From contig JAFLYY010000001.1 of assembly GCA_029785825.1 (NCBI GenBank), positions 837,374 to 901,373 on the forward strand: 64,000 bases of DNA. The letters run 5' to 3'. Within the stretch, counting starts at the first letter, position 1; the number at the start of each line of letters is the position of its first letter. The translations under genes were made by a program, and so were the position numbers. Origin of the DNA: Nitrososphaerota archaeon (lineage in GTDB: Archaea; Thermoproteota; Nitrososphaeria; Nitrososphaerales; Gagatemarchaeaceae). Positions 1-64,000 of the stretch are shown here, piece by piece. The notes below the pieces were generated by a model. It was given only the letters and a program-made list of their open reading frames with translations, had not been told where the DNA came from and made no database searches.

Positions 1-1410
1 TCGCCGCTGGAGCCTGGGAACACCGCCACTGGAATGTGGACCCTGGGGCCAGGGGAGACTGTCGCCAACGTCACTGTCGACTACCGCTCCCTCACCTGCT
101 ACGACTCCACGGACCAGGTGTACGGGTGCATAATGGACGAGGTCTTCTACGTCCCTGCCGCCCAGCACATGCTCGCCGGCGCGCAGTGCCAGCAGGGGGT
201 CCCCAGGAACGACCCGGCGTACTGCAACCCCGAGCACCCGCCCCTCACTAAGGCGCTCGTCGCCGCGGGGATGGCGGTCTTCGGAGAGTACAACACGGTC
301 GGCTGGAGGGTGATGCCCGCCCTCCTGGGGTCGTTCAGCATCCCCCTCGTCTTCGGGATAGCGTGGAAGGTGTCCGAGAGCAAGAAGATAGCGGCGCTGT
401 CCGCCCTCCTGCTCGCCCTCGACGTCCTGTTCTTCTCCCAGTCGAGCGCCGCCCTCCTCGACATCCCGCCCCTCTTCTTCGAGCTCGCCGCGTTCTTCGT
501 GGTCGTCGCGGGGGTGAAGTGGTGGAAGTTCGACAGGTACTTCTTCGCGGGGGTCCTCATGGGGCTCGCCGGGCTGGCCAAGGAGACGGCGATCTTCCCC
601 CTGATGGGGCTCCTGACCTACATCCTCCTCTTCGGCGACGGGATCAGGCTGAGGAGGGTGTACTCGGTGCTGAAGGTGGCGCTGGTCGTTATAGTTGTGT
701 TCTCGGTCGGGCTCCAGGCCTACGACTCGGCCCTGGCGTCCCAGTCATACCAGCTCTTCTCCCAGCAGATAGCCTACCTCCTCTCCTACGGGGCGAGCCT
801 CACAGGAGGGTGCCCCTGGTCCTGCGGATGGACCAACACGGTCACCGGGGGGTACATCACCCCCTTCAACTGGGTCACCTACTACTCTCCCATCGGGTAC
901 TACCTGGTCTCCGTGACGGTCAACCCCGGCAACCTGCACTACGTGTCGGTGGGGTACTACGGGGTCACCAACCTGCTCGAGACCTGGACGATCTACGTCT
1001 GGGTCCCCCTCGCCGCGTACGCCCTCTACAGGCACCGCCGCAAGGAGAAGCAGCCCAGCCTCGACCAGTTCACAGCCGCGGAGGGGGCGGCCCCGCCCGC
1101 CGCTGAAGCGCCCCTCGCCGCGCAGGGGACCCCCGCAGACCTGAAATTCGCGGGGCTTGCCCTCACCATGTTCGCCTGGACGTTCCTGCCCTACATCGCG
1201 CTCTTCTTCGCAGGGAGGGTCACCTACCCCTTCTACATCATCGACGCGGTCCCGTTCATGGCGATGGGGACCGCCTACTGGCTGTCGAGGAAGTGGTTCC
1301 CGAAGTGGCTGGTGTGGGTGTACCTGGCGTTCGTCTTCGTCTTCTTCCTGGTGTACTTCCCGGACAAGGCGTTCCTCCCGGTCGGGCTGAGGGTGCTCCT
1401 CGGGCACTGA
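1..1410 (+). CDS. PMT-family (GT39-like) membrane mannosyltransferase, 5' partial
   Basis: The reading frame is open to the first base of the window, so the ATG at 34 is probably internal and the N-terminus is missing. The protein is multi-spanning. Just after the start of the visible part it shows the PMT first-loop signature: an acidic pair in MDEVFYVPAA, then EHPPLTKAL. Long hydrophobic segments follow, with a short charged, Ala/Pro-rich cytoplasmic loop (about bases 1030-1140) before the last membrane helices. Family knowledge: such enzymes move a sugar from a dolichyl-phosphate carrier to a protein or lipid outside the cell. The exact donor and acceptor cannot be read from the sequence. 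The next gene starts 78 bases downstream. Confidence 0.75.
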   Translation, partial: SPLEPGNTATGMWTLGPGETVANVTVDYRSLTCYDSTDQVYGCIMDEVFYVPAAQHMLAGAQCQQGVPRNDPAYCNPEHPPLTKALVAAGMAVFGEYNTVGWRVMPALLGSFSIPLVFGIAWKVSESKKIAALSALLLALDVLFFSQSSAALLDIPPLFFELAAFFVVVAGVKWWKFDRYFFAGVLMGLAGLAKETAIFPLMGLLTYILLFGDGIRLRRVYSVLKVALVVIVVFSVGLQAYDSALASQSYQLFSQQIAYLLSYGASLTGGCPWSCGWTNTVTGGYITPFNWVTYYSPIGYYLVSVTVNPGNLHYVSVGYYGVTNLLETWTIYVWVPLAAYALYRHRRKEKQPSLDQFTAAEGAAPPAAEAPLAAQGTPADLKFAGLALTMFAWTFLPYIALFFAGRVTYPFYIIDAVPFMAMGTAYWLSRKWFPKWLVWVYLAFVFVFFLVYFPDKAFLPVGLRVLLGH

Positions 1411-1488
1411 CCGGTCCCGGAGAGGCCCGCGGCCCAGGGTGCGGGACGGAGCAGGGGCCAGAGCGTCGGCGCCTGGCGCACGCTTAAA

Positions 1489-2910
1489 ATGAGAAGCGGG
1501 CCGGGACAGAGTGTGCCCGCGTTCGACCTGGTCGTCCGGAACGGCCTTGTGGTGAGGGCGAGCGGCCCCTTCGAGGCCGACGTGTACGTGTCCGACGGAA
1601 AGGTCGCCGCGGTCTCGAGGTCGGCCTCTGCGTCCAGGCAGGCAGGCAGGGCCGTGGACGCGAGGGGGGCGCTGGTCCTCCCCGGCCTGATAGACTCTCA
1701 CGTCCATTTCCGCGACCCGGGGATGACCCAGAAGGAAGACTTCGTGACCGGGAGCAGGGGGGCGGCGGCCGGGGGCGTCACCGCGGTCTTCGACATGCCG
1801 ACCACCCTCCCGGTGGTGACCGACGTCGCGAGGTTCCGGCAGAAGGCGGCGGCGCTGGAAGGGAGGTCATTCGTCGACTACGGCCTCTACGCGGCCGCGG
1901 GGCCGGGGAACCTCGGACAGCTGGGGCCGCTGGCCTCGGCCGGCGCTGTGGCGTTCAAGACCTACGCCGTCGCCCCTCCCCCCGAGCGGGAGGGGGAGTA
2001 CGAGGGCGCGTTCGTCAGGGACTCTGGGGAGCTGCTGCAGGTGATGGACGCGGTCTCGAAGACGGGGCTCGTCCACTGCCTCCACGCGGAGGACAACGGG
2101 GCGGTGCGCTTCCTCTCAGGCAAGATGAAAGGGGAAGGGAGGAGGGACCCGATGGCCCACTACGACTCGAGGCCGAACTTCACCGAGGTGGTCTCCGTCT
2201 ACGAGGCCGTGGCCTTCGCCGAGGCGACGGGGGCCAGGCTGCACGTGCTGCACATGAGCACCGGCGAGGCCGTGGCCGTGGTCGCGGGCGCGAAGAAAAG
2301 GGGGGCCGCGGTGACAGGTGAGACGTGCCCCCACTACCTCTGGTTCACGAAGGAGGCGCTCCTGAAGTTCGGGCCCTACGCGAAGTACAACCCTCCGCCG
2401 AGGACCAGGCGCGACGTCGACGCCCTGTGGAGGGGGATAAGGGAAGGGGTCGTCGACACTGTGGTCTCGGACCACGCGCCTCACTCGGAGGAGGAGAAGA
2501 AGGTGGGGTTCGAGGACATCCTGAGGGCTCCGGCCGGGACCCCGGGGGTCGAGCTGAGGCTCCCGTTCATGCTCACCAACGCGGAGCGCCGCGGCCTCTC
2601 CGTCGCCGACGTGGTGAGGACGACGTCGACGGCCGTCGCGCGCATCTTCGGCGTCGGGGGGGCGAAGGGGGACGTGAAGAAGGGGCTCGACGCGGACCTC
2701 GTCCTGGTCGACAGGAAGAAGGAGTGGACCGTGAAGGCCGAGGAGCTGCAGACCAAGGCCCGGAAGATGGTCCTCTTCGACGGGCTCAGGATGAAGGGGA
2801 GGGTCAGGGCCACCATCCTCAGGGGGGAGACCGTCTACGAGGACGGCGTCGGCTTCACGGGACCGGGCGGCTCCATGATGCGGGGGCCGAGGGCCCGGGG
2901 ACCGAGCTGA
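1489..2910 (+). CDS. Cyclic amidohydrolase: dihydroorotase or allantoinase
   Basis: A 473-residue dihydroorotase-superfamily enzyme that opens a cyclic amide ring. Metal ligands and substrate residues are visible: HVHFRDPG (H71, H73, R75), the lysine expected to be carboxylated in FKTYA (K157), HAE near 199, HMS, and SDHAPH near the C-terminal third. The arginine of HxHxR favours a carboxylated substrate such as dihydroorotate. However, the usual Asn of the dihydroorotase MPNT motif is Thr here (MPTT, 103-106). The convergent neighbours are the pyrB/pyrI operon, which supports PyrC. The purine-degrading genes 20 kb away leave allantoinase possible. Its 3' end overlaps the next gene on the other strand by 56 bases. 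Confidence 0.8.
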   Translation: MRSGPGQSVPAFDLVVRNGLVVRASGPFEADVYVSDGKVAAVSRSASASRQAGRAVDARGALVLPGLIDSHVHFRDPGMTQKEDFVTGSRGAAAGGVTAVFDMPTTLPVVTDVARFRQKAAALEGRSFVDYGLYAAAGPGNLGQLGPLASAGAVAFKTYAVAPPPEREGEYEGAFVRDSGELLQVMDAVSKTGLVHCLHAEDNGAVRFLSGKMKGEGRRDPMAHYDSRPNFTEVVSVYEAVAFAEATGARLHVLHMSTGEAVAVVAGAKKRGAAVTGETCPHYLWFTKEALLKFGPYAKYNPPPRTRRDVDALWRGIREGVVDTVVSDHAPHSEEEKKVGFEDILRAPAGTPGVELRLPFMLTNAERRGLSVADVVRTTSTAVARIFGVGGAKGDVKKGLDADLVLVDRKKEWTVKAEELQTKARKMVLFDGLRMKGRVRATILRGETVYEDGVGFTGPGGSMMRGPRARGPS

Positions 2911-4108
2911 CCTCGTTTTCGTAGAGGACGGCGCCCTTCTTGACGACGAACCTGGCGACCGTCCTGCGCCGCAGGCACTCCCTCGGCGTCTCCGCGTCCA
3001 GGACGTTGAAGTCGGCCCTCCCCCCCGGCGAGAGGCCGTACCCCTCGAGGCGCATCGTCCTGGCGGCGTTGTACGTGTCCATCCTCAGGACGGACGCGAA
3101 GTCTTCCGACGAGTTGAGCTGGCCCTCGTAGGCGAGCAGCCAGCCGTTGCGGAGCGGGTCGAAGTCGCCGAACGGGTTGTAGGGGTCGACCAGGTTGTCG
3201 AGGCCGTACGAGACGTTGACCCCCGCGCGGAGGAGCTCCTTGATCCTCGTCACCCCCCTCCCCAGGGGAGGCGCCTTCGTGAAACCGCTCACCATGGCCG
3301 TGCAGGGGTTCGTGACCACGTTCAGCCCCGCTCTCCTGATCAGCCCGATGGTCGCCGCGGCCCTGGCGTCGTCCATGTAGGCGAGGGAGATGAGGTGCGA
3401 AGCCGTCGCCCTCCCTCCGAGCCCCAGGGCGCCCACCCTCTCCGCGAAGCGCTCGACCGCGGCGGTGGCGGGATTGACGTCGCAGTGGCAGTCGACGTCG
3501 ACCCCCAGCTCCGACGACATCTTGGTGACGAGGTCGGTGTGGGCGTCCATGGACTCCTGCGACGTCTCTGTCTCCGGGATCCCTCCGAGGAGGTCGGCCC
3601 CCTCTTCCAGGGCCCGGGCAAGCAGCTCGGACACCCCGGGGGACCTCAGGATCCCCTCCTGGGGGAAGGCCACGACCTGAAGGTCGACGACCCCTTCGAA
3701 CTCCTTCTTCACCTTCGCGAGCGCCCTGACCCCCGTGAGCCCAGATGTGCCGTCGACGTCCACGTGGGTCCTCACGAAGGTCACCCCCCCGGCCACGGCG
3801 AGGCGGAGGGCCCGGCGCGCCCGGGCGGCTATGTCTTCGGCCGTGAACCCCTTCTTCGCCTCGCGTATCCTCTCCCTCGCCTCCTGGATGGTCTTGGACT
3901 CGGGCATCCGCTCGGCCAGGAACGCCTTGTCCAGGTGGACGTGCGGCTCGACGAAAGACGGGAGGACCAGGCAGCCGCCGGCGTCTATCTCCGTCTCCCC
4001 TCTCCCCGGCACCGAGGGCTTGACCGCGACTATGGCGCCCCCTTCGACCCCGATGTCGACCGTCCCTCCCCCGTCCGGGACGCGCGCGTTCCTGACGACC
4101 AGGTCCAT
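2855..4108 (-). CDS. CodA-like amidohydrolase (cytosine-deaminase family, altered active site)
   Basis: A 417-residue protein that follows the E. coli cytosine deaminase pattern throughout: HVHLDK (H56, H58), THVDVD (115-119), AFPQEGI (148-153), CHCD (207-210), ASHLISLA (H238) and GLDNLVDPYNPFG (D304). The catalytic glutamate that follows HCD in CodA is Val211 here, and the GHDD motif is GLDN, so ordinary cytosine deamination is doubtful. A related cyclic amine or amide is more likely. It starts 8 bases after pyrI and is the last gene of the minus-strand run CE4 hydrolase-pyrB-pyrI-this gene. Confidence 0.75.
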   Translation of the reverse strand: MDLVVRNARVPDGGGTVDIGVEGGAIVAVKPSVPGRGETEIDAGGCLVLPSFVEPHVHLDKAFLAERMPESKTIQEARERIREAKKGFTAEDIAARARRALRLAVAGGVTFVRTHVDVDGTSGLTGVRALAKVKKEFEGVVDLQVVAFPQEGILRSPGVSELLARALEEGADLLGGIPETETSQESMDAHTDLVTKMSSELGVDVDCHCDVNPATAAVERFAERVGALGLGGRATASHLISLAYMDDARAAATIGLIRRAGLNVVTNPCTAMVSGFTKAPPLGRGVTRIKELLRAGVNVSYGLDNLVDPYNPFGDFDPLRNGWLLAYEGQLNSSEDFASVLRMDTYNAARTMRLEGYGLSPGGRADFNVLDAETPRECLRRRTVARFVVKKGAVLYENEVSSVPGPSAPASWSRPVP

Positions 4109-4116
4109 GGCCGCGC

Positions 4117-4551
4117 TCAGGTCCCGGGGTGCTGGCCCAGAAGCTCGGCGGCCGCCCTTTCGCCGTCAGCGTACCGCTCGCAGTAGTTGCACTGGAGCAG
4201 CAGAGGCTTCGAGCTGACGACTCGGAACCCCGCCTTCACCGGCTCCCTGGGCTGGTTGGTGACGCAGTTGCCGTTGGCGCACTTCATGAACGCGGGGAGC
4301 GACTTCGGCGGCGCGGGCTTCACCTCCTTCTCCTTCCCCCGGCTCGCGGCGAAGACGCGCGCGTCTGGCAGGAGGAGGGCCAGCATGGAGAGCCTCGCGT
4401 CACCGGGCCCCTCCGCCTCGAGCCTCAGGACCGCGACCCCTCCCTCCTCGGCCGACGGCGCGGCCGTGGAAGGGCCGAGCAGCTTGAGCGCCTTCTGGGC
4501 GTCTGAGGCGGCGACGCGGACCGTGAAGCTCTGCCGCGCTCTTCCGGCCAT
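4117..4551 (-). CDS. pyrI: Aspartate carbamoyltransferase regulatory chain, divergent N-terminus
   Basis: 144 residues. The C-terminal zinc domain is clear: C91-x4-C96 and C121-x2-C124, with the CxNxNCxTN and CNYCE surroundings typical of PyrI. This domain binds the catalytic chains. The N-terminal allosteric domain is hardly recognisable: the usual nucleotide-binding stretch (NGTVIDHI) and the G-KD-VKIE segment are missing. CTP/ATP control may therefore be lost or changed, while the structural role remains. It starts one base after the pyrB stop, so the two are co-transcribed. Confidence 0.85.
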   Translation of the reverse strand: MAGRARQSFTVRVAASDAQKALKLLGPSTAAPSAEEGGVAVLRLEAEGPGDARLSMLALLLPDARVFAASRGKEKEVKPAPPKSLPAFMKCANGNCVTNQPREPVKAGFRVVSSKPLLLQCNYCERYADGERAAAELLGQHPGT

Positions 4552-4552
4552 C

Positions 4553-5500
4553 TCACTCCACCACCTCGGACAAGAGCGCCATCCTGACCGGGAGCCCGTT
4601 CGCCGCCTGCTGGAAGTACCGGGCGTGGCGGGTGGAGTCGATGTCGAGCGGGATGTCGTCGATCCTGGGGAGGTGGTGCATCACTATCATCTTGCCGCGG
4701 GCGCCCTCGAGCATCTTCCTCGTGATGAAGTAGCTCCCCTTGAGCCTCTCGTACTCCGCCGGGTCCGCGAACCTCTCCTTCTGCAGCCTGTTGACGTACA
4801 GGACGTCCAGCTCCCCCAGGACGTCGTCCACGCGCTCCAGCTGGGTGTACTTCACGCGGGCGCCGTCGAGCTGGTCCAGGACCTCCTTCCTCATCCTCAG
4901 CGCAGGGGGGCTCACGAGGAAGAGCTCGACGTTCTTGAACATGGTCAGCGCTATGGCCAGCGACATCGCGGACCTGGTCTGCCTGAGGTCGCCCAGAAGC
5001 GCCATCTTCACGCCGTCCACCCCTCCCACCTCCCTGCTGATGGTGTACAGGTCGGTGAGCGTCTGCGTCGGGTGGTGGTGTGAGCCGTCGCCGCCGTTGA
5101 GGACGGGGACGTCGGACACCTCGGCGGCGAGCTTCGCGGCCCCTTCTATCTTGTGCCTCAGGACTATCACGTTGGAGTAGCTCGACCCCATCCTGATGGT
5201 GTCCGCCAGGGACTCCCCCGTCACCACCCTGGCGCTGGACGGGTCGGCGAAGCCGACGGCGGACCCTCCCAGCCTGATCATGGCGGTCTCGAAGCTCAGC
5301 CTGGTCCGGGTGCTGGGCTCGAAGAACATGGTGCAGATGACGCGCCTCTTCAGGAGGTCGGTGCCTGTCTTCGTGAACCTCTTCATCCCGTCCGCGACCT
5401 GGAACACCCTTTCGATCTCGCCGCGAGAGAAGTCGGTGATGGCCACGAGGTCCCTCCCCTTCAAGCCTGTGCTCCTGGAACGAGAACCGCCCGCGGGCAA
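4553..5500 (-). CDS. pyrB: Aspartate carbamoyltransferase catalytic chain
   Basis: Joins carbamoyl phosphate to aspartate in the second step of pyrimidine synthesis. Signature elements are complete: FEPSTRTRLSFE (carbamoyl-phosphate loop), HPTQTL, GDLRQTRSAMS (with the arginine of the GDLKYGRT motif), NRLQKERF, and HHLPRIDDI, which replaces the usual HPLPR. The C-terminus YFQQAANGLPVR also fits. The upstream-most start is TTG at 5500. A second TTG at 5464 (MKGRDLVAITDFS) would match the normal family N-terminus better. It lies 28 bases after the CE4 hydrolase gene and just before pyrI. Confidence 0.92.
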   Translation of the reverse strand: MPAGGSRSRSTGLKGRDLVAITDFSRGEIERVFQVADGMKRFTKTGTDLLKRRVICTMFFEPSTRTRLSFETAMIRLGGSAVGFADPSSARVVTGESLADTIRMGSSYSNVIVLRHKIEGAAKLAAEVSDVPVLNGGDGSHHHPTQTLTDLYTISREVGGVDGVKMALLGDLRQTRSAMSLAIALTMFKNVELFLVSPPALRMRKEVLDQLDGARVKYTQLERVDDVLGELDVLYVNRLQKERFADPAEYERLKGSYFITRKMLEGARGKMIVMHHLPRIDDIPLDIDSTRHARYFQQAANGLPVRMALLSEVVE

Positions 5501-5528
5501 CCCCGTCCTCTCCGAACCTGGCCGCAGG

Positions 5529-6413
5529 TCAGTCCTTCCAGCAGTTCGCCAGATCGATCGCCCTGGCGAACCAGATGTCGGGCCTGGTCTGGATGTACTG
5601 CAGGGTCCGCTCGACCAGCATCAGGTGATGGGCCCTCCCGGTGCTCTCGGGGTGGAGGACGAACATGTAGAACCCGTCCTTCTCGTTGTCGTACATGTAG
5701 TCGAACTCCTCCTTCCAGTTCTCGAAGACGTTCGACGGCGCCTCCAGCCTCGGGTAGAACGAGTTGACCCCCAGGAAGTAGGCGAGGTCGTCCATTATCA
5801 GCTCGTTGACCGGGATGTTGAGCAGGTTGACCTCCTTTCCGAAGGTCGGCGGCTTGTCGAAGTGGTACACGTCCCCGTCCCTGACCTTCGAGGCGTGGAA
5901 GTCGTGCGGGCCCATGTGCTGCGAGATGTACTTGAACCCGTACTCGATCATCAGCTTGATGCTGACAGGGCTCAGCTCGTTGGCGGCGGGGATCTCGAAC
6001 GGCACCCGGTAGCCGTAGGGCCTTTCGCCCGTTGCCCTCTTTATCGCGTCTATCCCCTTCTCCCACATCTCCCTCTCCTGCTTCTCGTTCAGGGAGGCCG
6101 GGCACTCGTGGAAGTACCCGTGGTGGGCTATCTCATGCCCCTTCGCGTGCATCGACTTTATCAGGTCAGGGTAGGTGTCTGCGATGACCCCCGGGACGAA
6201 GAAGGTGGCCTTTATGCCGTACTTGTCGAGCAGGTTCAGGATCCTAGGCATGCCCGTGACGATGCCGAACTCCCCCCTCGAGAAGTTGATGGGCCCGTAG
6301 TTCCCCGAGCCCATGAGCCCCACCGCCCTCATCCGGAGCATTATGGACCAGGCGTCCATGTCGAAAGAAACGCAGACGGCCGCCTTCTTGCCCTTCGGAA
6401 GTACCAGCGACAT
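5529..6413 (-). CDS. CE4-type (polysaccharide deacetylase-fold) hydrolase, possible cyclic imidase
   Basis: 294 residues with the NodB/CE4 fold motifs: FDMDAW (first metal aspartate), HEIAHHGYFHE (metal histidines) and YRVPF. There is no signal peptide or membrane helix, so it is cytosolic. A role in wall polysaccharide trimming is therefore unlikely. The spacing and lack of export resemble the PuuE/cyclic-imide-hydrolase branch, which opens allantoin or cyclic imides. It is the first gene of the operon that continues with pyrB and pyrI, which supports a nucleobase or cyclic-amide substrate. A TATA-like TTTTTATA lies about 30 bases before the ATG. The substrate is inferred, not shown. Confidence 0.75.
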   Translation of the reverse strand: MSLVLPKGKKAAVCVSFDMDAWSIMLRMRAVGLMGSGNYGPINFSRGEFGIVTGMPRILNLLDKYGIKATFFVPGVIADTYPDLIKSMHAKGHEIAHHGYFHECPASLNEKQEREMWEKGIDAIKRATGERPYGYRVPFEIPAANELSPVSIKLMIEYGFKYISQHMGPHDFHASKVRDGDVYHFDKPPTFGKEVNLLNIPVNELIMDDLAYFLGVNSFYPRLEAPSNVFENWKEEFDYMYDNEKDGFYMFVLHPESTGRAHHLMLVERTLQYIQTRPDIWFARAIDLANCWKD

Positions 6414-6440
6414 CGCGGGTGAGCGATGGTGACGGAGGAC

Positions 6441-6450
6441 GGTATAAAAA
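6441..6450 (-). promoter_or_regulatory. TATA box of the CE4-pyrB-pyrI operon
   Basis: On the minus strand this reads TTTTTATACC, about 30 bases before the ATG at 6413. This is the archaeal TATA distance for a nearly leaderless transcript. It lies between the stop of the upstream peptidase-like gene and the operon start. Confidence 0.5.
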
Positions 6451-6486
6451 TCTGCGTCGGCTCCGCTTTGCTCCGGGGCTGGACCG

Positions 6487-7104
6487 CTAGGTCCCCACGC
6501 CGGCCGTCGCCCTCTTGCAGGCCCCTATCGAAGCCCGGACGGCCCGCGCCTCGTCCTCGAGGCTCATGCTGGGTCCGCCCGCGCCGAACATCCCCGGGAG
6601 CGGAGGGAGGTGGAGCTGCCCCACCAGACACCCTCCCCCCCTGACGGAGGTCCAGTGGAGGAGCGAGTACAGCGCGGCGTTCCTCACGTGGGTCCCCGCC
6701 TCATAGGAGGGGAAGGCGGGGATGCCTGCCTCCCTGATGGCCGCGACCACGTCGTCTGCGGGAAGGGTCGAGGGGTAGGCGAGCGGGCCCCCGGGGACGA
6801 CCGGAGCCCCCGAGGGGGCGTGCCCCGCGTGGTCAGGCGTCACCCTGTCCCCGACGAAGGAGCTCATGACGTTCACCGCTATCTTTTCGACCTTGACCCA
6901 GCCGGGGAGGTCCCACGCCAGCGAGATGGCCACGTCAGGGCGCCACTTCAGCAGCGCGCCGTCGACCTGCGTAGAGATCGTCGGGAAGTCCTCGACCAGC
7001 TCGGCCCCGACGGCTTCGCCTGTCCTTTCGAACTCTGACACCAGCTCCATCGACGGGCTCCTTCTGCCAGGGACGGGCCTGAAACCGGTCAGGAGGACGC
7101 GCAC
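6487..7104 (-). CDS. Pyroglutamyl-peptidase homologue lacking the catalytic cysteine
   Basis: 205 residues with the overall C15 peptidase pattern: N-terminal RVLLTGF, the catalytic-region glutamate in KVEKIAVN (E73), and the histidine in QLHLPP (H165). In the AGT-CN motif the nucleophile cysteine is Arg141 (AGTHVRN). The paralogue at 10887 keeps Cys145 at the same place. Peptidase activity by the known mechanism is therefore not expected; binding of a pyroglutamate-like ligand or a regulatory role is possible. The GTG start at 7104 was chosen because a TATA box (TTCTTATAG, 7131-7138) lies 27-34 bases upstream and the residues after it match the paralogue's N-terminus. A longer start at 7266 would overlap the divergent gene. 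Confidence 0.75.
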   Translation of the reverse strand: MRVLLTGFRPVPGRRSPSMELVSEFERTGEAVGAELVEDFPTISTQVDGALLKWRPDVAISLAWDLPGWVKVEKIAVNVMSSFVGDRVTPDHAGHAPSGAPVVPGGPLAYPSTLPADDVVAAIREAGIPAFPSYEAGTHVRNAALYSLLHWTSVRGGGCLVGQLHLPPLPGMFGAGGPSMSLEDEARAVRASIGACKRATAGVGT

Positions 7105-7130
7105 GGGAAGGCCAGAAGGGGAGCCGCGGC

Positions 7131-7138
7131 TATAAGAA
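7131..7138 (-). promoter_or_regulatory. TATA box fixing the GTG start at 7104
   Basis: Minus-strand TTCTTATA, 27-34 bases before GTG 7104. It supports a leaderless mRNA and excludes the longer open frame to 7266. Confidence 0.5.
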
Positions 7139-7207
7139 TTCGGAACGCGCCGTCCGCCGGGGGCCCGGTTCAGCTTAATATTCCGTCGGGCCGCTGCCGG
7201 CGGCGGC

Positions 7208-8161
7208 GTGGCGACTTCGCGGATATTCTTCATCACAGACGTCCACGGCTCGACGCGATGCTTCAAGAAGTTCCTGAACTCGGCGAAGTTCTACAAGGCG
7301 AACGTGCTCGTCCTCGGCGGCGACATCACAGGGAAGGCGCTCATCCCCCTGGTGGACCAGGAGGACGGGACGTTCAGGTGCTCCTTCGAAGGGGAGGAGC
7401 TCCGGCTGAAGAGCAAGGGCGAGGCCGAGAGCCTGGCGGCCAGGGCCGCCGACTCGGGGCTCTACGCCCAGGCGATGAGCAGGAAGGAGGTGGGCGAGCT
7501 GTCTGCGGACCCGAAGGAGGTCACGCGCGTCTTCAACGAGGCGATGGTGGGGAGGGTCAGGGAGTGGGTCGCCCTCGCCGAGGAGAGGCTCGGGAAGAGC
7601 GGGGTGAAGTGCTACATATCTCCGGGGAACGACGACATCTTCGCCATAGACGGGGTGCTGAGCTCGTCCCCCTACGTGGTCAACCCGGAAGAGAGGGTAG
7701 TCGACCTGGACGGAGGGCACGAGATGATCACCCTCGGCTACACCAACCGGACCCCATGGAAGAGCCCGAGGGAGGTGGACGAGGACGAGCTGGGAGAGAA
7801 GGTGGAGAGGATGGCGTCACAGGTCAAGGACATGAAGTCTGCGATCTTCAACGTCCACGTCCCGCCCAAAGACACCCTCCTCGACAAGGCCCCGATGGTG
7901 GACGAGAACCTGAAGGTGGTGGTCAAGGCCAACCAGGTGCAGATGACCTCCGCCGGGAGCTCCGCCGTCAGGAAGGCCATAGAGTCGCATCAGCCTCTGC
8001 TGGGGATCCACGGCCACATCCACGAATCCAAGGGGATGGTCAGGATCGGAAGGACGCTCTGCGCCAACCCCGGGAGCGAGTATGGGGAAGGGGTCCTGAG
8101 GGGGTTCTTGGCCCAGGTCACCGACGACCGGATAGACTCGTATATGCTGACCGCCGGGTAG
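7208..8161 (+). CDS. Calcineurin-like metallophosphoesterase
   Basis: 317 residues with all five blocks of the metallophosphoesterase fold: ITDVHG (residues 9-14), LGGDITG, GNDD, FNVHVPP and GIHGHIHES. It is cytosolic. The middle part (about residues 60-135) is a long charged insertion not needed for catalysis. The substrate cannot be read; archaeal relatives are mostly uncharacterised phosphodiesterases. The GTG start has a TATA box (CTTAATATT, 7174-7182) 26-34 bases upstream. The gene is divergent from the peptidase homologue and converges on the permease gene, 4 bases apart. Confidence 0.85.
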   Translation: MATSRIFFITDVHGSTRCFKKFLNSAKFYKANVLVLGGDITGKALIPLVDQEDGTFRCSFEGEELRLKSKGEAESLAARAADSGLYAQAMSRKEVGELSADPKEVTRVFNEAMVGRVREWVALAEERLGKSGVKCYISPGNDDIFAIDGVLSSSPYVVNPEERVVDLDGGHEMITLGYTNRTPWKSPREVDEDELGEKVERMASQVKDMKSAIFNVHVPPKDTLLDKAPMVDENLKVVVKANQVQMTSAGSSAVRKAIESHQPLLGIHGHIHESKGMVRIGRTLCANPGSEYGEGVLRGFLAQVTDDRIDSYMLTAG

Positions 8162-8165
8162 AAGC

Positions 8166-9863
8166 CTACTCTGGCGGGATTTCCTTGTACGCCAGGGTGA
8201 TGTCGACCCCGCGCTTCTTGTTGTACCAGTAGGAGCCGCCGAAGGCGACGATCCCCAGGACCAGGCTCCCTATGATGAAGGAGAATGTGATGGAGTTGAG
8301 GGCCCAGACGCTCTGGTAGGTGAGGAACTGGTACGCCAGGTACCCGAAGACCCCCATGTTCAGCACGCCCGCCGCTCCCAGGACCCCTTTCATGTAGCCC
8401 GCCTCCTTCTTTATCGCGTGGACGACCGCCGAGAGCCCGACGATGATGAAGTATATCATCGAGGCCAGGATGGCGCCGAACAGCGGGTTGGTGCCTGCCC
8501 CGAGGTTCGAAGTCGTGTAGTTGTAAGCCGCAATCCCCACCAGGACGACTGTCACCACCAGGGAGATGCCGAAGGCGACGACGGGAGACCCGAACCGCGC
8601 GCTCACGCTCGATATCCTCGAGGGGAGGAACCTGTCGAACGACTGGGCCAGCAGATACCTGGAGATCACTATGACGCCATAGGCGAGTATGCCCAGGTTG
8701 GCCAGGATCCACCCTAGGCCGATGAACGCGGCCAGCGCAGGGTTCCCCGTGAGCCCCATCGCGAGGGTCCAGAAGTTGAACCCGACGGGCATCCCGTAGA
8801 CGTAGGCCGGGGTCGAGAAGGCGGCGTTGGTGAACGGCTGTCCGGCCGCCCAGTACATCGTCGCGATGCTCCCGACCAGGAACGAGAAGGCGAGGACGGC
8901 GGAGATGGGCACGTTCCACTTCAGGGCGCCCTTCCCCTTGATCTCACCCGCGACGGCCGGGGCGGCGTTCAGCCACGGGAAGACGAAGGCCGCTATCAGA
9001 GGAAGGAGGAAGATGGTCGGCCCCCAGCTGAAGCCGCTGACCCCGCCGGGCCCGCCGGTGTGGTTGCCTGCGACCACGTTGGCATACGTCGACCCGGGCG
9101 CCGTGGCGTTGGTGAAGTACCCGTTCCCTGTCACCCCGTTGACGTAGTTCTGGACGCCCGCCGGGCCCGCGCTGAGCATGGTCCCGATGGCGACGAACAG
9201 GGCGATTATGCCGACGATGGTCAGTATCGAGACGAGCCTGTACCCGGCCTTCGGCTTTATGACGTTGATGCCGATCAGGATGGCGAATATGAGCCCGCCG
9301 ATGAGGAACTGGAAGGCGGGGGTCGCGGGCGCGCCCGGATAGGCGCCCTGAGGCGTCGCGAGGCCCGTGTAGAAGGAGCTCGAGGGGCTGAAGAAGAGCC
9401 CCACGGTCCCGATGGCGAAGACGGTCGAAAGCGCGATGAGCGCGAGATAGGCGGTCGTCTCGCAGGTGTATCCCATGAAGGAGGCGATGCTCCCTATCGG
9501 GCCCCCGAGGTTCCTTGACACGAAGACGTAGTCCCCTCCGGCGCGCGGGTACCGCCGCGTCAGCACGGTGTAGATGACTATCTGGGGGACCGAAAGCACG
9601 AACGCGATGATGCAAAGATAGACCAGGTTCACCCCTGCGGTGCTCTGCCCCGCGAAGTACATGGGGAGGAGCCCGGAGATGCCGACGAGCCCAAGGAGCG
9701 CCCCTATCGACATGTTGCTCAGGTTCAGAGCGATGCTGTCGAAGAACGACACGTTCTTGACGAGGCCGGTGGCGTCGCGCACGAAGACCGGAGATGCGGA
9801 CGGGCTCGTGGCCTGAGCCCCCGATGCCGGCGAACCGACAGCTAGTCTCTCCTTTTCTGACAA
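8166..9863 (-). CDS. APC-superfamily amino-acid permease
   Basis: 565 residues, about 12-14 membrane helices. The N-terminal part has the APC pattern: a short cytoplasmic tail, then the helix-1 region SFFDSIALNLSNMS, and RRYPRAGGDYVFVSR, which matches the P-A-GG-Y loop between helices 2 and 3. A Gly/Asn-rich external loop (around residues 225-265) carries several N-x-S/T sites. Family knowledge suggests proton-coupled import of amino acids or related amines. It stands alone, with a TATA-like CTTAAATA about 40 bases before the ATG. Nearby peptidase, SHMT and cyclic-amide genes would fit uptake of an amino-acid-like nitrogen source. Confidence 0.85.
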   Translation of the reverse strand: MSEKERLAVGSPASGAQATSPSASPVFVRDATGLVKNVSFFDSIALNLSNMSIGALLGLVGISGLLPMYFAGQSTAGVNLVYLCIIAFVLSVPQIVIYTVLTRRYPRAGGDYVFVSRNLGGPIGSIASFMGYTCETTAYLALIALSTVFAIGTVGLFFSPSSSFYTGLATPQGAYPGAPATPAFQFLIGGLIFAILIGINVIKPKAGYRLVSILTIVGIIALFVAIGTMLSAGPAGVQNYVNGVTGNGYFTNATAPGSTYANVVAGNHTGGPGGVSGFSWGPTIFLLPLIAAFVFPWLNAAPAVAGEIKGKGALKWNVPISAVLAFSFLVGSIATMYWAAGQPFTNAAFSTPAYVYGMPVGFNFWTLAMGLTGNPALAAFIGLGWILANLGILAYGVIVISRYLLAQSFDRFLPSRISSVSARFGSPVVAFGISLVVTVVLVGIAAYNYTTSNLGAGTNPLFGAILASMIYFIIVGLSAVVHAIKKEAGYMKGVLGAAGVLNMGVFGYLAYQFLTYQSVWALNSITFSFIIGSLVLGIVAFGGSYWYNKKRGVDITLAYKEIPPE

Positions 9864-10036
9864 GGGTAGAACGTGCAGCGCACATCCCGTCGGAGTTCGT
9901 ATTTAAGCACCATTAGCGGCCCTTTTTTCCGGCGCAGAGGGTGCCGGAGGGCCCTCTGACGGCGCGCGGAGTCTCCGGCCGACGAAAAGATTGATAGAGC
10001 CAGGAGAGCGGACAGACGAGTCGGAGCAGGAATCAA

Positions 10037-10822
10037 CTGAGCGCCCCCAGCGTCCCCCTCGAGTCCCCGGAAGAAGAAGCAGCGCGGATAATCAGGGCCG
10101 CCGAGGGGAAGGGGATCACTCTGCGACTTTTGGGCGGCGTCGCCGTGTCTCTCCGTTGCCCGTCGGCCAGGAAGCCGCCGCTCGGTCGCCGCAGGGTGGA
10201 CATCGACGTGGTCGGGCGAAGGAAGGAGGCTTCGAAGATCAACCAGCTCTTCAAGGAGCTCGGCTACAAACCCAGAGAGAGGTTCAACGCGCTCCAGGTG
10301 ACCAGGCTCATATTCAACGACCTGGCGAACGCCCGGAGGGTCGACATCTTCCTTGACGTGTTCGAGATGAGCCACAAGTTCGACTTCCGGGGGCGGATGG
10401 GGCTCGATCCGGACACCCTCCCCCTCGCCGACCTCCTGTCCACGAAGCTGCAGATAGTGGAGATCAACGAGAAGGACATGAAGGACATCCTCGCGATCCT
10501 GCTCGACCACGAGATCACCCAGGACGACGCCGCCGGCGGGATCAACGGGGCCTACATCGCCAAGCTCTGCGCAGAAGACTGGGGGGTCTACAAGACGTTC
10601 ACCACGAACCTTGGGGTGGTCCTGGACCATGCCGCAGGCCTGGGGGTGGACGAAGGGCAGAAGGGGCGCGCGTCGGGCCAGGCCGACAGGCTGAGGACCA
10701 TGATAGAGCAGGCCCCGAAGGGGATGAAATGGAAGATGAGGGCGGCGGTGGGCGAGAAGAAGCGCTGGTACGAGCTCCCCGAGCGCGACCAGGAGGTCGT
10801 GGACTCGGGGGTCGGCGCCTGA
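10037..10822 (+). CDS. Nucleotidyltransferase-fold protein
   Basis: The N-terminus reads like a Pol-beta-type nucleotidyltransferase: LRLLGGVAVSLR, then RRVDIDVVG (a D-x-D pair) and later VDIFLD. The C-terminal half is helical and charged. Proteins of this kind add nucleotides to small molecules or act as toxin-like enzymes; no antitoxin partner is visible. The start is uncertain. The TTG at 10130 would cut through the GGVA motif, yet no ATG, GTG or TTG occurs in frame between the stop at 9995 and 10130. Coding character continues upstream to a CTG at 10037, used here as a tentative start. Confidence 0.6.
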   Translation: MSAPSVPLESPEEEAARIIRAAEGKGITLRLLGGVAVSLRCPSARKPPLGRRRVDIDVVGRRKEASKINQLFKELGYKPRERFNALQVTRLIFNDLANARRVDIFLDVFEMSHKFDFRGRMGLDPDTLPLADLLSTKLQIVEINEKDMKDILAILLDHEITQDDAAGGINGAYIAKLCAEDWGVYKTFTTNLGVVLDHAAGLGVDEGQKGRASGQADRLRTMIEQAPKGMKWKMRAAVGEKKRWYELPERDQEVVDSGVGA

Positions 10823-10853
10823 GCCCCCTCGCGGCCCGTCCGGCCCGAAGAAC

Positions 10854-10861
10854 GTTTTAAT
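10854..10861 (+). promoter_or_regulatory. TATA box of the peptidase-SHMT operon
   Basis: GTTTTAAT, 26-33 bases before the TTG start at 10887. It supports that start and a leaderless transcript. Confidence 0.45.
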
Positions 10862-10886
10862 CGCGACCTCACGCCGCTCGGCCAGG

Positions 10887-11510
10887 TTGCGCATCCTCCT
10901 GGCGGGGTTCGAGCCCTGGAAGGGGTCGGTCAACCCGGCTGGCGCCGTCGCCAAGAGCCTCGACGGGATGACCATAGAGGGGGGACGGGTCGTCGGCGTG
11001 GAGGTCCCGGAGGACTTCTACGGGCTCCCGCGCATCACCCGCTCCCTCGTCAAGGAGCACAGGCCAGACGCCGTGATATCGCTCGGATGGGACTACACCC
11101 GCGCCGTCAAGGTGGAGAACGTGGCGGTGAACATGATGTTCGCTGTCTTCGGCGACCAGCTGGTCCCCGACAACCGCGGGCGGTCCCCCCGCGGCGTCCC
11201 CATATCCAAGCGCGGGCCGGTGGCGCTCAGAAGCACGCTGCCGGTCAGGTCGATCGTCTCTGACCTGTCGGCCGCAGGCATACCTGCCGTCGAGTCCTAC
11301 GACGCGGGCACCCACGGCTGCAACACCATGATGTACTCGTTCCTGATGGCCGTCAGGAAGGAGCGCCACGGCGTGTCGGGCCACATACACCTGCCGCCGA
11401 CCGAAGGGGTGGACGCGCGCTTCCCCGTCGAAAAGATGGAGCTGGATACCGAGAGGAAGGCCATAGAGATAGCCGTCGGCTCGTGCGCGAGGAGCCTCCG
11501 CAGGAGGTAG
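10887..11510 (+). CDS. Pyroglutamyl peptidase (C15 family)
   Basis: 207 residues, the normal size of pyrrolidone-carboxylate peptidase. It would remove N-terminal pyroglutamate from peptides or act on a related lactam. The triad can be placed: Glu77 (VENVAVN), Cys145 (AGTHGCN) and His168 (GHIHLPP), close to the positions in characterised bacterial enzymes. The start is TTG, with a TATA box at 10854. It is followed after 10 bases by the SHMT-like gene, so both are probably one transcript. A Cys-less paralogue lies at 6487-7104. Confidence 0.85.
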   Translation: MRILLAGFEPWKGSVNPAGAVAKSLDGMTIEGGRVVGVEVPEDFYGLPRITRSLVKEHRPDAVISLGWDYTRAVKVENVAVNMMFAVFGDQLVPDNRGRSPRGVPISKRGPVALRSTLPVRSIVSDLSAAGIPAVESYDAGTHGCNTMMYSFLMAVRKERHGVSGHIHLPPTEGVDARFPVEKMELDTERKAIEIAVGSCARSLRRR

Positions 11511-11520
11511 GGGAGAGCCC

Positions 11521-12699
11521 TTGGCCCGCAGCGACTTCCTCAGGCTGGCCGCCTCCTACGAGGGGTACAGGCGGACCACCCTCAACATGATCCCCAGCGA
11601 GAACGCCCTGAGCGACGACGTGCTCGCCGCCCTCGCGTCCCCCATGGCAGGGAGGTACGCGGGGCTCCCCGAGACCTATGGCGGGAGCGGGAAGTTCCAC
11701 GAGATATGGGAGAGGTGCGAGGAGCTGGCCAGGTCGGTGTTCAGGTGCAGGGGCGCGAGCGTGGTCCCCGTCTCGGGCCATGTGGCCGGGATGATGGCGC
11801 TCGAGGCCCTGGCGAAGCGGGGAGCATCCGTCGCATCGGTCCCTCCTTCGCACGGCGGCTACAGGGGTTATTCGCAGCCCTACGTCCCCGAGATCCTGGG
11901 GATGAAGGCGTTGGAGCTCCCGTTCGACCAGGCGGCCATGAACGTCGACGTCGAGAGGGCAGTCGCGCTCGTGAGGCGGGAGAAGCCGGCCGTGACAGTG
12001 CTCGGCGCCACGGTCTTCCTCTTCCCCCATCCGGTGAAGGAGATCGCCGAGGCGGCCCACGCGTCTGGGGGGAAGGTGGTCTACGACGCGTCGCACGCCA
12101 TGGGGCTCGTGGCCGGCGGCGTCTTCCAGGACCCGCTCCGAGAGGGCGCCGACGTGGTGGTCGGCTCCACCCACAAGACGCTCTTCGGGCCGCAGGGAGG
12201 GATAATGTTCTCCGACGACGAGGAGTTCATGAAACGCGTAGCCGGAGGGTATGCGTACCGGTTCGTCGACAACTTCCACCTCAACAGGGTGGCCGCGCTG
12301 GGGGTGGCCCTGGAGGAGGTGAGTCGCCACGGCGCCCGGTATGCCAGGGACGTGGTGGCGAACTCCAGGGCGCTGGCCGAGGCGCTCCACGGAGCCGGCC
12401 TGCCGGTGGCCGGCGCGGCAGGCGGGTTCACCCGGTCCCACCAGGTGCTCCTCTCGGTGGGGGGGAAGGGGGACGAGACCATGGGGACCCTCGAGGAGGC
12501 CGGGATCATCGTCGACTCCAGGGTGAGGTTCGGGACCAACGAAGTGACGAGGAGGGGGATGGGGCCCAGAGAGATGAAGGCGATAGCGGGGCTCGCAGCC
12601 CAGGCGCTCCTCGACGGACGGGCGCGGGAGGCGAGGGCGCGCTCGAGGGCCCTGGCCTCGAGGTTCAGGAAGCTGCGCTACACCCTGAAGAGCGCGTGA
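11521..12699 (+). CDS. Serine hydroxymethyltransferase-like PLP enzyme
   Basis: 392 residues of fold-type I PLP enzyme with SHMT marks: NMIPSENALS (SHMT usually N-I-SEN), YDASHAMGL (D189 for the PLP pyridine, H192), and GSTHKTLFGPQGG with the Schiff-base lysine K219. It is somewhat shorter than typical SHMT, and the YPG-RYYGG loop is changed to AGRYAGLPETYGG. A relative acting on another beta-hydroxy amino acid is therefore possible. Reaction by family: serine plus tetrahydrofolate (or pterin) to glycine and methylene carrier. The TTG start is 10 bases after the peptidase gene. Confidence 0.8.
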   Translation: MARSDFLRLAASYEGYRRTTLNMIPSENALSDDVLAALASPMAGRYAGLPETYGGSGKFHEIWERCEELARSVFRCRGASVVPVSGHVAGMMALEALAKRGASVASVPPSHGGYRGYSQPYVPEILGMKALELPFDQAAMNVDVERAVALVRREKPAVTVLGATVFLFPHPVKEIAEAAHASGGKVVYDASHAMGLVAGGVFQDPLREGADVVVGSTHKTLFGPQGGIMFSDDEEFMKRVAGGYAYRFVDNFHLNRVAALGVALEEVSRHGARYARDVVANSRALAEALHGAGLPVAGAAGGFTRSHQVLLSVGGKGDETMGTLEEAGIIVDSRVRFGTNEVTRRGMGPREMKAIAGLAAQALLDGRAREARARSRALASRFRKLRYTLKSA

Positions 12700-12812
12700 C
12701 ATCCGGGAAGATAGGCCTGAAGTCTGCCAGAGCTCGACGCCTCCGCCTGAGCGCCTTCGGCTCTCGTCGCGTCATCGTCGTCCTAGCAGGTGGAACGGCG
12801 CCGGCGCTCGTG

Positions 12813-14174
12813 TCAGGCGTTCTCTTCTTGTGAAGCCACGGTCACGCTGGAGTAGTGCCCTGTCTCTCTGCCGTACTGCAGCCATATGACGGCCCCTACC
12901 ACTCCGACTACCCACAAGAGCACGTTCAGGTACGCGAACCCCGTTATGTCCAGATAGGCCAGAGCCAGCGTGGCAGGGACGTTGAGGGTGTAGGCTATGA
13001 TCCTTACCGCGCCCGTGTACAGGGCTCTCCTGCCGGTGGGCCAGATCTCTCCCTTCAGCGTGTTAAGCGCGGCATATCCGAGCGCGAGGAACACGTTGAA
13101 GACGGCCACGTACCCCCAGAACAGGTTCACGGAAGTGGACCACTGGGAGATGGTGCCGGTTATGAGCAGGGCCATCACCAAAGTGCCTATGTAGAATCCG
13201 AATATGTTCCACCTCCGACTTATCCTGTCAACGTAGAACGCGAAGATGATGGTTACGATAGCCTCGATTGTGTCCGACACGAAGATGATCTGGGAGGTGA
13301 TTGAAGAGAAGTAGACGGGCCCCATGCTGAACACGAACAGGCCGAAGCCGATTACGTTGGCTATCGTCATGCACGTTATGGCAACCAGCCTGAGCGATAT
13401 CGACGGAGACTTCAGCGGCGCGACCAGCCGCGCGGTTGGAGCAGCGGCCGTCCCGGCGCCGCCAGCGTCGGCCGCCACGTTCGAGGAGCGTGCAGACGAC
13501 GGACTGGTCCCATAGTACTTCTGGGCAGTCGCTCCTGCGTCGCTTTTCCTCCCTTTGGCTTCCAGCCACCTGATGGACTCGGGCATCTTGTATCTGCTGA
13601 CCAGCAGGATGACCAGCAGCGGCACCGCTGACGAGGCGACGAGCTCCCTCTGGAAAGTGACCTGACTGGAGATGCTCAGGAAGTCGATGGCGGCGAATAT
13701 GGCGGGGCCGATGGACACGAAAGAGTAGACCAGGTACAGCACCTTCGCGCGGATACGCGTCGGGAACATCTCGGGGATGGCCGCGATCACCGTGTTCGTC
13801 TCTCCTCCCCCCGCGATCTGTGAGAGGGCGAGGAACACCAGGACGAGATAATAGTTGAAGGAGAGGAGTATGCCTACCGCCGACAGAAAGTAGAGCGCCA
13901 TCGTGACAAAGAACGCGGTCTTCCTGCCGATCCGGTCGGCCAGCACCCCCATGAAGAGTATTCCGACTATGAAGAAGACGCCCGGCCACACCAGCAGGAG
14001 ATACTTGAAGACGGTGTTGGTGACCGCGATCGAGTACCATCCGGTGGCCAGATACGCCCAGCTGTAGAAGGAGGCCTGCATCATTACGCCGATGGCGAAC
14101 GAGACGAAGGTCCAGGTATTCGCCTTCGTCCATTTGGACTCCTCGATGACTTCATGACTTATGTCAAAAGTCAA
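12813..14174 (-). CDS. MFS transporter (sugar/organic-acid type)
   Basis: 453 residues, about 12 helices. The MFS loop signature GVLADRIGRK lies after helix 2, and PEMFPTRIRAK matches the sugar-porter-like motif after helix 4. The long central loop (about residues 215-255) is Ala/Ser-rich. A TATA box (ATATAAAT on the minus strand, 14197-14206) is about 25 bases before the ATG. It neighbours a set of acyl-CoA enzymes, so uptake of an organic or aromatic acid fits. Substrate is inferred from context only. Confidence 0.85.
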   Translation of the reverse strand: MTFDISHEVIEESKWTKANTWTFVSFAIGVMMQASFYSWAYLATGWYSIAVTNTVFKYLLLVWPGVFFIVGILFMGVLADRIGRKTAFFVTMALYFLSAVGILLSFNYYLVLVFLALSQIAGGGETNTVIAAIPEMFPTRIRAKVLYLVYSFVSIGPAIFAAIDFLSISSQVTFQRELVASSAVPLLVILLVSRYKMPESIRWLEAKGRKSDAGATAQKYYGTSPSSARSSNVAADAGGAGTAAAPTARLVAPLKSPSISLRLVAITCMTIANVIGFGLFVFSMGPVYFSSITSQIIFVSDTIEAIVTIIFAFYVDRISRRWNIFGFYIGTLVMALLITGTISQWSTSVNLFWGYVAVFNVFLALGYAALNTLKGEIWPTGRRALYTGAVRIIAYTLNVPATLALAYLDITGFAYLNVLLWVVGVVGAVIWLQYGRETGHYSSVTVASQEENA

Positions 14175-14405
14175 CTGCCGCGAAATCGGTTATGGCCATT
14201 TATATTCGTTAGGTGGGCATGGACCTTCCGGGACTGTCATCCGGGTAGCGCCCGCGCGGAACCCGGGCCCATCCAAGCCAGCCGGCCGGCCCAGGCACCC
14301 GTGACTCCCTACGTCGTTGACGCGCCTCCTCAGCGGCGAGGCGGCGTCCGCGCCTGAGGAGAGGGCGAACTCCGCGCCGGAGGGCCCAGGGCGCGGTCAC
14401 TGCCG
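14175..14405. other. Non-coding gap
   Basis: This gap holds the TATA region of the MFS gene at 14197-14206. No gene, tRNA or clear repeat was seen in the rest. Confidence 0.4.
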
Positions 14406-14762
14406 CTAAGCGTCGGCCCTTGCGACCGGGTACTTTCGCCCTTTCAACTCGGCGAAAGCTACGCGGACGTCCGTCCCGACGTCGGCCTTCCCGCTCTCCA
14501 GTACATTGCAGTATATCCTGAACCCGTCGAACTCCACGATCCCGTAGGTCGTCCTTCCACCGTCTTTCTTCTGGATCCGGGTCAGAGCGAATATCTTGCC
14601 CCTTCCATCGCTCTCCTTGACCTCCAGGGAGGTGGAAGAGCACCTAGGACAGAGCGTCCTGGGATAGTAGAACCTGTGCTTGCACCCGCTGCACTCGAGG
14701 TAGGGGAGCCTGTCCGCGTCAAGTTTCTCATGATACGCCCTCCTCAGCTCGTCCAACTTCAA
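14406..14762 (-). CDS. DUF35-type zinc-ribbon/OB-fold protein
   Basis: 118 residues: an N-terminal helix, a rubredoxin-like zinc ribbon (CSGC and CPRC pairs around residues 24-41) and an OB fold. This is the DUF35/ChsH2 architecture. Such proteins form obligate partners of SCP2-type thiolases or of Ltp2-type aldolases and supply part of the acyl-CoA site. Its start overlaps the stop of the thiolase-like gene by 4 bases (ATGA-type), so the two are translated together. Confidence 0.88.
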   Translation of the reverse strand: MKLDELRRAYHEKLDADRLPYLECSGCKHRFYYPRTLCPRCSSTSLEVKESDGRGKIFALTRIQKKDGGRTTYGIVEFDGFRIYCNVLESGKADVGTDVRVAFAELKGRKYPVARADA

Positions 14763-15916
14763 TTCTTCTCGCCCAGGACCAGGGTGACCGAGTGGCTCCT
14801 GCTCCAGCCACCGATCCCGTTGAGATACACCGAACCGACGCCAGAGACTTGGTGCCCCTCCGCCATGCCGTTGAGCTGCAGCAGAGCCTCCTCGAGGAGG
14901 ACGCCGCCGCTCATGAAACCTGGCTGCCCCATGTTCAGGCTCCCGCCGCCCGTGTTCAGCGGCACGTCGCCCTTGTATGTCAGGTCGTGTTTCTCGACGA
15001 ACTCTCCGCCTTTCCCCTTCGCTGCGAGCCTGACGTCTTCGATCTGCATCAGCGTGGTGATGGTGAAGGAGTCGTAGAGCTCGTAGGCGTCGGCCCTTCC
15101 GGCTTCGAACGAAGCTCGTCGGGAGCTCTCGACGGCCGGGGTCGACACGATGTCCTCCTGCTCAGGGGGGAGCTCGTGCCAATGCCCTTCGCCGTACCCG
15201 AGGATGTCGAGCGTCCTCAGCCGCGTCTGCTTCTTGCTCACTATGAATGCGTGGAAGCCGTCTACCGGGTAGACTATCTCCAGAAGGTGGAGCGGCTCCG
15301 CGACCATAGGGGATGCGATCACCTGCTCGGGCGTAAGATCGTCTTTGAACAGAGCCCTGGCGTTGCGCTTGGCGTTGAGCCTCTGCTGCGCCGCGATCGT
15401 CGCCCTTTGCTCGTCGGTCGTGCCGAACAGCCTGGAGTGCCTGAATGCGGCCAACGCGTAGTCCGAGACCGGGTTGAGGTCGTCGTAGACACGGAGGAAC
15501 TCGTCGAACGGCGAAATCGCCACGTCCGGGTAAGCCCTGTCGATGGAGTCCACGGTGACCGCCTTGGCCCTCACGTCTGACGCCTTCCCGCCGATGAGGC
15601 AGAGGACGCTTTCGGCCTCCCCCGCCCTGATGGCCTTGTAGGCCCTGTGGACCGAAGCGAGCGCGGACGCCCCTCCAAAATCGAGGGTGTCGACGTATCT
15701 GGCCTTCAACCCCAGATATTGCCTGACCTGGTTGGTGAACATGAGCAGGTTGGCCTTCCCGTCGAAGATCCCCGGCAGCTCCGTCGTCACCAGGCCGTCG
15801 AGCTGCTTCATTTCCATCCCTGCCATTTCCAGGGCCTCGGCGACGGCCTCGCTCAGCAGGTCGAAGGCGCTGCCGTCGTACTTCTTGTAGATCCTCCCGG
15901 CGAAACCGGCGAACAA
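14759..15916 (-). CDS. SCP2-thiolase-fold protein without thiolase Cys/His (likely acyl-CoA retro-aldolase)
   Basis: About 385 residues with thiolase-fold landmarks, but the nucleophile loop reads DFGGASALASVH with no cysteine. The usual GHP histidine motif is GQP in NMGQPG. The last thiolase cysteine region is NGIGGW. Family knowledge: thiolase homologues that lost these residues and pair with DUF35 (Ltp2 type) cleave beta-hydroxyacyl-CoA by retro-aldol reaction. The TTG at 15916 is preferred: the shared TATA region lies at 15949-15957, which overlaps the longer GTG start at 15949. Confidence 0.8.
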   Translation of the reverse strand: MFAGFAGRIYKKYDGSAFDLLSEAVAEALEMAGMEMKQLDGLVTTELPGIFDGKANLLMFTNQVRQYLGLKARYVDTLDFGGASALASVHRAYKAIRAGEAESVLCLIGGKASDVRAKAVTVDSIDRAYPDVAISPFDEFLRVYDDLNPVSDYALAAFRHSRLFGTTDEQRATIAAQQRLNAKRNARALFKDDLTPEQVIASPMVAEPLHLLEIVYPVDGFHAFIVSKKQTRLRTLDILGYGEGHWHELPPEQEDIVSTPAVESSRRASFEAGRADAYELYDSFTITTLMQIEDVRLAAKGKGGEFVEKHDLTYKGDVPLNTGGGSLNMGQPGFMSGGVLLEEALLQLNGMAEGHQVSGVGSVYLNGIGGWSRSHSVTLVLGEKN

Positions 15917-15948
15917 CCTCTGCCCTCCGACGGCGGGTCTGGCCACCA

Positions 15949-15957
15949 CTTATATGA
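15949..15957. promoter_or_regulatory. Shared divergent TATA element (CTTATATGA)
   Basis: On the plus strand it is 23-31 bases before the TTG at 15980 of the MBL gene. On the minus strand it reads TCATATAAG and is 33-41 bases before TTG 15916 of the thiolase-like gene. It therefore helps place both starts. Confidence 0.45.
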
Positions 15958-15979
15958 CTCTCAGGAGGGTCGTGACCGA

Positions 15980-16732
15980 TTGCCGCCCCCGCAGGGAGTC
16001 TGGTGCCTGAAGGTGGGAGAGATCAATCTGTGGAAAGCCGAGCTGACCTACGGGGTCGACTTCGACGTCCGGGTGGCGGCCCCGATCTTCGTGTTCCTGA
16101 TAAGGTCCGAGCGGGAGCTGACGTTGGTGGACGCTGGCTTCAGGCCCGGAGCCGCTCGCGCTGACAACTCGGCCAAGGGGACCATACAGCTCCTTCGGCG
16201 CGCCCTGAAGAGAACGTCTGTCGAACCCGGCGACGTCAAGAACCTGGTCCTCACTCACCTTCATACAGATCACTCGTCTTTCATCGGGGAGTTCAAGCGG
16301 GCGAGGGTCTTCGTACAGTCGAGGGAGGTCGAGTTCGCAAGGAACCCCCTCCCGACTCAGGCGCCGTTCTTTGACGCCGGCGCACTGGACGCCCTGCAGA
16401 AGTCCGACGTCGAACTGGTCGAGGGAGACAAGGAGATCTCCGGCGGCGTTCGACTGGTTCACACCCCCGGACACACCCCGGGCTCCCAGTCGGTCGCGGT
16501 CAGGCTGGGCAGGTCTGGCTTCGTCATCTGCGGCGACACCATACCGATGTATCACAACTGGCACCCGTCGGACAGGCGTTTCGGCACCCCCGTTGCGCTT
16601 CCCAGAATACCCCCGGCCATCCACAGCGACCTCGGGGACTGGTTCCGAAGCTGTCGAAAGATTGAAAGCCTTTCTGGGACTTTGATTCCTAGCCACGACC
16701 CGCTTCTCGCGGACGGCACCGTTTTCCGCTAG
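15980..16732 (+). CDS. Metallo-beta-lactamase-fold hydrolase (lactonase-like)
   Basis: 250 residues with the zinc-site motifs HLHTDH (H93, H95, D97, H98), HTPGHTPGS, CGDTIP and PSHDP. The tail HDP pattern resembles N-acyl-homoserine-lactonase-like or quorum-lactonase family members, which hydrolyse esters or lactones. The enclosing gene set suggests hydrolysis of a lactone or thioester during acyl-CoA breakdown. The TTG start at 15980 lies 23-31 bases after a TATA box. The open frame continues upstream, but that part overlaps the divergent gene and is not coding in character. The stop overlaps the stop of the enoyl-CoA hydratase gene. Confidence 0.8.
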   Translation: MPPPQGVWCLKVGEINLWKAELTYGVDFDVRVAAPIFVFLIRSERELTLVDAGFRPGAARADNSAKGTIQLLRRALKRTSVEPGDVKNLVLTHLHTDHSSFIGEFKRARVFVQSREVEFARNPLPTQAPFFDAGALDALQKSDVELVEGDKEISGGVRLVHTPGHTPGSQSVAVRLGRSGFVICGDTIPMYHNWHPSDRRFGTPVALPRIPPAIHSDLGDWFRSCRKIESLSGTLIPSHDPLLADGTVFR

Positions 16733-17571
16733 CGGGCTGGGCGCTCTTCCCGCTCGCCGCCTTCAATCTCTCGGAAGGGCCTGTCCCTCAGCTTCAGGAA
16801 CTCCTTGAAGCCGACCTTCTCGGCCAGCTTCATCCACTCCGCCGAGGCCCCTGAGCCCAGCAGCAGCGCTTCCTGGCGGGCGGCGAAATCCATAGGGAGT
16901 CCGAACCTTTCCGCTCCGTACCAATGATTCACCATCGCCTTGTTCATCCGGAGAGCTCGCAGGTCTATGTGCCCCAGCTTCCTGGCGAGCTTCGACACCT
17001 CCCTGTCAAGAGCGTCGTCATCCACCGCCCTGTTTATCAGGCCGATCGACTCCGCTTTCTCGGCGTCGACCAGGTCGCCTGTGAGGAGGAGCTCCATCGC
17101 CAGGTTCCTGCGCACGTTGGACGGGACCAGCAGCCTTGCGACCCCCTCGGCCTGCCTTATCTCGGGAGTTCCGAACCTGCAACTGCGGGCGCTCAGGATG
17201 ATATCGCATGCATTGGCGAGGAAGAACCCGTATCCCAAGGCGTAGCCTCTGGTGGCCGCGATCGTCGGCTTAGGATAGGACAGGATCATCTTGAAGAGCC
17301 TGTTCTCGCTGAGGAAGAGCTTCTTCCACGCGCTCGTCGGCTTGACTTCGGTCGACGGATTCCCCAGGTCCGCCCCAGCGGAGAAAGCCCTCCCTTCCCC
17401 CTTCAGCACCACGGCGTGGACCCTGTCGTCCGCAACGCAGGCGGCAAGATGCTCGCGCGTCTTGGCGCGCATCTCGTCGTTGAACGCGTTCAGCTTGTCC
17501 GGCCGGTTGAACGTTATCTCTGCGTAGCCATCGTGGACGTTCAGCAGGACTACGGAGTTCGCGCTTGGCAT
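16729..17571 (-). CDS. Enoyl-CoA hydratase/isomerase (crotonase family)
   Basis: 280 residues. It shows NRPDKLNAF near the N-terminus, the oxyanion-hole segments GRAFSAGADL and RGYALGYGF, and the acidic residue in FGTPEIRQAEG; the second catalytic glutamate of classic hydratases is not obvious. The C-terminus is Arg/Glu-rich. Role: hydration or isomerisation of an enoyl-CoA, giving the beta-hydroxyacyl-CoA that the nearby aldolase-like pair could cleave. It is convergent with the MBL gene and downstream of the CoA-transferase gene on the same strand (67-base gap). Confidence 0.88.
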   Translation of the reverse strand: MPSANSVVLLNVHDGYAEITFNRPDKLNAFNDEMRAKTREHLAACVADDRVHAVVLKGEGRAFSAGADLGNPSTEVKPTSAWKKLFLSENRLFKMILSYPKPTIAATRGYALGYGFFLANACDIILSARSCRFGTPEIRQAEGVARLLVPSNVRRNLAMELLLTGDLVDAEKAESIGLINRAVDDDALDREVSKLARKLGHIDLRALRMNKAMVNHWYGAERFGLPMDFAARQEALLLGSGASAEWMKLAEKVGFKEFLKLRDRPFREIEGGEREERPAR

Positions 17572-17638
17572 GCTGCCGGGGTTTTGAACTGGCCCTCGGG
17601 GTGGAATAAGGGTTTGCGCCTGACTGACGCGGCCGGGT

Positions 17639-18829
17639 CTATGAGATGACGCCTTTGCCGCGAAGCGTCAGCAGCTGGTCTTTGGTGTACCCGAGGGCGC
17701 CGAGAACCTCGTCGGTTTGCTCACCCAACGCCGGAGGTCTCCTGGTGACCCGGGCGGGAGTCTCTGAGAATTTCATCGGCAGATTGAGCATCTTGAGCTT
17801 CCCCACGACCTCGTCCTGGAACTCCACTATGCCGCCCCTGTAGATGAGCTGCGGGTCCTGGAGGGCTTCGGCCACCGTCTTCACGGCCGCGCAGGGGACA
17901 TCGACCTTCTCGAGTTCCTGGACCCAGTACTCCCTGGGCTTCCGGCTCAGAACGCCCTGCAGAGCCTGATGCAGCTCCTGCCAGTTGCTCGCCCTGGCCG
18001 GCCGGGTCGAGAACTTGGGGTTTGTCACTATCTCCTTCAGCTCGGGTATGCTCGCCGCCCGCTGAAAGACGCCGTCGTCGGGCGCCTCGATCACGAAGAA
18101 GCGACCGGACGCATCGGAGTAGACGCCCATGAAGCCGACCTGCCTGGCCCTCGTGAGGTTGTCGAAATTCGAGTCCATTCCCTGCAGCACGGGTATGGCC
18201 ATGTACTGGAGCAGGAAGGCGGCCGACTCCAACAGCGACACCTCCACGAACTGGCCGACCCCCCGCTTCTCTCGGGCGAACAGGGCCGCCAGGATGGCCT
18301 GCGTGGCGACCATGGCGGTGGTCAGGTCAGCCAGCCCGAGCGGCGCCGTCGGCGGCGCCCGACCGTCGCTGTAGAGGCTCAGGAGCCCGCTCAGCGCCTG
18401 TGCCACCAGGTCGTAGGAAGGCCTCTTCGAGGACGGCCCGTCGTGGCCATACCCCGAGATCGAGCAGTAGACTATCATTCTGTTGACCTTAGAGATGTCC
18501 CCGTAGCCGACGCCGAGCCTGTCACAGACCCCCGGCCTCATGTTCTCCACGAAGACGTCAGCCGTTTCGCTCAGCTTCTTCAGTATCGAGACGCCGTCCG
18601 GCGTCTTGAGGTTCAGAACAACGCTCTTCTTGCTCCGGTTCGAGCCCATGAAATACGTGCTCATCCCGTGATAGACCGGGGTCGCGGCGCGTTCAGGGGA
18701 GCCCACTCCCGGGGGCTCGATCTTGATCACCTCCGCCCCCATGTCGCCGAGGATCATGGTGGAGAACGGACCCGCCACGTGCCTCGTCATGTCGACTATC
18801 CTCACGCCTTTAAGTGGGCCGTCACTCAT
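17639..18829 (-). CDS. CaiB/BaiF family (class III) CoA-transferase
   Basis: 396 residues, normal size. N-terminal GVRIVDMTRHVAGPF, then GAEVIKIEPPG, NRSKKSV, FVENMRPG and the catalytic aspartate in GLADLTTAM (D168) match the family fully. It moves CoA between carboxylic acids and would activate the imported acid. It shares a short AT-rich upstream region (GATTTATCTT, 18861-18870) with the divergent alcohol dehydrogenase gene, which points to common regulation of the acyl-CoA module. Confidence 0.92.
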   Translation of the reverse strand: MSDGPLKGVRIVDMTRHVAGPFSTMILGDMGAEVIKIEPPGVGSPERAATPVYHGMSTYFMGSNRSKKSVVLNLKTPDGVSILKKLSETADVFVENMRPGVCDRLGVGYGDISKVNRMIVYCSISGYGHDGPSSKRPSYDLVAQALSGLLSLYSDGRAPPTAPLGLADLTTAMVATQAILAALFAREKRGVGQFVEVSLLESAAFLLQYMAIPVLQGMDSNFDNLTRARQVGFMGVYSDASGRFFVIEAPDDGVFQRAASIPELKEIVTNPKFSTRPARASNWQELHQALQGVLSRKPREYWVQELEKVDVPCAAVKTVAEALQDPQLIYRGGIVEFQDEVVGKLKMLNLPMKFSETPARVTRRPPALGEQTDEVLGALGYTKDQLLTLRGKGVIS

Positions 18830-18860
18830 TCGAGCTAGAACCGCTCCGCGGAAGAGCTCG

Positions 18861-18870
18861 GATTTATCTT
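18861..18870. promoter_or_regulatory. Divergent TATA region between CoA-transferase and alcohol dehydrogenase
   Basis: GATTTATCTT is 28-37 bases before the TTG at 18898. Read on the other strand (AAGATAAATC), it is 32-41 bases before the ATG at 18829. Confidence 0.45.
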
Positions 18871-18897
18871 TGACTTGCGTCGAGGGCCTGTTTCTAG

Positions 18898-19941
18898 TTG
18901 AAGGCAGCCAGGCTGCATGAGTTCGGGAAACCGCTCTTGTGGGACGACGTCCCCATGCCTGAACTGCGAACCGGGTCCGACGTGGTTGTGAGGATAGCGG
19001 CCGCGGGACTTTGCCACACCGATCTTTCAGTGATGGACAGAGCCCTGCCAGACATCAAGGGGCGCTTTCCCCCGCTGCCGTTCATACTGGGACATGAGAA
19101 CGCGGGCTACGTCCACGCGGTCGGCGATTCTGTCACCGGACTGAAGGTGGGAGACCCGGTGCTCGTCTACGGAGCCTGGGGGTGCGGCACCTGCGTGTTT
19201 TGCAGGAGAGGGGAGGAGCAGAGGTGCCCCGTGAGCCCGCTCACCCCCGGGATCAGCCCCGAATACCAGGGCGGCTTTGCCGAGTTCATGTACGTGCCGT
19301 CGTCCAGATATCTGCTGAAGGTCGAAGGCAACATGGAGGACCTCGCGCCTCTCACCGACGCGGGTCTGACTTCTTACAGGGCGGCGAAGAGGGTCCGAAG
19401 CCACCTCTCGCCCGGCTCATTCAGCCTCGTGATCGGCGCGGGCGGACTGGGACTCTACGCCCTGCAATATCTGCGGCTCTTCGGGTCAAGCACTGTGATC
19501 GCTGCCGACATAGCGGATGACAGACTCGCGCTGGCTGAGAGCTTCGGTGCGAGCGTCGCCTTGAACCTGAGCAAGGGTGATCCCGCAGAAAGGGTCGCCT
19601 CGGCGACCGGAGGCAGAGGAGTCAAGTCGGTCTTGGACTTCGTGGGGACAAGCGGGACCGCCGCTCTCGCGATGCGGGTGTTGTCCGCCGACGGCATCTA
19701 CGTAGATGTCGGTCTTGGCGGCGGCACGCTGAGCGTCCCTTTGATCGACCTGATCCACTCGGAGTCCCTGATCACAGGGAGCATATGGGGCACCTATGAG
19801 GAACTCGCCGAAGCCTACGAGCTGCTGAAGTCCGGCAAGGTCAAGAGCACCGTGCAGAAGTTCAGGCTTTCCGACATCAACAGCGCGATAGCACAGATGC
19901 GGCGGGGAGAGCTGCTGGGCCGAGCCGTGTTGACCAGTTGA
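18898..19941 (+). CDS. Zinc-dependent alcohol dehydrogenase (MDR family)
   Basis: 347 residues. Catalytic zinc residues C39/H40 (GLCHTD) and GHEN (H66, E67) are present. The structural-zinc lobe is C96-C99-C102-C110. The Rossmann motif GAGGLG follows near residue 181, with an acidic residue (AADIADD) that favours NAD over NADP. It interconverts an alcohol with an aldehyde or ketone, a fitting partner for the carbonyl product of a retro-aldol cleavage. The start is TTG with a TATA about 31 bases upstream. Confidence 0.92.
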   Translation: MKAARLHEFGKPLLWDDVPMPELRTGSDVVVRIAAAGLCHTDLSVMDRALPDIKGRFPPLPFILGHENAGYVHAVGDSVTGLKVGDPVLVYGAWGCGTCVFCRRGEEQRCPVSPLTPGISPEYQGGFAEFMYVPSSRYLLKVEGNMEDLAPLTDAGLTSYRAAKRVRSHLSPGSFSLVIGAGGLGLYALQYLRLFGSSTVIAADIADDRLALAESFGASVALNLSKGDPAERVASATGGRGVKSVLDFVGTSGTAALAMRVLSADGIYVDVGLGGGTLSVPLIDLIHSESLITGSIWGTYEELAEAYELLKSGKVKSTVQKFRLSDINSAIAQMRRGELLGRAVLTS

Positions 19942-20123
19942 CTGCGGCCCCTGGCATCAGAGGTTCAGCGCCGTCGCCTCCTGACCTCTCCCCTCGGCAG
20001 ACTTCTCTACGACGCCCTCCGTAGGCGCCGGGGCTGGGTCAGAAAGAGCGTCGGGACCGCGCCGTGCGAGCCGTCCCCGGTCGAGACATGCGAAAGTCTC
20101 CTCTCTCGGCTTTTCGAAGTCAC

Positions 20124-20132
20124 CTTATATGA
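20124..20132 (+). promoter_or_regulatory. TATA box of the parB-like gene
   Basis: CTTATATGA, 25-33 bases before the GTG at 20157, which supports that start and a leaderless mRNA. The rest of the 215-base gap after the dehydrogenase gene shows no gene. Confidence 0.5.
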
Positions 20133-20156
20133 GGAGCGCCGGCATCCTGAGCCGAC

Positions 20157-21020
20157 GTGGCCCGACACGGGGCAGGGGAGTTCAGCTACGTTACTACCTA
20201 CGAGGAGCTCGAGATGTCATTGCTCGTGTCCAGCCCCTTCCAGCCAAGGGAGGGGATAGGAGACATCGCCGAACTGGTGGAGTCGATCAAGGCGTCAGGG
20301 CTCATAGAGCCGATCGTCGTCCGGCCCAAGGCGAAGTACTTCGAGATAATCGCAGGGAACAGGCGGTATCACGCGTGCAGGAAACTGAACTTTCGCCGAA
20401 TACCGGCGATAGTGGTGGAGATGTCAGACAAGGAAGCTTACGAAGCCGCCCTCGCCGAAAACCTTCAGCGCAAGACCCTGGACCCGATCGAGGAGGCCGA
20501 GTCGTTCAGAAGATACTGTGAGGACTATGGATGGGGCAGCCAGTCCGAGCTCGCGCGCCGCCTAGGCAAGTCGCAGGCCTACGTCGCCCACAGGCTGCGG
20601 CTGCTTTCTCTTCCGGAGAGCTTCAAGAGCGTGATCAGGGACGGCACCCTGAGCGCCAGTACGGCTGAAGAGATCAGTCGGCTGAAGGACTCGGAGCGCC
20701 AGAGAGAGATTCTCGAATCCGCCGTCAGGCACGAGATAACCCGGGACGATATCCGCGGGGCCGCAGCCTCCCAACCCGCAAGTCGAAACGAGACCTCGGC
20801 GCCCGACTGGCTCCAGACAACGCGACGGAATTGGAAAGACTCGGACGCGCTTATCATCGACAGGGCGATCCTTTCGCTCAAGGTGTCCATGGTCCGGATC
20901 GATTCGCTGCACGAGAGGGCGAGGAGCGACGCGTTGAAGAAGATCCTTCTGAGCAAGCGCATAGCCGTTCACCAACTGATTGACGAGCTGCTGAGCTACA
21001 AGAGGACCCGGGTCGCGTAG
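20157..21020 (+). CDS. Orphan ParB-like DNA-binding protein
   Basis: 287 residues. The ParB/Srx nuclease-like N-domain is typical: SPFQPRE (residues 26-32), LVESIKASGLIEPIVVRP, FEIIAGNRRYHA (CTPase box GNRRYxA) and AENLQRKTLDPIEEA. A KorB-like HTH follows (SELARRLGKSQAYVAHRLRL). The C-terminal third is charged and helical. Chromosome- or plasmid-partition ParBs normally sit next to parA; no ParA or SMC gene is in the window. An 18-bp near-palindrome 127 bases downstream (21147-21164) could be its site. It could alternatively be a Noc-like or transcriptional ParB. Confidence 0.85.
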   Translation: MARHGAGEFSYVTTYEELEMSLLVSSPFQPREGIGDIAELVESIKASGLIEPIVVRPKAKYFEIIAGNRRYHACRKLNFRRIPAIVVEMSDKEAYEAALAENLQRKTLDPIEEAESFRRYCEDYGWGSQSELARRLGKSQAYVAHRLRLLSLPESFKSVIRDGTLSASTAEEISRLKDSERQREILESAVRHEITRDDIRGAAASQPASRNETSAPDWLQTTRRNWKDSDALIIDRAILSLKVSMVRIDSLHERARSDALKKILLSKRIAVHQLIDELLSYKRTRVA

Positions 21021-21373
21021 CATCACCGTCGCAGGGCCACGGGTGGTCCGCCGCGCTTCCAGATGCCTGAGGTCGCGCCCTCCTCGGTCCAGATTTCCGG
21101 GGCCCGCGGCTCGCGAATGCCCTCGGACCTGCTTCAGGTCGGGCCCTTAGTAGCATGCCACTAAATGGCGACCGCGCCGGGTCAGGCCGGGGCCTCGTCC
21201 GCGCTTGCCTTCTTGACGCAGGAGTGACAAGAGGCATATCAACTGCAGGACCGTCTAGCAGCGAATTAGCGCAGCTATGTGAATCTCTGCCGGTCAGCGC
21301 CCGGAGCAGCCTCGGCCGCATCGCCGCTCGCCATAAATCAAGGTCATGACGGAGCAACGAGGGTCGAACTGGC
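21021..21373. other. 353-base intergenic region with palindromes
   Basis: No gene seen. It contains a perfect hairpin-forming GACCTG-CTT-CAGGTC (21126-21140), a GGGCCC, an 18-bp near-palindrome (21147-21164) and a CATAAATC TATA-like element about 40 bases before the TrmB gene. Confidence 0.5.
21147..21164. repeat. 18-bp near-perfect palindrome, candidate ParB or TrmB site
   Basis: The sequence TTAGTAGCATGCCACTAA has two 9-base arms that pair except for one position. It lies 127 bases after the parB-like stop and 210 bases before the TrmB-like start. Either protein could bind it. Confidence 0.5.
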
Positions 21374-22183
21374 GTGACGCAAAGCCAAGTTGTTGACGAC
21401 CTGATATCGTTCGGCCTTTCTCCGCTTCAGGCGGAGGCGTACGTTGCGCTCGCCCGGAGCGGCAAAGAGACCTCCACGTCGATGGCTCAGACGATCGGGA
21501 TATCTGTGTCAGACGCTCGCAGGGTCCTCCACTCGCTGAGGAGGCTAGGGCTGGTCGAGGTGGAGCTTGGCCGGAACGACTACTTCTTGGCCGTCGCGCC
21601 GAAGAAGGCGCTACGGACCCTTCTCGACGCAAAAGAGACCGAGCTTCAGAACCTGAAGAGAGAGAGCGAAGCCCTCACCAGGCTGCTCGAGGACTCCAAG
21701 CGCAACAGGGGCACCGCGGATGAGGAGAGCTTCTTCAGGTTGGTATCGGGGAGCCTGGTCTTCAACCGGTGGGCTGACGCGATCCGTCGGGCAAAGACCA
21801 GGGTGATTAAGGTTGTCCCAGCCTACACTCTGAGTACGCACTTCAGAGAACTCTCGGACGCAGAGTCCGCCGCCGCGCGGAGAGTCGACGTGACGATCAT
21901 ATCAGAGATAACTGAGCAGAATCTCAGAACCGCTGAACAGTACTACCGCAAGGTCCCGTTCTTGCATGCGGACGGGTTGACGCCTTCGTTCAGATACCTG
22001 ATCATAGACCAGTCAGAGGTATTCATGGGAGGGACGCCGCCGACCGAGTCCATCGAAGACCACGTCGTGATCTGGACCAACAACAGGGTGTTCGTCGACG
22101 CGTGCTCGACGCACTTCGAGTCGATCATGAGAGCAGCGCTTGACGGAGCGAAACGGATAGAGGTTCTAAAGCACGTTTCCTAG
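21374..22183 (+). CDS. TrmB-family transcriptional regulator
   Basis: 269 residues: an N-terminal winged HTH (GLSPLQAEAYVALARSG, then VSDARRVLHSLRRLGLV), a coiled-coil helix (about 88-115), and a C-terminal phospholipase-D-like ligand domain. TrmB proteins repress or activate transport and catabolic operons in response to small molecules. It lies just before, and in the same direction as, the xanthine-dehydrogenase-like operon (55-base gap with its own TATA), so it may control that operon. The start is GTG. Confidence 0.85.
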   Translation: MTQSQVVDDLISFGLSPLQAEAYVALARSGKETSTSMAQTIGISVSDARRVLHSLRRLGLVEVELGRNDYFLAVAPKKALRTLLDAKETELQNLKRESEALTRLLEDSKRNRGTADEESFFRLVSGSLVFNRWADAIRRAKTRVIKVVPAYTLSTHFRELSDAESAAARRVDVTIISEITEQNLRTAEQYYRKVPFLHADGLTPSFRYLIIDQSEVFMGGTPPTESIEDHVVIWTNNRVFVDACSTHFESIMRAALDGAKRIEVLKHVS

Positions 22184-22205
22184 ATTACACGATAAGATCC
22201 AGTAG

Positions 22206-22215
22206 GATTTAAAAC
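22206..22215 (+). promoter_or_regulatory. TATA box of the purine operon
   Basis: GATTTAAAAC, 24-33 bases before the TTG at 22239. A strong archaeal-type element in otherwise GC-rich DNA. Confidence 0.55.
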
Positions 22216-22238
22216 TCTGCGGGGCCGCGCGGCCCGCC

Positions 22239-24524
22239 TTGGCGGTTCAAGAGCTCAAAGCCCCCCGCCGTCCGCCCGTGGCCACCACCCGGCTCGACGC
22301 GCTGGAGAAAGCCGCAGGCGAGACGAAGTACACGGGTGACAACGTCCACGAGGAAGCTCTCTACGTCAGGGTGGTCAGGTCCCCGCACCCCCACGCCCTG
22401 ATAAGGCACATCGACGGCTCGGCGGCGGAGAAGGTCCAGGGGGTCGTCAGGGTCGTGACGGCCAGGGACGTCCCCGGCTCGAACTACATCGGGTATGTGG
22501 TCCCGGACAGGCCCCTGCTCTGCCACGACAAGGTCAGGTTCGTGGGGGACTCGGTCGCGCTCGTGGTGGCCGACGCCCCGGAGTCTGCAGAGCTCGGGGT
22601 GAGGGAGGTGAAGGTCGGATACGAGGAGCTCCCGGCCGTCCTCGACCCCCGCGAAGCGCTCCGTGAAGGCGCTCCGGCGATACACCCCGGGGGGAACCTG
22701 ACCGCGAGGCAGCTGGTCAGGAGGGGGGACGCGGCGAAGGCCCTCGCTGAGGCGGACTTCGTGCTGCGCGGGACCTACAGCACGCCGGTCCAGGAGCAGG
22801 CGTACCTCGAGACGGAGGCGGCCTTGGCCTATCCGCGCAGCAAAGGGGTCACGGTCCTGGGGTCCATGCAGAACCCGTTCATGGTGAAGAAGGCCGTCGC
22901 GACAGTGCTGGGGGGCGCGGCGCCCGACGTCCGCGTCATACAGGCGCCCACCGGGGGCGGGTTCGGAGGGAAGCAGGACGCACCTGACGAGGTCTGCTCG
23001 ATGGCGGCCCTCGGCGCCTGGCTGACCAAGAAGCCCGTCTTCCTGGCGTTCTCCAGGAAGGAGTCGACGGCGTTCCATCCCAAGCGCCACCCGATGGTCT
23101 TCGAGAGGGAGATGGGTGTCACTTCCGGCGGCAAGATAACGGCGGTCAGGGCCAGCATACTCTCCGACGGCGGAGCCTACGCCTCGCTGAGCGAACGCGT
23201 GCTCTTCGTGGCCACCACCGTGGCGGCCGGCCCGTATGAGGTGCCTAACGTGCACGTGGACGGCTCGGTGGTCTACACCAACAACGTCCCCATGGGCGCC
23301 TTCCGAGGGTTCGGGAAGCCGCAGGCGGTCTTCGCGGCGGAGCTGCAGATGGACGAAGCGGCGGAGAAGCTCCGGATGGACCCTGCCGAGTTCAGGCTCC
23401 GCAACATCCTCAGGAGGGGGTCGGCCACGCCCACGGGGCAGACCCTGACTGGCGGGGTCGGGCTGGAGGAGTGCCTAGTTCAGGCGAGGGCCGCGTCCGG
23501 GTGGGAGAGAAGGCGCACGGCCGGCCGGGGGACGGGCGCGAAGAGGCGCGGGGTCGGGATGGCTTGCGCGATCCACCCTGAGGGGCTCACGGGGGAGGCC
23601 GACGCGGCGACGGCGTCGGTCGAGGTCGCGTCCGACGGGCGCGTGATAGTGAAGACGAGCCTGACCGAGTACGGGCAGGGGATCCACACCGGCTTCGTCC
23701 GCATAGTCTCGAAGGCGCTCGGGACGAGCCCGGAGAGGGTGTCGATCCAGAACCCCGACACGGACCTGGTCCCCGACACCGGTCCCACCGTGGCTTCCCG
23801 GAGCACTGTCTTCGGAGGGAAGGCGGTCCTCCTCGCGGCGGAGAAGATCAGGGAGACGCTGTCGAAGGCCGCGTCCGAGATGCTCTCCTCCTCCGCCGGG
23901 GAACTTGTCTTCGAGGACGACGTAGTCAGGGGCCGGGGCAGAGAAGCGACGTTCGACGACGTCGTCTCCGAGTGTTTCAGGAGAGGGATGAAGCTGAGCG
24001 AAGAAGGGAGGGTGGTGAAGCCGATGCCGTTCTGGGACAAGGAAGCCGGCCGCGGAGACCTGGCGCCGTCCTACTGCTTCGCCGTCCACGTGGCCGAGGT
24101 CGAGGTGGACGTGGAGACGGGGAAGGTGGACGTGGTGAACTACACCGCGGCCCACGAGTCCGGGAAGGTCATAACGCGGGACCAGTTCGAGAGCCAGGTC
24201 ATCGGAGGGGTGGCGCAGGGGCTGGGCTACGCCCTGATGGAGGAGCTCATCCTGAAAGACGGGGTGATAAGGAACAAGACGTTCCTCGACTACCACATCC
24301 CCACCGCGGCCGACGTCCCCGACGTCAAGGTCCTGGTGGTCGAGGAGCCCGACGAGTTCGGTCCGTTCGGGGCGAAGGGGATCGGAGAGGGGGGGCTCGA
24401 GCCCGTGGCCGGGGCGGTCGCCAACGCGCTTTACGACGCGCTCGGGTTCCCTATCCGCAGATTCCCGTTCACCCCCGAGAGAGTCTCGGACGCCATCGAG
24501 GAGGCGGGGAGGCGGCGGGGATGA
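22239..24524 (+). CDS. Xanthine dehydrogenase-like molybdopterin subunit
   Basis: 761 residues, large subunit of a molybdenum hydroxylase. Motifs: TGGGFGGKQ (cofactor loop), GAFRGFGKPQ (the AFRGFG arginine motif typical of xanthine dehydrogenases), EYGQGIHTG, and the catalytic base Glu717 in AKGIGEGG. The enzyme hydroxylates a purine or another N-heterocycle next to nitrogen. The ATGA overlap with the FAD-subunit gene and the following adenine deaminase make a purine substrate (hypoxanthine/xanthine) likely. The start is TTG after a clear TATA box. Confidence 0.88.
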   Translation: MAVQELKAPRRPPVATTRLDALEKAAGETKYTGDNVHEEALYVRVVRSPHPHALIRHIDGSAAEKVQGVVRVVTARDVPGSNYIGYVVPDRPLLCHDKVRFVGDSVALVVADAPESAELGVREVKVGYEELPAVLDPREALREGAPAIHPGGNLTARQLVRRGDAAKALAEADFVLRGTYSTPVQEQAYLETEAALAYPRSKGVTVLGSMQNPFMVKKAVATVLGGAAPDVRVIQAPTGGGFGGKQDAPDEVCSMAALGAWLTKKPVFLAFSRKESTAFHPKRHPMVFEREMGVTSGGKITAVRASILSDGGAYASLSERVLFVATTVAAGPYEVPNVHVDGSVVYTNNVPMGAFRGFGKPQAVFAAELQMDEAAEKLRMDPAEFRLRNILRRGSATPTGQTLTGGVGLEECLVQARAASGWERRRTAGRGTGAKRRGVGMACAIHPEGLTGEADAATASVEVASDGRVIVKTSLTEYGQGIHTGFVRIVSKALGTSPERVSIQNPDTDLVPDTGPTVASRSTVFGGKAVLLAAEKIRETLSKAASEMLSSSAGELVFEDDVVRGRGREATFDDVVSECFRRGMKLSEEGRVVKPMPFWDKEAGRGDLAPSYCFAVHVAEVEVDVETGKVDVVNYTAAHESGKVITRDQFESQVIGGVAQGLGYALMEELILKDGVIRNKTFLDYHIPTAADVPDVKVLVVEEPDEFGPFGAKGIGEGGLEPVAGAVANALYDALGFPIRRFPFTPERVSDAIEEAGRRRG

Positions 24525-25414
24525 GGCCGTTCCAGTACCTGGCCCCCTTCCCGAGCTTCCGGTACCTGGCGCCGAAGAGCGTCGCAGAGCTGCTGGAAGC
24601 CCTGGACGGCGAGGGGAAGGGGTCGGTTGTCATAGCGGGCGGGACAGACGCCATGATAGCCCTGAAGGAGCGGACGACGGCGCCGGAGACGGTCGTCGAC
24701 ATCAGCCGCCTCGGCAGGGAGCTGGGAGGGATACGGAAGGACGGGGAGACGCTGCGCATCGGCGCCCTGACGACGTTCGCGGAGATAGAGGCCAGCCCGC
24801 TGGTCGACAGGTTCGCGACGGCGCTGAAGACAGCCGCGGCAAACGTGGGGACCCTGCAGATCAGGAACCTGGCCACGGTCGGCGGCAACCTCGCCACGGC
24901 CTCCCCGGCAGGAGACTCGGCCCCCCCTCTGATAGCCCTGGGGGCGCGCGTGAAGCTCTTGAGCAGGTCGGGCGAGAGGACGATCCCGGTCGAGGCCTTC
25001 TTCACCGGGGTCAAGAAGAACGCCCTCCACGGAGGGGAGATAGCGGCCGAGGTCGTCGTGCCGGCGCGGGAGGGGGTCTCGAGCGCCTGGGCGAGGGCGG
25101 CCGTAAGGAACGAGAACGCGCTGTCCACCGTCTCGGTGGCGGTCTCGGCGTCCATCGCGGACGGAAGGTTCGGGGAGAGCAGGGTGGCGCTGGGGGCCGT
25201 CGCGCCCACCCCCGTGCTCGCGGAAAGGAGCTCCAAGCTGATGACGGAGAGCGGTGCCACGGCGGAGAAGGCCGAGGAGGTCGCGGCGCTCGCCGCGGAA
25301 GAGGCAAGGCCGATAACCGACATAAGGGCCAGCGCCGCCTACAGGAAGCGCCTGGTCTTCGTGCTCACCAGGAGGCTCATCGACGGGCTCCTCTCGGAGG
25401 CGGGCGCCGCATGA
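24521..25414 (+). CDS. Xanthine dehydrogenase-like FAD subunit
   Basis: 297 residues, FAD-binding (CoxM/XdhB type). Motifs: VIAGGTDAMI and NLATVGGNLATASPAGDSAPPL (flavin contacts), then a CO-dehydrogenase-flavoprotein C-terminal domain ending in AYRKRL. It passes electrons from the iron-sulphur subunit to NAD or another acceptor. The ATG at 24521 overlaps the large-subunit stop (ATGA), and its own stop overlaps the start of the 2Fe-2S subunit, so the three genes are one translational unit. Confidence 0.9.
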   Translation: MRPFQYLAPFPSFRYLAPKSVAELLEALDGEGKGSVVIAGGTDAMIALKERTTAPETVVDISRLGRELGGIRKDGETLRIGALTTFAEIEASPLVDRFATALKTAAANVGTLQIRNLATVGGNLATASPAGDSAPPLIALGARVKLLSRSGERTIPVEAFFTGVKKNALHGGEIAAEVVVPAREGVSSAWARAAVRNENALSTVSVAVSASIADGRFGESRVALGAVAPTPVLAERSSKLMTESGATAEKAEEVAALAAEEARPITDIRASAAYRKRLVFVLTRRLIDGLLSEAGAA

Positions 25415-25905
25415 CGGGCGAGGTCAAGGTTAGGTTCAGGCTGAACGGCGAGGACGTGGCCGCTGAGATCGAGCCGAACCAGACGCTCTGCGACTACCTG
25501 CACGACGTGGCGGAGAAGACGGGCGTGAAGAAGGGGTGCGACACCGGCGAGTGCGGAGCGTGCACCGTCCTGATGGACGACAAGCCTGTGACGTCCTGCC
25601 TCGTCCTCGCCCCCCAGGTCGACGGCCGGGACGTGGTCACGGTCGAGGGGCTCGGGACGAAGTCACGACCCAACCCCGTCCAGCAGGCCTTCGCCGCGAT
25701 GGACGCCGTCCAGTGCGGTTACTGCATCCCAGGGATGATCGTGACGCTGTCATGGATACTCGAGCACGCGCCCCGGGCCTCCGACGGCGAAATCAGGCGC
25801 CTGATGTCAGGGAACCTCTGCAGATGCACCGGGTACCTGCAGCAGGCAGAGGCGCTGAAGAGGGCGGCGGCCGACGGCGCCCCGGAACCGCACGAGGCTT
25901 ATTAG
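25411..25905 (+). CDS. Xanthine dehydrogenase-like 2Fe-2S subunit
   Basis: 164 residues with both clusters: plant-ferredoxin type C43-C48-C51-C63 and the helical-domain cluster C102/C105 with C137/C139 (CGYC and CRC). It carries electrons between the molybdenum site and FAD. Its position as third gene with 4-base overlap matches the order large-medium-small. A TATA-like CTTATTAGG at its 3' end may also serve the next gene. Confidence 0.93.
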   Translation: MTGEVKVRFRLNGEDVAAEIEPNQTLCDYLHDVAEKTGVKKGCDTGECGACTVLMDDKPVTSCLVLAPQVDGRDVVTVEGLGTKSRPNPVQQAFAAMDAVQCGYCIPGMIVTLSWILEHAPRASDGEIRRLMSGNLCRCTGYLQQAEALKRAAADGAPEPHEAY

Positions 25906-25927
25906 GTCCTGGCTAGAGCGGCCGTCA

Positions 25928-27700
25928 ATGACCGTCGGGGTGCGCGAGTATGTGGAAGCGGCCCTGGGGAAGCGCCCGCTGACGCTGCTGATCGAGGGCG
26001 CGAACCTCGTCAACGTGAACACCGGGGAGATCTACCCGGCTTCCATAGGTTCCTACGGGGACAGGATAGTCTACGTCGGCGCCGACGGGAAGGCGCCGCC
26101 TGCCGCGGAGGTCGTCAACGCCAGGGGGGCCTACGCCATCCCCGGCTTCATAGACACCCACCTGCACGTGGAGAGCACGATGCTGACCCCGGCGAGGTTC
26201 GCGGAAGCTGTCATCCCCCACGGGACGACCACGGCGGTCGCCGACCCCCACGAGATCGCCAACGTCCTCGGCAAGGAGGGGGTGAGGATGATGGTGGATA
26301 ACGCGAAGGGGCTCCCGATGAAGCTGTACTTCCTGGCGCCCACCTGCGTCCCCGAGTCCCCGGCGGCCACGTCGGGGGCCGAGATATCCCCCGCCGACAT
26401 CGAGGAGATGGTCTCCTGGGAAGGGGTCGCAGGCCTGGGAGAGGTGATGGACTTCGACGCCGTGCTCGCCATGACCCCCAAGATGGAGGAGATACTGGAG
26501 ATCGGTAGGAGGGGCGGGCTGTTCACCGACGGCCACAGCCCCCTGCTCTCCGGCCGGGAGCTTTCGGGTTACATGGCCGCCGGCCCCGACTCGGACCACG
26601 AGAACTTCACCGTGGAGTCGATGCTGGAGAAGCTCCGCGCCGGGATGTACGTGAAGCTCCGGCCGCCGTACGTGGCGAACACCAAGAGGTTCGTCGCCGC
26701 CCTGAAGGGGCTCCCCGCGCCCTGGAACGTCATCCTGGTCACGGACGACGTGATGCCCGACAACCTGGAGCGCCTTGGCCACCTGGACTACAGCTGCAGG
26801 TCGTTCATAGAGGCGGGGATGGACCCCATCGAGGCGATCAGGAGCTGCACGCTCAGGCCCGCGCAGCACGTCAGGATGCCCCATCTGGGAGCGCTGTCCC
26901 CGGGGAAGGCGGCCGACGTGGTCCTCGTCGACGACCTGAAGAAGCTCAGGGTCCAGGCCGTGGTCTCGGATGGCGCCCTGGTCGCGAAGGGAGGGAAGAT
27001 GCTGTCACACCGGACCCCCAGGCCCTTCGACAGGAGGGCCCTGGACACGATGAAGACGGGGACGCTCGGCCCCGACGACTTCGTGGTGAAGCCTCCGGTA
27101 GCGGACGGGGCGGTGACGGTCAACGCCATAGACTTCGGCCTGCTCCGTAGGCCCAAGGACCCCGCCGAGGCCTTCATGAAGTCGGTCCTCACCACCCTGA
27201 CCAGGGTCGAGGTGAGGGCGGAGGGGGGCGTCCTGAAGCTCGGCGACCTGGCGGCGGTGCTGGTCTTCGACAGGCACCGGGGCGTCAAGCGGCGCTCCTT
27301 CGGCTTCGCCAGGAACCTCATGAGGAGCGGCGCCATCGCCTCGTCGATAGCCCACGACGGGCACAACCTGGTCGTGATGGGGAAGGACCAGAGGGACATG
27401 CAGGCCGCCGCGGAGAGGGTCGCGAGGGGGAAGGGCGGGATCGCCGCAGTCGACTCGAGACCCCTCGCGTTCGTAGACCTCCCCGTGGCCGGGCTGATGT
27501 CGGAGGAGGGGCTGGGCCCGGTCTCGAAGAAGATGCGGGGGCTGAGGTCGGCGTTCGAGAAGATGGGGGTCATAGACCACCCCTACATGCCGGTGGTGGC
27601 GCTCCTGACGCTGTCCGTCATACCTCACGCGAGGATCACGGACAAGGGCATATACGACGTGGACGGCCGGCGGTTCGTGGAGCCGTTCGTCCCCCGGTGA
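25928..27700 (+). CDS. ade: Adenine deaminase (Ade family)
   Basis: 590 residues, the length typical of Ade. Metal-site and family motifs: GFIDTHLHVESTMLTP (residues 70-85), PHGTTTAVADPHE, TDGHSPLLSG, VTDDVMPD, and the C-terminal SSIAHDGHNLVVMG. It converts adenine to hypoxanthine, which the upstream xanthine-dehydrogenase-like enzyme could oxidise to xanthine. It sits 22 bases after the 2Fe-2S gene on the same strand. Confidence 0.92.
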   Translation: MTVGVREYVEAALGKRPLTLLIEGANLVNVNTGEIYPASIGSYGDRIVYVGADGKAPPAAEVVNARGAYAIPGFIDTHLHVESTMLTPARFAEAVIPHGTTTAVADPHEIANVLGKEGVRMMVDNAKGLPMKLYFLAPTCVPESPAATSGAEISPADIEEMVSWEGVAGLGEVMDFDAVLAMTPKMEEILEIGRRGGLFTDGHSPLLSGRELSGYMAAGPDSDHENFTVESMLEKLRAGMYVKLRPPYVANTKRFVAALKGLPAPWNVILVTDDVMPDNLERLGHLDYSCRSFIEAGMDPIEAIRSCTLRPAQHVRMPHLGALSPGKAADVVLVDDLKKLRVQAVVSDGALVAKGGKMLSHRTPRPFDRRALDTMKTGTLGPDDFVVKPPVADGAVTVNAIDFGLLRRPKDPAEAFMKSVLTTLTRVEVRAEGGVLKLGDLAAVLVFDRHRGVKRRSFGFARNLMRSGAIASSIAHDGHNLVVMGKDQRDMQAAAERVARGKGGIAAVDSRPLAFVDLPVAGLMSEEGLGPVSKKMRGLRSAFEKMGVIDHPYMPVVALLTLSVIPHARITDKGIYDVDGRRFVEPFVPR

Positions 27701-27736
27701 GAACCCTTAGATTGTGAAGGAGCGGGGGCCCCCGCC

Positions 27737-29110
27737 TTGGGTTCGGTGCTGATAGAAGGAGGGACCGTGGTGACCATGGACCGCGCCCGCAGGACGCTGG
27801 AGGACGCCTCCGTGCTCGTGGAGGACGGGAAGGTCGCGGCGGTGGGGCCGAGGGGGTCGGTCGGAGGGAAGGGGGCAGAGGAGAAGATAGACGCCCGGGG
27901 GATGGCGGTGATACCGGGCCTCGTGGACACGCACCTGCACCTGGCCCAGAGCCTGATCAGGGGGTACGCGGACGACCTGTCTCTGATCGGGTGGCTGAGG
28001 GAGCGGGTCTGGCCGATGCAGGGGAACTTCTCGAAGGAAGACGGGAGGGCGAGCGCCCGGCTCTCCCTGCTCGAGATGATGAAGAGCGGGACCACCTCCT
28101 TCGTCGGGGTGGACGTGGTCTCCAGGTACGGGTTCGAGGGGATAGCGGAGGAGGTCTCCGCGTCGGGGATGAGAGGCGCCCTGGCGAAGTCGATAATGGA
28201 CAGCGGGAGCTACGGCGGGGAGAAGAGCATAATGCACCCGGGGCTGGTCGAGGAAAAAGGGGAGTCCCTGGCGGAAGCGAAGGCCATGGCCGGGAGATGG
28301 AACGGGGCCAGGGACGGCCGGGTGAAGATCTGGCTCGCGCCCCGGTCCCTGGGAGGGTGCAGCCGCGGCCTCTACGAAGAGGTGGCCGAGCTCGCGGTCC
28401 GCCTGAAGACAGGGGTCACCATGCACCTGGGCGAGGTCAAGGAGGACGTCAGGTACGCCAAGGAGGCGTTCGGGATGACGCCGGTGGAGTTCGCGGAAGC
28501 CGTCGGCCTCGTCGGGCCCCACGTCCTCTTCGCGCACATGGTCTGGGCGGACGACAGGGAGATCGGCCGGCTGGCCGCTACGAAGACCAACGTGGCGCAC
28601 AACCCCTCGTCCAACCTCAAGCTGGCCTCGGGGATCCCGCGGGTCCCGGAGATGCTCGAGGCGGGGGTGAACGTCGGCCTCGGGTGCGACGGGGCGCCGT
28701 GCAACAACAGCTACGACATGGTCAGGGAGATGAAGCTCGCTGCCATCATCCAGAAGGCGAGGCTGCTCGACCCGACCGCCATGCCCGCACAGAGGGTGCT
28801 CGAGATGGCCACCGTCGGCGGGGCGAGGGCCATGGGGACCGAGAGGGACGTGGGCTCCATCGAGGTCGGGAAGAAAGCGGACCTGGTGCTGGTCGACCTC
28901 CGCAAGCCCCACCTCACCCCCCACCCGAACGTCGTCTCGAGCGTCGTCTACTCGGCGATGGGGAGCGACGTGGACACAGTGATGGTGGAGGGGAAGGTCA
29001 TAGTGAAGGGGGGGTCGAGCCTGACCCTCGACGAAAGCGCCGTGATCCGCGAGGCTAACGAGAGGGCCGCCGACCTGGCAGAGCGGAGCGGCATAAGACC
29101 AGGGACATAG
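27737..29110 (+). CDS. Amidohydrolase of the AtzA/TrzN/MtaD group (possible guanine or adenosyl deaminase)
   Basis: 457 residues. Motifs: GLVDTHLHLAQSLIRG (metal histidines), ADDLSLIGWL, MHLGE, AHMVW, NPSSNLKLASG and GCDGAPCNNSYDM. This group deaminates or dechlorinates aminated heterocycles: guanine, 8-oxoguanine, S-adenosylhomocysteine, methylthioadenosine, triazines. Following adenine deaminase, a guanine-type or adenosyl substrate is most likely. The HxGE glutamate and the late aspartate (CDG) are intact, so activity is expected. The TTG start has a weak TATA (CTTAGATT) about 30 bases upstream. Confidence 0.85.
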   Translation: MGSVLIEGGTVVTMDRARRTLEDASVLVEDGKVAAVGPRGSVGGKGAEEKIDARGMAVIPGLVDTHLHLAQSLIRGYADDLSLIGWLRERVWPMQGNFSKEDGRASARLSLLEMMKSGTTSFVGVDVVSRYGFEGIAEEVSASGMRGALAKSIMDSGSYGGEKSIMHPGLVEEKGESLAEAKAMAGRWNGARDGRVKIWLAPRSLGGCSRGLYEEVAELAVRLKTGVTMHLGEVKEDVRYAKEAFGMTPVEFAEAVGLVGPHVLFAHMVWADDREIGRLAATKTNVAHNPSSNLKLASGIPRVPEMLEAGVNVGLGCDGAPCNNSYDMVREMKLAAIIQKARLLDPTAMPAQRVLEMATVGGARAMGTERDVGSIEVGKKADLVLVDLRKPHLTPHPNVVSSVVYSAMGSDVDTVMVEGKVIVKGGSSLTLDESAVIREANERAADLAERSGIRPGT

Positions 29111-29160
29111 GCAAGGGCTGGCTCGGCCCGGGGCGCGGGCCCGCGAGCCAGGACGACATG

Positions 29161-30141
29161 TCAGGGCTTGCTTCTGCCTTCTTCCGCCGGGGCTGGATCC
29201 GGGACGATCCGGGTCCCCGAACCGCCTTGCAGCGCCTCGACCGCCTTCCTGACCGAGGCTATGACCCCGAGGGCGCCTCCCTGCTCGACAAACCGCACGC
29301 AGGCCAGCACCTTGGGGCCCATGCTGCCAGCGGCGAAGTGCCCTTCGCCGGCGTACCGCCGGGCTTCGCTCGCCGTCATCCTGTCGATCCCCCTCTCGCC
29401 TGGCTTTCCGTAGTCGAGCTTCACCTTCTCCACGTCGGTGAGGATGAGGAGGACGTCGGCGCCCACGGCCTCGGCGAGCTTCTCGGCCGCGAGGTCCTTG
29501 TCCACCACCGCGTCGACCCCCCGCAGCCTCCCCCTGCGGTCGGAGACGACCGGTATCCCGCCTCCCCCAGAGGCGACCACTATGGCCCCCGACCTCACCA
29601 GGGTCGAAAGGAGCCCTGCCTCGACGATCTCTATGGGCTCCGGGGAGGGGACGACCCTCCTGAAGGCCGTCCGGCCGCGGGGTTTCACTCGCCTGACGAC
29701 ATATCCCCTCTCCTCGGCGAGCCTTTTTGCGGTCCTCTGATCATAGAACGGGCCTATCGGCTTGGTCGGGGCACCGAACGCCCCGTCTTTGGCGTCGACC
29801 AGCACCTGGGTCACGATGGAGACCACCGGGCGGGCGATCGAACCCTCCTTCAGCGCGTTCCCCATCTCCCTCTGCAGCAGATAGCCGATCTGGCCCTGGG
29901 TCATCGAGTCCAGGACGTGCAGAGGTTGAGGCGGCACGTCCGCAGCCGAAAGCTCCTGCTGCAGCGCCAGGTTTCCGACCTGCGGGCCGTTCCCATGGGT
30001 GAGGACCACCTCGTGGCCCGCCCTGACGATCTCGAGGACCTGCCGCGACGCGGCGAGCACGTTCCGGACCTGGACCTCGTACACGCCCTGCTGCGCTTCG
30101 CCGTCGAGCGCGTTCCCCCCCAGAGCGACGACGACCCTCAA
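29161..30141 (-). CDS. arcC: Carbamate kinase
   Basis: 326 residues. Motifs are complete: VALGGNAL, THGNGPQVGNL, SMTQGQIGYLL, GGGGIPV, DKDLAAEKLA and GSMGPKV. It interconverts carbamoyl phosphate plus ADP and carbamate plus ATP. In catabolic settings it makes ATP from carbamoyl phosphate released by ureido compounds. It converges with the purine module and may be its energy-yielding step, but no ornithine, ureidosuccinate or oxamate carbamoyltransferase is in this cluster; the only carbamoyl-phosphate enzyme in the window is PyrB. The start is TTG at 30141. Confidence 0.93.
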   Translation of the reverse strand: MRVVVALGGNALDGEAQQGVYEVQVRNVLAASRQVLEIVRAGHEVVLTHGNGPQVGNLALQQELSAADVPPQPLHVLDSMTQGQIGYLLQREMGNALKEGSIARPVVSIVTQVLVDAKDGAFGAPTKPIGPFYDQRTAKRLAEERGYVVRRVKPRGRTAFRRVVPSPEPIEIVEAGLLSTLVRSGAIVVASGGGGIPVVSDRRGRLRGVDAVVDKDLAAEKLAEAVGADVLLILTDVEKVKLDYGKPGERGIDRMTASEARRYAGEGHFAAGSMGPKVLACVRFVEQGGALGVIASVRKAVEALQGGSGTRIVPDPAPAEEGRSKP

Positions 30142-30306
30142 CCCGAGGAGCCCCAGGAGCCTGTCATTGCCGCCAGTGCGCCTCCCTTGATAGTTAAGCC
30201 CTTGTCGCCGCCGGGCCGGCGACGGGGGGGTGCGCCACGGCAGGAGGGCGTGGCGGACGGGGCCCGTCTCTCTGCACCCCGCAAATGCCCGTTTTTGTTG
30301 ACAAAT

Positions 30307-30314
30307 GTTAAATC
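30307..30314 (+). promoter_or_regulatory. TATA box of the ACT/V4R-like gene
   Basis: GTTAAATC, 25-32 bases before the GTG at 30339. A T-rich stretch (GTTTTTGTTG) lies just before it. Confidence 0.5.
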
Positions 30315-30338
30315 AAAGCGCGCGAAGTCGAATGCAAG

Positions 30339-31115
30339 GTGTCGTCAGACCCCTTCGCACCCAGGTTCCTCATGGCTACGAGGCCCCCCGGGGACGACGT
30401 TTACGAGCTCTTCGTGAGAGGGACGGACGTCATCGGGGCGGTGAACAAGATCACCGGCATCCTCAGCGACAAGGGGGTGAACTTCGCGTCGCTGCACGGC
30501 CAGTTGGACGAGGACGGGAAGACGTTCGTCAACGTCTTCTTCTGCGCGATGGGGGGCGCGAAGCTGTCCCCCGAGGACCTGAAGAAGAAGGTGGAGAAGC
30601 TCCCCTTCGTCACCGAGGTCCGCCTGGAGCCCATGAAGGGAGGGATGTACGAGAAGTTCATGTTCCCTCTGAAGGCGATGTTCGCCGGCAGGGTCCTCAC
30701 CGTGGGGGCGAGCGCCTTCGCTGACATGGAGGACAGGCTCACGGAGATATTCGGGAGCGCAGGGGGGACGATGGCCTACGAGCAGGGGAAGGCATACGCC
30801 GAGTCCACAATCGCAGACCTCAGGAAGTACATGGAGAGGGTGGACGCCCGGTGGGACCTGGCCAACATCCAGGACCTGTTCAGGGCGGAGGGGTGGGGGG
30901 TAGTGCGGATAACAGAGACAGGCACGGGGTACGAGGTGTCCGTGAAGCGGCCTCCGGTGGGGAAGAAGGAGGAGGGGCCCGGGAGGTTCGTGGTCGGGAT
31001 GATAGTCGGGATGCTGGAACATTACGGGAAGGGGCACATGGCGGCGGAGCCGGTCCGCAGCGACTCCGCAGGGGAGAAGTTCGTCTTCACCGTCAGGAAG
31101 GCCAGGCGGGGCTGA
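30339..31115 (+). CDS. ACT-domain protein with V4R-like C-terminal sensor domain
   Basis: 258 residues, no HTH. Residues about 20-95 look like an ACT domain (VYELFVRGTDVIGAVNKI, a typical beta-alpha start). Residues about 115-255 resemble a V4R (4-vinyl-reductase) small-molecule domain: GRVLTVGASAFADMEDRL, then FVVGMIVGMLEHY and a final charged strand. Both are ligand-binding modules, so this is probably a sensor that works through a partner protein. The start is GTG with a good TATA. The domain match is by pattern only. Confidence 0.5.
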   Translation: MSSDPFAPRFLMATRPPGDDVYELFVRGTDVIGAVNKITGILSDKGVNFASLHGQLDEDGKTFVNVFFCAMGGAKLSPEDLKKKVEKLPFVTEVRLEPMKGGMYEKFMFPLKAMFAGRVLTVGASAFADMEDRLTEIFGSAGGTMAYEQGKAYAESTIADLRKYMERVDARWDLANIQDLFRAEGWGVVRITETGTGYEVSVKRPPVGKKEEGPGRFVVGMIVGMLEHYGKGHMAAEPVRSDSAGEKFVFTVRKARRG

Positions 31116-31163
31116 GCCCCGGACCGCAGGCTGGAACCGTCTCGTCCGCGTCCTTACGGCAGG

Positions 31164-31640
31164 CTATGCGGCGGCGTCCTGGACAGGAAGGGGGGCTTCG
31201 CCGTGCAGGAAGTAGTCCCTGATCGACCGCCTCTCCAGGTAGAAGACCAGGGCCCCTGAAGCCACGACGTACAGGAGCCCGGCCTGCAGCTCCGTGTAGT
31301 CTCCGTAGGTCGCGACGAAATACGAGCCGAATCCGACATAGAAGACCATGTATGCGACGCTGAAGTAGGTCCCCGCCGTCAGCCCCCACCTCTCGCCCCT
31401 CCAGACCCCGTAGGCGACGGGGACGGCGGCTGCGCCGACCGCCATGAGTATGCCGAAGTAAGAATAGAAGTCAGGGAAGCCGATGGGCGAGAGCCCCAGC
31501 GAGGAAGTGAAGGCGTAGATCTGCTGCAGGTAGCTCGCCGCGCTGGCGAAGGTCACCACCCCCGCGGTGGCTACCGCGGTGGCTAGGAGGGTCAGCCCCC
31601 GAGGCTTCGCGCCGGACAACGGAGGGTCTTCCCCGTGCAT
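31164..31640 (-). CDS. Small four-helix membrane protein, unknown function
   Basis: 158 residues with about four hydrophobic helices and a short charged C-terminus (ERRSIRDYFLHGE). No family recognised. The ATG at 31640 has a TATA-like CCTTAACTA only 3-11 bases upstream. A TTG at 31619 (MSGAKPRG) would have this element at the normal distance and may be the real start. Confidence 0.6.
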   Translation of the reverse strand: MHGEDPPLSGAKPRGLTLLATAVATAGVVTFASAASYLQQIYAFTSSLGLSPIGFPDFYSYFGILMAVGAAAVPVAYGVWRGERWGLTAGTYFSVAYMVFYVGFGSYFVATYGDYTELQAGLLYVVASGALVFYLERRSIRDYFLHGEAPLPVQDAAA

Positions 31641-31827
31641 CTAGTTAAGGGTCGTTGACGCGAAGACGGGGCGACGGCCGGGGCAAGGCGTCAGGGTGAT
31701 GATTGAGGTTATTTGCCGCGTCATAACGGGCGTTAATATTCAGGGATGCACCCTCGAGGGCGCCGTCGCTCCTCCCCCTCAGACCGTAGGACCAATGTTT
31801 ATCGGGGCGCGGCCTGCCATGGGAGGG

Positions 31828-31944
31828 GTGACCAGGACCGGCCGCTATCTCGCCCTCGCAGCGGCGGCGCTCACTATCGCGGAGCTCGCGATAATCGTGT
31901 TCGCGGTGCTCCCTCCGCTGTCGCACTTCATCCGCCTCCCCTGA
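31828..31944 (+). CDS. 38-residue single-helix membrane protein
   Basis: A very short gene: basic start (MTRTGRY), one long hydrophobic helix, then PPLSHFIRLP. The GTG at 31828 was chosen because GTTTATC (31797-31803) lies 25-31 bases before it. A longer frame to 31696 has no coding character. It converges with metK, 10 bases apart. Confidence 0.4.
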   Translation: MTRTGRYLALAAAALTIAELAIIVFAVLPPLSHFIRLP

Positions 31945-31954
31945 GGGGGCGCAG

Positions 31955-34459
31955 CTACGCGAGCTTCCTCTTGAGCAGGGCGGCCCTGTCGGTCCTCTCC
32001 CAGGTGAAGTCTGGGTCGTCCCGGCCGAAGTGGCCGTAGCATGCGGTCTTCCTGTAGATGGGCCTGAGGAGGTCGAGCTCCTTGATGATCATCCCCGGCC
32101 GCATGTCGAAGACAAGGCTCGCGGCGTCGGCTATCTTCTCGTCGTCGGCCTTCCCTGTCCCCAGGGTGTCGACCATGAAGGAGACGGGCTTGGCCACGCC
32201 TATGGCGTAGGCTATCTGCACCTGGCACTTGGCGGCGAGGCCCGCGGCCACCACGTTCTTCGCTATGTACCTGGCCATGTAGCTCCCGGAGCGGTCCACC
32301 TTGGTGGGGTCCTTGCCTGAGTTGTGGACGACGAAACCGTTGGCCGTGAAGGTCTGGGAGCCAGGGACGCTGATGTCGAACACGTGGTTTACGGACGGGG
32401 CGGTCAGGTCCACCCGCGAGTAGTAGTGTCCCATTTCGTAGAGGTATTCGAGGTATGCGAGGTCGTCATCTCCCCGCAGGAGGGCCCCATAGGCGTCGAG
32501 GAACTCCCTGAGTTTGGCGTAGGTGAGCTGCCTGGTGGCCTTCCCTCTTGACGCGCGCGTGAAGCGGCCGATCTTGACGGCATCCTCCCTCTGGACCTCC
32601 AGGGGGAGTTTCCTCCAGAGGCGGGTTATCCTCTCCCGCTGGTTCGGCACCGCCTGGACGTCGTCCTTCTTCGAGTAGTCGAGGCTGGCCGAAGTCTTGC
32701 GCTTGCTGGGGAGCCCGAAGCCGATCTCATTCTGGAAGACACGCACCGATTCTGCCCCCTTCACCCGAAGCCTGTAGGCGCGACGTCTGCTGGTGGCCTT
32801 GCGCCCGCCGATTTCGGACGCGTGCCCCTCGCGACCGACTGGCGCCACGGAAGAGACGATGCCGAAGCTCAGGAGCAGGGCCTGGACGTTCGAGATGAGG
32901 CTCCTCGAAGTCGAGCCGAACCGGATGTCGGCCGAAGCCTTGTGCCTTCCTGTCCTTCCGACTCTTCCGTCGGTGTCGAACAGACCCCTCAAGAAGGCGG
33001 CTACGATCTTCTTCGGGGCACCGAAGATCGCGGCGGGGACGTCCTTCTCCCACGCGGGGCTCTCGTCGACCCCCAGGTATCCGAGATAAGCTCGAAGCTC
33101 AACGCCTGCCATCTGCCACCAGCGGCCGAGAATCTTCCCCCTGTCGCCGAACAGGCGCAAGGAGAGATCCTGTACGACCCTTCTCGTCTCCGGGTCGGGG
33201 ACGCAGACTTCTATGGCGTCGTACCTCTTGCAGTAGCCGTCTCCGATGAGGAGCCCCATGAGGTAGGCGAAGTCTTCCGTAAGGGTCTTCGGCAGACTGA
33301 CGCTGTTGCGTCTCCTGGTTCCCTGCTTGTATGAATAGGCGAACTTGCTCAGGTCGACGTCGGGCCCGAAGATCCTGTTCCTTCTCTGGATAGCGACGAA
33401 GTCCCCTTTCTTCAGAGAGTCCAGCTTCTTCCATTCGTAGTTCCCTCTTTCGTCGATCACGCGGACGAGCTGGTGTTCTGACCCTTCCAGCTCATACCCG
33501 TCCTCCGTCGCCACCCGAACGGTGTTCATCACGCCGTTGTCGAACCACTCGTTCGCCAGCATGGGGTGGGTGTCGGTCTTCACGATCAGCGTAGAGTCGA
33601 CCTTTCCGCTGAGGTCTTCGAGCCGCGACAGCCCCCCGAGATGGTTGACCATCGCGTCTCCCGTGATGCAGTAACACCCTCCTCCGTGGGCGCCGAACCC
33701 CCCGTAGGTGTCCACTATGATCTTCCGCCCTGTCAGCCCCGAGTCCGCCAGGGTGCCGCCTATGACGAAGCGGCCCGTCCCGTTGACTATGAACTTCGTG
33801 TCCTTGTCGATCAGGTTCTTGGGGACCACCTGCTTCACCACCTTCTCGACCACGTCTTTCTTCACCTGCTCCTCGCCGACGCTCTCGTTGTGCTGCGCGG
33901 CGACGACCACGGCGTCCACCCGCTGGGGGCTCCCGTCGTCGTACTCCACCGTGACCTGGGACTTGCCGTCCGGCCTGAGGTAAGGCAGGATCCCCTGGTG
34001 CCTGGCGTCAGCCAGCCTCTTCACTATCCCGTGCGACAGCGTTATGGGGAGCGGCATCAGCTGTTCGGTCTCCCTGGTCGCGTATCCGAAGACCAGCCCC
34101 TGGTCCCCTGCCCCTATCTCCTCGATGGGCCTGTTTACCCCCATGGCTATGTCCGGGGACTGCTCCTCGATGGAGGTGAGCACCCCGCAGGTCTCCCAGT
34201 CGAGGCCGTCTCGGGCGTTGTTGAATCCGATGTCCTTGAGGACCCCCCGGACCACGTTCTTCACGTTGACGTAGGCCCTGGTGGTGACCTGGCCGGTGAC
34301 TATGACGGTCCCCTGCATGATGAGGGTCTCGGCGTCGACCCTCGCCTTCTTGTCCTGCCTCAAGATGTCGTCGAGGATCGAATCGGATATCTGGTCCGCC
34401 ACTTTGTCAGGGTGGCCTTCGGCAACGCTTTCGGAGGTGAACAGGTGATGCCTGGCCAT
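31955..34459 (-). CDS. metK: Bacterial-type S-adenosylmethionine synthetase with an in-frame intein
   Basis: The ATG at 34459 gives MARHHLFTSESVAEGHPDK, the exact family N-terminus; a 64-codon upstream extension is spurious. The precursor is 834 residues: N-extein 1-263, intein 264-713, C-extein 714-834. The joined exteins total 384 residues, the normal MetK size, and recreate GGGCYSGKDPTKVDRS in place of the usual GGGAFSGKDPTKVDRS at the active-site loop. Other motifs: GAGDQG, DGKSQVTVEY, GRFVIGG. It makes SAM from methionine and ATP. Most archaea use the unrelated-looking archaeal MAT, so this bacterial-type gene suggests transfer. A leaderless promoter and an upstream palindrome are listed separately. 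Confidence 0.95.
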   Translation of the reverse strand: MARHHLFTSESVAEGHPDKVADQISDSILDDILRQDKKARVDAETLIMQGTVIVTGQVTTRAYVNVKNVVRGVLKDIGFNNARDGLDWETCGVLTSIEEQSPDIAMGVNRPIEEIGAGDQGLVFGYATRETEQLMPLPITLSHGIVKRLADARHQGILPYLRPDGKSQVTVEYDDGSPQRVDAVVVAAQHNESVGEEQVKKDVVEKVVKQVVPKNLIDKDTKFIVNGTGRFVIGGTLADSGLTGRKIIVDTYGGFGAHGGGCYCITGDAMVNHLGGLSRLEDLSGKVDSTLIVKTDTHPMLANEWFDNGVMNTVRVATEDGYELEGSEHQLVRVIDERGNYEWKKLDSLKKGDFVAIQRRNRIFGPDVDLSKFAYSYKQGTRRRNSVSLPKTLTEDFAYLMGLLIGDGYCKRYDAIEVCVPDPETRRVVQDLSLRLFGDRGKILGRWWQMAGVELRAYLGYLGVDESPAWEKDVPAAIFGAPKKIVAAFLRGLFDTDGRVGRTGRHKASADIRFGSTSRSLISNVQALLLSFGIVSSVAPVGREGHASEIGGRKATSRRRAYRLRVKGAESVRVFQNEIGFGLPSKRKTSASLDYSKKDDVQAVPNQRERITRLWRKLPLEVQREDAVKIGRFTRASRGKATRQLTYAKLREFLDAYGALLRGDDDLAYLEYLYEMGHYYSRVDLTAPSVNHVFDISVPGSQTFTANGFVVHNSGKDPTKVDRSGSYMARYIAKNVVAAGLAAKCQVQIAYAIGVAKPVSFMVDTLGTGKADDEKIADAASLVFDMRPGMIIKELDLLRPIYRKTACYGHFGRDDPDFTWERTDRAALLKRKLA
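32321..33670 (-). other. Intein (450 residues) with LAGLIDADG homing endonuclease inside metK
   Basis: Begins at Cys264 (CITGDAMV, block A) and ends FVVHN (penultimate His712, Asn713), followed by Ser714 as +1 nucleophile. Block B is GSEHQLV; blocks F/G are VFDISVPGSQTFTANGFVVHN split around position 700. Both endonuclease motifs are present with their aspartates: LMGLLIGDGYC and LRGLFDTDGRVG. So both splicing and homing appear intact. It interrupts the nucleotide-binding loop, the usual kind of conserved insertion point. Cys262 two residues earlier is not chosen, because only Cys264 restores the exact MetK length. Confidence 0.92.
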
Positions 34460-34482
34460 GTGGGCAGGTCTCCGGCACGGCG

Positions 34483-34490
34483 TTAAATAT
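34483..34490 (-). promoter_or_regulatory. metK TATA box
   Basis: Minus-strand ATATTTAA, 24-31 bases before the ATG at 34459, so the message is leaderless and the start is confirmed. Confidence 0.55.
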
Positions 34491-34504
34491 ACTACTGGCA
34501 GGAT

Positions 34505-34520
34505 TATTCCCATGTGAATA
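34505..34520. promoter_or_regulatory. Operator-like palindrome TATTC-N6-GAATA, metK copy
   Basis: TATTCCCATGTGAATA lies about 15 bases upstream of the metK TATA box. The same palindrome occurs at 34688-34703 before the divergent CBS regulator gene, sharing TTATTCCC and GAATA with the same 6-base spacer. Confidence 0.6.
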
Positions 34521-34663
34521 GGGCCCTCGCCCCCGCGACCGTTCAGGCTTGCTTGCTCAGTCCGCCGTCGCTCACTGTCCAGCCCCTTCGGAGACCGCCT
34601 GGGGTGGACCTGGTCGCGGATGGTGGTCGTCTTGACAGGCGTGGCAACCACGCCCTTCCAATC

Positions 34664-34672
34664 GGATAAATA
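34664..34672 (+). promoter_or_regulatory. TATA box of the XRE-CBS regulator gene
   Basis: GGATAAATA-type element, 31-39 bases before the ATG at 34703. The transcript start would fall inside the palindrome at 34688-34703. Confidence 0.45.
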
Positions 34673-34687
34673 GCATGTTGGCGCGGT

Positions 34688-34703
34688 TATTCCCGTAAGA
34701 ATA
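34688..34703. promoter_or_regulatory. Operator-like palindrome TATTC-N6-GAATA, regulator copy
   Basis: TATTCCCGTAAGAATA ends on the first base of the ATG of the regulator gene. A protein bound here would cover the transcription and translation start, which fits autorepression. Confidence 0.6.
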
Positions 34704-35275
34704 TGTCGTCAGCCCTGATAGAGCCGAAGCAGCTGAAGAAGGTCCGGAACCAGCTCGGATACACCCAGGTGAGGCTGGCCAGGGAGGCAGGGGTCAGCCA
34801 GTCGATAATCGCCAAGATAGAAGCGGGGTCGGTGGACCCGACCTACAGCACCCTGGCCGCCTTGTCGAGGGCGCTGAACTCAGTCACCCAAGCCAGGGTC
34901 AGGAAGGCGGGAGAGGTGATGTCTTCGCCGGTGGTGGGAGTGCAGGAGGACGCCAGGCTGAGGGAGTGCGCCGCGCTGATGAAGCGGGAAGGGTTCTCCC
35001 AGGTCCCCGTGTTCTCGGGGGAGCGCATCGTCGGGACCATCACCGACAGCCACGTCATGGACCTGCTGGCGGCGGCCCAGGACCCCAAGAAGGTCCTCGA
35101 CGAGAAGGTCAAGGACCACGTCCAGCCTGCCTTCGCGGTGGTGGGGAAGGACACGCCGGTGGACGCGCTCTTCTCGCTATTCAAGTACCTCCCGGCGGTC
35201 CTGGTGGAGTCAGGGGAGAAGGTGCAAGGCATAGTGACGAAGATAGACCTGATGGCCGCTGCCGGGTCGGAGTAA
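34703..35275 (+). CDS. XRE-type HTH regulator with paired CBS domains
   Basis: 190 residues. Residues about 8-62 form an HTH_3 domain (LGYTQVRLAREAGVSQS). Two CBS domains follow (about 70-123 and 130-188; VMSSPVVGVQEDARL and AFAVVGKDTPVDALF). CBS pairs bind adenosyl ligands such as AMP, ATP or SAM; the archaeal CBS protein MJ0100 binds SAM and methylthioadenosine. It is divergent from metK, and both genes carry the same palindrome. A SAM-sensing repressor of itself and regulator of metK is a good hypothesis. The ATG is supported by the TATA spacing. Confidence 0.85.
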   Translation: MSSALIEPKQLKKVRNQLGYTQVRLAREAGVSQSIIAKIEAGSVDPTYSTLAALSRALNSVTQARVRKAGEVMSSPVVGVQEDARLRECAALMKREGFSQVPVFSGERIVGTITDSHVMDLLAAAQDPKKVLDEKVKDHVQPAFAVVGKDTPVDALFSLFKYLPAVLVESGEKVQGIVTKIDLMAAAGSE

Positions 35276-35325
35276 CACTCCCCCTCTTCGCTGCCGCAGA
35301 GGCCGCGCGAGACCTGAGGGCTCCT

Positions 35326-35547
35326 TCAGAGGTACCCTAGCGCCTTCAGCCTCGCCTTGATCTCTTCGAGGTCCTGGCTGGTGAAGGGCTCCGGGGCCTG
35401 CCTCGACTCGTGCATCGCCACCACCTCGCGGAGGACGTAGGTGACGTAGTCTGACACCGACTTGAACCCCGTCTTCTCCCCGATGACCTTCTCGAGCCTC
35501 TTGTGCAGGGTCTGAGGGATGGAGACGGTGGTGTACTTCGTAGGCAA
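35326..35547 (-). CDS. Ribbon-helix-helix (CopG-type) DNA-binding protein
   Basis: 73 residues: the beta-strand YTTVSIPQTLHKRLEKVI, then GFKSVSDYVTYVLREV, the standard RHH helix pair, plus a charged tail (EEIKARLKALGYL). Probably a small transcription regulator, as no toxin gene is adjacent. A TATA (TTATATGTA, 35570-35580) is about 25 bases before the ATG. Confidence 0.8.
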   Translation of the reverse strand: MPTKYTTVSIPQTLHKRLEKVIGEKTGFKSVSDYVTYVLREVVAMHESRQAPEPFTSQDLEEIKARLKALGYL

Positions 35548-35599
35548 CTTCCTGACGGGGCAGGCTGCAGTTACATATAATTAAGCTTCCCCGGACGCG

Positions 35600-36448
35600 T
35601 CAGGCCGCCGCGACCAGGGCGTACGCCGCGACCGCGAGGACGGCCAGGACGAGCCCCCTCGCCCTGATGGCCGCTATCGCCTCCCCTGCGTCTGCCCTCC
35701 CTCTCCTCAGCGCCAGCAGCGGGGCCGCGACGACGTACGCGGCCGGGGTCAGCGCCGCCATCGCCGGTGGCATCGCCCCCGAGAGCGACGCGACGACGAA
35801 GAGGATGAGCCCCGCCCCCAGCAGCGCCAGGGCCGCGTCGGAGCTCGCGGCCTTCCCGAGGAGAGATGCGGTCGTCTTCCTGGTGGAAGCGTCCTTGTCG
35901 AGGTCCCTCACCTCCTGCAGGAGCCCTGACATCGCCGCGAAGCAGAAGACGGCCCCCGACAGAGCCAGCACGCCTGGGGACGGCTGCCTGGAGAGGGAGT
36001 ACCCCATGAAGACGAAGAGCGCCGGGACAGAGCCGTGGACGACGATGTCCGCCACCGGGCGCGACTTCCACTTCGGTCCGACCGAGTACCCCCAGTAGAG
36101 CGCGTACGCCAGCGGGGCGGCGGCGAGCGCGCGGGTCCCCACGAAGGCGAGGGAGACGGCCGACGCGGCCGCGAGGACGCAGAACGCCGCGACCCCGGTC
36201 CTGAGGCTCAGCTCCCCGGTCGAGATGGGGTTCCTCGCCCCCGGCGCAGCCGAGTCCTCCCGCCAGTCCGTGACGTCGTTCAGGACGAAGGCGGAGGCCG
36301 AGAAGAACCCGATGAAGGACAGGAGCCCCAGGAGCCCTGCCATGGACGCCAGTCCCGCATAGAGGGCGCCGACGAAGCCGCAGAGCAGGAACAGGGGCCC
36401 GTATTCTTCGAAGCGGACGAGCGAAACCCACGGCCTGACCGGGCCCAA
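35600..36448 (-). CDS. UbiA-family prenyltransferase
   Basis: 282 residues, about 8-9 membrane helices. Both aspartate-rich motifs are present: NDVTDWREDSAAPGARNP (NDxxDxxxD) and RDLDKDASTRK. It moves a prenyl chain to an acceptor in the membrane, such as a quinone ring, haem or glycerol phosphate. In archaea this includes digeranylgeranylglyceryl-phosphate synthase; the branch cannot be settled by eye. The TTG start is 25-30 bases after GCTTAAGTC on the minus strand. Confidence 0.85.
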   Translation of the reverse strand: MGPVRPWVSLVRFEEYGPLFLLCGFVGALYAGLASMAGLLGLLSFIGFFSASAFVLNDVTDWREDSAAPGARNPISTGELSLRTGVAAFCVLAAASAVSLAFVGTRALAAAPLAYALYWGYSVGPKWKSRPVADIVVHGSVPALFVFMGYSLSRQPSPGVLALSGAVFCFAAMSGLLQEVRDLDKDASTRKTTASLLGKAASSDAALALLGAGLILFVVASLSGAMPPAMAALTPAAYVVAAPLLALRRGRADAGEAIAAIRARGLVLAVLAVAAYALVAAA

Positions 36449-36491
36449 CGGCGCCGTCGCCCCCCCGTCGCGACTTAAGCGTTGGCGCGGC

Positions 36492-37388
36492 TTACTGGGA
36501 GGGAGCGGGGTCGGGTTTCTTCGCCCTGCGCTTCGCCAGGACGTCGAGCCAGGGGTTGTCGGTGGTGGAGTCGGGAGCGGACGCGGCCGCCGGCGCCTCT
36601 TCGCGCTTCGCCTCGGCGACCGGCTTCAGGACCGTCACCCGCTCCCTGGGGAGAGCGACCTGCCTGGCCTCGGGAGCCATCACCCTCACGCTCGACGCGC
36701 CGGGCGACGGAGTTGGAGCGTAGACGGCAGGGCCGGTGGTCTTTATGGTGGACAGCTCCTTCCTCACGGCGGTCACCTCGCTCATTATCGCCGACACCTT
36801 CTCTGCGAGTGCAGGGTCCATCTTCTGGTCGGGCCCCTTCATCCTCTGCCCCACCAGGGCGACGGTGTCCGCCAGCTTCCCCAGCGAGGTCTCGATGTCG
36901 GCGTAGACCCTCTCGGAGGGGGGCTTCGTGAAGGGCTGGAGGGCCACCCTCAGGACCACCAGCATGGCCCAGAGGAACGTCAGGGAGTACATGCCGATGG
37001 GGAAGGCTCGGATGTAGAACAGGTAGAGCATCGTGCCGGCAGGGAACGCGCCTATGACGGGGAAGACGAAGCTCCAGACCAGTATCCCGATGACCCCCAC
37101 CCAGGCGAGGACGTCGAGGAAGGCCAGGGACGCGGCCCCTGCCAGGCCGTGCTTCCTCATGTACGACATGAACCGCATGCCGAAGAGGGAAAGGCCCGCG
37201 AGGGCGCCGACCCCGGCGGTGGCCGCGTAGTCGTCGGGCATCAGACGGGCTACCGGTGCGATGATGAGGGCCAGCAGGGCCACGGTGAGGGCCAGGAAGG
37301 CGAGGGTCAGGCCCAGGCCGAGGGGCTTGCTCTCCCGTCCCCCCGTCAGCGCCGCGAGGCGGCGCTTCTCTACTTCCTCGAAGGTCAA
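36492..37388 (-). CDS. Membrane protein with coiled-coil cytoplasmic tail, unknown function
   Basis: 298 residues: a short charged start (MTFEEVEKRRLAALTGG), about five hydrophobic helices up to residue 160, then a coiled coil (about 165-215) and a Pro/Ala/Lys-rich tail. No family recognised. The start is TTG. It stands alone between UbiA and the ABC ATPase gene. Confidence 0.6.
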   Translation of the reverse strand: MTFEEVEKRRLAALTGGRESKPLGLGLTLAFLALTVALLALIIAPVARLMPDDYAATAGVGALAGLSLFGMRFMSYMRKHGLAGAASLAFLDVLAWVGVIGILVWSFVFPVIGAFPAGTMLYLFYIRAFPIGMYSLTFLWAMLVVLRVALQPFTKPPSERVYADIETSLGKLADTVALVGQRMKGPDQKMDPALAEKVSAIMSEVTAVRKELSTIKTTGPAVYAPTPSPGASSVRVMAPEARQVALPRERVTVLKPVAEAKREEAPAAASAPDSTTDNPWLDVLAKRRAKKPDPAPSQ

Positions 37389-37488
37389 ATCGGAATGCCT
37401 GCGGCTTTCGCGGTCTGGCGCTTAAACGCGTCGATGGAAAGTGGGTGAAAACCCGGGCGTTTTCGGAGGTGCGGCGGGGCCCTCGGGG

Positions 37489-38163
37489 TCATACTTCCCG
37501 CGACAGCGACCCGCTCCCCATCCTGTAGACGGATGTCCCGGCCCTCGCTTCGTCGGGGTCGGTAGACACCATGACCACTGTCGTCCCGAGCTCCCGGTTG
37601 AGCTTCGTCACGAGCCCCAGGAAGGTCTTGGCGCTTTCGTCGTCCAGCGACGAGGTGGGCTCGTCTGCCAGTATCATCTCGGGCCTGCTGACGGTCGCCC
37701 TGATGGCGGCGACACGCTGCTGCTCGCCGTGGCTCATCTCCCTTGGATAGCGCCCAGCCAGGTGCTCGAGGCCGAACCGCTTCAGGTCGGCCATGGCCCT
37801 CTCCCTCCGCTCGTCCCCCTTCACGCCGTTGAGCCACATCGGGACCTCGATGTTCTCCAATGCGGTGACGTGCGGGACGAGGTTGAACCCCTGGAAGATG
37901 TACCCCAGCTTCTCCCTCCTGATCCTGGCCGAGTCTGACGTCCCCAGGCGCGCGGCGTCCTCCCCGACGACGGTCAGGGAGCCCTTCGTGGGCCTGTCCA
38001 GGAGCCCTATCAGCCTGAGGAAGGTCGACTTGCCAGACCCGGAGCGGCCGTGGACCCCGACGAACTCGCCCCTGGGGACCTCGAACGAGACGGACTTCAG
38101 CACGTAGTCCCCGTCCGCATATGACTTCCAGACGTCCTCCATCTTCACTATCGCTTCTGCCAT
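37489..38163 (-). CDS. LolD/MacB-type ABC transporter ATPase
   Basis: 224 residues. Walker A GRSGSGKST, Q-loop FQGFNL, signature MSHGEQQR (in place of LSGGQQQR) and Walker B MILADEPTSSLDD are present. The H-loop position reads VSTDPDEA instead of a histidine (usually VTHD), which may affect hydrolysis. This subgroup powers FtsX-type permeases that move lipoproteins, peptides or act on the envelope; FtsX-like genes lie at 43147-44871. The ATG at 38163 matches the domain start; the open frame upstream to 38826 is antisense to another gene. Confidence 0.9.
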   Translation of the reverse strand: MAEAIVKMEDVWKSYADGDYVLKSVSFEVPRGEFVGVHGRSGSGKSTFLRLIGLLDRPTKGSLTVVGEDAARLGTSDSARIRREKLGYIFQGFNLVPHVTALENIEVPMWLNGVKGDERRERAMADLKRFGLEHLAGRYPREMSHGEQQRVAAIRATVSRPEMILADEPTSSLDDESAKTFLGLVTKLNRELGTTVVMVSTDPDEARAGTSVYRMGSGSLSREV

Positions 38164-38225
38164 GGGGCCGGGGCGCTCCCCCCGTAGGGACCCCCAGTTA
38201 CTATAAGAGGGAAGGGGCCGAGCGA

Positions 38226-38234
38226 GCTTATATC
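38226..38234 (+). promoter_or_regulatory. TATA box of the repeat surface-protein gene
   Basis: GCTTATATC, 24-32 bases before the TTG at 38258. A separate minus-strand TATA (CTCTTATAG, about 38200-38208) serves the ATPase gene. Confidence 0.5.
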
Positions 38235-38257
38235 GGCAATCCGGGGGACGTGGCCGG

Positions 38258-39787
38258 TTGCCGCGCTCCAGGATAGTGCTCGTCCTCAACGTCCTGATCG
38301 TCGTCGCCGTCCTCGCCAGCGTGGGCGTGATAGGAGTCCTGGCCCTCGGCGGGGTCTCCTCCATCTCCGCACTGAAGATCGGGTCCCCCACCTCGACGAC
38401 GGCCGGCTCGACGACCACCATCACGGTCCCCGTCACGGTCGGGAACCGCGGGTACCTCCCCCTCTCCGGAATAGACGTGAGGGTGGCGGTGACGGACTCG
38501 GCCGGGAACGAGCTGATCAACGGGACGGTGGGCCCCGTCACCGTCCAACCAGGGCAGACCGAGACGTTCGACGCCACCCTGGTCCTTGACACTTCGAAGC
38601 TCTCTCCGACGGCGCTCCACGACCTGGCCACGGCCGCCCAGAACCTCACCGTGAGCGCCTCCCTCGCCGCGGCGGTCCCGCCGTTCGTCGCCCTGTCGGG
38701 GTCGGTGACGGCGCAGCTGGCGTGGGGTGCGCCGGTGTCGAACCTGGTCGAGGGCACGCCGACCTTCCGGCAGTACAACTCCACCACCATCGAGGCGATG
38801 GTCCCCGTTTCGTTCAGCAACGACAACAGCTACTACACGGTGTCCGGAAACGGGGTGGTCACGGTCCTCAACTCGTCAGGCGCGGTGGTGGGAGGCGGGA
38901 CCGTGGCCCTCAACGTCCCTCCGGGGTCGAAGTTCAGCAAGACCGTGGACCTGTTCGTGACCCTCCCCCAGAGCGAGGTGCGGTCCCTCCTGACCCAGGA
39001 CCAGACGCTTTTGTTCACGGCGGAGTTCGGCCTCCCTACCGGTTCGGGCTCGTCTTTCAGCCTCAGCCAGCCCATATCGTTGGCATGGGGCGCCCCGCTG
39101 GCGGGGCTCGCGGAAGGGACCCCTACGGTGTCCGCGTACAATTCTACCGCGTTCCAGGTCTCCGTCCCCGTCTCGTTCACCGACAACTCCACCTCCATAT
39201 CCGTCGACACGGTCATCTCGGCGGCGGTGTACAACGGGACATCGGGGGAGGAGGTCGGCTCAGGGACGCTGACGGTGCAGGCATCCCCGGGAGCCAGGTT
39301 CTCCCAAGACATGGCGCTGTACGTGAAGGTCCCGTCCTCGAGCCTCCAGTCCCTCCTCTTCAACGACGCCACGCTGAGCTTCGCTGTGACCGGCACCGGG
39401 ACATCCTCCGGCGTATCGTTCACCTTCACGGAGCCGGTGACGGTGGACTGGGGGGCGCCGGTGAAGTCCCTCGCGTTCGGGACCCTCTCCCACACTCCGG
39501 TCAACGCCACCTACTCGCAGGTGTCCGTCCCGGTCTCCTTCACGGACGCCTCGACGTTCCTCTCCCTCAGCGGCGCCTTCAGCGGGTACATCACGGACTC
39601 CTCTGGGAGCACGGTCGGGACGATATCCAGCCTGGCCGTAAACGTGGCGCCGGGGCAGCAGTTCTCAGGGACCCTGACGGGATACGCGCTCAACACCGCC
39701 GTGGCGGGAGGAGGGAGCTTCACGCTGCACCTTACGTGCGCGTCCCCGTGGGGGACGGTGACGACGGAGGTCGTGATAAGTGGCTAG
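38258..39787 (+). CDS. Membrane-anchored surface protein with four tandem beta domains
   Basis: 509 residues: a signal/anchor helix at 7-31, then four related units of about 118 residues. Each unit starts near EGTPT, contains VPVSFTD(N)S and a PG-FS strand, and ends WGAP-V-xL (for example LAWGAPVSNL, LAWGAPLAGL, VDWGAPVKSL). The first unit starts at about residue 35 with the related VPVTVGN segment. Many N-x-S/T sites fit N-glycosylation outside the cell. The repeat pattern recalls LEA14-like/immunoglobulin-type beta sandwiches. Substrate or partner unknown. The next gene overlaps its 3' end by 8 bases. Confidence 0.7.
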   Translation: MPRSRIVLVLNVLIVVAVLASVGVIGVLALGGVSSISALKIGSPTSTTAGSTTTITVPVTVGNRGYLPLSGIDVRVAVTDSAGNELINGTVGPVTVQPGQTETFDATLVLDTSKLSPTALHDLATAAQNLTVSASLAAAVPPFVALSGSVTAQLAWGAPVSNLVEGTPTFRQYNSTTIEAMVPVSFSNDNSYYTVSGNGVVTVLNSSGAVVGGGTVALNVPPGSKFSKTVDLFVTLPQSEVRSLLTQDQTLLFTAEFGLPTGSGSSFSLSQPISLAWGAPLAGLAEGTPTVSAYNSTAFQVSVPVSFTDNSTSISVDTVISAAVYNGTSGEEVGSGTLTVQASPGARFSQDMALYVKVPSSSLQSLLFNDATLSFAVTGTGTSSGVSFTFTEPVTVDWGAPVKSLAFGTLSHTPVNATYSQVSVPVSFTDASTFLSLSGAFSGYITDSSGSTVGTISSLAVNVAPGQQFSGTLTGYALNTAVAGGGSFTLHLTCASPWGTVTTEVVISG

Positions 39788-40283
39788 GCTCCTAGGGGCA
39801 GAGGTCACCTCCGGGCAGCTGGCGGTCAGGGCGGTCCTGGCCGTGGTGTTCGGGGGCCTGGCGTTCCTCGTCTTCTACTATCTTCCGGTCTCAGCGGCGG
39901 GCCTCGTCAAGCAGGTCGCCGGCCCCGCGAACGCGTCCGTGGCGTCTGTCGTGAACGGACTGGTGAGCCCGGACCTCCCCGCGATCGGGGCGGCGGTGGC
40001 CGCGCTGGTCTTCCTCGGGGTCTTTCTGAGGGGGACGAAGGCGTACGGCCCCATCCTCATCGCTGCCGGAGCGGCGTTCTTGGCATACTTCTACGTCGCA
40101 CTGCAGGGCGGGACGATCACCCTGGCCCTCCCCCAGGGGATCCAGTACTCCGCCTCCGGTAACATCTCGATCGGCGTGGCCGACCTGATGTACCTGCTCA
40201 TGGTCGCCCCCGCCCTGACCATAGTGAAGGGAGCCGTCCTCACGGCGACGAAGCCGGGGGACGGGAAGACCCCTCCCGCATAG
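39780..40283 (+). CDS. Four-helix membrane protein, unknown function
   Basis: 167 residues, about four hydrophobic helices, with a Gly/Ala-rich external loop that holds an N-A-S site. The GTG start lies inside the 3' end of the repeat-protein gene (8-base overlap), so the two proteins are made together and may form a surface complex. No family recognised. Confidence 0.65.
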   Translation: MARLLGAEVTSGQLAVRAVLAVVFGGLAFLVFYYLPVSAAGLVKQVAGPANASVASVVNGLVSPDLPAIGAAVAALVFLGVFLRGTKAYGPILIAAGAAFLAYFYVALQGGTITLALPQGIQYSASGNISIGVADLMYLLMVAPALTIVKGAVLTATKPGDGKTPPA

Positions 40284-40296
40284 AACTGACACGCGC

Positions 40297-41457
40297 TCAT
40301 CCTGCCGGCGCGTCCCCCGCCTTCGGGGTCCTCTCCCAGCGGATCTTGACGTGGAAGAGGAAGGCCCCGAGGGCCGCGAGCGCCACGACCCCCTGCACGA
40401 GGGCGTAGGGGACGGAGTAGAGCAGCACACCCGCCCTCCCCTCTTTCACCCTGGATGAAGCGACCCATGCCGACGCCAGGTAGAGCGCGGCGGCGGCCAG
40501 GAGGACGGGGAGGACGAAGGCGGGCCAGAGCGGGGAGAGGAGCAGCAGGACGACGAACGCGCCGGGGGCGAGAGGCGAGGTCAGGTCGAGAACGACGTCG
40601 GCGGCCTTCATGGGAGGGAGCCTGACGACCGACCCCCTGTTCTTCCAGAGGGCGTCGAGCATCCCCTTGTACCATCGGAGCCGCTGCCGCGCCAGCGCTC
40701 CCAGGGACGAAGGCGCTTCGATGCCGACCCTGGCCGGAGAGACCCTCGTCCTGAGCCCCCTGGCCCCCTGTCTCAGGGAGAGGTCCGTGTCCTCGGCCAG
40801 CGCCCCTTCGTCCCAGACGTCACCACCCGGAGGGCTTTCCAACGACGACCTCCTGACCAGGGAGAAGAAGCCGTTGGCGGGGATGAGGAGCCCCAGCCTG
40901 TCCCTCGCGCAGGACATGGCCCACCACCCCGAACCTTCCATCTCCAGGGTCCTCTGGAGGGCCCCCGACGCGTTGGTCGGGTAGGGCCGGCCGACGACCG
41001 CCCAGACCCGCTCGTCCTGCATGCATGGGAGCATGTTCCGGACGCAGTCGGGGTCGACCCGAGAGTCCTCGTCTAGGAGGAGCAGGAACTCCCCCTTCGC
41101 CCTCTCGGCCGCGCGGTTCAGCGCGTGCGCCTTCCCCCCGGGAGCGTCAGGCTCGAAGACCTCGAGCTGGTGTGCCGTCTTCAGGTCGCCGCCGGCATGT
41201 CCGCCCCCCAGCGCGAGCAGGATGTCGAGCCCCGGACAGTCGACCTCGTCCGTCCGGCGGAGGGTCTCGGCCAGCGCCCCCGAGAACCCGGAGGAGGTGA
41301 CGATGGCGGTCACCCCCGGGCCGTCCGGAGCCGGGCGGGGCTCGAGGGCGACTGAAGACCCCAGGGCGTAGAGCGCGACCGAGTAGGCGGCCGTCCCGAA
41401 CAGCACGGCCCCGGAGACCCAGCCTACCGCGGCGAGGACCAGGGTGACGGCGTCCAA
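40297..41457 (-). CDS. Family 2 glycosyltransferase, membrane-bound
   Basis: 386 residues: one N-terminal helix, a GT-A domain and about three C-terminal helices. Catalytic motifs: LLLDEDSRVDPD (D-x-D), EDTDLSLR (general-base region) and QRLRWYKG (the QxxRW motif of processive GT2 enzymes). So it probably builds or extends a polysaccharide or glycolipid across the membrane. The start is TTG at 41457. It converges with the small membrane protein gene, 13 bases apart, and follows the GT-C-like gene on the same strand. Confidence 0.88.
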   Translation of the reverse strand: MDAVTLVLAAVGWVSGAVLFGTAAYSVALYALGSSVALEPRPAPDGPGVTAIVTSSGFSGALAETLRRTDEVDCPGLDILLALGGGHAGGDLKTAHQLEVFEPDAPGGKAHALNRAAERAKGEFLLLLDEDSRVDPDCVRNMLPCMQDERVWAVVGRPYPTNASGALQRTLEMEGSGWWAMSCARDRLGLLIPANGFFSLVRRSSLESPPGGDVWDEGALAEDTDLSLRQGARGLRTRVSPARVGIEAPSSLGALARQRLRWYKGMLDALWKNRGSVVRLPPMKAADVVLDLTSPLAPGAFVVLLLLSPLWPAFVLPVLLAAAALYLASAWVASSRVKEGRAGVLLYSVPYALVQGVVALAALGAFLFHVKIRWERTPKAGDAPAG

Positions 41458-41506
41458 CGTCGGGGCGGGCCGCGGGGCATTCTTTTGGGTTCTCGGTCCG
41501 CGAGGG

Positions 41507-43150
41507 TCACGGGTGGCAGTAGGTCCAGACCTCCCCGTTCGAGTAGACCTCCTGCAGAGCGGGCTGGCCGGAGAGGGTCCCGACCGTCGTGGAGTTGACC
41601 GGGAGGCCGTAGGTCCCGCCGATGAACCCGACCTGGAAGATGAGCCTGTCGACCAGCATGCACCCGGCAGGCGGTCCGCCGACCCCCGCCAGGAACAGGT
41701 ACTCCCCTTCGGAGCTGACGTGCTCTCCCGTGTAGTATGACGCGAGCAAGCTGAGCCTTACGTCCCCGCTCACCGTCACGTTGGCCGGGGCCCGCTCCGT
41801 CCACCCGAGCGCCGACGCCTCCGCCTGGGAGAAGACCCTCTGGCTCCCGCCGATCGGCCCCGACCAGTAGGCGGAGTAGGGGACGACGTACGCGGAGCCG
41901 ACCACGAGCACCCCCAGGACTGCGATACCCGCCGCCGCCCTGGCCTTCCCGGAGCCGATGAACAGCGAGAGCGCGGCCGCGCCGAGGATGGCCGCCCCCG
42001 GGTAGACGAAGTCGAGGATCCTCATCGTCGTCCCTATCACGCCGGGGGTCGAGAAGACCGAGAACCCCACCATGCCGAGTATGCCGAGGGCCCAGAGCGA
42101 AGCGAAGACGGCCCCCCTCGACCCGGGCGTCTTGCCTGACAGCCTCGCCCCGGCCGACGCCAGGAACGCCACCGCCAGGTATGGGGCCGCGAGGGCGATC
42201 ACGTAGGGCGAGACCACGGGGGAGTCGAGGAGGAAGTGGAAGGCCAGGGCCGACCCGAAGAGCCCCGACACCCCGAGTGCGAGGACCCCCATCCAGGCCC
42301 CGGCCCACTTGAAGACGTCGGACCTGAAGGCCCCCGCCAGCCAGACAGGGGCGGTGAGGAGGACCTCGTACCCGAAGACGGCTATCACGTCGGACGGCTG
42401 GAGGGGGTACGGGAGGTTCGAGACGGCGTAGACGTAGAAGTAGAGGTAGGAGACGACGGCGAAGAGGGAGAGGACGCCGACGGTGGCCCCGACCCTCCTC
42501 CTGTCCCCCCCTGGGACGACGACGTAGGCCATGGCGAGGTAGGAAGCGAGCAGGAGCCCCACGACGCTGGTGAGGCTGTGCGCGGCCAGCAGGACCCCGA
42601 ACGCGACCGCGGAGAGCCCAAGCGCCCCCTTCCGGCCGTCCCTGAGCCAGAGGTTCAGGAGGAGCAGGACCAGGACCATCAGGGGTATCGCGAACCCCTC
42701 CTTCGTCACCCCGGTCGATATCATCACGGTCCCGCCGGCGACCTCGAAGAGGAGGGCGGCGATCGCCGACGTCCGCGCCGAAAGGCCGAACGACCTCACG
42801 AGCGCGAAGAAGAGGACGGCGGTCAGGCTGGTGACGAACGGGCCGACGATCGGCATGGACGCGACCGGGGGGGCCCCGAGCAGGACGGTGGTGACGGCGA
42901 AGAAGAGGGCGTCCGCGGGCCAGTAGATGTTGTAGGAGTCGAACCCTCCCGAGGGGCTGAGGGGGACGGGGGTCCTCGACACGAGGTTCCGGACGTTGGC
43001 GAGCTGCGGGAACGTGTCGGTGTGGTAGGGGAACCCCGACGAGAGGTAGGGGAAGACCCTCAGGAGGAACCCCGCCGCGACGATGGCGGCCAGGATGATG
43101 AGGGCGTGCCTGGGGAGGCCTGGGGTCCCCCCCGGCGGAGCCTCGGTCAA
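41507..43150 (-). CDS. Polytopic GT-C-like glycosyltransferase
   Basis: 547 residues, about 12 or more helices and a C-terminal extracellular domain. After helix 1, the loop FPYHTDTFPQLANVR carries the acidic residue typical of GT-C enzymes that use lipid-linked sugars. Conserved-looking TKEGFAIPL and HSLTS segments follow. The TTG start at 43150 overlaps the stop of the FtsX-like gene (TTGA, 4 bases). The longer frame to 43324 would run over coding sequence of that gene. Likely partner of the GT2 gene in surface glycan assembly. Confidence 0.7.
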   Translation of the reverse strand: MTEAPPGGTPGLPRHALIILAAIVAAGFLLRVFPYLSSGFPYHTDTFPQLANVRNLVSRTPVPLSPSGGFDSYNIYWPADALFFAVTTVLLGAPPVASMPIVGPFVTSLTAVLFFALVRSFGLSARTSAIAALLFEVAGGTVMISTGVTKEGFAIPLMVLVLLLLNLWLRDGRKGALGLSAVAFGVLLAAHSLTSVVGLLLASYLAMAYVVVPGGDRRRVGATVGVLSLFAVVSYLYFYVYAVSNLPYPLQPSDVIAVFGYEVLLTAPVWLAGAFRSDVFKWAGAWMGVLALGVSGLFGSALAFHFLLDSPVVSPYVIALAAPYLAVAFLASAGARLSGKTPGSRGAVFASLWALGILGMVGFSVFSTPGVIGTTMRILDFVYPGAAILGAAALSLFIGSGKARAAAGIAVLGVLVVGSAYVVPYSAYWSGPIGGSQRVFSQAEASALGWTERAPANVTVSGDVRLSLLASYYTGEHVSSEGEYLFLAGVGGPPAGCMLVDRLIFQVGFIGGTYGLPVNSTTVGTLSGQPALQEVYSNGEVWTYCHP

Positions 43151-44310
43151 CCCCACGCCCCCCGCCTGGCCCTGACGGCCAGGGACGCGACGACCGCCGC
43201 CGCGGGGACCAACGAGGAGAACAGCGCGGGCGCGGCCTGGAGGGCGACCGGGAGGGGCTGGAAGAAGAACTGGAGGGACCCGGAGGCGGACAGGAGCTGC
43301 AGGGCGCCGTAGGCTGCAAGGCACCCCGCCCCGCCGGCCAGGATAGAGGCGGGAGCTGCGACGGCCAGGAGCCAGGCGAAGGCCTTCCCTCTGCTCATGC
43401 CGAGGGCGCCTAGAGACTTCAGCGTCGGCTCGACCCCGTCGTACCAGTACGACGTGGCGAAGTAGACCGCCAGGAGGGACACCCCGACGACGACGGCCCC
43501 GAGGGACTCGAAGACAGCCTGCTCGAGGCCGAGCCCCCGGTCGAGGGCGGCGGTGAGGGACGGCGGGGCGATCCCGGAAGGAAAGAGGGAAACGAGGGTC
43601 GTGGTCGGCGCTAGCTGCAGCTGCTGGAGGAACGGGTTCGTGGCTCCGGAAGCCCCGCCGGACGGCTTAGCCTCGAGGGCCCGGACGAGCTGCGTCCTGT
43701 TGAAGACCGCAGGGTCCACCTTCAGCCTCACGAAGGTGACCTGCCCCGAGGAGAGGCCGCGCAGCCCCTGCGCCACCCCGAGGGTGGACAGCACCTCGTC
43801 GCTGAACGGAAGAGGGGCGGAGAACACCCCCGCCACCGAGACCTTGAAGGAAGAGGAGGCCAGGACCCCCTCGAGGGTGAGGGAAGCCCCCGGGGCGAGG
43901 CCGAGGGAGCGGGCGAGCACGTCCCCGACGTAGACGGCGCCGCTCCCACCCTCCGCCAGGGTCCCGGAGACCGCCGCCAGAGGCTGGACGGTGGCGAAGT
44001 CGGTGAGGTTGACCCCTCTCACCACCACTATGCGCCCGTCGAGGACGGCCGGCGCGAACACCTCGGGGCTGTACCCCACGACCCCCGGGACCTCCGTGGC
44101 GTTGAGCACGCTCGCCAGGGCGACCGCCCCGGTCTCGGGGACCCTCCCTCCCCCCGCGACTATGACGACGTTCTGGCCGCCCCCCGCACTGGACGTGTAG
44201 GCGCCCGCCGCCCCTGCGAGGAGGGCCGAGGTGGACGCGAGGGAGGCGGAGAGGACGAAGACGAGCGCGAGGAGGGAGGCCAGGCTCCTCCACCTCGTCA
44301 GCCTGAGCAG
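43147..44310 (-). CDS. FtsX/MacB-type permease with periplasmic-type domain, start codon unclear
   Basis: An N-terminal helix (LTRWRSLASLLALVFVL), a MacB_PCD-like external domain with several N-x-S/T sites, then three C-terminal helices (FtsX domain). It probably works with a LolD-type ATPase. The first usable start in frame is the GTG at 44109, but the sequence from 44310 down to it clearly codes for the expected N-terminal helix. No ATG, GTG or TTG lies there. The frame begins right after the TAG of the preceding gene (44316-44314), and a CTG at 44310 is used tentatively. Confidence 0.6.
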   Translation of the reverse strand: MLRLTRWRSLASLLALVFVLSASLASTSALLAGAAGAYTSSAGGGQNVVIVAGGGRVPETGAVALASVLNATEVPGVVGYSPEVFAPAVLDGRIVVVRGVNLTDFATVQPLAAVSGTLAEGGSGAVYVGDVLARSLGLAPGASLTLEGVLASSSFKVSVAGVFSAPLPFSDEVLSTLGVAQGLRGLSSGQVTFVRLKVDPAVFNRTQLVRALEAKPSGGASGATNPFLQQLQLAPTTTLVSLFPSGIAPPSLTAALDRGLGLEQAVFESLGAVVVGVSLLAVYFATSYWYDGVEPTLKSLGALGMSRGKAFAWLLAVAAPASILAGGAGCLAAYGALQLLSASGSLQFFFQPLPVALQAAPALFSSLVPAAAVVASLAVRARRGAWG

Positions 44311-44313
44311 CGT

Positions 44314-44871
44314 CTACGGTCCCCTCCTGCGGAGGGAGGCGGCGAGGGTCCCGGCGAGGAGGGCCGAAAGGGAAAGCGCAGCGACGGCGCCGAGGGACAG
44401 GGGGGACAGCTCCGGGACGTAGTACTGCGCGCCGACGGCGACCGCGAACACCCTGAAGACGACCTGTGAGGCGACGAGCCCCAGGGAGAGCCCCAGCGCG
44501 AAAGAGAGGGCCGAGAGGATCGCCCCCCGGACCAGGACGAGGGACCTCGACTGACCGGTCCCCCCGACTTCCGAGACGAGGCGCGCGGTCCCTTCGAAGG
44601 AGCGGGCGGAGTCGAGAGAGACGGCGAAGGCGGCCGCCGCCATCAGGAGCCAGACGGGGACGAGCCACGCCGACAGAAGAGAGTCCACCTCCGCCAGGAA
44701 GACGGAGACCAGGAGGGCGCCCCCTCCGGCCGCCCCGGTGGGAGCGGCGGCCAACACCGCCCCCCTCAGCGCGAGCGACCCAGCGACGAGGGCCACCAGC
44801 GAGGAGAGTGCCAAGACCCTGGCCGCGAACGAACCTCTGTCGCCGAGCGCGAGGTTGACCCGGAGGCTCAC
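44314..44871 (-). CDS. Short FtsX-like permease subunit
   Basis: 185 residues: an N-terminal helix, then helices that resemble the C-terminal FtsX domain (SLVLVRGAILSALSFALGLS, then LSLGAVAALSLSALLAG), with no external domain between. The GTG at 44871 was chosen because a TATA (CTTTATCT on the minus strand, 44895-44902) is 24-31 bases before it; the ATG at 45009 would lie upstream of this promoter. It is in the same frame as the following permease, separated only by its TAG. Confidence 0.6.
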   Translation of the reverse strand: MSLRVNLALGDRGSFAARVLALSSLVALVAGSLALRGAVLAAAPTGAAGGGALLVSVFLAEVDSLLSAWLVPVWLLMAAAAFAVSLDSARSFEGTARLVSEVGGTGQSRSLVLVRGAILSALSFALGLSLGLVASQVVFRVFAVAVGAQYYVPELSPLSLGAVAALSLSALLAGTLAASLRRRGP

Positions 44872-44894
44872 GACCCATGTCCCGGATGGAATCA

Positions 44895-44902
44895 AGATAA
44901 AG
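44895..44902 (-). promoter_or_regulatory. TATA box of the permease-glycosyltransferase operon
   Basis: Minus-strand CTTTATCT, 24-31 bases before GTG 44871. It supports the shorter start of the small permease and an operon running on through the two glycosyltransferase genes. Confidence 0.45.
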
Positions 44903-45112
44903 GGAACCACGCGTGCGAAAGCGCCGCGTCTGTCAGGGCGGACGGCGCAGGTGTCGGCGAAGAACAGTCGGGCCGTCCCAGAGAAGACGCCGCCGTCCCC
45001 CTCTCTCATGAGAGGCGTCGACCCACTACCTCAAACGCCGAAGTCCGGGAAACGGGCAGCGCGAACCCCTTTGAACGCCGAACCCGCCCTCCTTTGGCAC
45101 GCCGAAGAGCTC

Positions 45113-45405
45113 GGCATGGAGAAGAAGGGGTCGACCACGAAAGAGAACTTCGGCAGCAGGATGAGGTCCCAGAAGGCGTCGTTCCTGCTGCGTCATACGG
45201 GGGTCGAGCCCTTCAGGTCTTTTCACTTCGACGTGTATCCAAGGGATCTGGGGGGTGCCCGATGGACGCCATGCGCCTCGCTCATGCCCTGACAGACAGG
45301 CCGGCGTTGGGGTACCTGGCATTTGACTACAAGGTCTCCAACAAGCTGAAGAAGATGGACGTACGGCGGGAAGGCTTCGTCATCGGCGACGACCCTGGGT
45401 TCTGA
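45113..45405 (+). pseudogene. Possible small gene broken by a frameshift
   Basis: Two overlapping frames together look like one protein. The first (from about 45116) reads MEKKGSTTKENFGSRMRSQ up to FHFDVYPRDLGG. The second, from about 45253, continues CPMDAMRLAHALTDRP to DDPGF (stop 45405). The switch falls at a run of six G (45250-45255). An added G there would join them. It could be a real broken gene, a sequencing error, or two unrelated short frames. The rest of 44872-45481 shows no gene. Confidence 0.25.
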
Positions 45406-45481
45406 AGCGCGCTGCCGGCCGCGTCCTCCCCCCGACCTCCGACGCCGAACGATTAAGAGAACCTGACGGACCGGGGGCCCG

Positions 45482-46120
45482 TTGGCCAGGACGGGGGTCC
45501 GCGCCCTGATCGCGGGAGCGTACAGGGACGGACGGGGGGCAGTCATCGTCCTGATGGCCCTCAACGCCGTCTTCGTCGCTCTGGCCCTCTCGGTGCAGAC
45601 CGCGGCCCCTGGGAGCGGGCCGTCCCCGTCCCCGCCCGGCCCCGTCCCATGGATCGCAGACCCGAGCATAGCGGTCGTGCAGGTGCTCGTGCACGTCGTC
45701 ACCGGGTTCCTCGTGGGGGCGCTGACCCTGGACCTGGAGAAGGGGGTGATAGGCGCCGCCATGGGGGCGCTCATCGACATCGACCACGTCTCGGTCCTGC
45801 TCGGCTTCACCTCGGTCGGGAGGGAGGGGCACTCCTTCGTCCTCATGGCGGTCCTGATCGTAGTTGTGTGGAGGCTGGGCCTCTGGAGGTGGGGACCGGC
45901 AGATTTCGCCCTCTTCGCAGTCGCCCAGTTCGCCGCCCACTTCGCGGTCGCCCCGCCCGGGTTCCCCCTCTTCGAGCCGTTCACATACCAAGTCTTCAGC
46001 CTCCCCCCGGCTGACTTCGCCGCGGTGGCCGCGTTGTCCCTCGGATGCTTCTGGGGGTTGAAGGCGCTCCGCCACCGGGCTCCTCTTCGGGAGGGGCAGG
46101 CCGGGCCCCATGCGCCCTAG
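45482..46120 (+). CDS. Membrane-bound metal-dependent hydrolase-like protein (DUF457/YdjM type)
   Basis: 212 residues, about five helices. The motif set DIDH (in ALIDIDHVSVLLGF), REGHSF and QFAAHFAVAPPGFPLFEPF resembles the His/Asp pattern of the YdjM/DUF457 family, which has membrane-embedded metal sites and an unclear substrate. The TTG start has a TATA (GATTAAGAG, 45451-45459) about 27 bases upstream. The stop overlaps the convergent coxS-like stop by 4 bases. Confidence 0.6.
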   Translation: MARTGVRALIAGAYRDGRGAVIVLMALNAVFVALALSVQTAAPGSGPSPSPPGPVPWIADPSIAVVQVLVHVVTGFLVGALTLDLEKGVIGAAMGALIDIDHVSVLLGFTSVGREGHSFVLMAVLIVVVWRLGLWRWGPADFALFAVAQFAAHFAVAPPGFPLFEPFTYQVFSLPPADFAAVAALSLGCFWGLKALRHRAPLREGQAGPHAP

Positions 46121-46629
46121 GACTTTCTGGCCCGGGAGGTGCGCGGCGCGCGGCCCTGCTTCCGCCGCAGCCTGGCCGCCTCCTTCACCGAGTCGACAAT
46201 ATTCCCGTAGCCGGTGCACCTGCAGATGTTCCCGGATATCGCCGCCCTGATGCGCTCCTCGGTAGGGTCAGAATCCTCGTTCAGGAGGGCGTACGCTGAC
46301 ATCAGCATCCCCGAGGTGCAGAAGCCGCACTGCATGCCGTGCTTCGACCTGAACGCCTGCTGCACCGGGTCAAGCGCCCCGTCTTTCGCGAGCCCCTCCA
46401 CCGTCGTGACCTCCTTCCCGTCCGCCTGGACGGCGAGGACCGTGCACGACTTCACCGGGACCCCGTCGAGGAGGACCGTGCAGGCTCCGCAGTTCGTGGT
46501 CTCGCACCCGACGTGCGCCCCCGTCAGCCCCAGGTTCTCCCGCAGGAAGTGGACCAGCAGGAGCCTCGGCTCCACCTCTGCCTCCCTCCTGTGTCCGTTG
46601 ACCTCCAGCGCGATTCTCACCTTCGTCAC
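46117..46629 (-). CDS. coxS: CO-dehydrogenase-family 2Fe-2S subunit
   Basis: 170 residues with clusters C42-C47-C50-C62 and C101-C104-C136-C138. The C-terminus is Arg-rich. Electron-transfer subunit of the second molybdenum hydroxylase in this window. It overlaps the FAD-subunit stop by 4 bases and is the last gene of the operon. Confidence 0.93.
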   Translation of the reverse strand: MTKVRIALEVNGHRREAEVEPRLLLVHFLRENLGLTGAHVGCETTNCGACTVLLDGVPVKSCTVLAVQADGKEVTTVEGLAKDGALDPVQQAFRSKHGMQCGFCTSGMLMSAYALLNEDSDPTEERIRAAISGNICRCTGYGNIVDSVKEAARLRRKQGRAPRTSRARKS

Positions 46630-47510
46630 TTCGTTCCCCTCCTCGCCCGCTCCCCCGCCCTCTCCAGCCCCCTCGCCACCAGCAGCCTGACCAGCCTCCT
46701 CTTGTACTCGGCGGTCCCCCTGATGTCAGACACGGGCGAAGTCGCATCCGCCGCCAGGTCGGCCGCCTCTCTGAGCGCCTTGCCGTCGGTGATCGCCCGT
46801 CCGACCATGGCCCCTTCTGCCTCCTTCGCCTTCATCGCCGTCGCCCCGACCCCCGCCAGGCCGATCCCCACGTAGGTGCACCTCGACTCCCTGTCTAGGG
46901 TGACCTGTACCGCCGCCGCTGCGGTCGCGAAGTCCGCCACCTTCTGCTCGACCTTCAGGTAGACCCCTCCGCTGCGCGGCGGCTGGGACGGGACCCTCGC
47001 CTCTGTGAGTATCTCGTCGCGCGCCAGAGCCGTGGTGAAGGTGTCGACGAAGAACGCGTCTGCCCTGACCGTCCTCGCCCCGGCGGGGCCGGTGGCGACG
47101 AGCTCGCCCCCCATCGCGAGCATCACGGCCGGGAGGTCGTTGGCAGGGTCGCCGTGACAGAGGTTCCCTCCCACGGTCCCGAGGTTGCGGACCAGCGGGT
47201 CGGCGACCGTCAAGGAGGCGTCATGGAGCGCCTGGTACCTCCTCCGGACGAGGTCCGACCTGCAGAGCTCGGCGACCCTTGTCAGCGCCCCGACCCTCAG
47301 GAACCCGCCCGACTCCTTCACGTAGTCGAGCCCTGGGAGCCTCTGTATGTCGACCAGGAGCGCCGGGGCCGCGACCCTCAGCTTCAGAAGCGGTATCATG
47401 CTCTGCCCTCCGGCGAGGACCTTCGCGTCGTCCCCCCTCGCCTGCAGCATCCGGACGGCCTCGTCGAGGGTCCTGGGGGCCGCGTACTCGAACCTCGGGG
47501 GGAGGGTCAT
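46626..47510 (-). CDS. coxM: CO-dehydrogenase-family FAD subunit
   Basis: 294 residues. Flavin motifs AGGQSMIPLLKLR and LGTVGGNLCHGDPANDLP are closer to CoxM than to the xanthine-type subunit at 24521. It accepts electrons from the 2Fe-2S subunit. 4-base overlaps on both sides show translational coupling in the order L-M-S. Confidence 0.92.
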   Translation of the reverse strand: MTLPPRFEYAAPRTLDEAVRMLQARGDDAKVLAGGQSMIPLLKLRVAAPALLVDIQRLPGLDYVKESGGFLRVGALTRVAELCRSDLVRRRYQALHDASLTVADPLVRNLGTVGGNLCHGDPANDLPAVMLAMGGELVATGPAGARTVRADAFFVDTFTTALARDEILTEARVPSQPPRSGGVYLKVEQKVADFATAAAAVQVTLDRESRCTYVGIGLAGVGATAMKAKEAEGAMVGRAITDGKALREAADLAADATSPVSDIRGTAEYKRRLVRLLVARGLERAGERARRGTK

Positions 47511-49570
47511 CTCCGCTCCTCCTCTAGCAAGCCCTTCCTCCAGAGCCTCTCCGAGTCTATCGGGAGGTCGGCGAACTTCTTCCCCAGGAGGAGCTCGAGC
47601 GCCCTCGTCGCGGCCGGCGGGACCCCGATGGTGGGGCTCTCCCCGACCCCCTTCGCCCCGTGCGGGAGCGGGGACCTGTGGGAGGAAGTCATCACCTTCA
47701 TCCTCGGCATCTCCGTCGAGTGCAGCACCCCCGCGTCGGCGATGGAGGCGGTCAGGATCTGCCCGTCCTCGCTGTAGAGGGCCTGCTCATACATCACCTC
47801 GCCGATCGCCTGGGCGATCCCTCCGGCGATCTGGCTGACTATCATGCCCGGGTTCAACGGGGTCCCGACGTCGTAGAACGTCTCGACCGAATCGACGACC
47901 GCGCTGCCGGCATCCGTCAGCCGGGCGGTCGCCAGGTTGGCGCCGAGGGAGTTCATGAGCTCCGTCGGCTTGAAGAAGACCTCCGCCTCGTAATCCCCTT
48001 CCAGGAGGGTCGCCGCAGAATAGCGCTTCCCGAGCTTCTTCTTCGCAATCGCCTTCACCTTCCTGCTCGCCTCGACCACGGCCCCGCCTCCGACTATCGC
48101 GGTCCTGCTCCCCCAGCTCCCGACCCCTCCGGATATCGCTCCTGTGTCAGAGCGCTGGAGCTCTACAACCCCGGCGGGGACGCCGAGCTCCCGGCTCACC
48201 AGGCTCCTTACCCACGTCCCGTGCCCCTGGCCGGTGGTGCTCCCCCCTATCCAGACGAGGACCTTCCCAGCTTTCACGGCGACCTTCCCCGACTCCCCTG
48301 CGCCTGCGGCGGGTATCAGCATGAAGAAGGAGAGCCCGAGCTTCCCATTCTTCCTCCTCCTCCTCTTGTAGTCGAACGCCTCCAGCGCCTCCGCGAAGAA
48401 GCGCCTCGACGGCGGCGCCTCCATCCCCAGGGGGGACGTCGTCCTGCGGACGGTCGCGTTCCTCAGCCTCAGTTCCGCGGCGTCGACCCCCGTGGCGTCC
48501 GCGAGCCTGTCCATCGCGCGCTCCATGAAGAAGGCGGCCTCCGGCCTCCCGGCTCCGCGGTAGGGGCCCATGTTCACCTTGTTAGTCAGCACCCCCTTCG
48601 CAGTCGCGTACGCCTTCGGGACCGCGTATGGCCCGACGAGCTGGGACGCGATCCATCTGGGGGTCCACGCCCCGCCCCCAAGGGGGTAAGCCCCCGAGTC
48701 GACGAGGACGTCTGCCTTCAATCCCAACACCTTCCCCTTCCTGTCCGCGTAGAGCTTCACCTTCCCCCTGACCCCGCGCCCCTGGTTCGAGGCCACCTGG
48801 TGCTCGTACCTGCTCTCCACCCACTTCACCGGCTTCTTCGTCTTCATGGCCGCGTAAGCCGCGACCACGTACTCGGGGTAGATCCCTCCCTTCACCCCGA
48901 AGGCTCCCCCCGTGTCCAGCTGCACGACCCTCACCGCGTCGGGCTTCAGCCCCAGCGCTCCGGCCAGTCCGTCGCGCCAGGAGAAGACAGACTGAGACGA
49001 GGCGTAGACCGTCAGGACCGACCCGTCGTAAGCGACCACGACCCCCCTGGTCTCGAGAGGGTTCGTGGCGACCCGCGCCATCCTGAGGGTCTCCTCGACC
49101 TCGACGGGGGCTGTGAGGTCGAAGTCCTTCCCGAGCTCCGCCGACGCGACCAGGTTGCTCTCCATCCCCGGATGGATCGGCTCGGACTGCAGCGCCTTCT
49201 CCGGGTCCATGACGGGCTTCAGCGCATCATACTGGACGTCCACTTCGTCCGCCCTGTCTTCGGCCTCGTACCTGTCCGCCCCGAGGACGGCCGCCACCGG
49301 CTGCCCGACGTAGTTGACGCGGTCCGCCGACAGCGCCGGGAATGGGACCCTCGACCTCCCTCCGGCGTCCTCTCCGACCGACTCCATCGTGGCCTGCAGC
49401 TCGTTCCCCGTTATCCCTCCGCTCACCGAGAGCACTCGGGCCCTGGCGTAGGGGCTCCTGACGACGTGGAGGTGGAGCATCCCCTCAAGCTTCAGGTCGT
49501 CCACGTATCTCCCCCGGCCGCGGACGAACCGCTCTTCCGGGTCATCCTCGCCGAACCCTGCGCCCGCCAT
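47507..49570 (-). CDS. coxL: CO-dehydrogenase-family molybdopterin subunit, form II
   Basis: 687 residues. Cofactor and active-site motifs: LDTGGAFGVKGG, MGPYRGAGRPEA, TTGQGHGTW and catalytic Glu644 in AKGVGESPTIG. The active-site loop PYRGAGR is the form II type; true CO-oxidising form I has the cysteine-containing VAYRCSFR. The substrate is thus probably an aldehyde or N-heterocycle, not CO. The ATG at 49570 is the family N-terminus (GFGEDDPEERFVRGRGRYVDD region); the open frame to 49669 is spurious. A TATA-like GATTTTTAC lies about 35 bases upstream. Confidence 0.9.
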   Translation of the reverse strand: MAGAGFGEDDPEERFVRGRGRYVDDLKLEGMLHLHVVRSPYARARVLSVSGGITGNELQATMESVGEDAGGRSRVPFPALSADRVNYVGQPVAAVLGADRYEAEDRADEVDVQYDALKPVMDPEKALQSEPIHPGMESNLVASAELGKDFDLTAPVEVEETLRMARVATNPLETRGVVVAYDGSVLTVYASSQSVFSWRDGLAGALGLKPDAVRVVQLDTGGAFGVKGGIYPEYVVAAYAAMKTKKPVKWVESRYEHQVASNQGRGVRGKVKLYADRKGKVLGLKADVLVDSGAYPLGGGAWTPRWIASQLVGPYAVPKAYATAKGVLTNKVNMGPYRGAGRPEAAFFMERAMDRLADATGVDAAELRLRNATVRRTTSPLGMEAPPSRRFFAEALEAFDYKRRRRKNGKLGLSFFMLIPAAGAGESGKVAVKAGKVLVWIGGSTTGQGHGTWVRSLVSRELGVPAGVVELQRSDTGAISGGVGSWGSRTAIVGGGAVVEASRKVKAIAKKKLGKRYSAATLLEGDYEAEVFFKPTELMNSLGANLATARLTDAGSAVVDSVETFYDVGTPLNPGMIVSQIAGGIAQAIGEVMYEQALYSEDGQILTASIADAGVLHSTEMPRMKVMTSSHRSPLPHGAKGVGESPTIGVPPAATRALELLLGKKFADLPIDSERLWRKGLLEEERR

Positions 49571-49632
49571 GCTAGACTGGAGGTACCGCGAAGGAGCCGG
49601 AGTAAAAATCTTCGGAAACCTCCCCTCGCTCA

Positions 49633-49641
49633 GCTTAATAC
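49633..49641 (+). promoter_or_regulatory. TATA box fixing the ATG at 49668
   Basis: GCTTAATAC, 27-35 bases before ATG 49668. It shows that the frame extending back to 49569 is not translated. Confidence 0.5.
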
Positions 49642-49667
49642 TCCTCCCCGGGCCGGAGAGGGCAGGC

Positions 49668-50450
49668 ATGGGTGACCCCGCGGACCTGGCGGGCCTGATC
49701 GACCGCTACAAGGCGGAAGGGTGGGTCAAGGAGGCAGGCGCCCACTCCATAGACCTGACCAGGGACGAGGTCGCCTTCGAGTACGACTCCAGGAGGGAGT
49801 TCAGGGCAGCGAGCACCATCAAGCTCGCCATAGCATGCGAGGTCCTCCGGCAGGCGGAGGCGGGGGCTTTCAAGATGGGCCAGCCGCTCAGGCGGGGGGA
49901 CCTGGTGGGGGGGTCGGGGCTCCTCCGCCTCATGAAAGACGAAGTGAAGCCGACCCCCTCCTCCATGCTGAACCTCATGCTGGACGTGAGCGACAATTCA
50001 GCCACCAACTGGCTGATCGACCTCGTGGGGAAGCCGAACGTCAACAGGCTGATGGGACGCTATTCCCTCGACATACACCTCTCAGGGAGGCTGATGCGCC
50101 CGAAGAAGCGCCCGAACACAGCGACCCCCGAAGCCATGTCGCGGCTGATGGGGCTGGTCCACCGGAGGAAGATGGTCTCCCCCTGGGTTTCGTCCCGGCT
50201 CGTCCAGGTGCTGAGGTTCCAGCAGCACCTCGACATGATCCCTGGCGGGCTCCCAGGGGAGCGGGTCAGGTGCGTGAACAAGACGGGGGGGCTCGACGAT
50301 CTCCGGGCCGACGTGGGGGTCGTCTGGGGGAGAGGGTACGCGTACACCGTGGCCATGTTCGTGGAAGGGTTCGAGGACGGCTACCGGGGCGGGTCGCTGG
50401 TCCGGGAGGCCAGCCACGCCCTGTGGGAGTCCCTCGGGGCCAAGCGCTAG
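49668..50450 (+). CDS. Class A beta-lactamase-fold serine protein, cytosolic, altered omega loop
   Basis: 260 residues. The active-site set is visible: S49-T-I-K52 (SxxK), S108-D109-N110 (SDN) and K205-T206-G207 (KTG). The following TPEAM matches the beta-lactamase-2 fold. The omega loop that carries the deacylating Glu166 and Asn170 is shortened to RPKKRPNT and lacks both. There is no signal peptide. So this is probably not an antibiotic-degrading enzyme; a peptidase, esterase or acyl-enzyme-forming protein is more likely. It is divergent from coxL. Confidence 0.75.
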   Translation: MGDPADLAGLIDRYKAEGWVKEAGAHSIDLTRDEVAFEYDSRREFRAASTIKLAIACEVLRQAEAGAFKMGQPLRRGDLVGGSGLLRLMKDEVKPTPSSMLNLMLDVSDNSATNWLIDLVGKPNVNRLMGRYSLDIHLSGRLMRPKKRPNTATPEAMSRLMGLVHRRKMVSPWVSSRLVQVLRFQQHLDMIPGGLPGERVRCVNKTGGLDDLRADVGVVWGRGYAYTVAMFVEGFEDGYRGGSLVREASHALWESLGAKR

Positions 50451-50570
50451 GGGTCCCGCAAGGGTTGTCAGCAGTTATTCTGCGGGTTTCGAGAATTATC
50501 TCCAGTCCGGGCAGGGCGTAAATAGTGTCGCGCGTCGGGCGGCCCGTTCTAGGAGAGGAGCGATGGTCCA

Positions 50571-53360
50571 TTGGCTGATGTAGAAGGGTCGAGGATAGGG
50601 TCGCGCAACGTCTCCCTGATAGTGGGGGCGTCCATGGGGGCCGCCGTCGCCGCCGCGGCGGCGCTCTACGTCTCCTACCGCCTGCTCCTCTGGCAGGTCT
50701 TCGAGCAGATGTACGCCGCGAAGTTCGGGCTCGACTGGTGGGGGACGGTCTTCTACGGCGGCTGGGCCTTCGTCGTCCCGGCGGTTTTCGCCTTCGCGGT
50801 CGTGTACCCGATCCCCCGGGGGAGCGACCTGTTCGCCTTCCTGAAGGCGGTGAACGGGAGGCGCATCGAGTTCAGCGGCCTGGAGCCAGAGAGGGGCTCG
50901 CCAGGCGGGAACGCCTCGCGGAACGCCTGGATGGCCTGGCAGGGGATCAAGTGGCTGATGGCGTACTACATCGCCTACCTTGCGCAGGGGTTCATCCTCT
51001 ACCCGAACGTCACCGAGACCCTCGAGTTCGACTTCCACGGCATCGGGTCATGGGCCCAGGTCCCCAGGCTCCTCGCCCTCCCCCTCTTTCCGGCGTCGGG
51101 GAGCGGGCTGATCTCTCTTGTGCCGACGATGGAGACCCAGTACTACCTGGTTGTGGCCGCCGTGGGGTCAGTCCTGCTCGTCCTCGGGATCAGGTACTTC
51201 CTCCGGTTCCTCACCGACTTCCTCTACCGCAAGACGAACGCCTGGATAGTCGACCTCCTCGTGATGGGGCTCCTCATCACCGTCACCGCCTGGCTGGGGG
51301 CCCCCTACTGGCTGATGAACGCCTTCACGCCATACCTGTACGGCCTCCTCCTCTCTGCGATGTTCGGGCTCGTCTACGGCCTGCTCTACTTCCGGCTTTC
51401 CGGGAAGGGGCTCGTCCCCATAAACAGGAGGAGGCGCACCGTGACGCGGGTCGTGGCGGTGGCCGTCGTGATCGCCATCGGCTTCAACGCGGTCAACGTG
51501 GCCTTCATCGGGTTCAACTGGAACAACAGCTGGCCGACCTACGGGTGGACCCCGCAGGTCCAGAAGCAGATCAACGTGACGAGGTGGTCCGCGGGGCTCA
51601 CCAACGTCACCACCAGCGACGTCTCCAGCGTACCGCACGGCAACGTCTCCCAGATACTGGGGCTGGTCAGGCAGTGGGACCAGAACGCCTCCCTCATCAG
51701 GAGCCAGGCGCAGATAGGGGTGAACTACCTCTCGATCCCCAACTCCGAGATAGTGTACCTCAACGGCCAGCAGTACTGGGTCCAGCCGACGACGATATCC
51801 TACCCTCCCGGGCACACCGACTGGATCAGCGAGCACCTGATCTACACGCATGCGGACAGGGTCATAGTCCTCAACGCCCACACCGGGGCGTACACGTCCC
51901 TGGACCAGGCCCTGGGGCTCCCGGCCAACGGGACGATCGACAACCCTCTCATCTACTACGGTGAGGGGGCGGGGTTCAACAACGACGTCTACGTCAACGT
52001 GACGGGGGAGCCGGCCCAGGTCGGCGGGGCCAACTACACCTGGCAGCCTGACTACGTCCTCTCCGGCGCCCAGCGGTCCCTCTGGTTCTTCATGGGCGGG
52101 CCGACGACCTGGGGGTTCGCGTTCACCCCTCCGCAGAACAGCATCGACACGCTCGTCAGCAGGGACGTCTTCTCGAGGGTGTCGCAGACCCTGATCCCCG
52201 GGCTGGTGGTCGACCCCCAGACGTACCTGGTGACAAACGGGTCCCAGCTCTACTACGCCATGATGGTCTACATCGACTACCCGCTGATGTCGGGGTTCGC
52301 GCAGTCGAACTTCCTCAGGAACTTCGCGGTGATCCTGGTCAACGTCAACGACGGGAGCATGCAGCCGTACATAGTCAACAACTGCTCCTCGTTCCTCTGC
52401 AGCTTCTTCAAGCAGTACTATCCGAGCTGGAACCAGGCCCCCCCGAGCTGGCTCGTCCCGCAGCTCCGCTACCCTGACCAGCTCCTGGGGACGCAGAGCG
52501 CTCCGGGGCAGCTCGACGCCGACTTCTACTACCACGTCGGCACCCAACAGGTCTGGAGGTCGGGGTCCGACTTCTACGAAAGGCCGACGGGGACGTACGT
52601 GTACTACGTCCTGGTCAACCAGGGGAACAAGGTCTACTACGTGGGGATACAGCTGGCCGAGTTCAGCAACTCCCCCGGCCGCAACCTAGGGGGGATCTAC
52701 ATCGTCTACGGCGGCTCGAGGCTCGGGGAGATGTACCTCTACGACGTCAACCCGTCCAACCTATCCACGGAGAAGCTCTTCGGCCCCTCTGCGGCGCTGG
52801 CCGCCGTCACCACCAACCCGCAGATCAAGGAGCAGATGACGCTGCTTAGCAACCCGACCCAGGGGAACGTGCTCCCGTACCTCATAGGAGGGCAGCTGTA
52901 CTACTTCATCCCATACTACGTGGGGTCCGGGTCCTCGGCCAACGTGATAACCAAGCTCGCGTTCATGGCCGTCGTCGACGGCAGCAACGGGGTCTCGGCT
53001 TACGGGCAGTCGTCGGCCCAGGCCTTCGCCAGCCTCCTGAGCAGCGAGAACGTCACCGCGCCTGTCAGCACCGGGCTCGGGGCGAAGGACGTCGCCCACG
53101 CCTTCGCCTCGGACGGGTACAACGTCACCCTCCCCGCCTCGGTGAACGTGAACGTGGGATACCTCGAGGGGACCGTCTCCCTCTCCAACGCCACCTCCGC
53201 GTCCATCGACGCCACGGTAGCCGGGTTCCTTGCGGGGTACGCGTCCCCGCTCCACGCCAGCAGCGTGTACGAATGGGTCTCGGGGAGCGACACGTACTTC
53301 GGCGTAATCACCAGCGTCTCAGGCGTGGTCACTGCGTACTACATCGAAGTGATCCCATGA
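50571..53360 (+). CDS. UPF0182-family large membrane protein
   Basis: 929 residues: about seven N-terminal helices (to about residue 325), then a 600-residue extracellular region with many N-x-S/T sites. Landmarks of UPF0182 are seen: YYGEGAGFNND, SRDVFSRVSQTLIPGL, LRYPDQLLGTQ, YHVGTQQVWRSGSDFYERP, and GNVLPYLIGGQLYYFIPYY. Function of the family is unknown. The TTG start follows GGAGAGGAG. An ATG at 50563 opens a six-codon out-of-frame reading frame that overlaps the start. A TATA-like GTAAATAG lies about 50 bases upstream. Confidence 0.8.
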   Translation: MADVEGSRIGSRNVSLIVGASMGAAVAAAAALYVSYRLLLWQVFEQMYAAKFGLDWWGTVFYGGWAFVVPAVFAFAVVYPIPRGSDLFAFLKAVNGRRIEFSGLEPERGSPGGNASRNAWMAWQGIKWLMAYYIAYLAQGFILYPNVTETLEFDFHGIGSWAQVPRLLALPLFPASGSGLISLVPTMETQYYLVVAAVGSVLLVLGIRYFLRFLTDFLYRKTNAWIVDLLVMGLLITVTAWLGAPYWLMNAFTPYLYGLLLSAMFGLVYGLLYFRLSGKGLVPINRRRRTVTRVVAVAVVIAIGFNAVNVAFIGFNWNNSWPTYGWTPQVQKQINVTRWSAGLTNVTTSDVSSVPHGNVSQILGLVRQWDQNASLIRSQAQIGVNYLSIPNSEIVYLNGQQYWVQPTTISYPPGHTDWISEHLIYTHADRVIVLNAHTGAYTSLDQALGLPANGTIDNPLIYYGEGAGFNNDVYVNVTGEPAQVGGANYTWQPDYVLSGAQRSLWFFMGGPTTWGFAFTPPQNSIDTLVSRDVFSRVSQTLIPGLVVDPQTYLVTNGSQLYYAMMVYIDYPLMSGFAQSNFLRNFAVILVNVNDGSMQPYIVNNCSSFLCSFFKQYYPSWNQAPPSWLVPQLRYPDQLLGTQSAPGQLDADFYYHVGTQQVWRSGSDFYERPTGTYVYYVLVNQGNKVYYVGIQLAEFSNSPGRNLGGIYIVYGGSRLGEMYLYDVNPSNLSTEKLFGPSAALAAVTTNPQIKEQMTLLSNPTQGNVLPYLIGGQLYYFIPYYVGSGSSANVITKLAFMAVVDGSNGVSAYGQSSAQAFASLLSSENVTAPVSTGLGAKDVAHAFASDGYNVTLPASVNVNVGYLEGTVSLSNATSASIDATVAGFLAGYASPLHASSVYEWVSGSDTYFGVITSVSGVVTAYYIEVIP

Positions 53361-53370
53361 GCGGCCAAGT

Positions 53371-53380
53371 CGTAAATACC
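53371..53380 (+). promoter_or_regulatory. TATA box of the 70-residue gene
   Basis: CGTAAATACC, 23-32 bases before the GTG at 53403. Confidence 0.45.
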
Positions 53381-53402
53381 ACGGAAGGGTGATGGGGAGC
53401 CT

Positions 53403-53615
53403 GTGACCGAGAAACGGGACGACTTCGCCTGGATCTTCGACCTTCTTGGCAAGAGGGAGGGACGCGCCGCCCCCCGGAGCGGAGAGGGGTACGAGACGGT
53501 CGACCAGATCTTCGAGAGGAGGACCAGGCAGAAGCGGACCTGGAAGGCCATCGCCAGGCTCATCATACAGCTCCTTCCGCTCATCATAATGGTCGTCCTG
53601 ATGTACCTGGCCTGA
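53403..53615 (+). CDS. Small tail-anchored membrane protein
   Basis: 70 residues: a charged cytosolic part (DDFAWIFDLLGKREG, then ETVDQIFERRTRQKRTWK) and one C-terminal helix (IIQLLPLIIMVVLMYLA). It lies 42 bases after the UPF0182 gene with its own TATA box. No family recognised; the shape suggests a small accessory to a membrane complex. Confidence 0.6.
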   Translation: MTEKRDDFAWIFDLLGKREGRAAPRSGEGYETVDQIFERRTRQKRTWKAIARLIIQLLPLIIMVVLMYLA

Positions 53616-53677
53616 GCCGCCTGGGCCCCCCCTAAGGCGTCTAGGTTCATTAACAGCCGCGAGAAGGTCGGACTCTG

Positions 53678-54424
53678 ATGTCAGAGACCTCCCAGGGCCC
53701 TGTCGCGCCGCCTCAGCCGCAGAAGGGGGCGTTGGAGGAGCTCTTCGACCGCGGACGCGTGAGGGTGGCGCTCGCCGTCCTCGTCGTCGAGGTCGCGGTC
53801 TTCGCGGCGGGGCTCCTTATCCCCCTCTCGCCCTCGACGCAGCAGAGCCTCGCCCAGCAGGCGAACACCGAGTTCAGCCCCCTGAAGACCGCCGGGTTCG
53901 CCCAGACGGTGTACTTCATCTTCAGCCACAACCTGACTATAGCGTTGGGCGAGACGGTCCCCCTGTTGGGGGCGCTCTTCCTCCTCTTCTCGATATACAG
54001 CACCGGGCTCGTGGGCCAGGCGCTGATGGTCGCCCAGGGGCTCCCGGGCCCGTGGGCGATGTTCCTCTTCGCGTTCCCGGACACGATCGTCGAGCTTTCC
54101 GGGTACGCGATCGCGGCGGGGTCGGGGGTGATGCTCCTCGTCGCCTGGAGGAGGAAGAGGCTGCACCGGGAGGCGAGGGTCTTCGGCCTCGAACTGGCCT
54201 CCGTCGCCGGGGTGCTGCTGGTTGCCGCCACCATGGAGACGACGCTCACGTTCTATCCCCTCCTGGGGCTCACCCTATGGATCCCGACGGCCCTGGCCGT
54301 GGTCGCCATCGCGGCGCTGGCCAGGAGGCACGGCAGGAAGATGCGCGAAAGGCGCGAGGCGCTGCTCCCGCCCCCTGCCCCGCCGGCCTGGACCCCCTCT
54401 GAAGTCCCCGCGCCCCCGGCGTAG
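53678..54424 (+). CDS. SpoIIM-like integral membrane protein
   Basis: 248 residues, about five helices. The pattern FIFSHNLTIALGETVPLLG, then STGLVGQALMVAQG and PDTIVELSGYAIAAGSG, is the stage II sporulation protein M family core; the usual PHG-E is FPDTIVE here. Archaea do not sporulate, and the family is thought to shape or transport at membranes. The C-terminus is Pro-rich. A TATA-like TTCATTAAC is about 30 bases before the ATG. Confidence 0.75.
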   Translation: MSETSQGPVAPPQPQKGALEELFDRGRVRVALAVLVVEVAVFAAGLLIPLSPSTQQSLAQQANTEFSPLKTAGFAQTVYFIFSHNLTIALGETVPLLGALFLLFSIYSTGLVGQALMVAQGLPGPWAMFLFAFPDTIVELSGYAIAAGSGVMLLVAWRRKRLHREARVFGLELASVAGVLLVAATMETTLTFYPLLGLTLWIPTALAVVAIAALARRHGRKMRERREALLPPPAPPAWTPSEVPAPPA

Positions 54425-54471
54425 AAGGATGCCGACAGGGCCCTGGCACGGAGCCTACCTGCGCGCGTGGC

Positions 54472-55359
54472 TCAGGCGAGCATCCCCCAGAGCACCCTAG
54501 CCATGGAGAGGGACCTTTCGACCTGGAGGGAGTAGAGGTAGGAGGGGACGGTGCACCCGCACCGGGCGCAGTCCATCTCGTCCCCCATGACGCACTTCCC
54601 CTTGACCTCCCCCTTCGACGAGTAGGAGGGGAGCTTGTCCCTCAGGATGCAGTTCTCCCCCCAGGCCGCGCCGGTCCTGAAGTTCTGTATCTCGCCGTCG
54701 GGGTGGAGGACGAAGTCGCCGTACTTCGACCTCAGCCGCTTGAGCGCGTCGAAGACCTCGTCCCTCGACGGGAGGAGGGGGTCGTCCACGACCCCCAACA
54801 TGGGCGTGTAGGAGGAGAACCTGATCCCCCTGACCGGGAGGGAGGAAAGGCTTCCGACCATCTCGTCGAGCCCCCGGATGTTGAGCCTGGTGACCGTGGT
54901 GTGGACGAAGTTCCGGTTCCTCGAGGACGCGATGTTCCGGGTCGTCCTGTCGAACATCCCCTTCCCCCTCGTCCTGTCGTGGTCGGCCCGGTTGCCGTCG
55001 ATGGAGAAGAAGAATGTCATCCAGGGCCAGCGCGGGAGGGGGAGGGTCCCGTTCGTCACGATGCCGTTGAAGGGGAAGAAGCAGCGTAGCCGTTCGATGA
55101 GGCGGCTCCTCAGCATGGGCTCCCCGCCCACATACGTGGCCATCTTGACCGAAGGGTGCTCCCTGAGCAGGTGGTCGCGGACGAACGCCACCCACTGGTC
55201 GTCGGTCAGGTTGTCCTGCTCGAACGGCTTGGCGTAGTAGTAGCAGTGCGCGCAAGCGAGATTGCACCTGTTGGTGATGTCGAGGGAGGTGGAGCTCGGC
55301 CCGCGGCCGAGCATCGCCGGGACGGCCATGGCCACGCGGACGGGCTTGGGGAGGAGCAC
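54472..55359 (-). CDS. Radical SAM protein with C-terminal cysteine cluster
   Basis: 295 residues. Cluster motif C32-x3-C36-x2-C39 (CNLACAHC) and SAM-binding GGEPMLR are present. The C-terminal part has CILRDK and GKCVMGDEMDCARCGC, a set of cysteines that could hold an auxiliary iron-sulphur cluster as in SPASM-type enzymes. It probably modifies a peptide, cofactor or lipid, but no precursor peptide gene is visible. The start is GTG at 55359. Confidence 0.8.
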   Translation of the reverse strand: MLLPKPVRVAMAVPAMLGRGPSSTSLDITNRCNLACAHCYYYAKPFEQDNLTDDQWVAFVRDHLLREHPSVKMATYVGGEPMLRSRLIERLRCFFPFNGIVTNGTLPLPRWPWMTFFFSIDGNRADHDRTRGKGMFDRTTRNIASSRNRNFVHTTVTRLNIRGLDEMVGSLSSLPVRGIRFSSYTPMLGVVDDPLLPSRDEVFDALKRLRSKYGDFVLHPDGEIQNFRTGAAWGENCILRDKLPSYSSKGEVKGKCVMGDEMDCARCGCTVPSYLYSLQVERSLSMARVLWGMLA

Positions 55360-55429
55360 GGGGAGTCGCTGATGGGGAGCCGGCCTTTTGAACCTGCGCG
55401 CGGACCGCGGCCACGGTCTCCGGAGGCAA

Positions 55430-55755
55430 GCCGGAGCGGCCTCACCCGGTAGACGAAGAAACCGAACGCAGCCTCGGCGTAAGCCGCGCCGTAGGAGACG
55501 TTGGGGGGAGAAGGGCCCGCGGAGCGCTGCGCGACGACCGCGTAGGCGAACGCGCCTTTCCCGGCGACTCCCAGGATGACCGCCGCCGTCGGGAGCTCCC
55601 GGGCCCTCGCCACCCTCACTCTCATGAACAGGAGGATCCCGATAGGGCAGGGAACCGGCCAGCAGAAGGGCGCAGCCGAGGAAGCAGAAGGCGTCCGCCT
55701 GAGACGGGACGGGGACGAGGGCCCCCAGGGCCGCCTGGTAGGAGACCCGGACCGC
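55430..55755 (-). pseudogene. Remnant of a small membrane-protein gene with a frameshift
   Basis: On the minus strand one frame reads EAVRVSYQAALGALVPVPSQ, then ADAFCFLGCALLLAGSLPY. After about 55640 the neighbouring frame continues ELPTAAVILGVAGKGAFAYA, VVAQRSAG and AFGFFVYRVRPLRLASG. The two parts together make a plausible two- or three-helix protein; neither has a full reading frame with start and stop. It lies directly downstream of the 55766-56197 gene. The rest of the 55360-55765 gap shows nothing. Confidence 0.35.
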
Positions 55756-55765
55756 CTCTCCTGCT

Positions 55766-56197
55766 CTACCCTGATCTGCGCTCTCCGGCTAACGCCCTCA
55801 GCGTCGCGACGCTGAACACCACCAGGAGCGCGTCGATGGGGAACAGCACGAAGTCGCTGAAATCGGGGCGCCCGCTCCCGCTCAGGATCGCAGCCGGTAT
55901 GATTATGAGGAGTGCGGCTGAATAGACCGCAGACGCAGCCGCACCGGCCCTCTTCCTCTTCCATGTGAAGTAGATTATCGGGAGCCAGACGGCTGCGGCG
56001 ACCACGAACCTCAGCACGAGGAACCCCGACGGTGGCTGCTCGCTGGGGATGTACTCCGAGATCGAGCCGGGCGAGAGCATCACGAAAGCGTACCAAGGAG
56101 CGAGGACGAACTGCACGAAGGCCACGAACGACTGGAAGAGGACGGTCGCGTGCCAAGTCCCGATCCCGCCGGCCGCGGTCGACGGCTCTGCGTTCAA
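55766..56197 (-). CDS. Four-helix membrane protein, unknown function
   Basis: 143 residues, four hydrophobic helices, short basic loop (TWKRKRAG) in the middle. No family recognised. The TTG start lies one base after the stop of the SRPBCC gene, so both are co-transcribed. Confidence 0.65.
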   Translation of the reverse strand: MNAEPSTAAGGIGTWHATVLFQSFVAFVQFVLAPWYAFVMLSPGSISEYIPSEQPPSGFLVLRFVVAAAVWLPIIYFTWKRKRAGAAASAVYSAALLIIIPAAILSGSGRPDFSDFVLFPIDALLVVFSVATLRALAGERRSG

Positions 56198-56198
56198 G

Positions 56199-56675
56199 TC
56201 ACTTCATCCTAGCCAGGTTGGCCTGGTCCTCCTCGTAGAGCGTCTCCATCACCTGGAGCACCGCCGGCTTCACCTGCTCGGGGCTGAGCGTCGGCGAGGT
56301 CCATTCCCCGACCGACGTGACGCCGGTCTCACCGCCCTGCGGGAGGTAGAAGCTGAACTCCTTCGAGCCTGCGAACAGCCCCTCCAGCCACTCGAACGAG
56401 AACCCAAGCGGAGGGTAGGCAGTCAGCTTCATCTCGTTCTTCACCCTCGTCCCGTCCTTGAGGGTGAGCGTGGCGCGTATGTAGGTGACCCCCTCGCCCG
56501 CGCGCTCGAAGACCGCGTCGGGGTCTGAAGGGTGCACGTGCTCGGGGCTGGAATGGAGCCTCCAGATCTTCTCCATGGGCGCCTTGAAGACGCCGCCCTC
56601 GTCGAGGACGAACGTGAACCGCGAGAGTTCCGGATGGGCATCGGTTCCGCCGCCGGGCTTCGACTGCGCTGTCAT
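56199..56675 (-). CDS. SRPBCC-fold (START/polyketide-cyclase-like) protein
   Basis: 158 residues from the ATG at 56675. It starts the fold with FTFVLDEGGVFKAPMEKIW, then has SYP-like strands, YPPLGFSFEWLEGLFAGS and a long C-terminal helix (LQVMETLYEEDQANLARM). The fold binds hydrophobic ligands in a helix-grip pocket; the ligand is unknown. The ATG at 56675 is preferred over 56696 or 56780 because the TATA-like GATATACG (56708-56716) is 33-41 bases before it. First gene of a two-gene operon. Confidence 0.7.
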   Translation of the reverse strand: MTAQSKPGGGTDAHPELSRFTFVLDEGGVFKAPMEKIWRLHSSPEHVHPSDPDAVFERAGEGVTYIRATLTLKDGTRVKNEMKLTAYPPLGFSFEWLEGLFAGSKEFSFYLPQGGETGVTSVGEWTSPTLSPEQVKPAVLQVMETLYEEDQANLARMK

Positions 56676-56839
56676 GGCGACAACGGCCTCCTCCATCGGG
56701 GCTCGGCGTATATCAGAAGGCGGGGAAGCCGGTTGGCCGTCCGGGAAACGGGACGGCAGGGGGTTTCCCGACCGACCCATCGCGAGCGGGCGCCCGGAAC
56801 GCTTATACTGCGAAGCGCCTCCGATAGCCGCCGTCCTCC

Positions 56840-57784
56840 TTGGACGTTACAGACTTCCGGATACTGGCCGCCATGGGCCTCTCTCATCACTCCCCGAACG
56901 GCACCCTTCACCGCAGGCCCAGCGTGGCCAAGATGGCGAGGGACCTGGGGGTCGACCCCAAGACGGTGAGGGCGAGGGTCGGGAAGATGGAGCGCGTCGG
57001 GCTGATAAAGTACTACCAGGCGTTCCCCAACCTCTCGGCGCTGGGGCTCAGGTGTTCCGTCTACGTGTTCCAGTTCTCCGACCGCGACACGAAAAGGAAG
57101 GCAATGTCGAAGCTGAGGCTGCTCGACGAGGTCCAGATGGTGGACGAGTACGTCCACTCCCTGCGCGTCGTCCTGCTCTACGAGGGTCAGGACGACGTTG
57201 AGAAGAGGCTGGCCCTGATGAGCGAGCTGACCGGGGTCGTGCCCACCAAGCTCTTCGACGTGCCCATGCCCCCGCTGGGCATGAAGCTGTCCGCGACGGA
57301 CATGAAGATACTACGGGCCCTGAGGTGGGACGCGCTGAAGCCTGCCAGGAAGGTCGGCGAAGAGGTGGGCTTGACCGCGAGGGCGGTGAACTACAGGCTG
57401 AACAGGATGGCCGATGCGCGGGCTTACTTCGCGGTGCCGGTGTGGGGGCTGGAAAGCGTCTCGGGGACGATAGTCTACGCGTTCTCGTTCTTCCTGCTGG
57501 AGGAGGACAGAGAGGGGACCATCAACAGGATCGCTCAGAGGTTCGCGCAGAGGAGCGTCTGCTGGTTCGCGGCCTCCGAGGGCGTCGTCTTCTTCATGCT
57601 GTTCTCGGACAGCGTGGGCGAGCCTGAGCGGATGTATGAAGCCGCGAGATCCATGGCCGGGGTCTCGAAAGTGCTCATGGACATGTTCGTCGACACCCAC
57701 GACCTGCCGGGGCTGGTCGACAAGATGCTCAACAGACAGGCTCGGCGGCCGTCGTCTGAGATTCCGGGTCAGAAGCGGCGCTGA
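56840..57784 (+). CDS. Lrp/AsnC-like regulator with two HTH domains
   Basis: 314 residues: a first winged HTH (about 1-62, [20 protein letters not shown]), a ligand-like alpha-beta segment, a second HTH (about 147-205, [20 protein letters not shown]), and a second alpha-beta segment. Double-HTH Lrp proteins are common in archaea. The start is TTG, with CTTATACTG about 31-39 bases upstream. It converges on the exporter gene and overlaps its end by 56 bases. Confidence 0.82.
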
Positions 57785-59510
57785 CGGGCGCGGGGGCGGG
57801 AGAAGGCGCGCCTGGGTCCGCCCCGGTAGCGGCTTCCTTCTCGTAGATGTACACCTTCCCGCGGAGCAGCGAGGAGACGGCGGCAGCCGCAGAGAGGCCG
57901 AGCCCTATGTAGAACACGAGCCCGAGCGAAGTCATGAACGCGGGCGCCATCGCGTGGGGGAAGAAGGAGTTCCCGGTGATGTAGCTCATGGTCTGCTGGG
58001 GTATCGACGCCACAAGCTGCGCCGTCTGGGGGCTGTTCTGGAGCTGGGCGATGATGCTCCCGACGGGGTTGTAGCCGAGGAAGGCCGCGAAGAGGGCTCC
58101 CGTCGGGGGGACCTTGGCGAAGACCGCGCCCAGCTGCGGCACCCCGGCGCTCTCGAAGGCCGAGATGAAAGACGCGGGAAGGCTGCCGGCGAGCGCGCTG
58201 ATGATTATCGAGAAGAACAGCGCCATGCTGGCGACGGAGCCCGTGTTCTGCAGCGTGGACCGCATCCCGGACGCCGCGCCCCGGTGCTCGGTGGGGACGG
58301 AGTTCATGATCGACGCCGTGTTGGGGGAGGCGAACATGCCGCTCCCTATCCCCATGATGAAGAGGATCGCGGCGAAGGGGAGGTACGAGAAGTCGTACGG
58401 GAGGGTCGCGAGCGCGTAGAAGGTGGCTCCGACTATGACCATGCCCAGCGTCGAAAAGCCGCGCGCCCCGTACCTGTCGGAGAGCCAGCCGCTTATCGGG
58501 CCCATCACGGCGAACCCGGCGAGCATCGGGGTCATGTAGATCCCCGCCCAGAACGGGGTGGACTGGTAGCTGTAGCCGTGGAGCGGGAGCCAGATCCCCT
58601 GGAGGAGGATGACGAGCATTATCATGACCCCTCCCCTGCCGACCGAGGCCAGGAAGCCTGCGAAGTTGGCAGCCGAGAACATCCTGTTCTTGAAAAGGCC
58701 GAGCCTGAACATCGGGTCCTCGACCCTGGCCTCGACGAAGGGGAAGGCGGCCAGGAGCGCGACCCCGACGCCGAGCGCGGCCACGACCCAAGGGTCTCCC
58801 CACCCCATGGTCGAGGCTCCGTATGGCATGAGGCCGTAGGTCGCCGCGATGAGCAGGACGGTCAGGCCTGCGCCCCAGGTGACGTTCCCCCAGACGTCCA
58901 GCTTCTGCCCCTTCTTTATCGTGGCTATCTCCTTCAGCTTCCAGTAGGACCAGGTGGCGCCGACGACCCCCACCGGGACGCTGACCAGGAAGACGTCCCT
59001 CCAGTCGAAGACCGAGAGCACGCCTCCCAGGATGAGCCCGCCCAGCGAGCCGACGAGGGCGGCGACCTGGTTGATCCCCAGCGCTTTCCCGCGCTCGCTG
59101 TATGGGAACGCGTCTGTGATTATGGCAGCGCTGTTCGCGAAGAGGAACGCGGCGCCGAGCCCCTGGATGATCCTGAATACGATGAGCTCCTGGGCGCCGA
59201 GGTCCCCGGCGCTGGGAGTGAGGTAGAGGAGGACGGACCCGGCGGTGAAGATGGCGAACCCCAGGTTGTAGAGCCTGACCCTGCCGTACATGTCCGAGAT
59301 CCTCCCGAACATCACCAAGAGAGAGGCGGTCACCACCATGTACCCGAAGAGGATCCACAGGAGGTATTGGAAGGAGCCCGGCGCCAGAGGGTCTATGTTG
59401 ATTCCCCTGAAGATGGCCGGGAGAGATATCAGGACTATGGTCGAGTTTATCGAGGCCATCAGCACCCCCAGGGTGGTGTTGGAGAGCGCGACCCACTTGT
59501 ACTGGACCAT
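57729..59510 (-). CDS. DHA2-family MFS exporter
   Basis: 593 residues, about 14 helices. Motif A-like region [13 protein letters not shown], motif C-type [15 protein letters not shown], and a second [11 protein letters not shown] loop are present. The N-terminus [23 protein letters not shown] is typical of drug/acid exporters of the EmrB type. The C-terminal tail is Ala/Pro-rich. It follows the dienelactone hydrolase gene (52-base gap), so both are likely controlled together by the divergent MarR regulator. Confidence 0.88.
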
Positions 59511-59562
59511 CGGGCCGTCTCACCCTTCCGTCGGAGCCGGAAGCTGAGCGTTCAACGGGCGG

Positions 59563-60396
59563 CTAGCCACCCTGCAGGGTCCGTCTGAAGAAACTGAGCG
59601 TCAGGCCCCAGGCTTCCTTCGCGGCTCCCTCCCTGTAGGTGGTCTTGTTGGTGTCGTTGAAGAAGGCGTGCGGCGCGCCGGGAAAGACCCTCATCTCGAA
59701 GTCCTTCCTGTGCTGCACCATGGCGGCCACCAGCTTGTCGAGGGTGGAGTTGATCCTCATGTCGTCCCCTCCGTATAGCCCGAGGACAGGGGACTGGATC
59801 CTGGCTACGAGCTCTATCGGCGTCGGGTTCTCCCCGTAGAAGACCACGCACGCCGCCGTCTTTGTGTGGCACGCCGTGTTGATCGACATCCCTCCGCCGA
59901 AGCAGAAGCCCATGGTCCCGACCCGTCCGTCCCTGACGTAGTCCTGCGAGTTCAGGTGCTCCACCGCCTTCACGGCCTCCTCCGTCAAGGCGTCCTTGGG
60001 CATCCCGCCGAACAGCTTCCCCATCACCCGCTGGGCGACATCCCTGGTCGCGGCGGGCTGCTTCGCCAGCTCCTGCTGGACGAAGGCCATGTCCGCCCTC
60101 TTCTCGGGAGGGAGCGTCTGCATGAAACCCATGGCCGTCCCCACGTTCTGAGGCGTGATCAACGACGCCAGCTCGGGGTCCGAAGAGTAGAGGTCGGGGG
60201 CCAGCGCCACGTACCCTTCCCTCGCGAACCTGTCGGCGACGTCCTTGATGTGCCCCACGAGCCCCCATATCTCGTGGATCACTACGACCGCGGGCCTCGC
60301 CTCCTCGGTATCGGGCCTGGACAGGTAGGCCGTCACGGGCCCCCGCGCGCCCTTGAAGCTCGTCATTTCTGAGACCACGCCGGTTCCGCCTGGCAA
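59563..60396 (-). CDS. Dienelactone hydrolase family protein
   Basis: 277 residues of alpha/beta hydrolase. The triad is clear: Cys165 (GFCFGGG), Asp211 (YGGDD) and His243 (GAPHAFFND), with Glu42 (IHEIWGL) as in DLH. It opens lactone or ester bonds, as in breakdown of chloro-aromatic or muconate-derived lactones. The start is TTG at 60396, about 31-39 bases after the shared TATA region. Pairing with an exporter and a MarR gene suggests a detoxification unit. Confidence 0.9.
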   Translation of the reverse strand: MPGGTGVVSEMTSFKGARGPVTAYLSRPDTEEARPAVVVIHEIWGLVGHIKDVADRFAREGYVALAPDLYSSDPELASLITPQNVGTAMGFMQTLPPEKRADMAFVQQELAKQPAATRDVAQRVMGKLFGGMPKDALTEEAVKAVEHLNSQDYVRDGRVGTMGFCFGGGMSINTACHTKTAACVVFYGENPTPIELVARIQSPVLGLYGGDDMRINSTLDKLVAAMVQHRKDFEMRVFPGAPHAFFNDTNKTTYREGAAKEAWGLTLSFFRRTLQGG

Positions 60397-60426
60397 CTTG
60401 CCTCGACGGAGAACTCAAAGCATTAA

Positions 60427-60435
60427 CTATATATG
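60427..60435. promoter_or_regulatory. Divergent TATA element (CTATATATG) between hydrolase and MarR genes
   Basis: 23-31 bases before the GTG at 60458 (plus strand), 31-39 bases before the TTG at 60396 (minus strand). A perfect 8-bp palindrome GACTAGTC (60440-60447) lies between it and the MarR start, a possible operator. Confidence 0.5.
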
Positions 60436-60457
60436 TTTTGACTAGTCCTCTCGTCGC

Positions 60458-60904
60458 GTGCCAGCGCAGGGGGGGTCGGGCCACAACGAGACCTATGGTG
60501 CGATCCTATCCGCCTACAGGGCGATGGCCCGCCGGATCGCTGAGATGCTCTCCGAGGAGGGGCTGACGCAGCCCCAGTTCCAGGCGCTGAGGGTGGTCGC
60601 GAAGAAGGGGACGGTCTGCATGCGGGAGATCAGCGACGAGATGCTCGTCACGCCTGCGAACATCACCGGGATAGTCGACAGGCTCGAGTCCAGGGGGCTC
60701 CTCATGAGGACGGGCCGCAAGGGGGACAGGAGGACCACGGACATCGAGCTCACGCCCAAGGGGAGGGCGCTGCAGGAGAGGGTGGCCGAGAGATATGGCG
60801 AGTTCGTGCAGAACGCGTTGCGCGTGTTCACCCCGGCCGAACAGAGGACCCTCCGCGAGCTCCTGGTGAAGCTCCAGGAAGCGATGGCGCAGTCGGGAGG
60901 GTGA
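60458..60904 (+). CDS. MarR-family transcriptional regulator
   Basis: 148 residues, a single winged HTH with the MarR dimer helices: LTQPQFQALRVVAKKG, then ITGIVDRLESRGLLMRTGRKGDRR (recognition helix and wing), split around residue 75. It probably represses its own divergent promoter region, and thus the hydrolase and exporter genes and the radical SAM genes behind it. The GTG start has a TATA 23-31 bases upstream. Its stop overlaps the next start by 4 bases. Confidence 0.88.
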   Translation: MPAQGGSGHNETYGAILSAYRAMARRIAEMLSEEGLTQPQFQALRVVAKKGTVCMREISDEMLVTPANITGIVDRLESRGLLMRTGRKGDRRTTDIELTPKGRALQERVAERYGEFVQNALRVFTPAEQRTLRELLVKLQEAMAQSGG

Positions 60905-62550
60905 GCGCGGGGGCAGAAAGAATGAGCCTGAAGACCCTCCTCATACGCCCCTCGAACCCGACAGGGAGCGCGTACCTCACCAAGTGGGGGTTCCTCCCCG
61001 CGCCGCTGGGCCTGCTCCAATTGGCTGGCTCCCTGTTGACCCTTGACGACTCCCAAGTGAGAGTCATAGACATGGAGGCCGACGAGGAGAAGACTGTCGA
61101 CGGCGTCGTGAAGGAGGCTCTGGCCTTCGACCCCGACATCGTGGGCCTGACGATCCACGCCACGGCCGCCCACACGACTTCGACGGAGATCGCCAAGAAG
61201 GTGAAGGAGGAGAAGGGGGACGCCCTCCTTGTGGCGGGGGGGCACCACGCGACGTTCGTCCCCTACGACCTGCTCAGGAGCGGTTTCGACGTCGTGGTGC
61301 TCGGCGAGGGCGACCAGACCATCCTCGACGTCGCCGCTTCGCTGAGAGACGGAAGGGGGCTGGAGGAGGTCCCGGGGATCCTATTCAACAGAAGGGAGGA
61401 CGGAAAATCCAGCGTGGTCCAGACGGTGCCCAGGGCCCTCATCCCGGACCTTGACGCCCTGCCGCTCCCCGCCCTTCACCTGGTCAAGAAGGAGCCCTAT
61501 ACAATCAAAGTGTTCGGGAAGGGGGCAGTCGCCTGCCTTGAAACTGCCAGGGGGTGCCCCTACGCCTGCGACTTCTGTTCTGTCACCCCGACGTGGGGAC
61601 ACAGATGGAGGAACAAGTCCAACAAGAGGATACTGATGGAGCTGGAGCTCGCGAAGAGGCTGGGCTACGACTGGATATTCTTCACAGATGACATATTCGT
61701 CGTCTACCCCAACGTCGACCGGAGGATGGCCCTCTTCGACGCCATGATAGAGAACGGGTACGACAGGCTCAAGTGGCTCGTCCAGATGAGGGCCGACGTA
61801 ACATCGAAGAACCCGGCCCTGATAAAGCGGGGCGCGGAGGCGGGGATGCGCTTTGCCTTCCTGGGGGTGGAGTCAGGGAGCCAGGAGACGCTCAAGAGGA
61901 TGCACAAGGGGCTCCTCACCCCGCAGTCGGTGAAGGCGGTCAGGATCCTCAGCGAGAACGGGGTCATCGTCCTGATCGGCATGATGCTCGGCGCTCCGTA
62001 CGAGAGCTTCAGGGACATGCTCGCCACCTTGAGGTTCTCGCACCACCTCGCGGACGCGGGCGCCGACGGGGTGCAGTTCACGACCTACACCCCGCTCCCG
62101 GGGACGAGGATATTCGACGACGCCCTGAAGAACGACAGGCTCTTCACGCTCGACTGGAGCAGGTACGATGTCCTGACGCCTGTCATGAAGACCAGGGTCA
62201 ACCCGGCAATCATACAGATGCTCCAATTCTATGGGAACTATTCTTTCTACGTCCTGAAGTGGCTGGAGGGGAAGCTTAGGCGCGGCGGAGGGCGTGAACC
62301 CAAGGAGTTCAAGCGGGACCTGATGTCCAACGGCCAGAAGTTCGTCTTTGAAATGATCCCGGCCTATCTGAAGGACGCGGCGGATTTCCCTTCGCAGGTT
62401 GGGAGGACGCACAGACTTTACTCGTCCTTGAAGGACATGGCGGATGTCTCCAAGGAGAGAGTCATGGAGCTCAGGGGGTTCTCAAGCAAGGTCATCTACC
62501 AGGAGACAGGGGGGAAGAACCCGTACTTCCTCATCAAGGAAGCGGAGTGA
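60901..62550 (+). CDS. B12-binding-domain radical SAM enzyme
   Basis: 549 residues. The N-terminal 150 residues follow the B12-binding domain pattern (IVGLTIHATAAHT, VAGGHHATF, VVLGEGDQT), without the DxHxxG base-off histidine motif. The radical SAM cluster is C219-x3-C223-x2-C226 (ARGCPYACDFC), followed by FFTDDIF and FLGVESGSQE. The C-terminal region is helical and charged. Such enzymes methylate or rearrange unactivated carbons in lipids, cofactors or proteins. It is coupled to the MarR gene by a GTGA-type overlap and followed by a second radical SAM gene. Confidence 0.85.
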   Translation: MSAGAERMSLKTLLIRPSNPTGSAYLTKWGFLPAPLGLLQLAGSLLTLDDSQVRVIDMEADEEKTVDGVVKEALAFDPDIVGLTIHATAAHTTSTEIAKKVKEEKGDALLVAGGHHATFVPYDLLRSGFDVVVLGEGDQTILDVAASLRDGRGLEEVPGILFNRREDGKSSVVQTVPRALIPDLDALPLPALHLVKKEPYTIKVFGKGAVACLETARGCPYACDFCSVTPTWGHRWRNKSNKRILMELELAKRLGYDWIFFTDDIFVVYPNVDRRMALFDAMIENGYDRLKWLVQMRADVTSKNPALIKRGAEAGMRFAFLGVESGSQETLKRMHKGLLTPQSVKAVRILSENGVIVLIGMMLGAPYESFRDMLATLRFSHHLADAGADGVQFTTYTPLPGTRIFDDALKNDRLFTLDWSRYDVLTPVMKTRVNPAIIQMLQFYGNYSFYVLKWLEGKLRRGGGREPKEFKRDLMSNGQKFVFEMIPAYLKDAADFPSQVGRTHRLYSSLKDMADVSKERVMELRGFSSKVIYQETGGKNPYFLIKEAE

Positions 62551-62571
62551 AAGGGAGAGGGTCTGAGGACC

Positions 62572-64000
62572 ATGCCGAACCCCAGGTACCTGCTCGTCTC
62601 CGACACGACGCTCACCCACGACTACAGGAACTTCCCGTTGCTTGACTTTCTGCCGAGCGCGCCATTCCAGGCAGTGCCCAGGCCCTTCTACTCCTTCCTG
62701 AAGGGAAAAGTCCCTTCCCCCCTTGCTGACGGCCAAGCGTCGATAGCGCCTTACTCCGTCAGAAAGATGGAGTCGGCGCTCCTGAAGGAGCTCAAGGAAG
62801 AGGAGGTGGCGGTCCCGCACGAGGACTACATCGAGAGGTTCGTCACTCCTGAGACCGAAGTGATAGGCGTAAGCACGATGGACCCGCTGGGGCTCGGTCC
62901 CCTGACCATGTCATACGCGGTGCTCTTCGGCCGCCCGGACTTTACGCCGTGGGTCAGGAGAGAGTTCGAGGAGCTCATGGCCAGGATAAGCAGGGCGAAG
63001 GCCAGGGTCAACTCAAAGGCGAAGGTGCTCGTAGGAGGGCCGGGCGTATGGGAGTTCACGGTGATGCCCGAGGAGCTCGACAGGCTCGGCATAGACTGCG
63101 CGTTCCAAGGGGAGGCAGACGACATCGCGTGCGAGCTGTTCGACAGTGCGCGAGAGGGATTCACCAGCGGCGCCCGGGAGGAGAGTCCTTTCTTCGCGGG
63201 GTTCCAGACCTTCGACCCCGGGTTCCACAAGTCCTGGGTAGGGCATGGAAGGTTCCTGACACGGGCAAAGTTCTCGAATCAGTCTCCCACCCTGGACGAG
63301 ATTCCCGAGATACGCAGGCCCGCTGCGAAGGCCATCACTGAGGTGATGCGGGGGTGCGGCATCGGATGCGACTTCTGCGAGGTGACGCTCAGGCCGCTAC
63401 GATACTATCCCTACGACAAGGTCCAGAGGGAGATCGAGGTGAACGCCAAGCAGGGGGGGTTCCCCAACGCGTGGCTACACACAGACGAGGTATTCGCCTA
63501 CGAGCACGGGAGGAACTACGAACCCAACTTCGAAGCGCTCACCGGCCTGTTCAGCGCCGTGATGTCGGTCAGGGGGATAGAGAAGACGAATCCGACTCAT
63601 GGGAGGATATCCATCCCTGCAGCGCATCCGGAGTTGCTCAGGAGCCTCTCCCGGATTGCGAGGGCCGGCCCGTCCAACTGGATAGGGGTTCAGGTCGGCA
63701 TAGAGACCGGGAGCGAGAGGCTCGCGAAGCTGCACATGCCGAACAAGACCCTCCCCCTGAAGGTGGGAGCAGACGGCTCCTGGCCGGAGATAGTGTGGAG
63801 GGGCACGTACACCTTGAACAAGTACTACTGGCGACCGGCGTTTACTGTTCAAGTGGGACAGTCCGGAGAGACAGACGAGGACAACTGGGACACGGTCGCC
63901 CTGGTCAACATGATGAGCAATTCGTCGCTGGACGGAGGAAGGCCGTTCGAGTTCACCGTGACCCCGATGCAGAACGTCCCTCTGGGCATGATTAAGGGGA
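62572..64000 (+). CDS. Second B12-type radical SAM enzyme, 3' partial
   Basis: Open from the ATG at 62572 (MPNPRYLLVSDTTLTHDY) to the window end, 476 codons without a stop. The N-terminal region resembles a B12-binding domain (VIGVSTMDPLGLGP, VLVGGPGVWEF, FQGEADDI). The radical SAM motif is C262-x3-C266-x2-C269 (MRGCGIGCDFCEV). Then WLHTDEVF and GVQVGIETGSERLAKLH follow the family. It starts 21 bases after the first radical SAM gene, with GGGAGAGGG as a possible ribosome site. The two enzymes probably act in one pathway. Confidence 0.82.
   Translation, partial: MPNPRYLLVSDTTLTHDYRNFPLLDFLPSAPFQAVPRPFYSFLKGKVPSPLADGQASIAPYSVRKMESALLKELKEEEVAVPHEDYIERFVTPETEVIGVSTMDPLGLGPLTMSYAVLFGRPDFTPWVRREFEELMARISRAKARVNSKAKVLVGGPGVWEFTVMPEELDRLGIDCAFQGEADDIACELFDSAREGFTSGAREESPFFAGFQTFDPGFHKSWVGHGRFLTRAKFSNQSPTLDEIPEIRRPAAKAITEVMRGCGIGCDFCEVTLRPLRYYPYDKVQREIEVNAKQGGFPNAWLHTDEVFAYEHGRNYEPNFEALTGLFSAVMSVRGIEKTNPTHGRISIPAAHPELLRSLSRIARAGPSNWIGVQVGIETGSERLAKLHMPNKTLPLKVGADGSWPEIVWRGTYTLNKYYWRPAFTVQVGQSGETDEDNWDTVALVNMMSNSSLDGGRPFEFTVTPMQNVPLGMIKG

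Follow-up and report, generated by a model that had tools for sequence, protein, structure and literature searches.

The window, i.e., the whole stretch of 64,000 nucleotides analysed here, carries a conserved gene block in which a DUF35 gene and a thiolase-like gene lie side by side. The host genome is archaeal, with a size of 1.97 Mb. The features of the block are as follows.

12813..14174, minus strand: MFS transporter (Pfam MFS_1/Sugar_tr); a copy 70% identical occurs in genome G107
14406..14762, minus strand: DUF35 protein of Trf type, 118 aa, rubredoxin-like zinc ribbon plus OB fold (zf-ChsH2)
14759..15949, minus strand: thiolase-like protein, 396 aa (Pfam Thiolase_N and Thiolase_C_1)
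about 15980..16732, plus strand: metallo-beta-lactamase-fold hydrolase (MBL; Pfam Lactamase_B), proposed start
16729..17571, minus strand: crotonase-fold protein (Pfam ECH_1)
17639..18829, minus strand: CoA-transferase family III (CaiB/BaiF; Pfam CoA_transf_3, E 2.1e-108)
18898..19941, plus strand: zinc-dependent alcohol dehydrogenase (ADH; Pfam ADH_N, ADH_zinc_N)
20157..21020, plus strand: ParB/Noc-like protein, part of the same block (Pfam, NCBIfam; conserved in loci L013, L014, L015 and L040)
21374..22183, plus strand: TrmB-family regulator, part of the same block (Pfam; conserved in L013, L014, L015 and L040)
12804..22184, no strand: whole conserved block, from DNA alignments to relatives; at another chromosomal place in genome G009

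The MFS, DUF35, thiolase-like, MBL, crotonase, CoA-transferase III and ADH genes and their motifs were located where the first-pass annotation had put them. Its cluster limits contained these named genes, but the unit reached to 22184 and also included the ParB-like and TrmB-like genes. The MFS protein showed weak likeness to aromatic acid/H+ symporters (NCBIfam, below cut-off), and the CoA_transf_3 domain was full length (366/366 positions), which places the protein in family III. The MBL protein retained the HLHTDH motif and had lactonase-like NCBIfam matches below cut-off; the metal motifs of ADH and MBL were retained as judged by eye. The TTG start of the DUF35 gene and the stop of the thiolase-like gene share 4 nt. 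The pairing with a DUF35 subunit claimed earlier was supported. The MBL gene is divergent from the thiolase-like gene. Because the MBL and ADH genes lie on the opposite strand, the set comprises several transcription units, and a single operon was ruled out by the gene directions. The ORFs at 14209-14643 and 15950-16696, both on the minus strand, were taken for shadow frames.

Conservation and probable mobility of the block

Whole-block copies were found in three genomes, namely G006 (L015), G008 (L014) and G009 (L013/L040). In the L014 copy, the CoA-transferase and crotonase genes are separated by an extra stretch of ~1 kb, one ORF of which was read by eye as a transposase piece. In a search of 61 genomes, an orthologue with >90% identity was present in only 4 of the 31 genomes of the genus, i.e., the window's own and these three. 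A contig scan returned only three true relatives and a Halanaerobiales match (L016, residues 23-66) that was weak and taken as chance. Calculated against L014 and L040, dN/dS was 0.07-0.20 for nine block genes, and the thiolase-like gene had 0.10 in either comparison; purifying selection acts on all nine. Since the block is kept in three other genomes and dN/dS is low, the genes and motifs are not there by chance.

In G009, which belongs to a sister species, the neighbours of the block differ from those of the window copy. The distance between the two genes that flank the G009 block is 0.9-2.1 kb in G001, G010 and G017, 3.2 kb in G000 and about 5 kb in G014. The empty insertion site was traced in part, the flanks of the window copy having too few orthologues. 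Eight block genes had a lower GC content at third codon positions (GC3) than 44 other genes of the window (Mann-Whitney p 1.2e-5), a comparison that left out the MBL gene and the four shortest of the 48 non-block genes. The block appears to be a small mobile gene set that was acquired horizontally as a unit.

The seven-gene set recurred in G107, a genome of another family in the same class, spread over two contigs. Contig C88 carried the ADH, thiolase-like and DUF35 genes consecutively, with the ADH gene (60% identical) directly upstream of the thiolase-like gene, and contig C33 carried genes for a short-chain dehydrogenase (SDR), crotonase (42%), MBL (32%), MFS (70%) and CoA-transferase (48-49%). 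In two genomes of family f20 (G063 and G084), the pair was accompanied by a FabG-like SDR and an acyl-CoA ligase. An aldehyde dehydrogenase gene lay directly upstream of the pair in G078 and was convergent on the DUF35 gene in G087.

Active site and phylogeny of the thiolase-like protein

Alignment with true DUF35-linked thiolases placed Gly93 at the position of the nucleophilic Cys. The HDCF of thiolases reads Tyr292-Asp-Ser294-Phe (YDSF), and the His of GHP is Gln342 (GQP), so that none of the three marks of SCP2-type and DUF35-paired thiolases (Cys, HDxF and GHP) is present. The first-pass annotation had described a thiolase homologue with no catalytic Cys or His, and Gly93, Tyr292 and Gln342 confirmed this description. 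No YDx row of the motif tables had Cys at the nucleophile site. Ser95, beside that site, was invariant in the 8 nearest orthologues. The nearest solved structure was 9MYR, that of CtSal (E 4.7e-49). An AlphaFold2 model built from four near-identical sequences reached a pLDDT of 32 and was set aside as evidence.

Two trees were calculated, both with one row per distinct protein. In the tree of 75 proteins, a clade of 31 members, drawn from the window genus, families f20, f22 and f45 and Sulfolobaceae, was sister to the Sal group with support of 97/89, the deeper splits being weaker (85/69); the first tree, with 52 proteins, gave 93/82 for the same sister position. The clade fell outside the HD (thiolase) group (100/99), and the Ltp2 rows formed a group of their own (97/95). 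The earlier label "Ltp2-type" had to be dropped: Ltp2 aldolases have YDHF and a second catalytic Tyr344, this protein has YDSF and Gln342, and tree and residues together ruled out an Ltp2 identity.

Gly93, Tyr164, Tyr292 and Gln342, which map to Gly89, Tyr165, Tyr302 and Gln352 of CtSal, were invariant in 31/31 clade members. The base Tyr302 and the Gly89 of Sal aldolases are accordingly present throughout; the acid Cys304 is missing, its position (Ser294 here) being Ser in 25/31 and Ala in 6/31. The position of CtSal Gln347 was Ser in 30/31 and Ala in 1/31, with Ser337 in the active-site set of the window protein, and that of Gln161 was Pro in 31/31. Arg216 was retained in 14/31 and Gly391 in 27/31. 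His233 was found in 25/25 rows with Ser294 and 1/6 rows with Ala294, a count from which relatedness was not removed.

The DUF35 partner is of the Trf type

The best solved relative of the window DUF35 protein was 6HTJ, the Trf ("translation recovery factor") of Saccharolobus solfataricus (Sso2509), with E 2.7e-37 and about 46% identity. In the DUF35 tree, the window, f20, f22 and Sulfolobaceae partners grouped with Trf (27 rows, 99/96), and the window protein, lying in the same group as Sso2509, is of the Trf type. As in other DUF35 partners, it has a CxxC..CxxC zinc ribbon and its gene adjoins a thiolase-like gene; its OB fold was assigned solely through alignment to 6HTJ, the Pfam OB model being unmatched. 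A DUF35 match was present in 22 of 23 loci, the exception being L063.

Genome G729 has a gene whose product is identical to 6HTJ over 112 residues and whose start agrees with the coding part of the published primer. G729 was taken for S. solfataricus, and because of this family f42 was taken as Sulfolobaceae. In G729, the trf ATG overlaps the thiolase-like stop as ATGA (4 nt), an arrangement shared with the window pair, and the thiolase-like gene before trf falls in the window clade, its product having 54% identity to the window protein; by numbering, this gene may be SSO2508. A TetR regulator, an acyl-CoA ligase, an acyl-CoA dehydrogenase, a 3-hydroxyacyl-CoA dehydrogenase/hydratase fusion and an MBL protein are encoded around trf, and the surroundings of trf in S. 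solfataricus are an acyl-CoA cluster. With regard to this numbering, the 73 kDa of SSO2514 (PMC6105217) agree with the 663-aa fusion, which lies three ORFs beyond trf.

Among 31 Sulfolobaceae genomes, 38 thiolase-like genes of the window clade were found in 21 genomes, together with 37 Trf-type DUF35 matches at E 2.5e-18 or better. The results showed that 35/37 of these Trf-type genes start -4 to +20 nt behind a window-clade thiolase-like gene, compared with 0/9 for weaker DUF35 matches. Nine of the ten genomes without a thiolase-like gene at the cut-off were also without a strong Trf-type match; the exception, G742, is 87% complete in 190 contigs. The co-occurrence had a Fisher p of 5e-7, ignoring relatedness. 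No earlier statement of the link between trf and the thiolase-like gene was found in the open-licence literature; the words thiolase, operon and acetyl are absent from the main text of PMC3936769, and the available text of PMC6996347 names no gene neighbour of trf.

Proposed function of the pair

Judging from the residues and gene neighbours, we propose with moderate confidence that the pair at 14406-15949 is a DUF35-supported thiolase-fold acyl-CoA C-C lyase working as a retro-aldolase. Tyr292 would take the proton from the beta-hydroxyl of the acyl-CoA, and the backbone of Gly93 would hold that beta-hydroxyl oxygen. The C-C bond would then break, and the resulting CoA enolate would be protonated by a donor other than Sal's Cys, perhaps via His233 and Ser294. 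The MFS transporter and CoA-transferase would supply acyl-CoA to the lyase, and ADH would handle the aldehyde or ketone released.

A retro-aldolase had been suggested in the first-pass annotation, and the suggestion survived in part. It is favoured by the lost thiolase nucleophile and His, the DUF35 partner, the sister position to Sal and an origin in the YDx branch, in which both groups tested so far (Ltp2 and Sal) are retro-aldolases. Neighbouring genes for carbonyl-converting enzymes (ADH in the window genus and in G107, aldehyde dehydrogenase in G078 and G087), the recurrence of the seven-gene set in G107 and the purifying selection (dN/dS 0.10) also speak for it. Against it stand the changes at the CtSal Cys304, Gln347 and Gln161 positions and a crotonase that may not hydrate. 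The absence of Sal's Cys304 is its main weakness: replacement of this residue in CtSal by Ser, Ala or His made activity undetectable (PMC12329534), and because the clade has Ser or Ala there, retro-aldol chemistry here would need another proton donor.

The FabG-like SDR neighbour in Sulfolobaceae and f20 could equally indicate beta-keto chemistry. The pair might act otherwise on beta-keto or beta-hydroxy acyl-CoAs, by synthetic aldol addition, hydrolytic retro-Claisen reaction or decarboxylation, in step with a FabG-like reductase, which we consider rather unlikely. Such an SDR was directly upstream in 6/11 long Sulfolobaceae/f45 loci, 55-69% identical to the f20 SDR, and was also present in the f20 loci L037 and L039, and several Sulfolobaceae/f45 loci had an acyl-CoA ligase nearby. 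However, the window block has no SDR, and the SDR gene of G107 is on C33 together with those for crotonase, MBL, MFS and CoA-transferase, which leaves room for an SDR role alongside an aldolase role.

The loss of the Cys, both His and Sal's acid Cys would also suit a non-catalytic thiolase-like protein that holds DUF35 and other enzymes together, as does the description of PhlA in phlABC as an inactive member of the thiolase superfamily (PMC2954200). Such a pseudoenzyme or scaffold is improbable, given that Tyr292, Tyr164, Gly93 and Gln342 are invariant in 31/31 members under strong purifying selection, and that the window block, unlike phlABC, is without a second, active thiolase. A true thiolase using another nucleophile, such as the Ser95 invariant in the nearest orthologues or Ser294, is very improbable, since Sal, an aldolase, also has Ser at the Ser95 site, Ser294 is Ala in 6/31 and the acyl-shuttling His residues are gone.

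For the crotonase, GYGFFLA was read where other hydratases read GGGCELA, the first catalytic Glu being Phe and the second retained (TPEI); the G107 crotonase showed the same loss (GMGFYLA), with SEI retained. We take the roles of the two residues to be those of Glu144 and Glu164. Some crotonases with the second Glu alone act as hydratase-lyases. As an enoyl-CoA hydratase has both catalytic Glu, the window crotonase, by its motifs, may not hydrate; the earlier assignment as enoyl-CoA hydratase stood for the presence of a crotonase gene and is made doubtful by the missing Glu. The "complete side-chain-shortening route" found no support, with a crotonase short of a catalytic Glu and other archaeal orthologues adjoining a FabG-like reductase and acyl-CoA ligase, and the order of steps proposed for it remains a guess.

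Implications for Trf

Trf was reported to co-purify with aIF2, bind aIF2-gamma and release aIF2 from RNA, and trf deletion to slow outgrowth (PMC3936769). Trf assays employed an RNA called "2508sh". A 2019 paper described Trf as monomeric, with RNA binding at low micromolar, and compared it with the DUF35 scaffolds of thiolase-type complexes (PMC6996347); the general link of the DUF35 family to thiolases was described in text that does not name SSO2509 (PMC2954200). Whereas Trf is reported to free aIF2 from the 5' ends of mRNAs, the window block contains no pointer to translation.

Since the window DUF35 protein is of the Trf type, Trf probably serves primarily as a subunit of this kind of lyase. 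Against this, an aIF5A pull-down had 83 Trf peptides versus 14 in the mock, with ORF 2508 absent from the table (PMC6105217), and Trf was monomeric and RNA-binding. If Trf is a lyase subunit, its reported aIF2 release would be either a second job tying acyl-CoA supply to translation restart after starvation, or a side effect of the loss of this enzyme subunit. The link of trf to a lyase-type gene raises the question of Trf's real function.

Comparison with known thiolase-fold systems

CtSal with the CtShy DUF35 (9MYR), a bile-acid side-chain aldolase, shares with the window pair the Gly at the Cys site, the base Tyr in YDxY/F, GQ at GHP and the DUF35 partner. In Sal, which has Gly at the thiolase Cys, Tyr302 is the base, Cys304 the acid and Gly89 a backbone contact, and thiolysis was impossible by its authors' reasoning (PMC12329534). 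The window clade differs from CtSal in the replaced Cys304, Gln347 and Gln161, and its DUF35 partner stands alone and has four Cys, whereas that of CtShy is MaoC-fused and C3H1; unlike in the setting of Sal, no steroid genes were seen in the window block. The steroid aldolase TcLtp2-ChsH2 DUF35 (6OK1) likewise combines a Cys-less thiolase fold, a base Tyr and DUF35, but with YDHF and a second Tyr instead of YDSF and Gln, and in a separate tree group.

The ipfDE genes of ibuprofen degraders also include a thiolase-like gene, a likeness by description and not by sequence comparison, and IpfE is presumably a DUF35 protein. The thiolase-like gene is credited with the release of propionyl-CoA (PMC9195938). 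Among the 60 of 576 plasmid records listed, none was recognised as carrying ipfD. The benzoylsuccinyl-CoA thiolase BbsAB (7PXP) is also a DUF35-paired thiolase fold, but BbsB lies on the HDxF/GHP thiolase branch of the tree; the archaeal acetoacetyl-CoA thiolase (6ESQ), again DUF35-paired, was placed on that branch by its PDB name alone. Cys-less lyases of the thiolase fold have been described in steroid breakdown; the present results add to them a further well-supported clade, which is archaeal and has its own active-site set. It is a new clade within a known kind of enzyme, and its tie to Trf is unexpected.

Accessory genes and surroundings of the conserved block

Two further genes travel with the conserved block (12804-22184 of the window) that is built around the Cys-less thiolase-like gene and its DUF35 gene, and both accompany it in every locus inspected in relatives (L013, L014, L015, and L040):

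20157-21020, ParB/Noc-like gene
21374-22183, TrmB-like gene

The TrmB-like gene product is the likely regulator. The L014 copy carries two segments without counterpart in the window copy, at L014 5158-6263 and 9433-10287. Judged by eye, the ORF at 5692-6021 of this locus looks like a transposase remnant, and two further ORFs of the extra stretches gave no match when searched against Pfam.

Immediately past the block, window 22239-25905 holds molybdenum hydroxylase (xanthine dehydrogenase-type) genes and a 2Fe-2S subunit, for which few members of the genus have orthologues. Elsewhere in the window, two genes of the pyroglutamyl peptidase (C15) family were observed about 4 kb apart (6487-7266 and 10887-11510).

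Relation to known systems

An aIF2-alpha kinase homologue of S. solfataricus is reported to be activated by oxidised CoA (PMC5217372), which hints, as a second pointer, at a link between CoA and aIF2, the factor that the related Sulfolobus DUF35 protein Trf reportedly releases from mRNA.

Cys-less thiolase-like proteins also form other clades, named here by the residues at the positions of the thiolase HDCF and GHP motifs. The archaeal YDD[YF]/GQ clade, whose members are DUF35-paired, fills 15 rows of the motif table and tree (L005-L011 and L022-L029). A further Cys-less clade, YD[SA]F/HP, is bacterial and haloarchaeal (L048-L053, L055, L057, L058, and L060), retains the His at GHP, is found on plasmids that also carry acyl-CoA genes, and has a solved member, 4u4e.

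Follow-up and report, generated by a model that had tools for sequence, protein, structure and literature searches.

A palindrome common to an archaeal HTH-CBS regulator and genes of methionine and SAM synthesis, as a candidate operator

Introduction

Two matching palindromes lie between the SAM synthetase gene metK and a divergent regulator gene in a Nitrososphaerota archaeon, and they raise the question of which protein reads them and which pathway it serves. The window analyzed here is a stretch of 64,000 nucleotides from contig JAFLYY010000001.1. According to the original prediction, made from this DNA alone, the regulator represses itself and tunes metK according to the SAM level.

In the open-access literature, MetJ, MetR, SahR, SamR and SAM riboswitches are described in bacteria, and an archaeal equivalent was not found there. 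The MetJ, SamR and SahR regulons of Proteobacteria resemble the archaeal system in their palindromic operators and in their control of metK, metE, metX and related genes, and the SamR gene adjoins metH, so that there too a regulator gene stands beside its targets (PMC4239095). The archaeal system differs from all three in its XRE HTH plus CBS pair, its archaeal promoters and its TATA-phased operator. XRE-CBS proteins with the same domain architecture as the regulator (Pfam HTH_3 plus CBS) are known, and no regulon described for this group was found in open-access articles. The same holds for any earlier description of this regulator/palindrome regulon.

The regulator, metK and the two palindromes

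The regulator is a protein of 190 aa encoded at 34703-35275 on the forward strand. Its N-terminal residues 11-59 form an XRE-type HTH (PF01381, HTH_3, 2.9e-14, above cut-off), and residues 69-185 form a C-terminal tandem CBS pair, matched by PF00571 in two stretches (7e-18) and by CBS pairs in a Foldseek search with the AlphaFold model. This model (pLDDT 86.8, pTM 0.56) is confident within domains. Among curated NCBIfam families, none passed its cut-off with this protein. An anti-phage or toxin-antitoxin reading was rejected, the matches being just generic HTH or CBS hits below the NCBIfam curated cut-offs. The regulator falls outside the MetJ family, with HTH_3 plus CBS in place of the ribbon-helix-helix fold and no MetJ match. 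The nearest contigs in the public collection carry the labels archaeon, Nitrososphaerota or Thaumarchaeota.

On the reverse strand, metK (31955-34459) encodes a bacterial-type methionine adenosyltransferase (TIGR01034, 3.9e-160; PF00438, PF02772 and PF02773) that is split by an intein with a LAGLIDADG domain at about residues 262-714 (32318-33676, reverse strand; PF14528, 1.7e-17; TIGR01443 at residues 692-714). These domain matches confirm both gene identities given in the original prediction, metK on one side of the palindromes and a divergent CBS-HTH regulator on the other. The intein sits just after GFGAHGGG, and in three relatives (L035, L037 and L039) and a Micrarchaeota contig (L067) metK is split near the same point. 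An adenine deaminase and an amidohydrolase are encoded near metK (25928-29110) and possibly serve the salvage of adenosyl by-products.

Both palindromes, predicted operators without strand, are present with the same format and equal spacer, as had been claimed. The metK-proximal copy, TATTCCCATGTGAATA, occupies 34505-34520, upstream of the metK TATA box at a distance of 15 bp and at -61 from the metK ATG. The regulator-proximal copy, TATTCCCGTAAGAATA, occupies 34688-34703, is kept in orthologs, and covers the predicted transcription start and the A of the regulator ATG, a one-base overlap. The strict pattern TATTC-N6-GAATA matches twice in the window as against 0 expected from 100 shuffles. 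A scan of the whole genome (1,967,417 bases) found the same two matches in the metK/regulator intergenic region and no further strict site, and a reversed-pattern control had 0 matches over the same bases. With one mismatch allowed, the genome holds 25 matches as against 11 for the control pattern, an excess of about twofold; the strict palindrome is therefore the informative form. The extended operator consensus is TATTCC-N4-GGAATA.

A structured RNA was considered as another account of the intergenic region. The window has no Rfam match at gathering thresholds, to a SAM riboswitch or otherwise, and the predicted transcripts are nearly leaderless.

Conservation of the palindrome beside methionine and SAM genes

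A survey of 46 genomes of the family, with the regulator called at E<=1e-20, found it in 29, including all 13 that have bacterial-type metK. The two genes are divergent neighbors within about 350 bp in nine of these 13; one family genome (G016) has the order regulator, metE-like, metK, metE. Most family orthologs have the palindrome, allowing one mismatch, no more than 35 bp ahead of the regulator start. Further afield, a contig search located Bathyarchaeota-labelled orthologs with two tandem palindromes and divergent metE genes, as well as Woesearchaeota, Nanoarchaeota and Micrarchaeota examples (among L060, L062, L063, L065 and L067) that combine the palindrome with divergent bacterial-type metK. 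The regulators of these DPANN lineages are 29-37% identical to that of the window. The original prediction had staked itself on the palindrome persisting at orthologous loci, and it is indeed kept in Nitrososphaerota, Bathyarchaeota and DPANN.

A larger sample of the phylum comprised 398 genomes, of which 105 contain a homolog of the regulator (E<=1e-25); 100 of these loci were read with their flanks. Divergent neighbors here include metY-metX-metW, a metE pair, HcyBio/PF01837 with a ferredoxin-like partner, and an archaeal-type MAT (PF01941, 1e-166), which belongs to a SAM synthetase family unrelated to bacterial-type metK. Three loci (L186, L270 and L280) have putative HcyS-type targets. In G036, a genome from the same family as the window, the genes divergent from the regulator are asd and aspartokinase, and metY-metX-metW is preceded by a second palindrome. 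A scan of related genomes for the palindrome near methionine genes, proposed along with the original prediction, thus located it beside metK, MAT, metE, metY-metX-metW, HcyS-type and asd-aspartokinase genes. The site also stands at unlinked metY promoters, at -60 to -62 in six of seven genomes with 0 to 2 mismatches (the metY of G036 is near the regulator), and at -62 to -64 before the metK of three relatives (L108, L112 and L113). An operator common to several methionine/SAM genes, as in a methionine/SAM regulon, is accordingly found in related genomes. In the window's own genome, the unlinked metE has no site and metY no close palindrome match. Three family members (G021, G023 and G038) have metK away from the regulator and without an exact site, and some palindrome-bearing orthologs lack an adjoining methionine gene (e.g., L016, L021-L025, L195 and L285).

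A few palindromes have other neighbors. One TATTC-type copy (L124:2615, genome G020) precedes a gene for the S component of an ECF transporter (PF07155), a possible target for methionine or vitamin uptake. Another (L120:2003, genome G014) is near a ThiS-ThiF-rhodanese fusion gene, and a third (L202) is upstream of a PALP enzyme with MoaD/ThiF-like neighbors; the neighbors at L120 and L202 could belong to a sulfur-transfer route to homocysteine.

The association can be counted in several ways. Palindrome (at most one mismatch) and methionine/SAM neighbor occur together at 25 loci, the palindrome alone at 6, the neighbor alone at 9 and neither at 56, and this co-occurrence (25:6 vs 9:56) has a Fisher p of 2e-10 uncorrected for relatedness. 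Since the palindrome is inherited within one clade, such p-values overstate the case; a tree-aware pair test typically leaves 2 concordant and 0 discordant pairs and is underpowered. More persuasive are two other observations. The neighbor gene has switched at least 10 times among methionine/SAM genes on the tree, and exact sites number 25 in 24,817 positions upstream of regulators as against 3 in the 586,971 remaining positions of these loci, a density about 200-fold higher. A chance palindrome is rejected on the shuffles, the whole-genome count and this density.

An operator variant that tracks the recognition helix

Conservation beside a regulator gene leaves the question of which protein is the reader. 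On a FastTree phylogeny with long branches, 77 of the 78 loci with a palindrome fall on the same side of a midpoint split of the regulators. The sister clade holds about 64 related HTH-CBS regulators (e.g., L188-L193 and L070-L076) without the TATTC palindrome, apart from L242, and without a recognized methionine neighbor, apart from L212. On the palindrome side, a sub-clade mostly beside archaeal MAT (L227, L233, L244, L246, L250, L253 and L258) also lacks the TATTC form and has ATAAC-N5-GTTAT at the start codon instead, exact in six of seven loci as against 0 of 155 others. All members of this sub-clade have A34-H35 in the recognition helix, in contrast to S34 with mostly I or L at position 35 elsewhere; the window regulator has S34-I35. 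The operator variant tracks the recognition helix, which ties the palindrome to this HTH-CBS protein.

It is very improbable, given this covariation, that some other protein binds the palindromes, that they represent an unrelated promoter element, or that they arose by chance; the roughly 200-fold density upstream of the regulator gene and the empty Rfam result speak against such readings as well. Taken together, the conservation, the methionine neighbors, the unlinked metY sites and the variant palindrome with its different recognition helix provide good support, by comparison of sequences, for the palindrome being the regulator's operator, common to the regulator and a SAM/methionine gene, in a circuit that would serve methionine/SAM metabolism. 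We infer that the regulator physically binds the palindromes.

Promoter geometry and the direction of control

The position of each site relative to its promoter bears on what a bound regulator would do. The predicted metK TATA box (tatttaa, 34483-34489, reverse strand) is 15 bp from the palindrome and coincides with an A/T peak across 77 loci. The predicted regulator TATA box (ataaata, 34666-34672, forward strand) is 15 bp before the second palindrome, and the same spacing is seen in L006, L008 and L011. Promoters of metK, metY, metE and asd, and most of those of MAT and HcyS, have a TATA box that begins some 15-16 bp beyond the edge of the palindrome. Toward the met gene, positions +15 to +21 are 84-93% A/T over the 77 loci and 79-96% in 29 G+C-rich loci; over the same 77 loci, the regulator side of the palindrome has no matching A/T peak. 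The usual distance from TATA box to transcription start is about 25 bp. This distance places the metK start near 34460, with its site centered around -52, and the regulator start inside its own palindrome.

In archaea, a site upstream of BRE/TATA belongs to an activator, and one at or downstream of +1 to a repressor (PMC4158304; PMC6737238). The second palindrome, over the regulator start, has the position of a repressor site, which makes autorepression the natural reading. The metK-side palindrome, immediately upstream of BRE/TATA at a fixed spacing of 15 bp, has the position of a BRE-proximal activator site, which favors activation over repression for metK. Regulators of the TrmBL1/Tgr and TK0271 types likewise activate from upstream of BRE/TATA and repress at +1 (PMC4158304; PMC6737238), and differ in their DNA-binding and sensor domains and in regulons of sugar or aromatic amino acid metabolism. 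For the self-repressing, metK-tuning regulator of the original prediction, the operator common to both genes is well supported and the site position backs autorepression; for metK, activation is the likelier sign of control.

A regulator dimer on the palindrome over its own transcription start would repress the regulator gene. Another copy, bound directly upstream of the metK BRE/TATA in fixed phase 15 bp from the TATA box, would act on initiation, most likely by helping TBP/TFB to bind.

A corepression of the MetJ kind is a rather unlikely alternative, in which SAM-bound regulator on both palindromes would turn down metK and its own gene under abundant SAM, the metK site hindering TFB or polymerase. 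The autorepressor geometry at the regulator agrees with it, as do the bacterial analogs MetJ and the proposed SamR, which control metK and methionine genes (PMC4239095, where SamR has no assigned effector). However, the met-side site stays upstream of BRE with a constant spacing of 15 bp, both across very distant lineages and at unlinked metY promoters, and contact with the basal machinery fits such spacing better than simple occlusion does.

In close relatives whose two genes are 60-130 bp apart, a single palindrome and a single A/T box appear to be used in both directions. In the window, a probable decayed metE-like remnant lies between the two palindromes (34577-34684, reverse strand; tblastn with the L039 MetE-like protein, 42% over 36 aa, E 0.018). 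The same search found a clear remnant of 77 aa at this place in L008 (64%, 2e-26). What has decayed is the 5' portion of a metE-like gene, of which L039 has an intact copy. This suggests that the two-operator layout of the window arose through loss of a metE-like gene. It is possible, though less likely than not, that a widespread archaeal SAM-sensing regulator acts as a direction switch on a promoter common to both genes. A single dimer, bound to a lone palindrome 15 bp from a two-way TATA box, would block its own start and drive the methionine/SAM gene; the module would then be doubled in the window's genome, with a copy for each promoter.

The ligand of the CBS pair

The motif in the second CBS domain (CBS2) of the regulator reads G176-I-V-T-K-I-D182, with G176 and D182 invariant. 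In human cystathionine beta-synthase, Asp538 of the GVVTAID motif binds the SAM ribose (PMC4276868). The regulator motif matches this GVVTAID, and the human FDQ aligns by eye with FSQ of the regulator at residues 98-100 (PMC4276868); Q100 is invariant in the sister clade too and so is not diagnostic. The CBS2 motif also fits AMP/ATP binders. Foldseek neighbors of the AlphaFold model are mostly AMP/ATP binders, with AcuB, ST2348 and DarB nearest and the domain of SAM-bound human CBS ranking 32nd. For the CBS pair of MJ0100, binding of both SAM and MTA has been reported (Lucas et al. 2010, as cited in PMC4276868). MJ0100/HcyS (PF01837 plus CBS pair) resembles the regulator in placing a CBS pair in methionine metabolism, and differs in being an enzyme family whose HcyS-type genes are putative targets here.

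A sensor of energy or by-products is an alternative, in which the CBS pair would respond to AMP/ATP, MTA or some other adenosyl compound in place of SAM and couple the methionine genes to that signal. The nearest folds, which bind AMP, ADP, ATP or c-di-AMP, fit such a sensor, and GxxTxxD is a generic adenosyl-ligand motif. Against it, the methionine/SAM pathway is the constant among the neighbors, two unrelated SAM synthetase families included, and this reading is unlikely. SAM is plausibly the likeliest ligand by pathway context rather than structure, with AMP, ATP or MTA possible.

An adenosyl ligand, most likely SAM, would be taken up by the CBS pair and set the DNA affinity or activity of the regulator, by which SAM synthesis would be matched to the SAM level. 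The preferred model as a whole, a self-repressing HTH-CBS regulator that acts on metK from upstream of BRE under adenosyl-ligand control, is thus put forward as probable.

Significance

Control of methionine/SAM synthesis in archaea appears largely undescribed. The present analysis offers a concrete candidate protein, a predicted operator and a list of putative targets that span lineages of Nitrososphaerota, Bathyarchaeota and DPANN. What appears to be one regulator family stands over two SAM synthetase families that are unrelated to each other, and the fixed operator-TATA spacing may provide a compact model of archaeal activation and repression.
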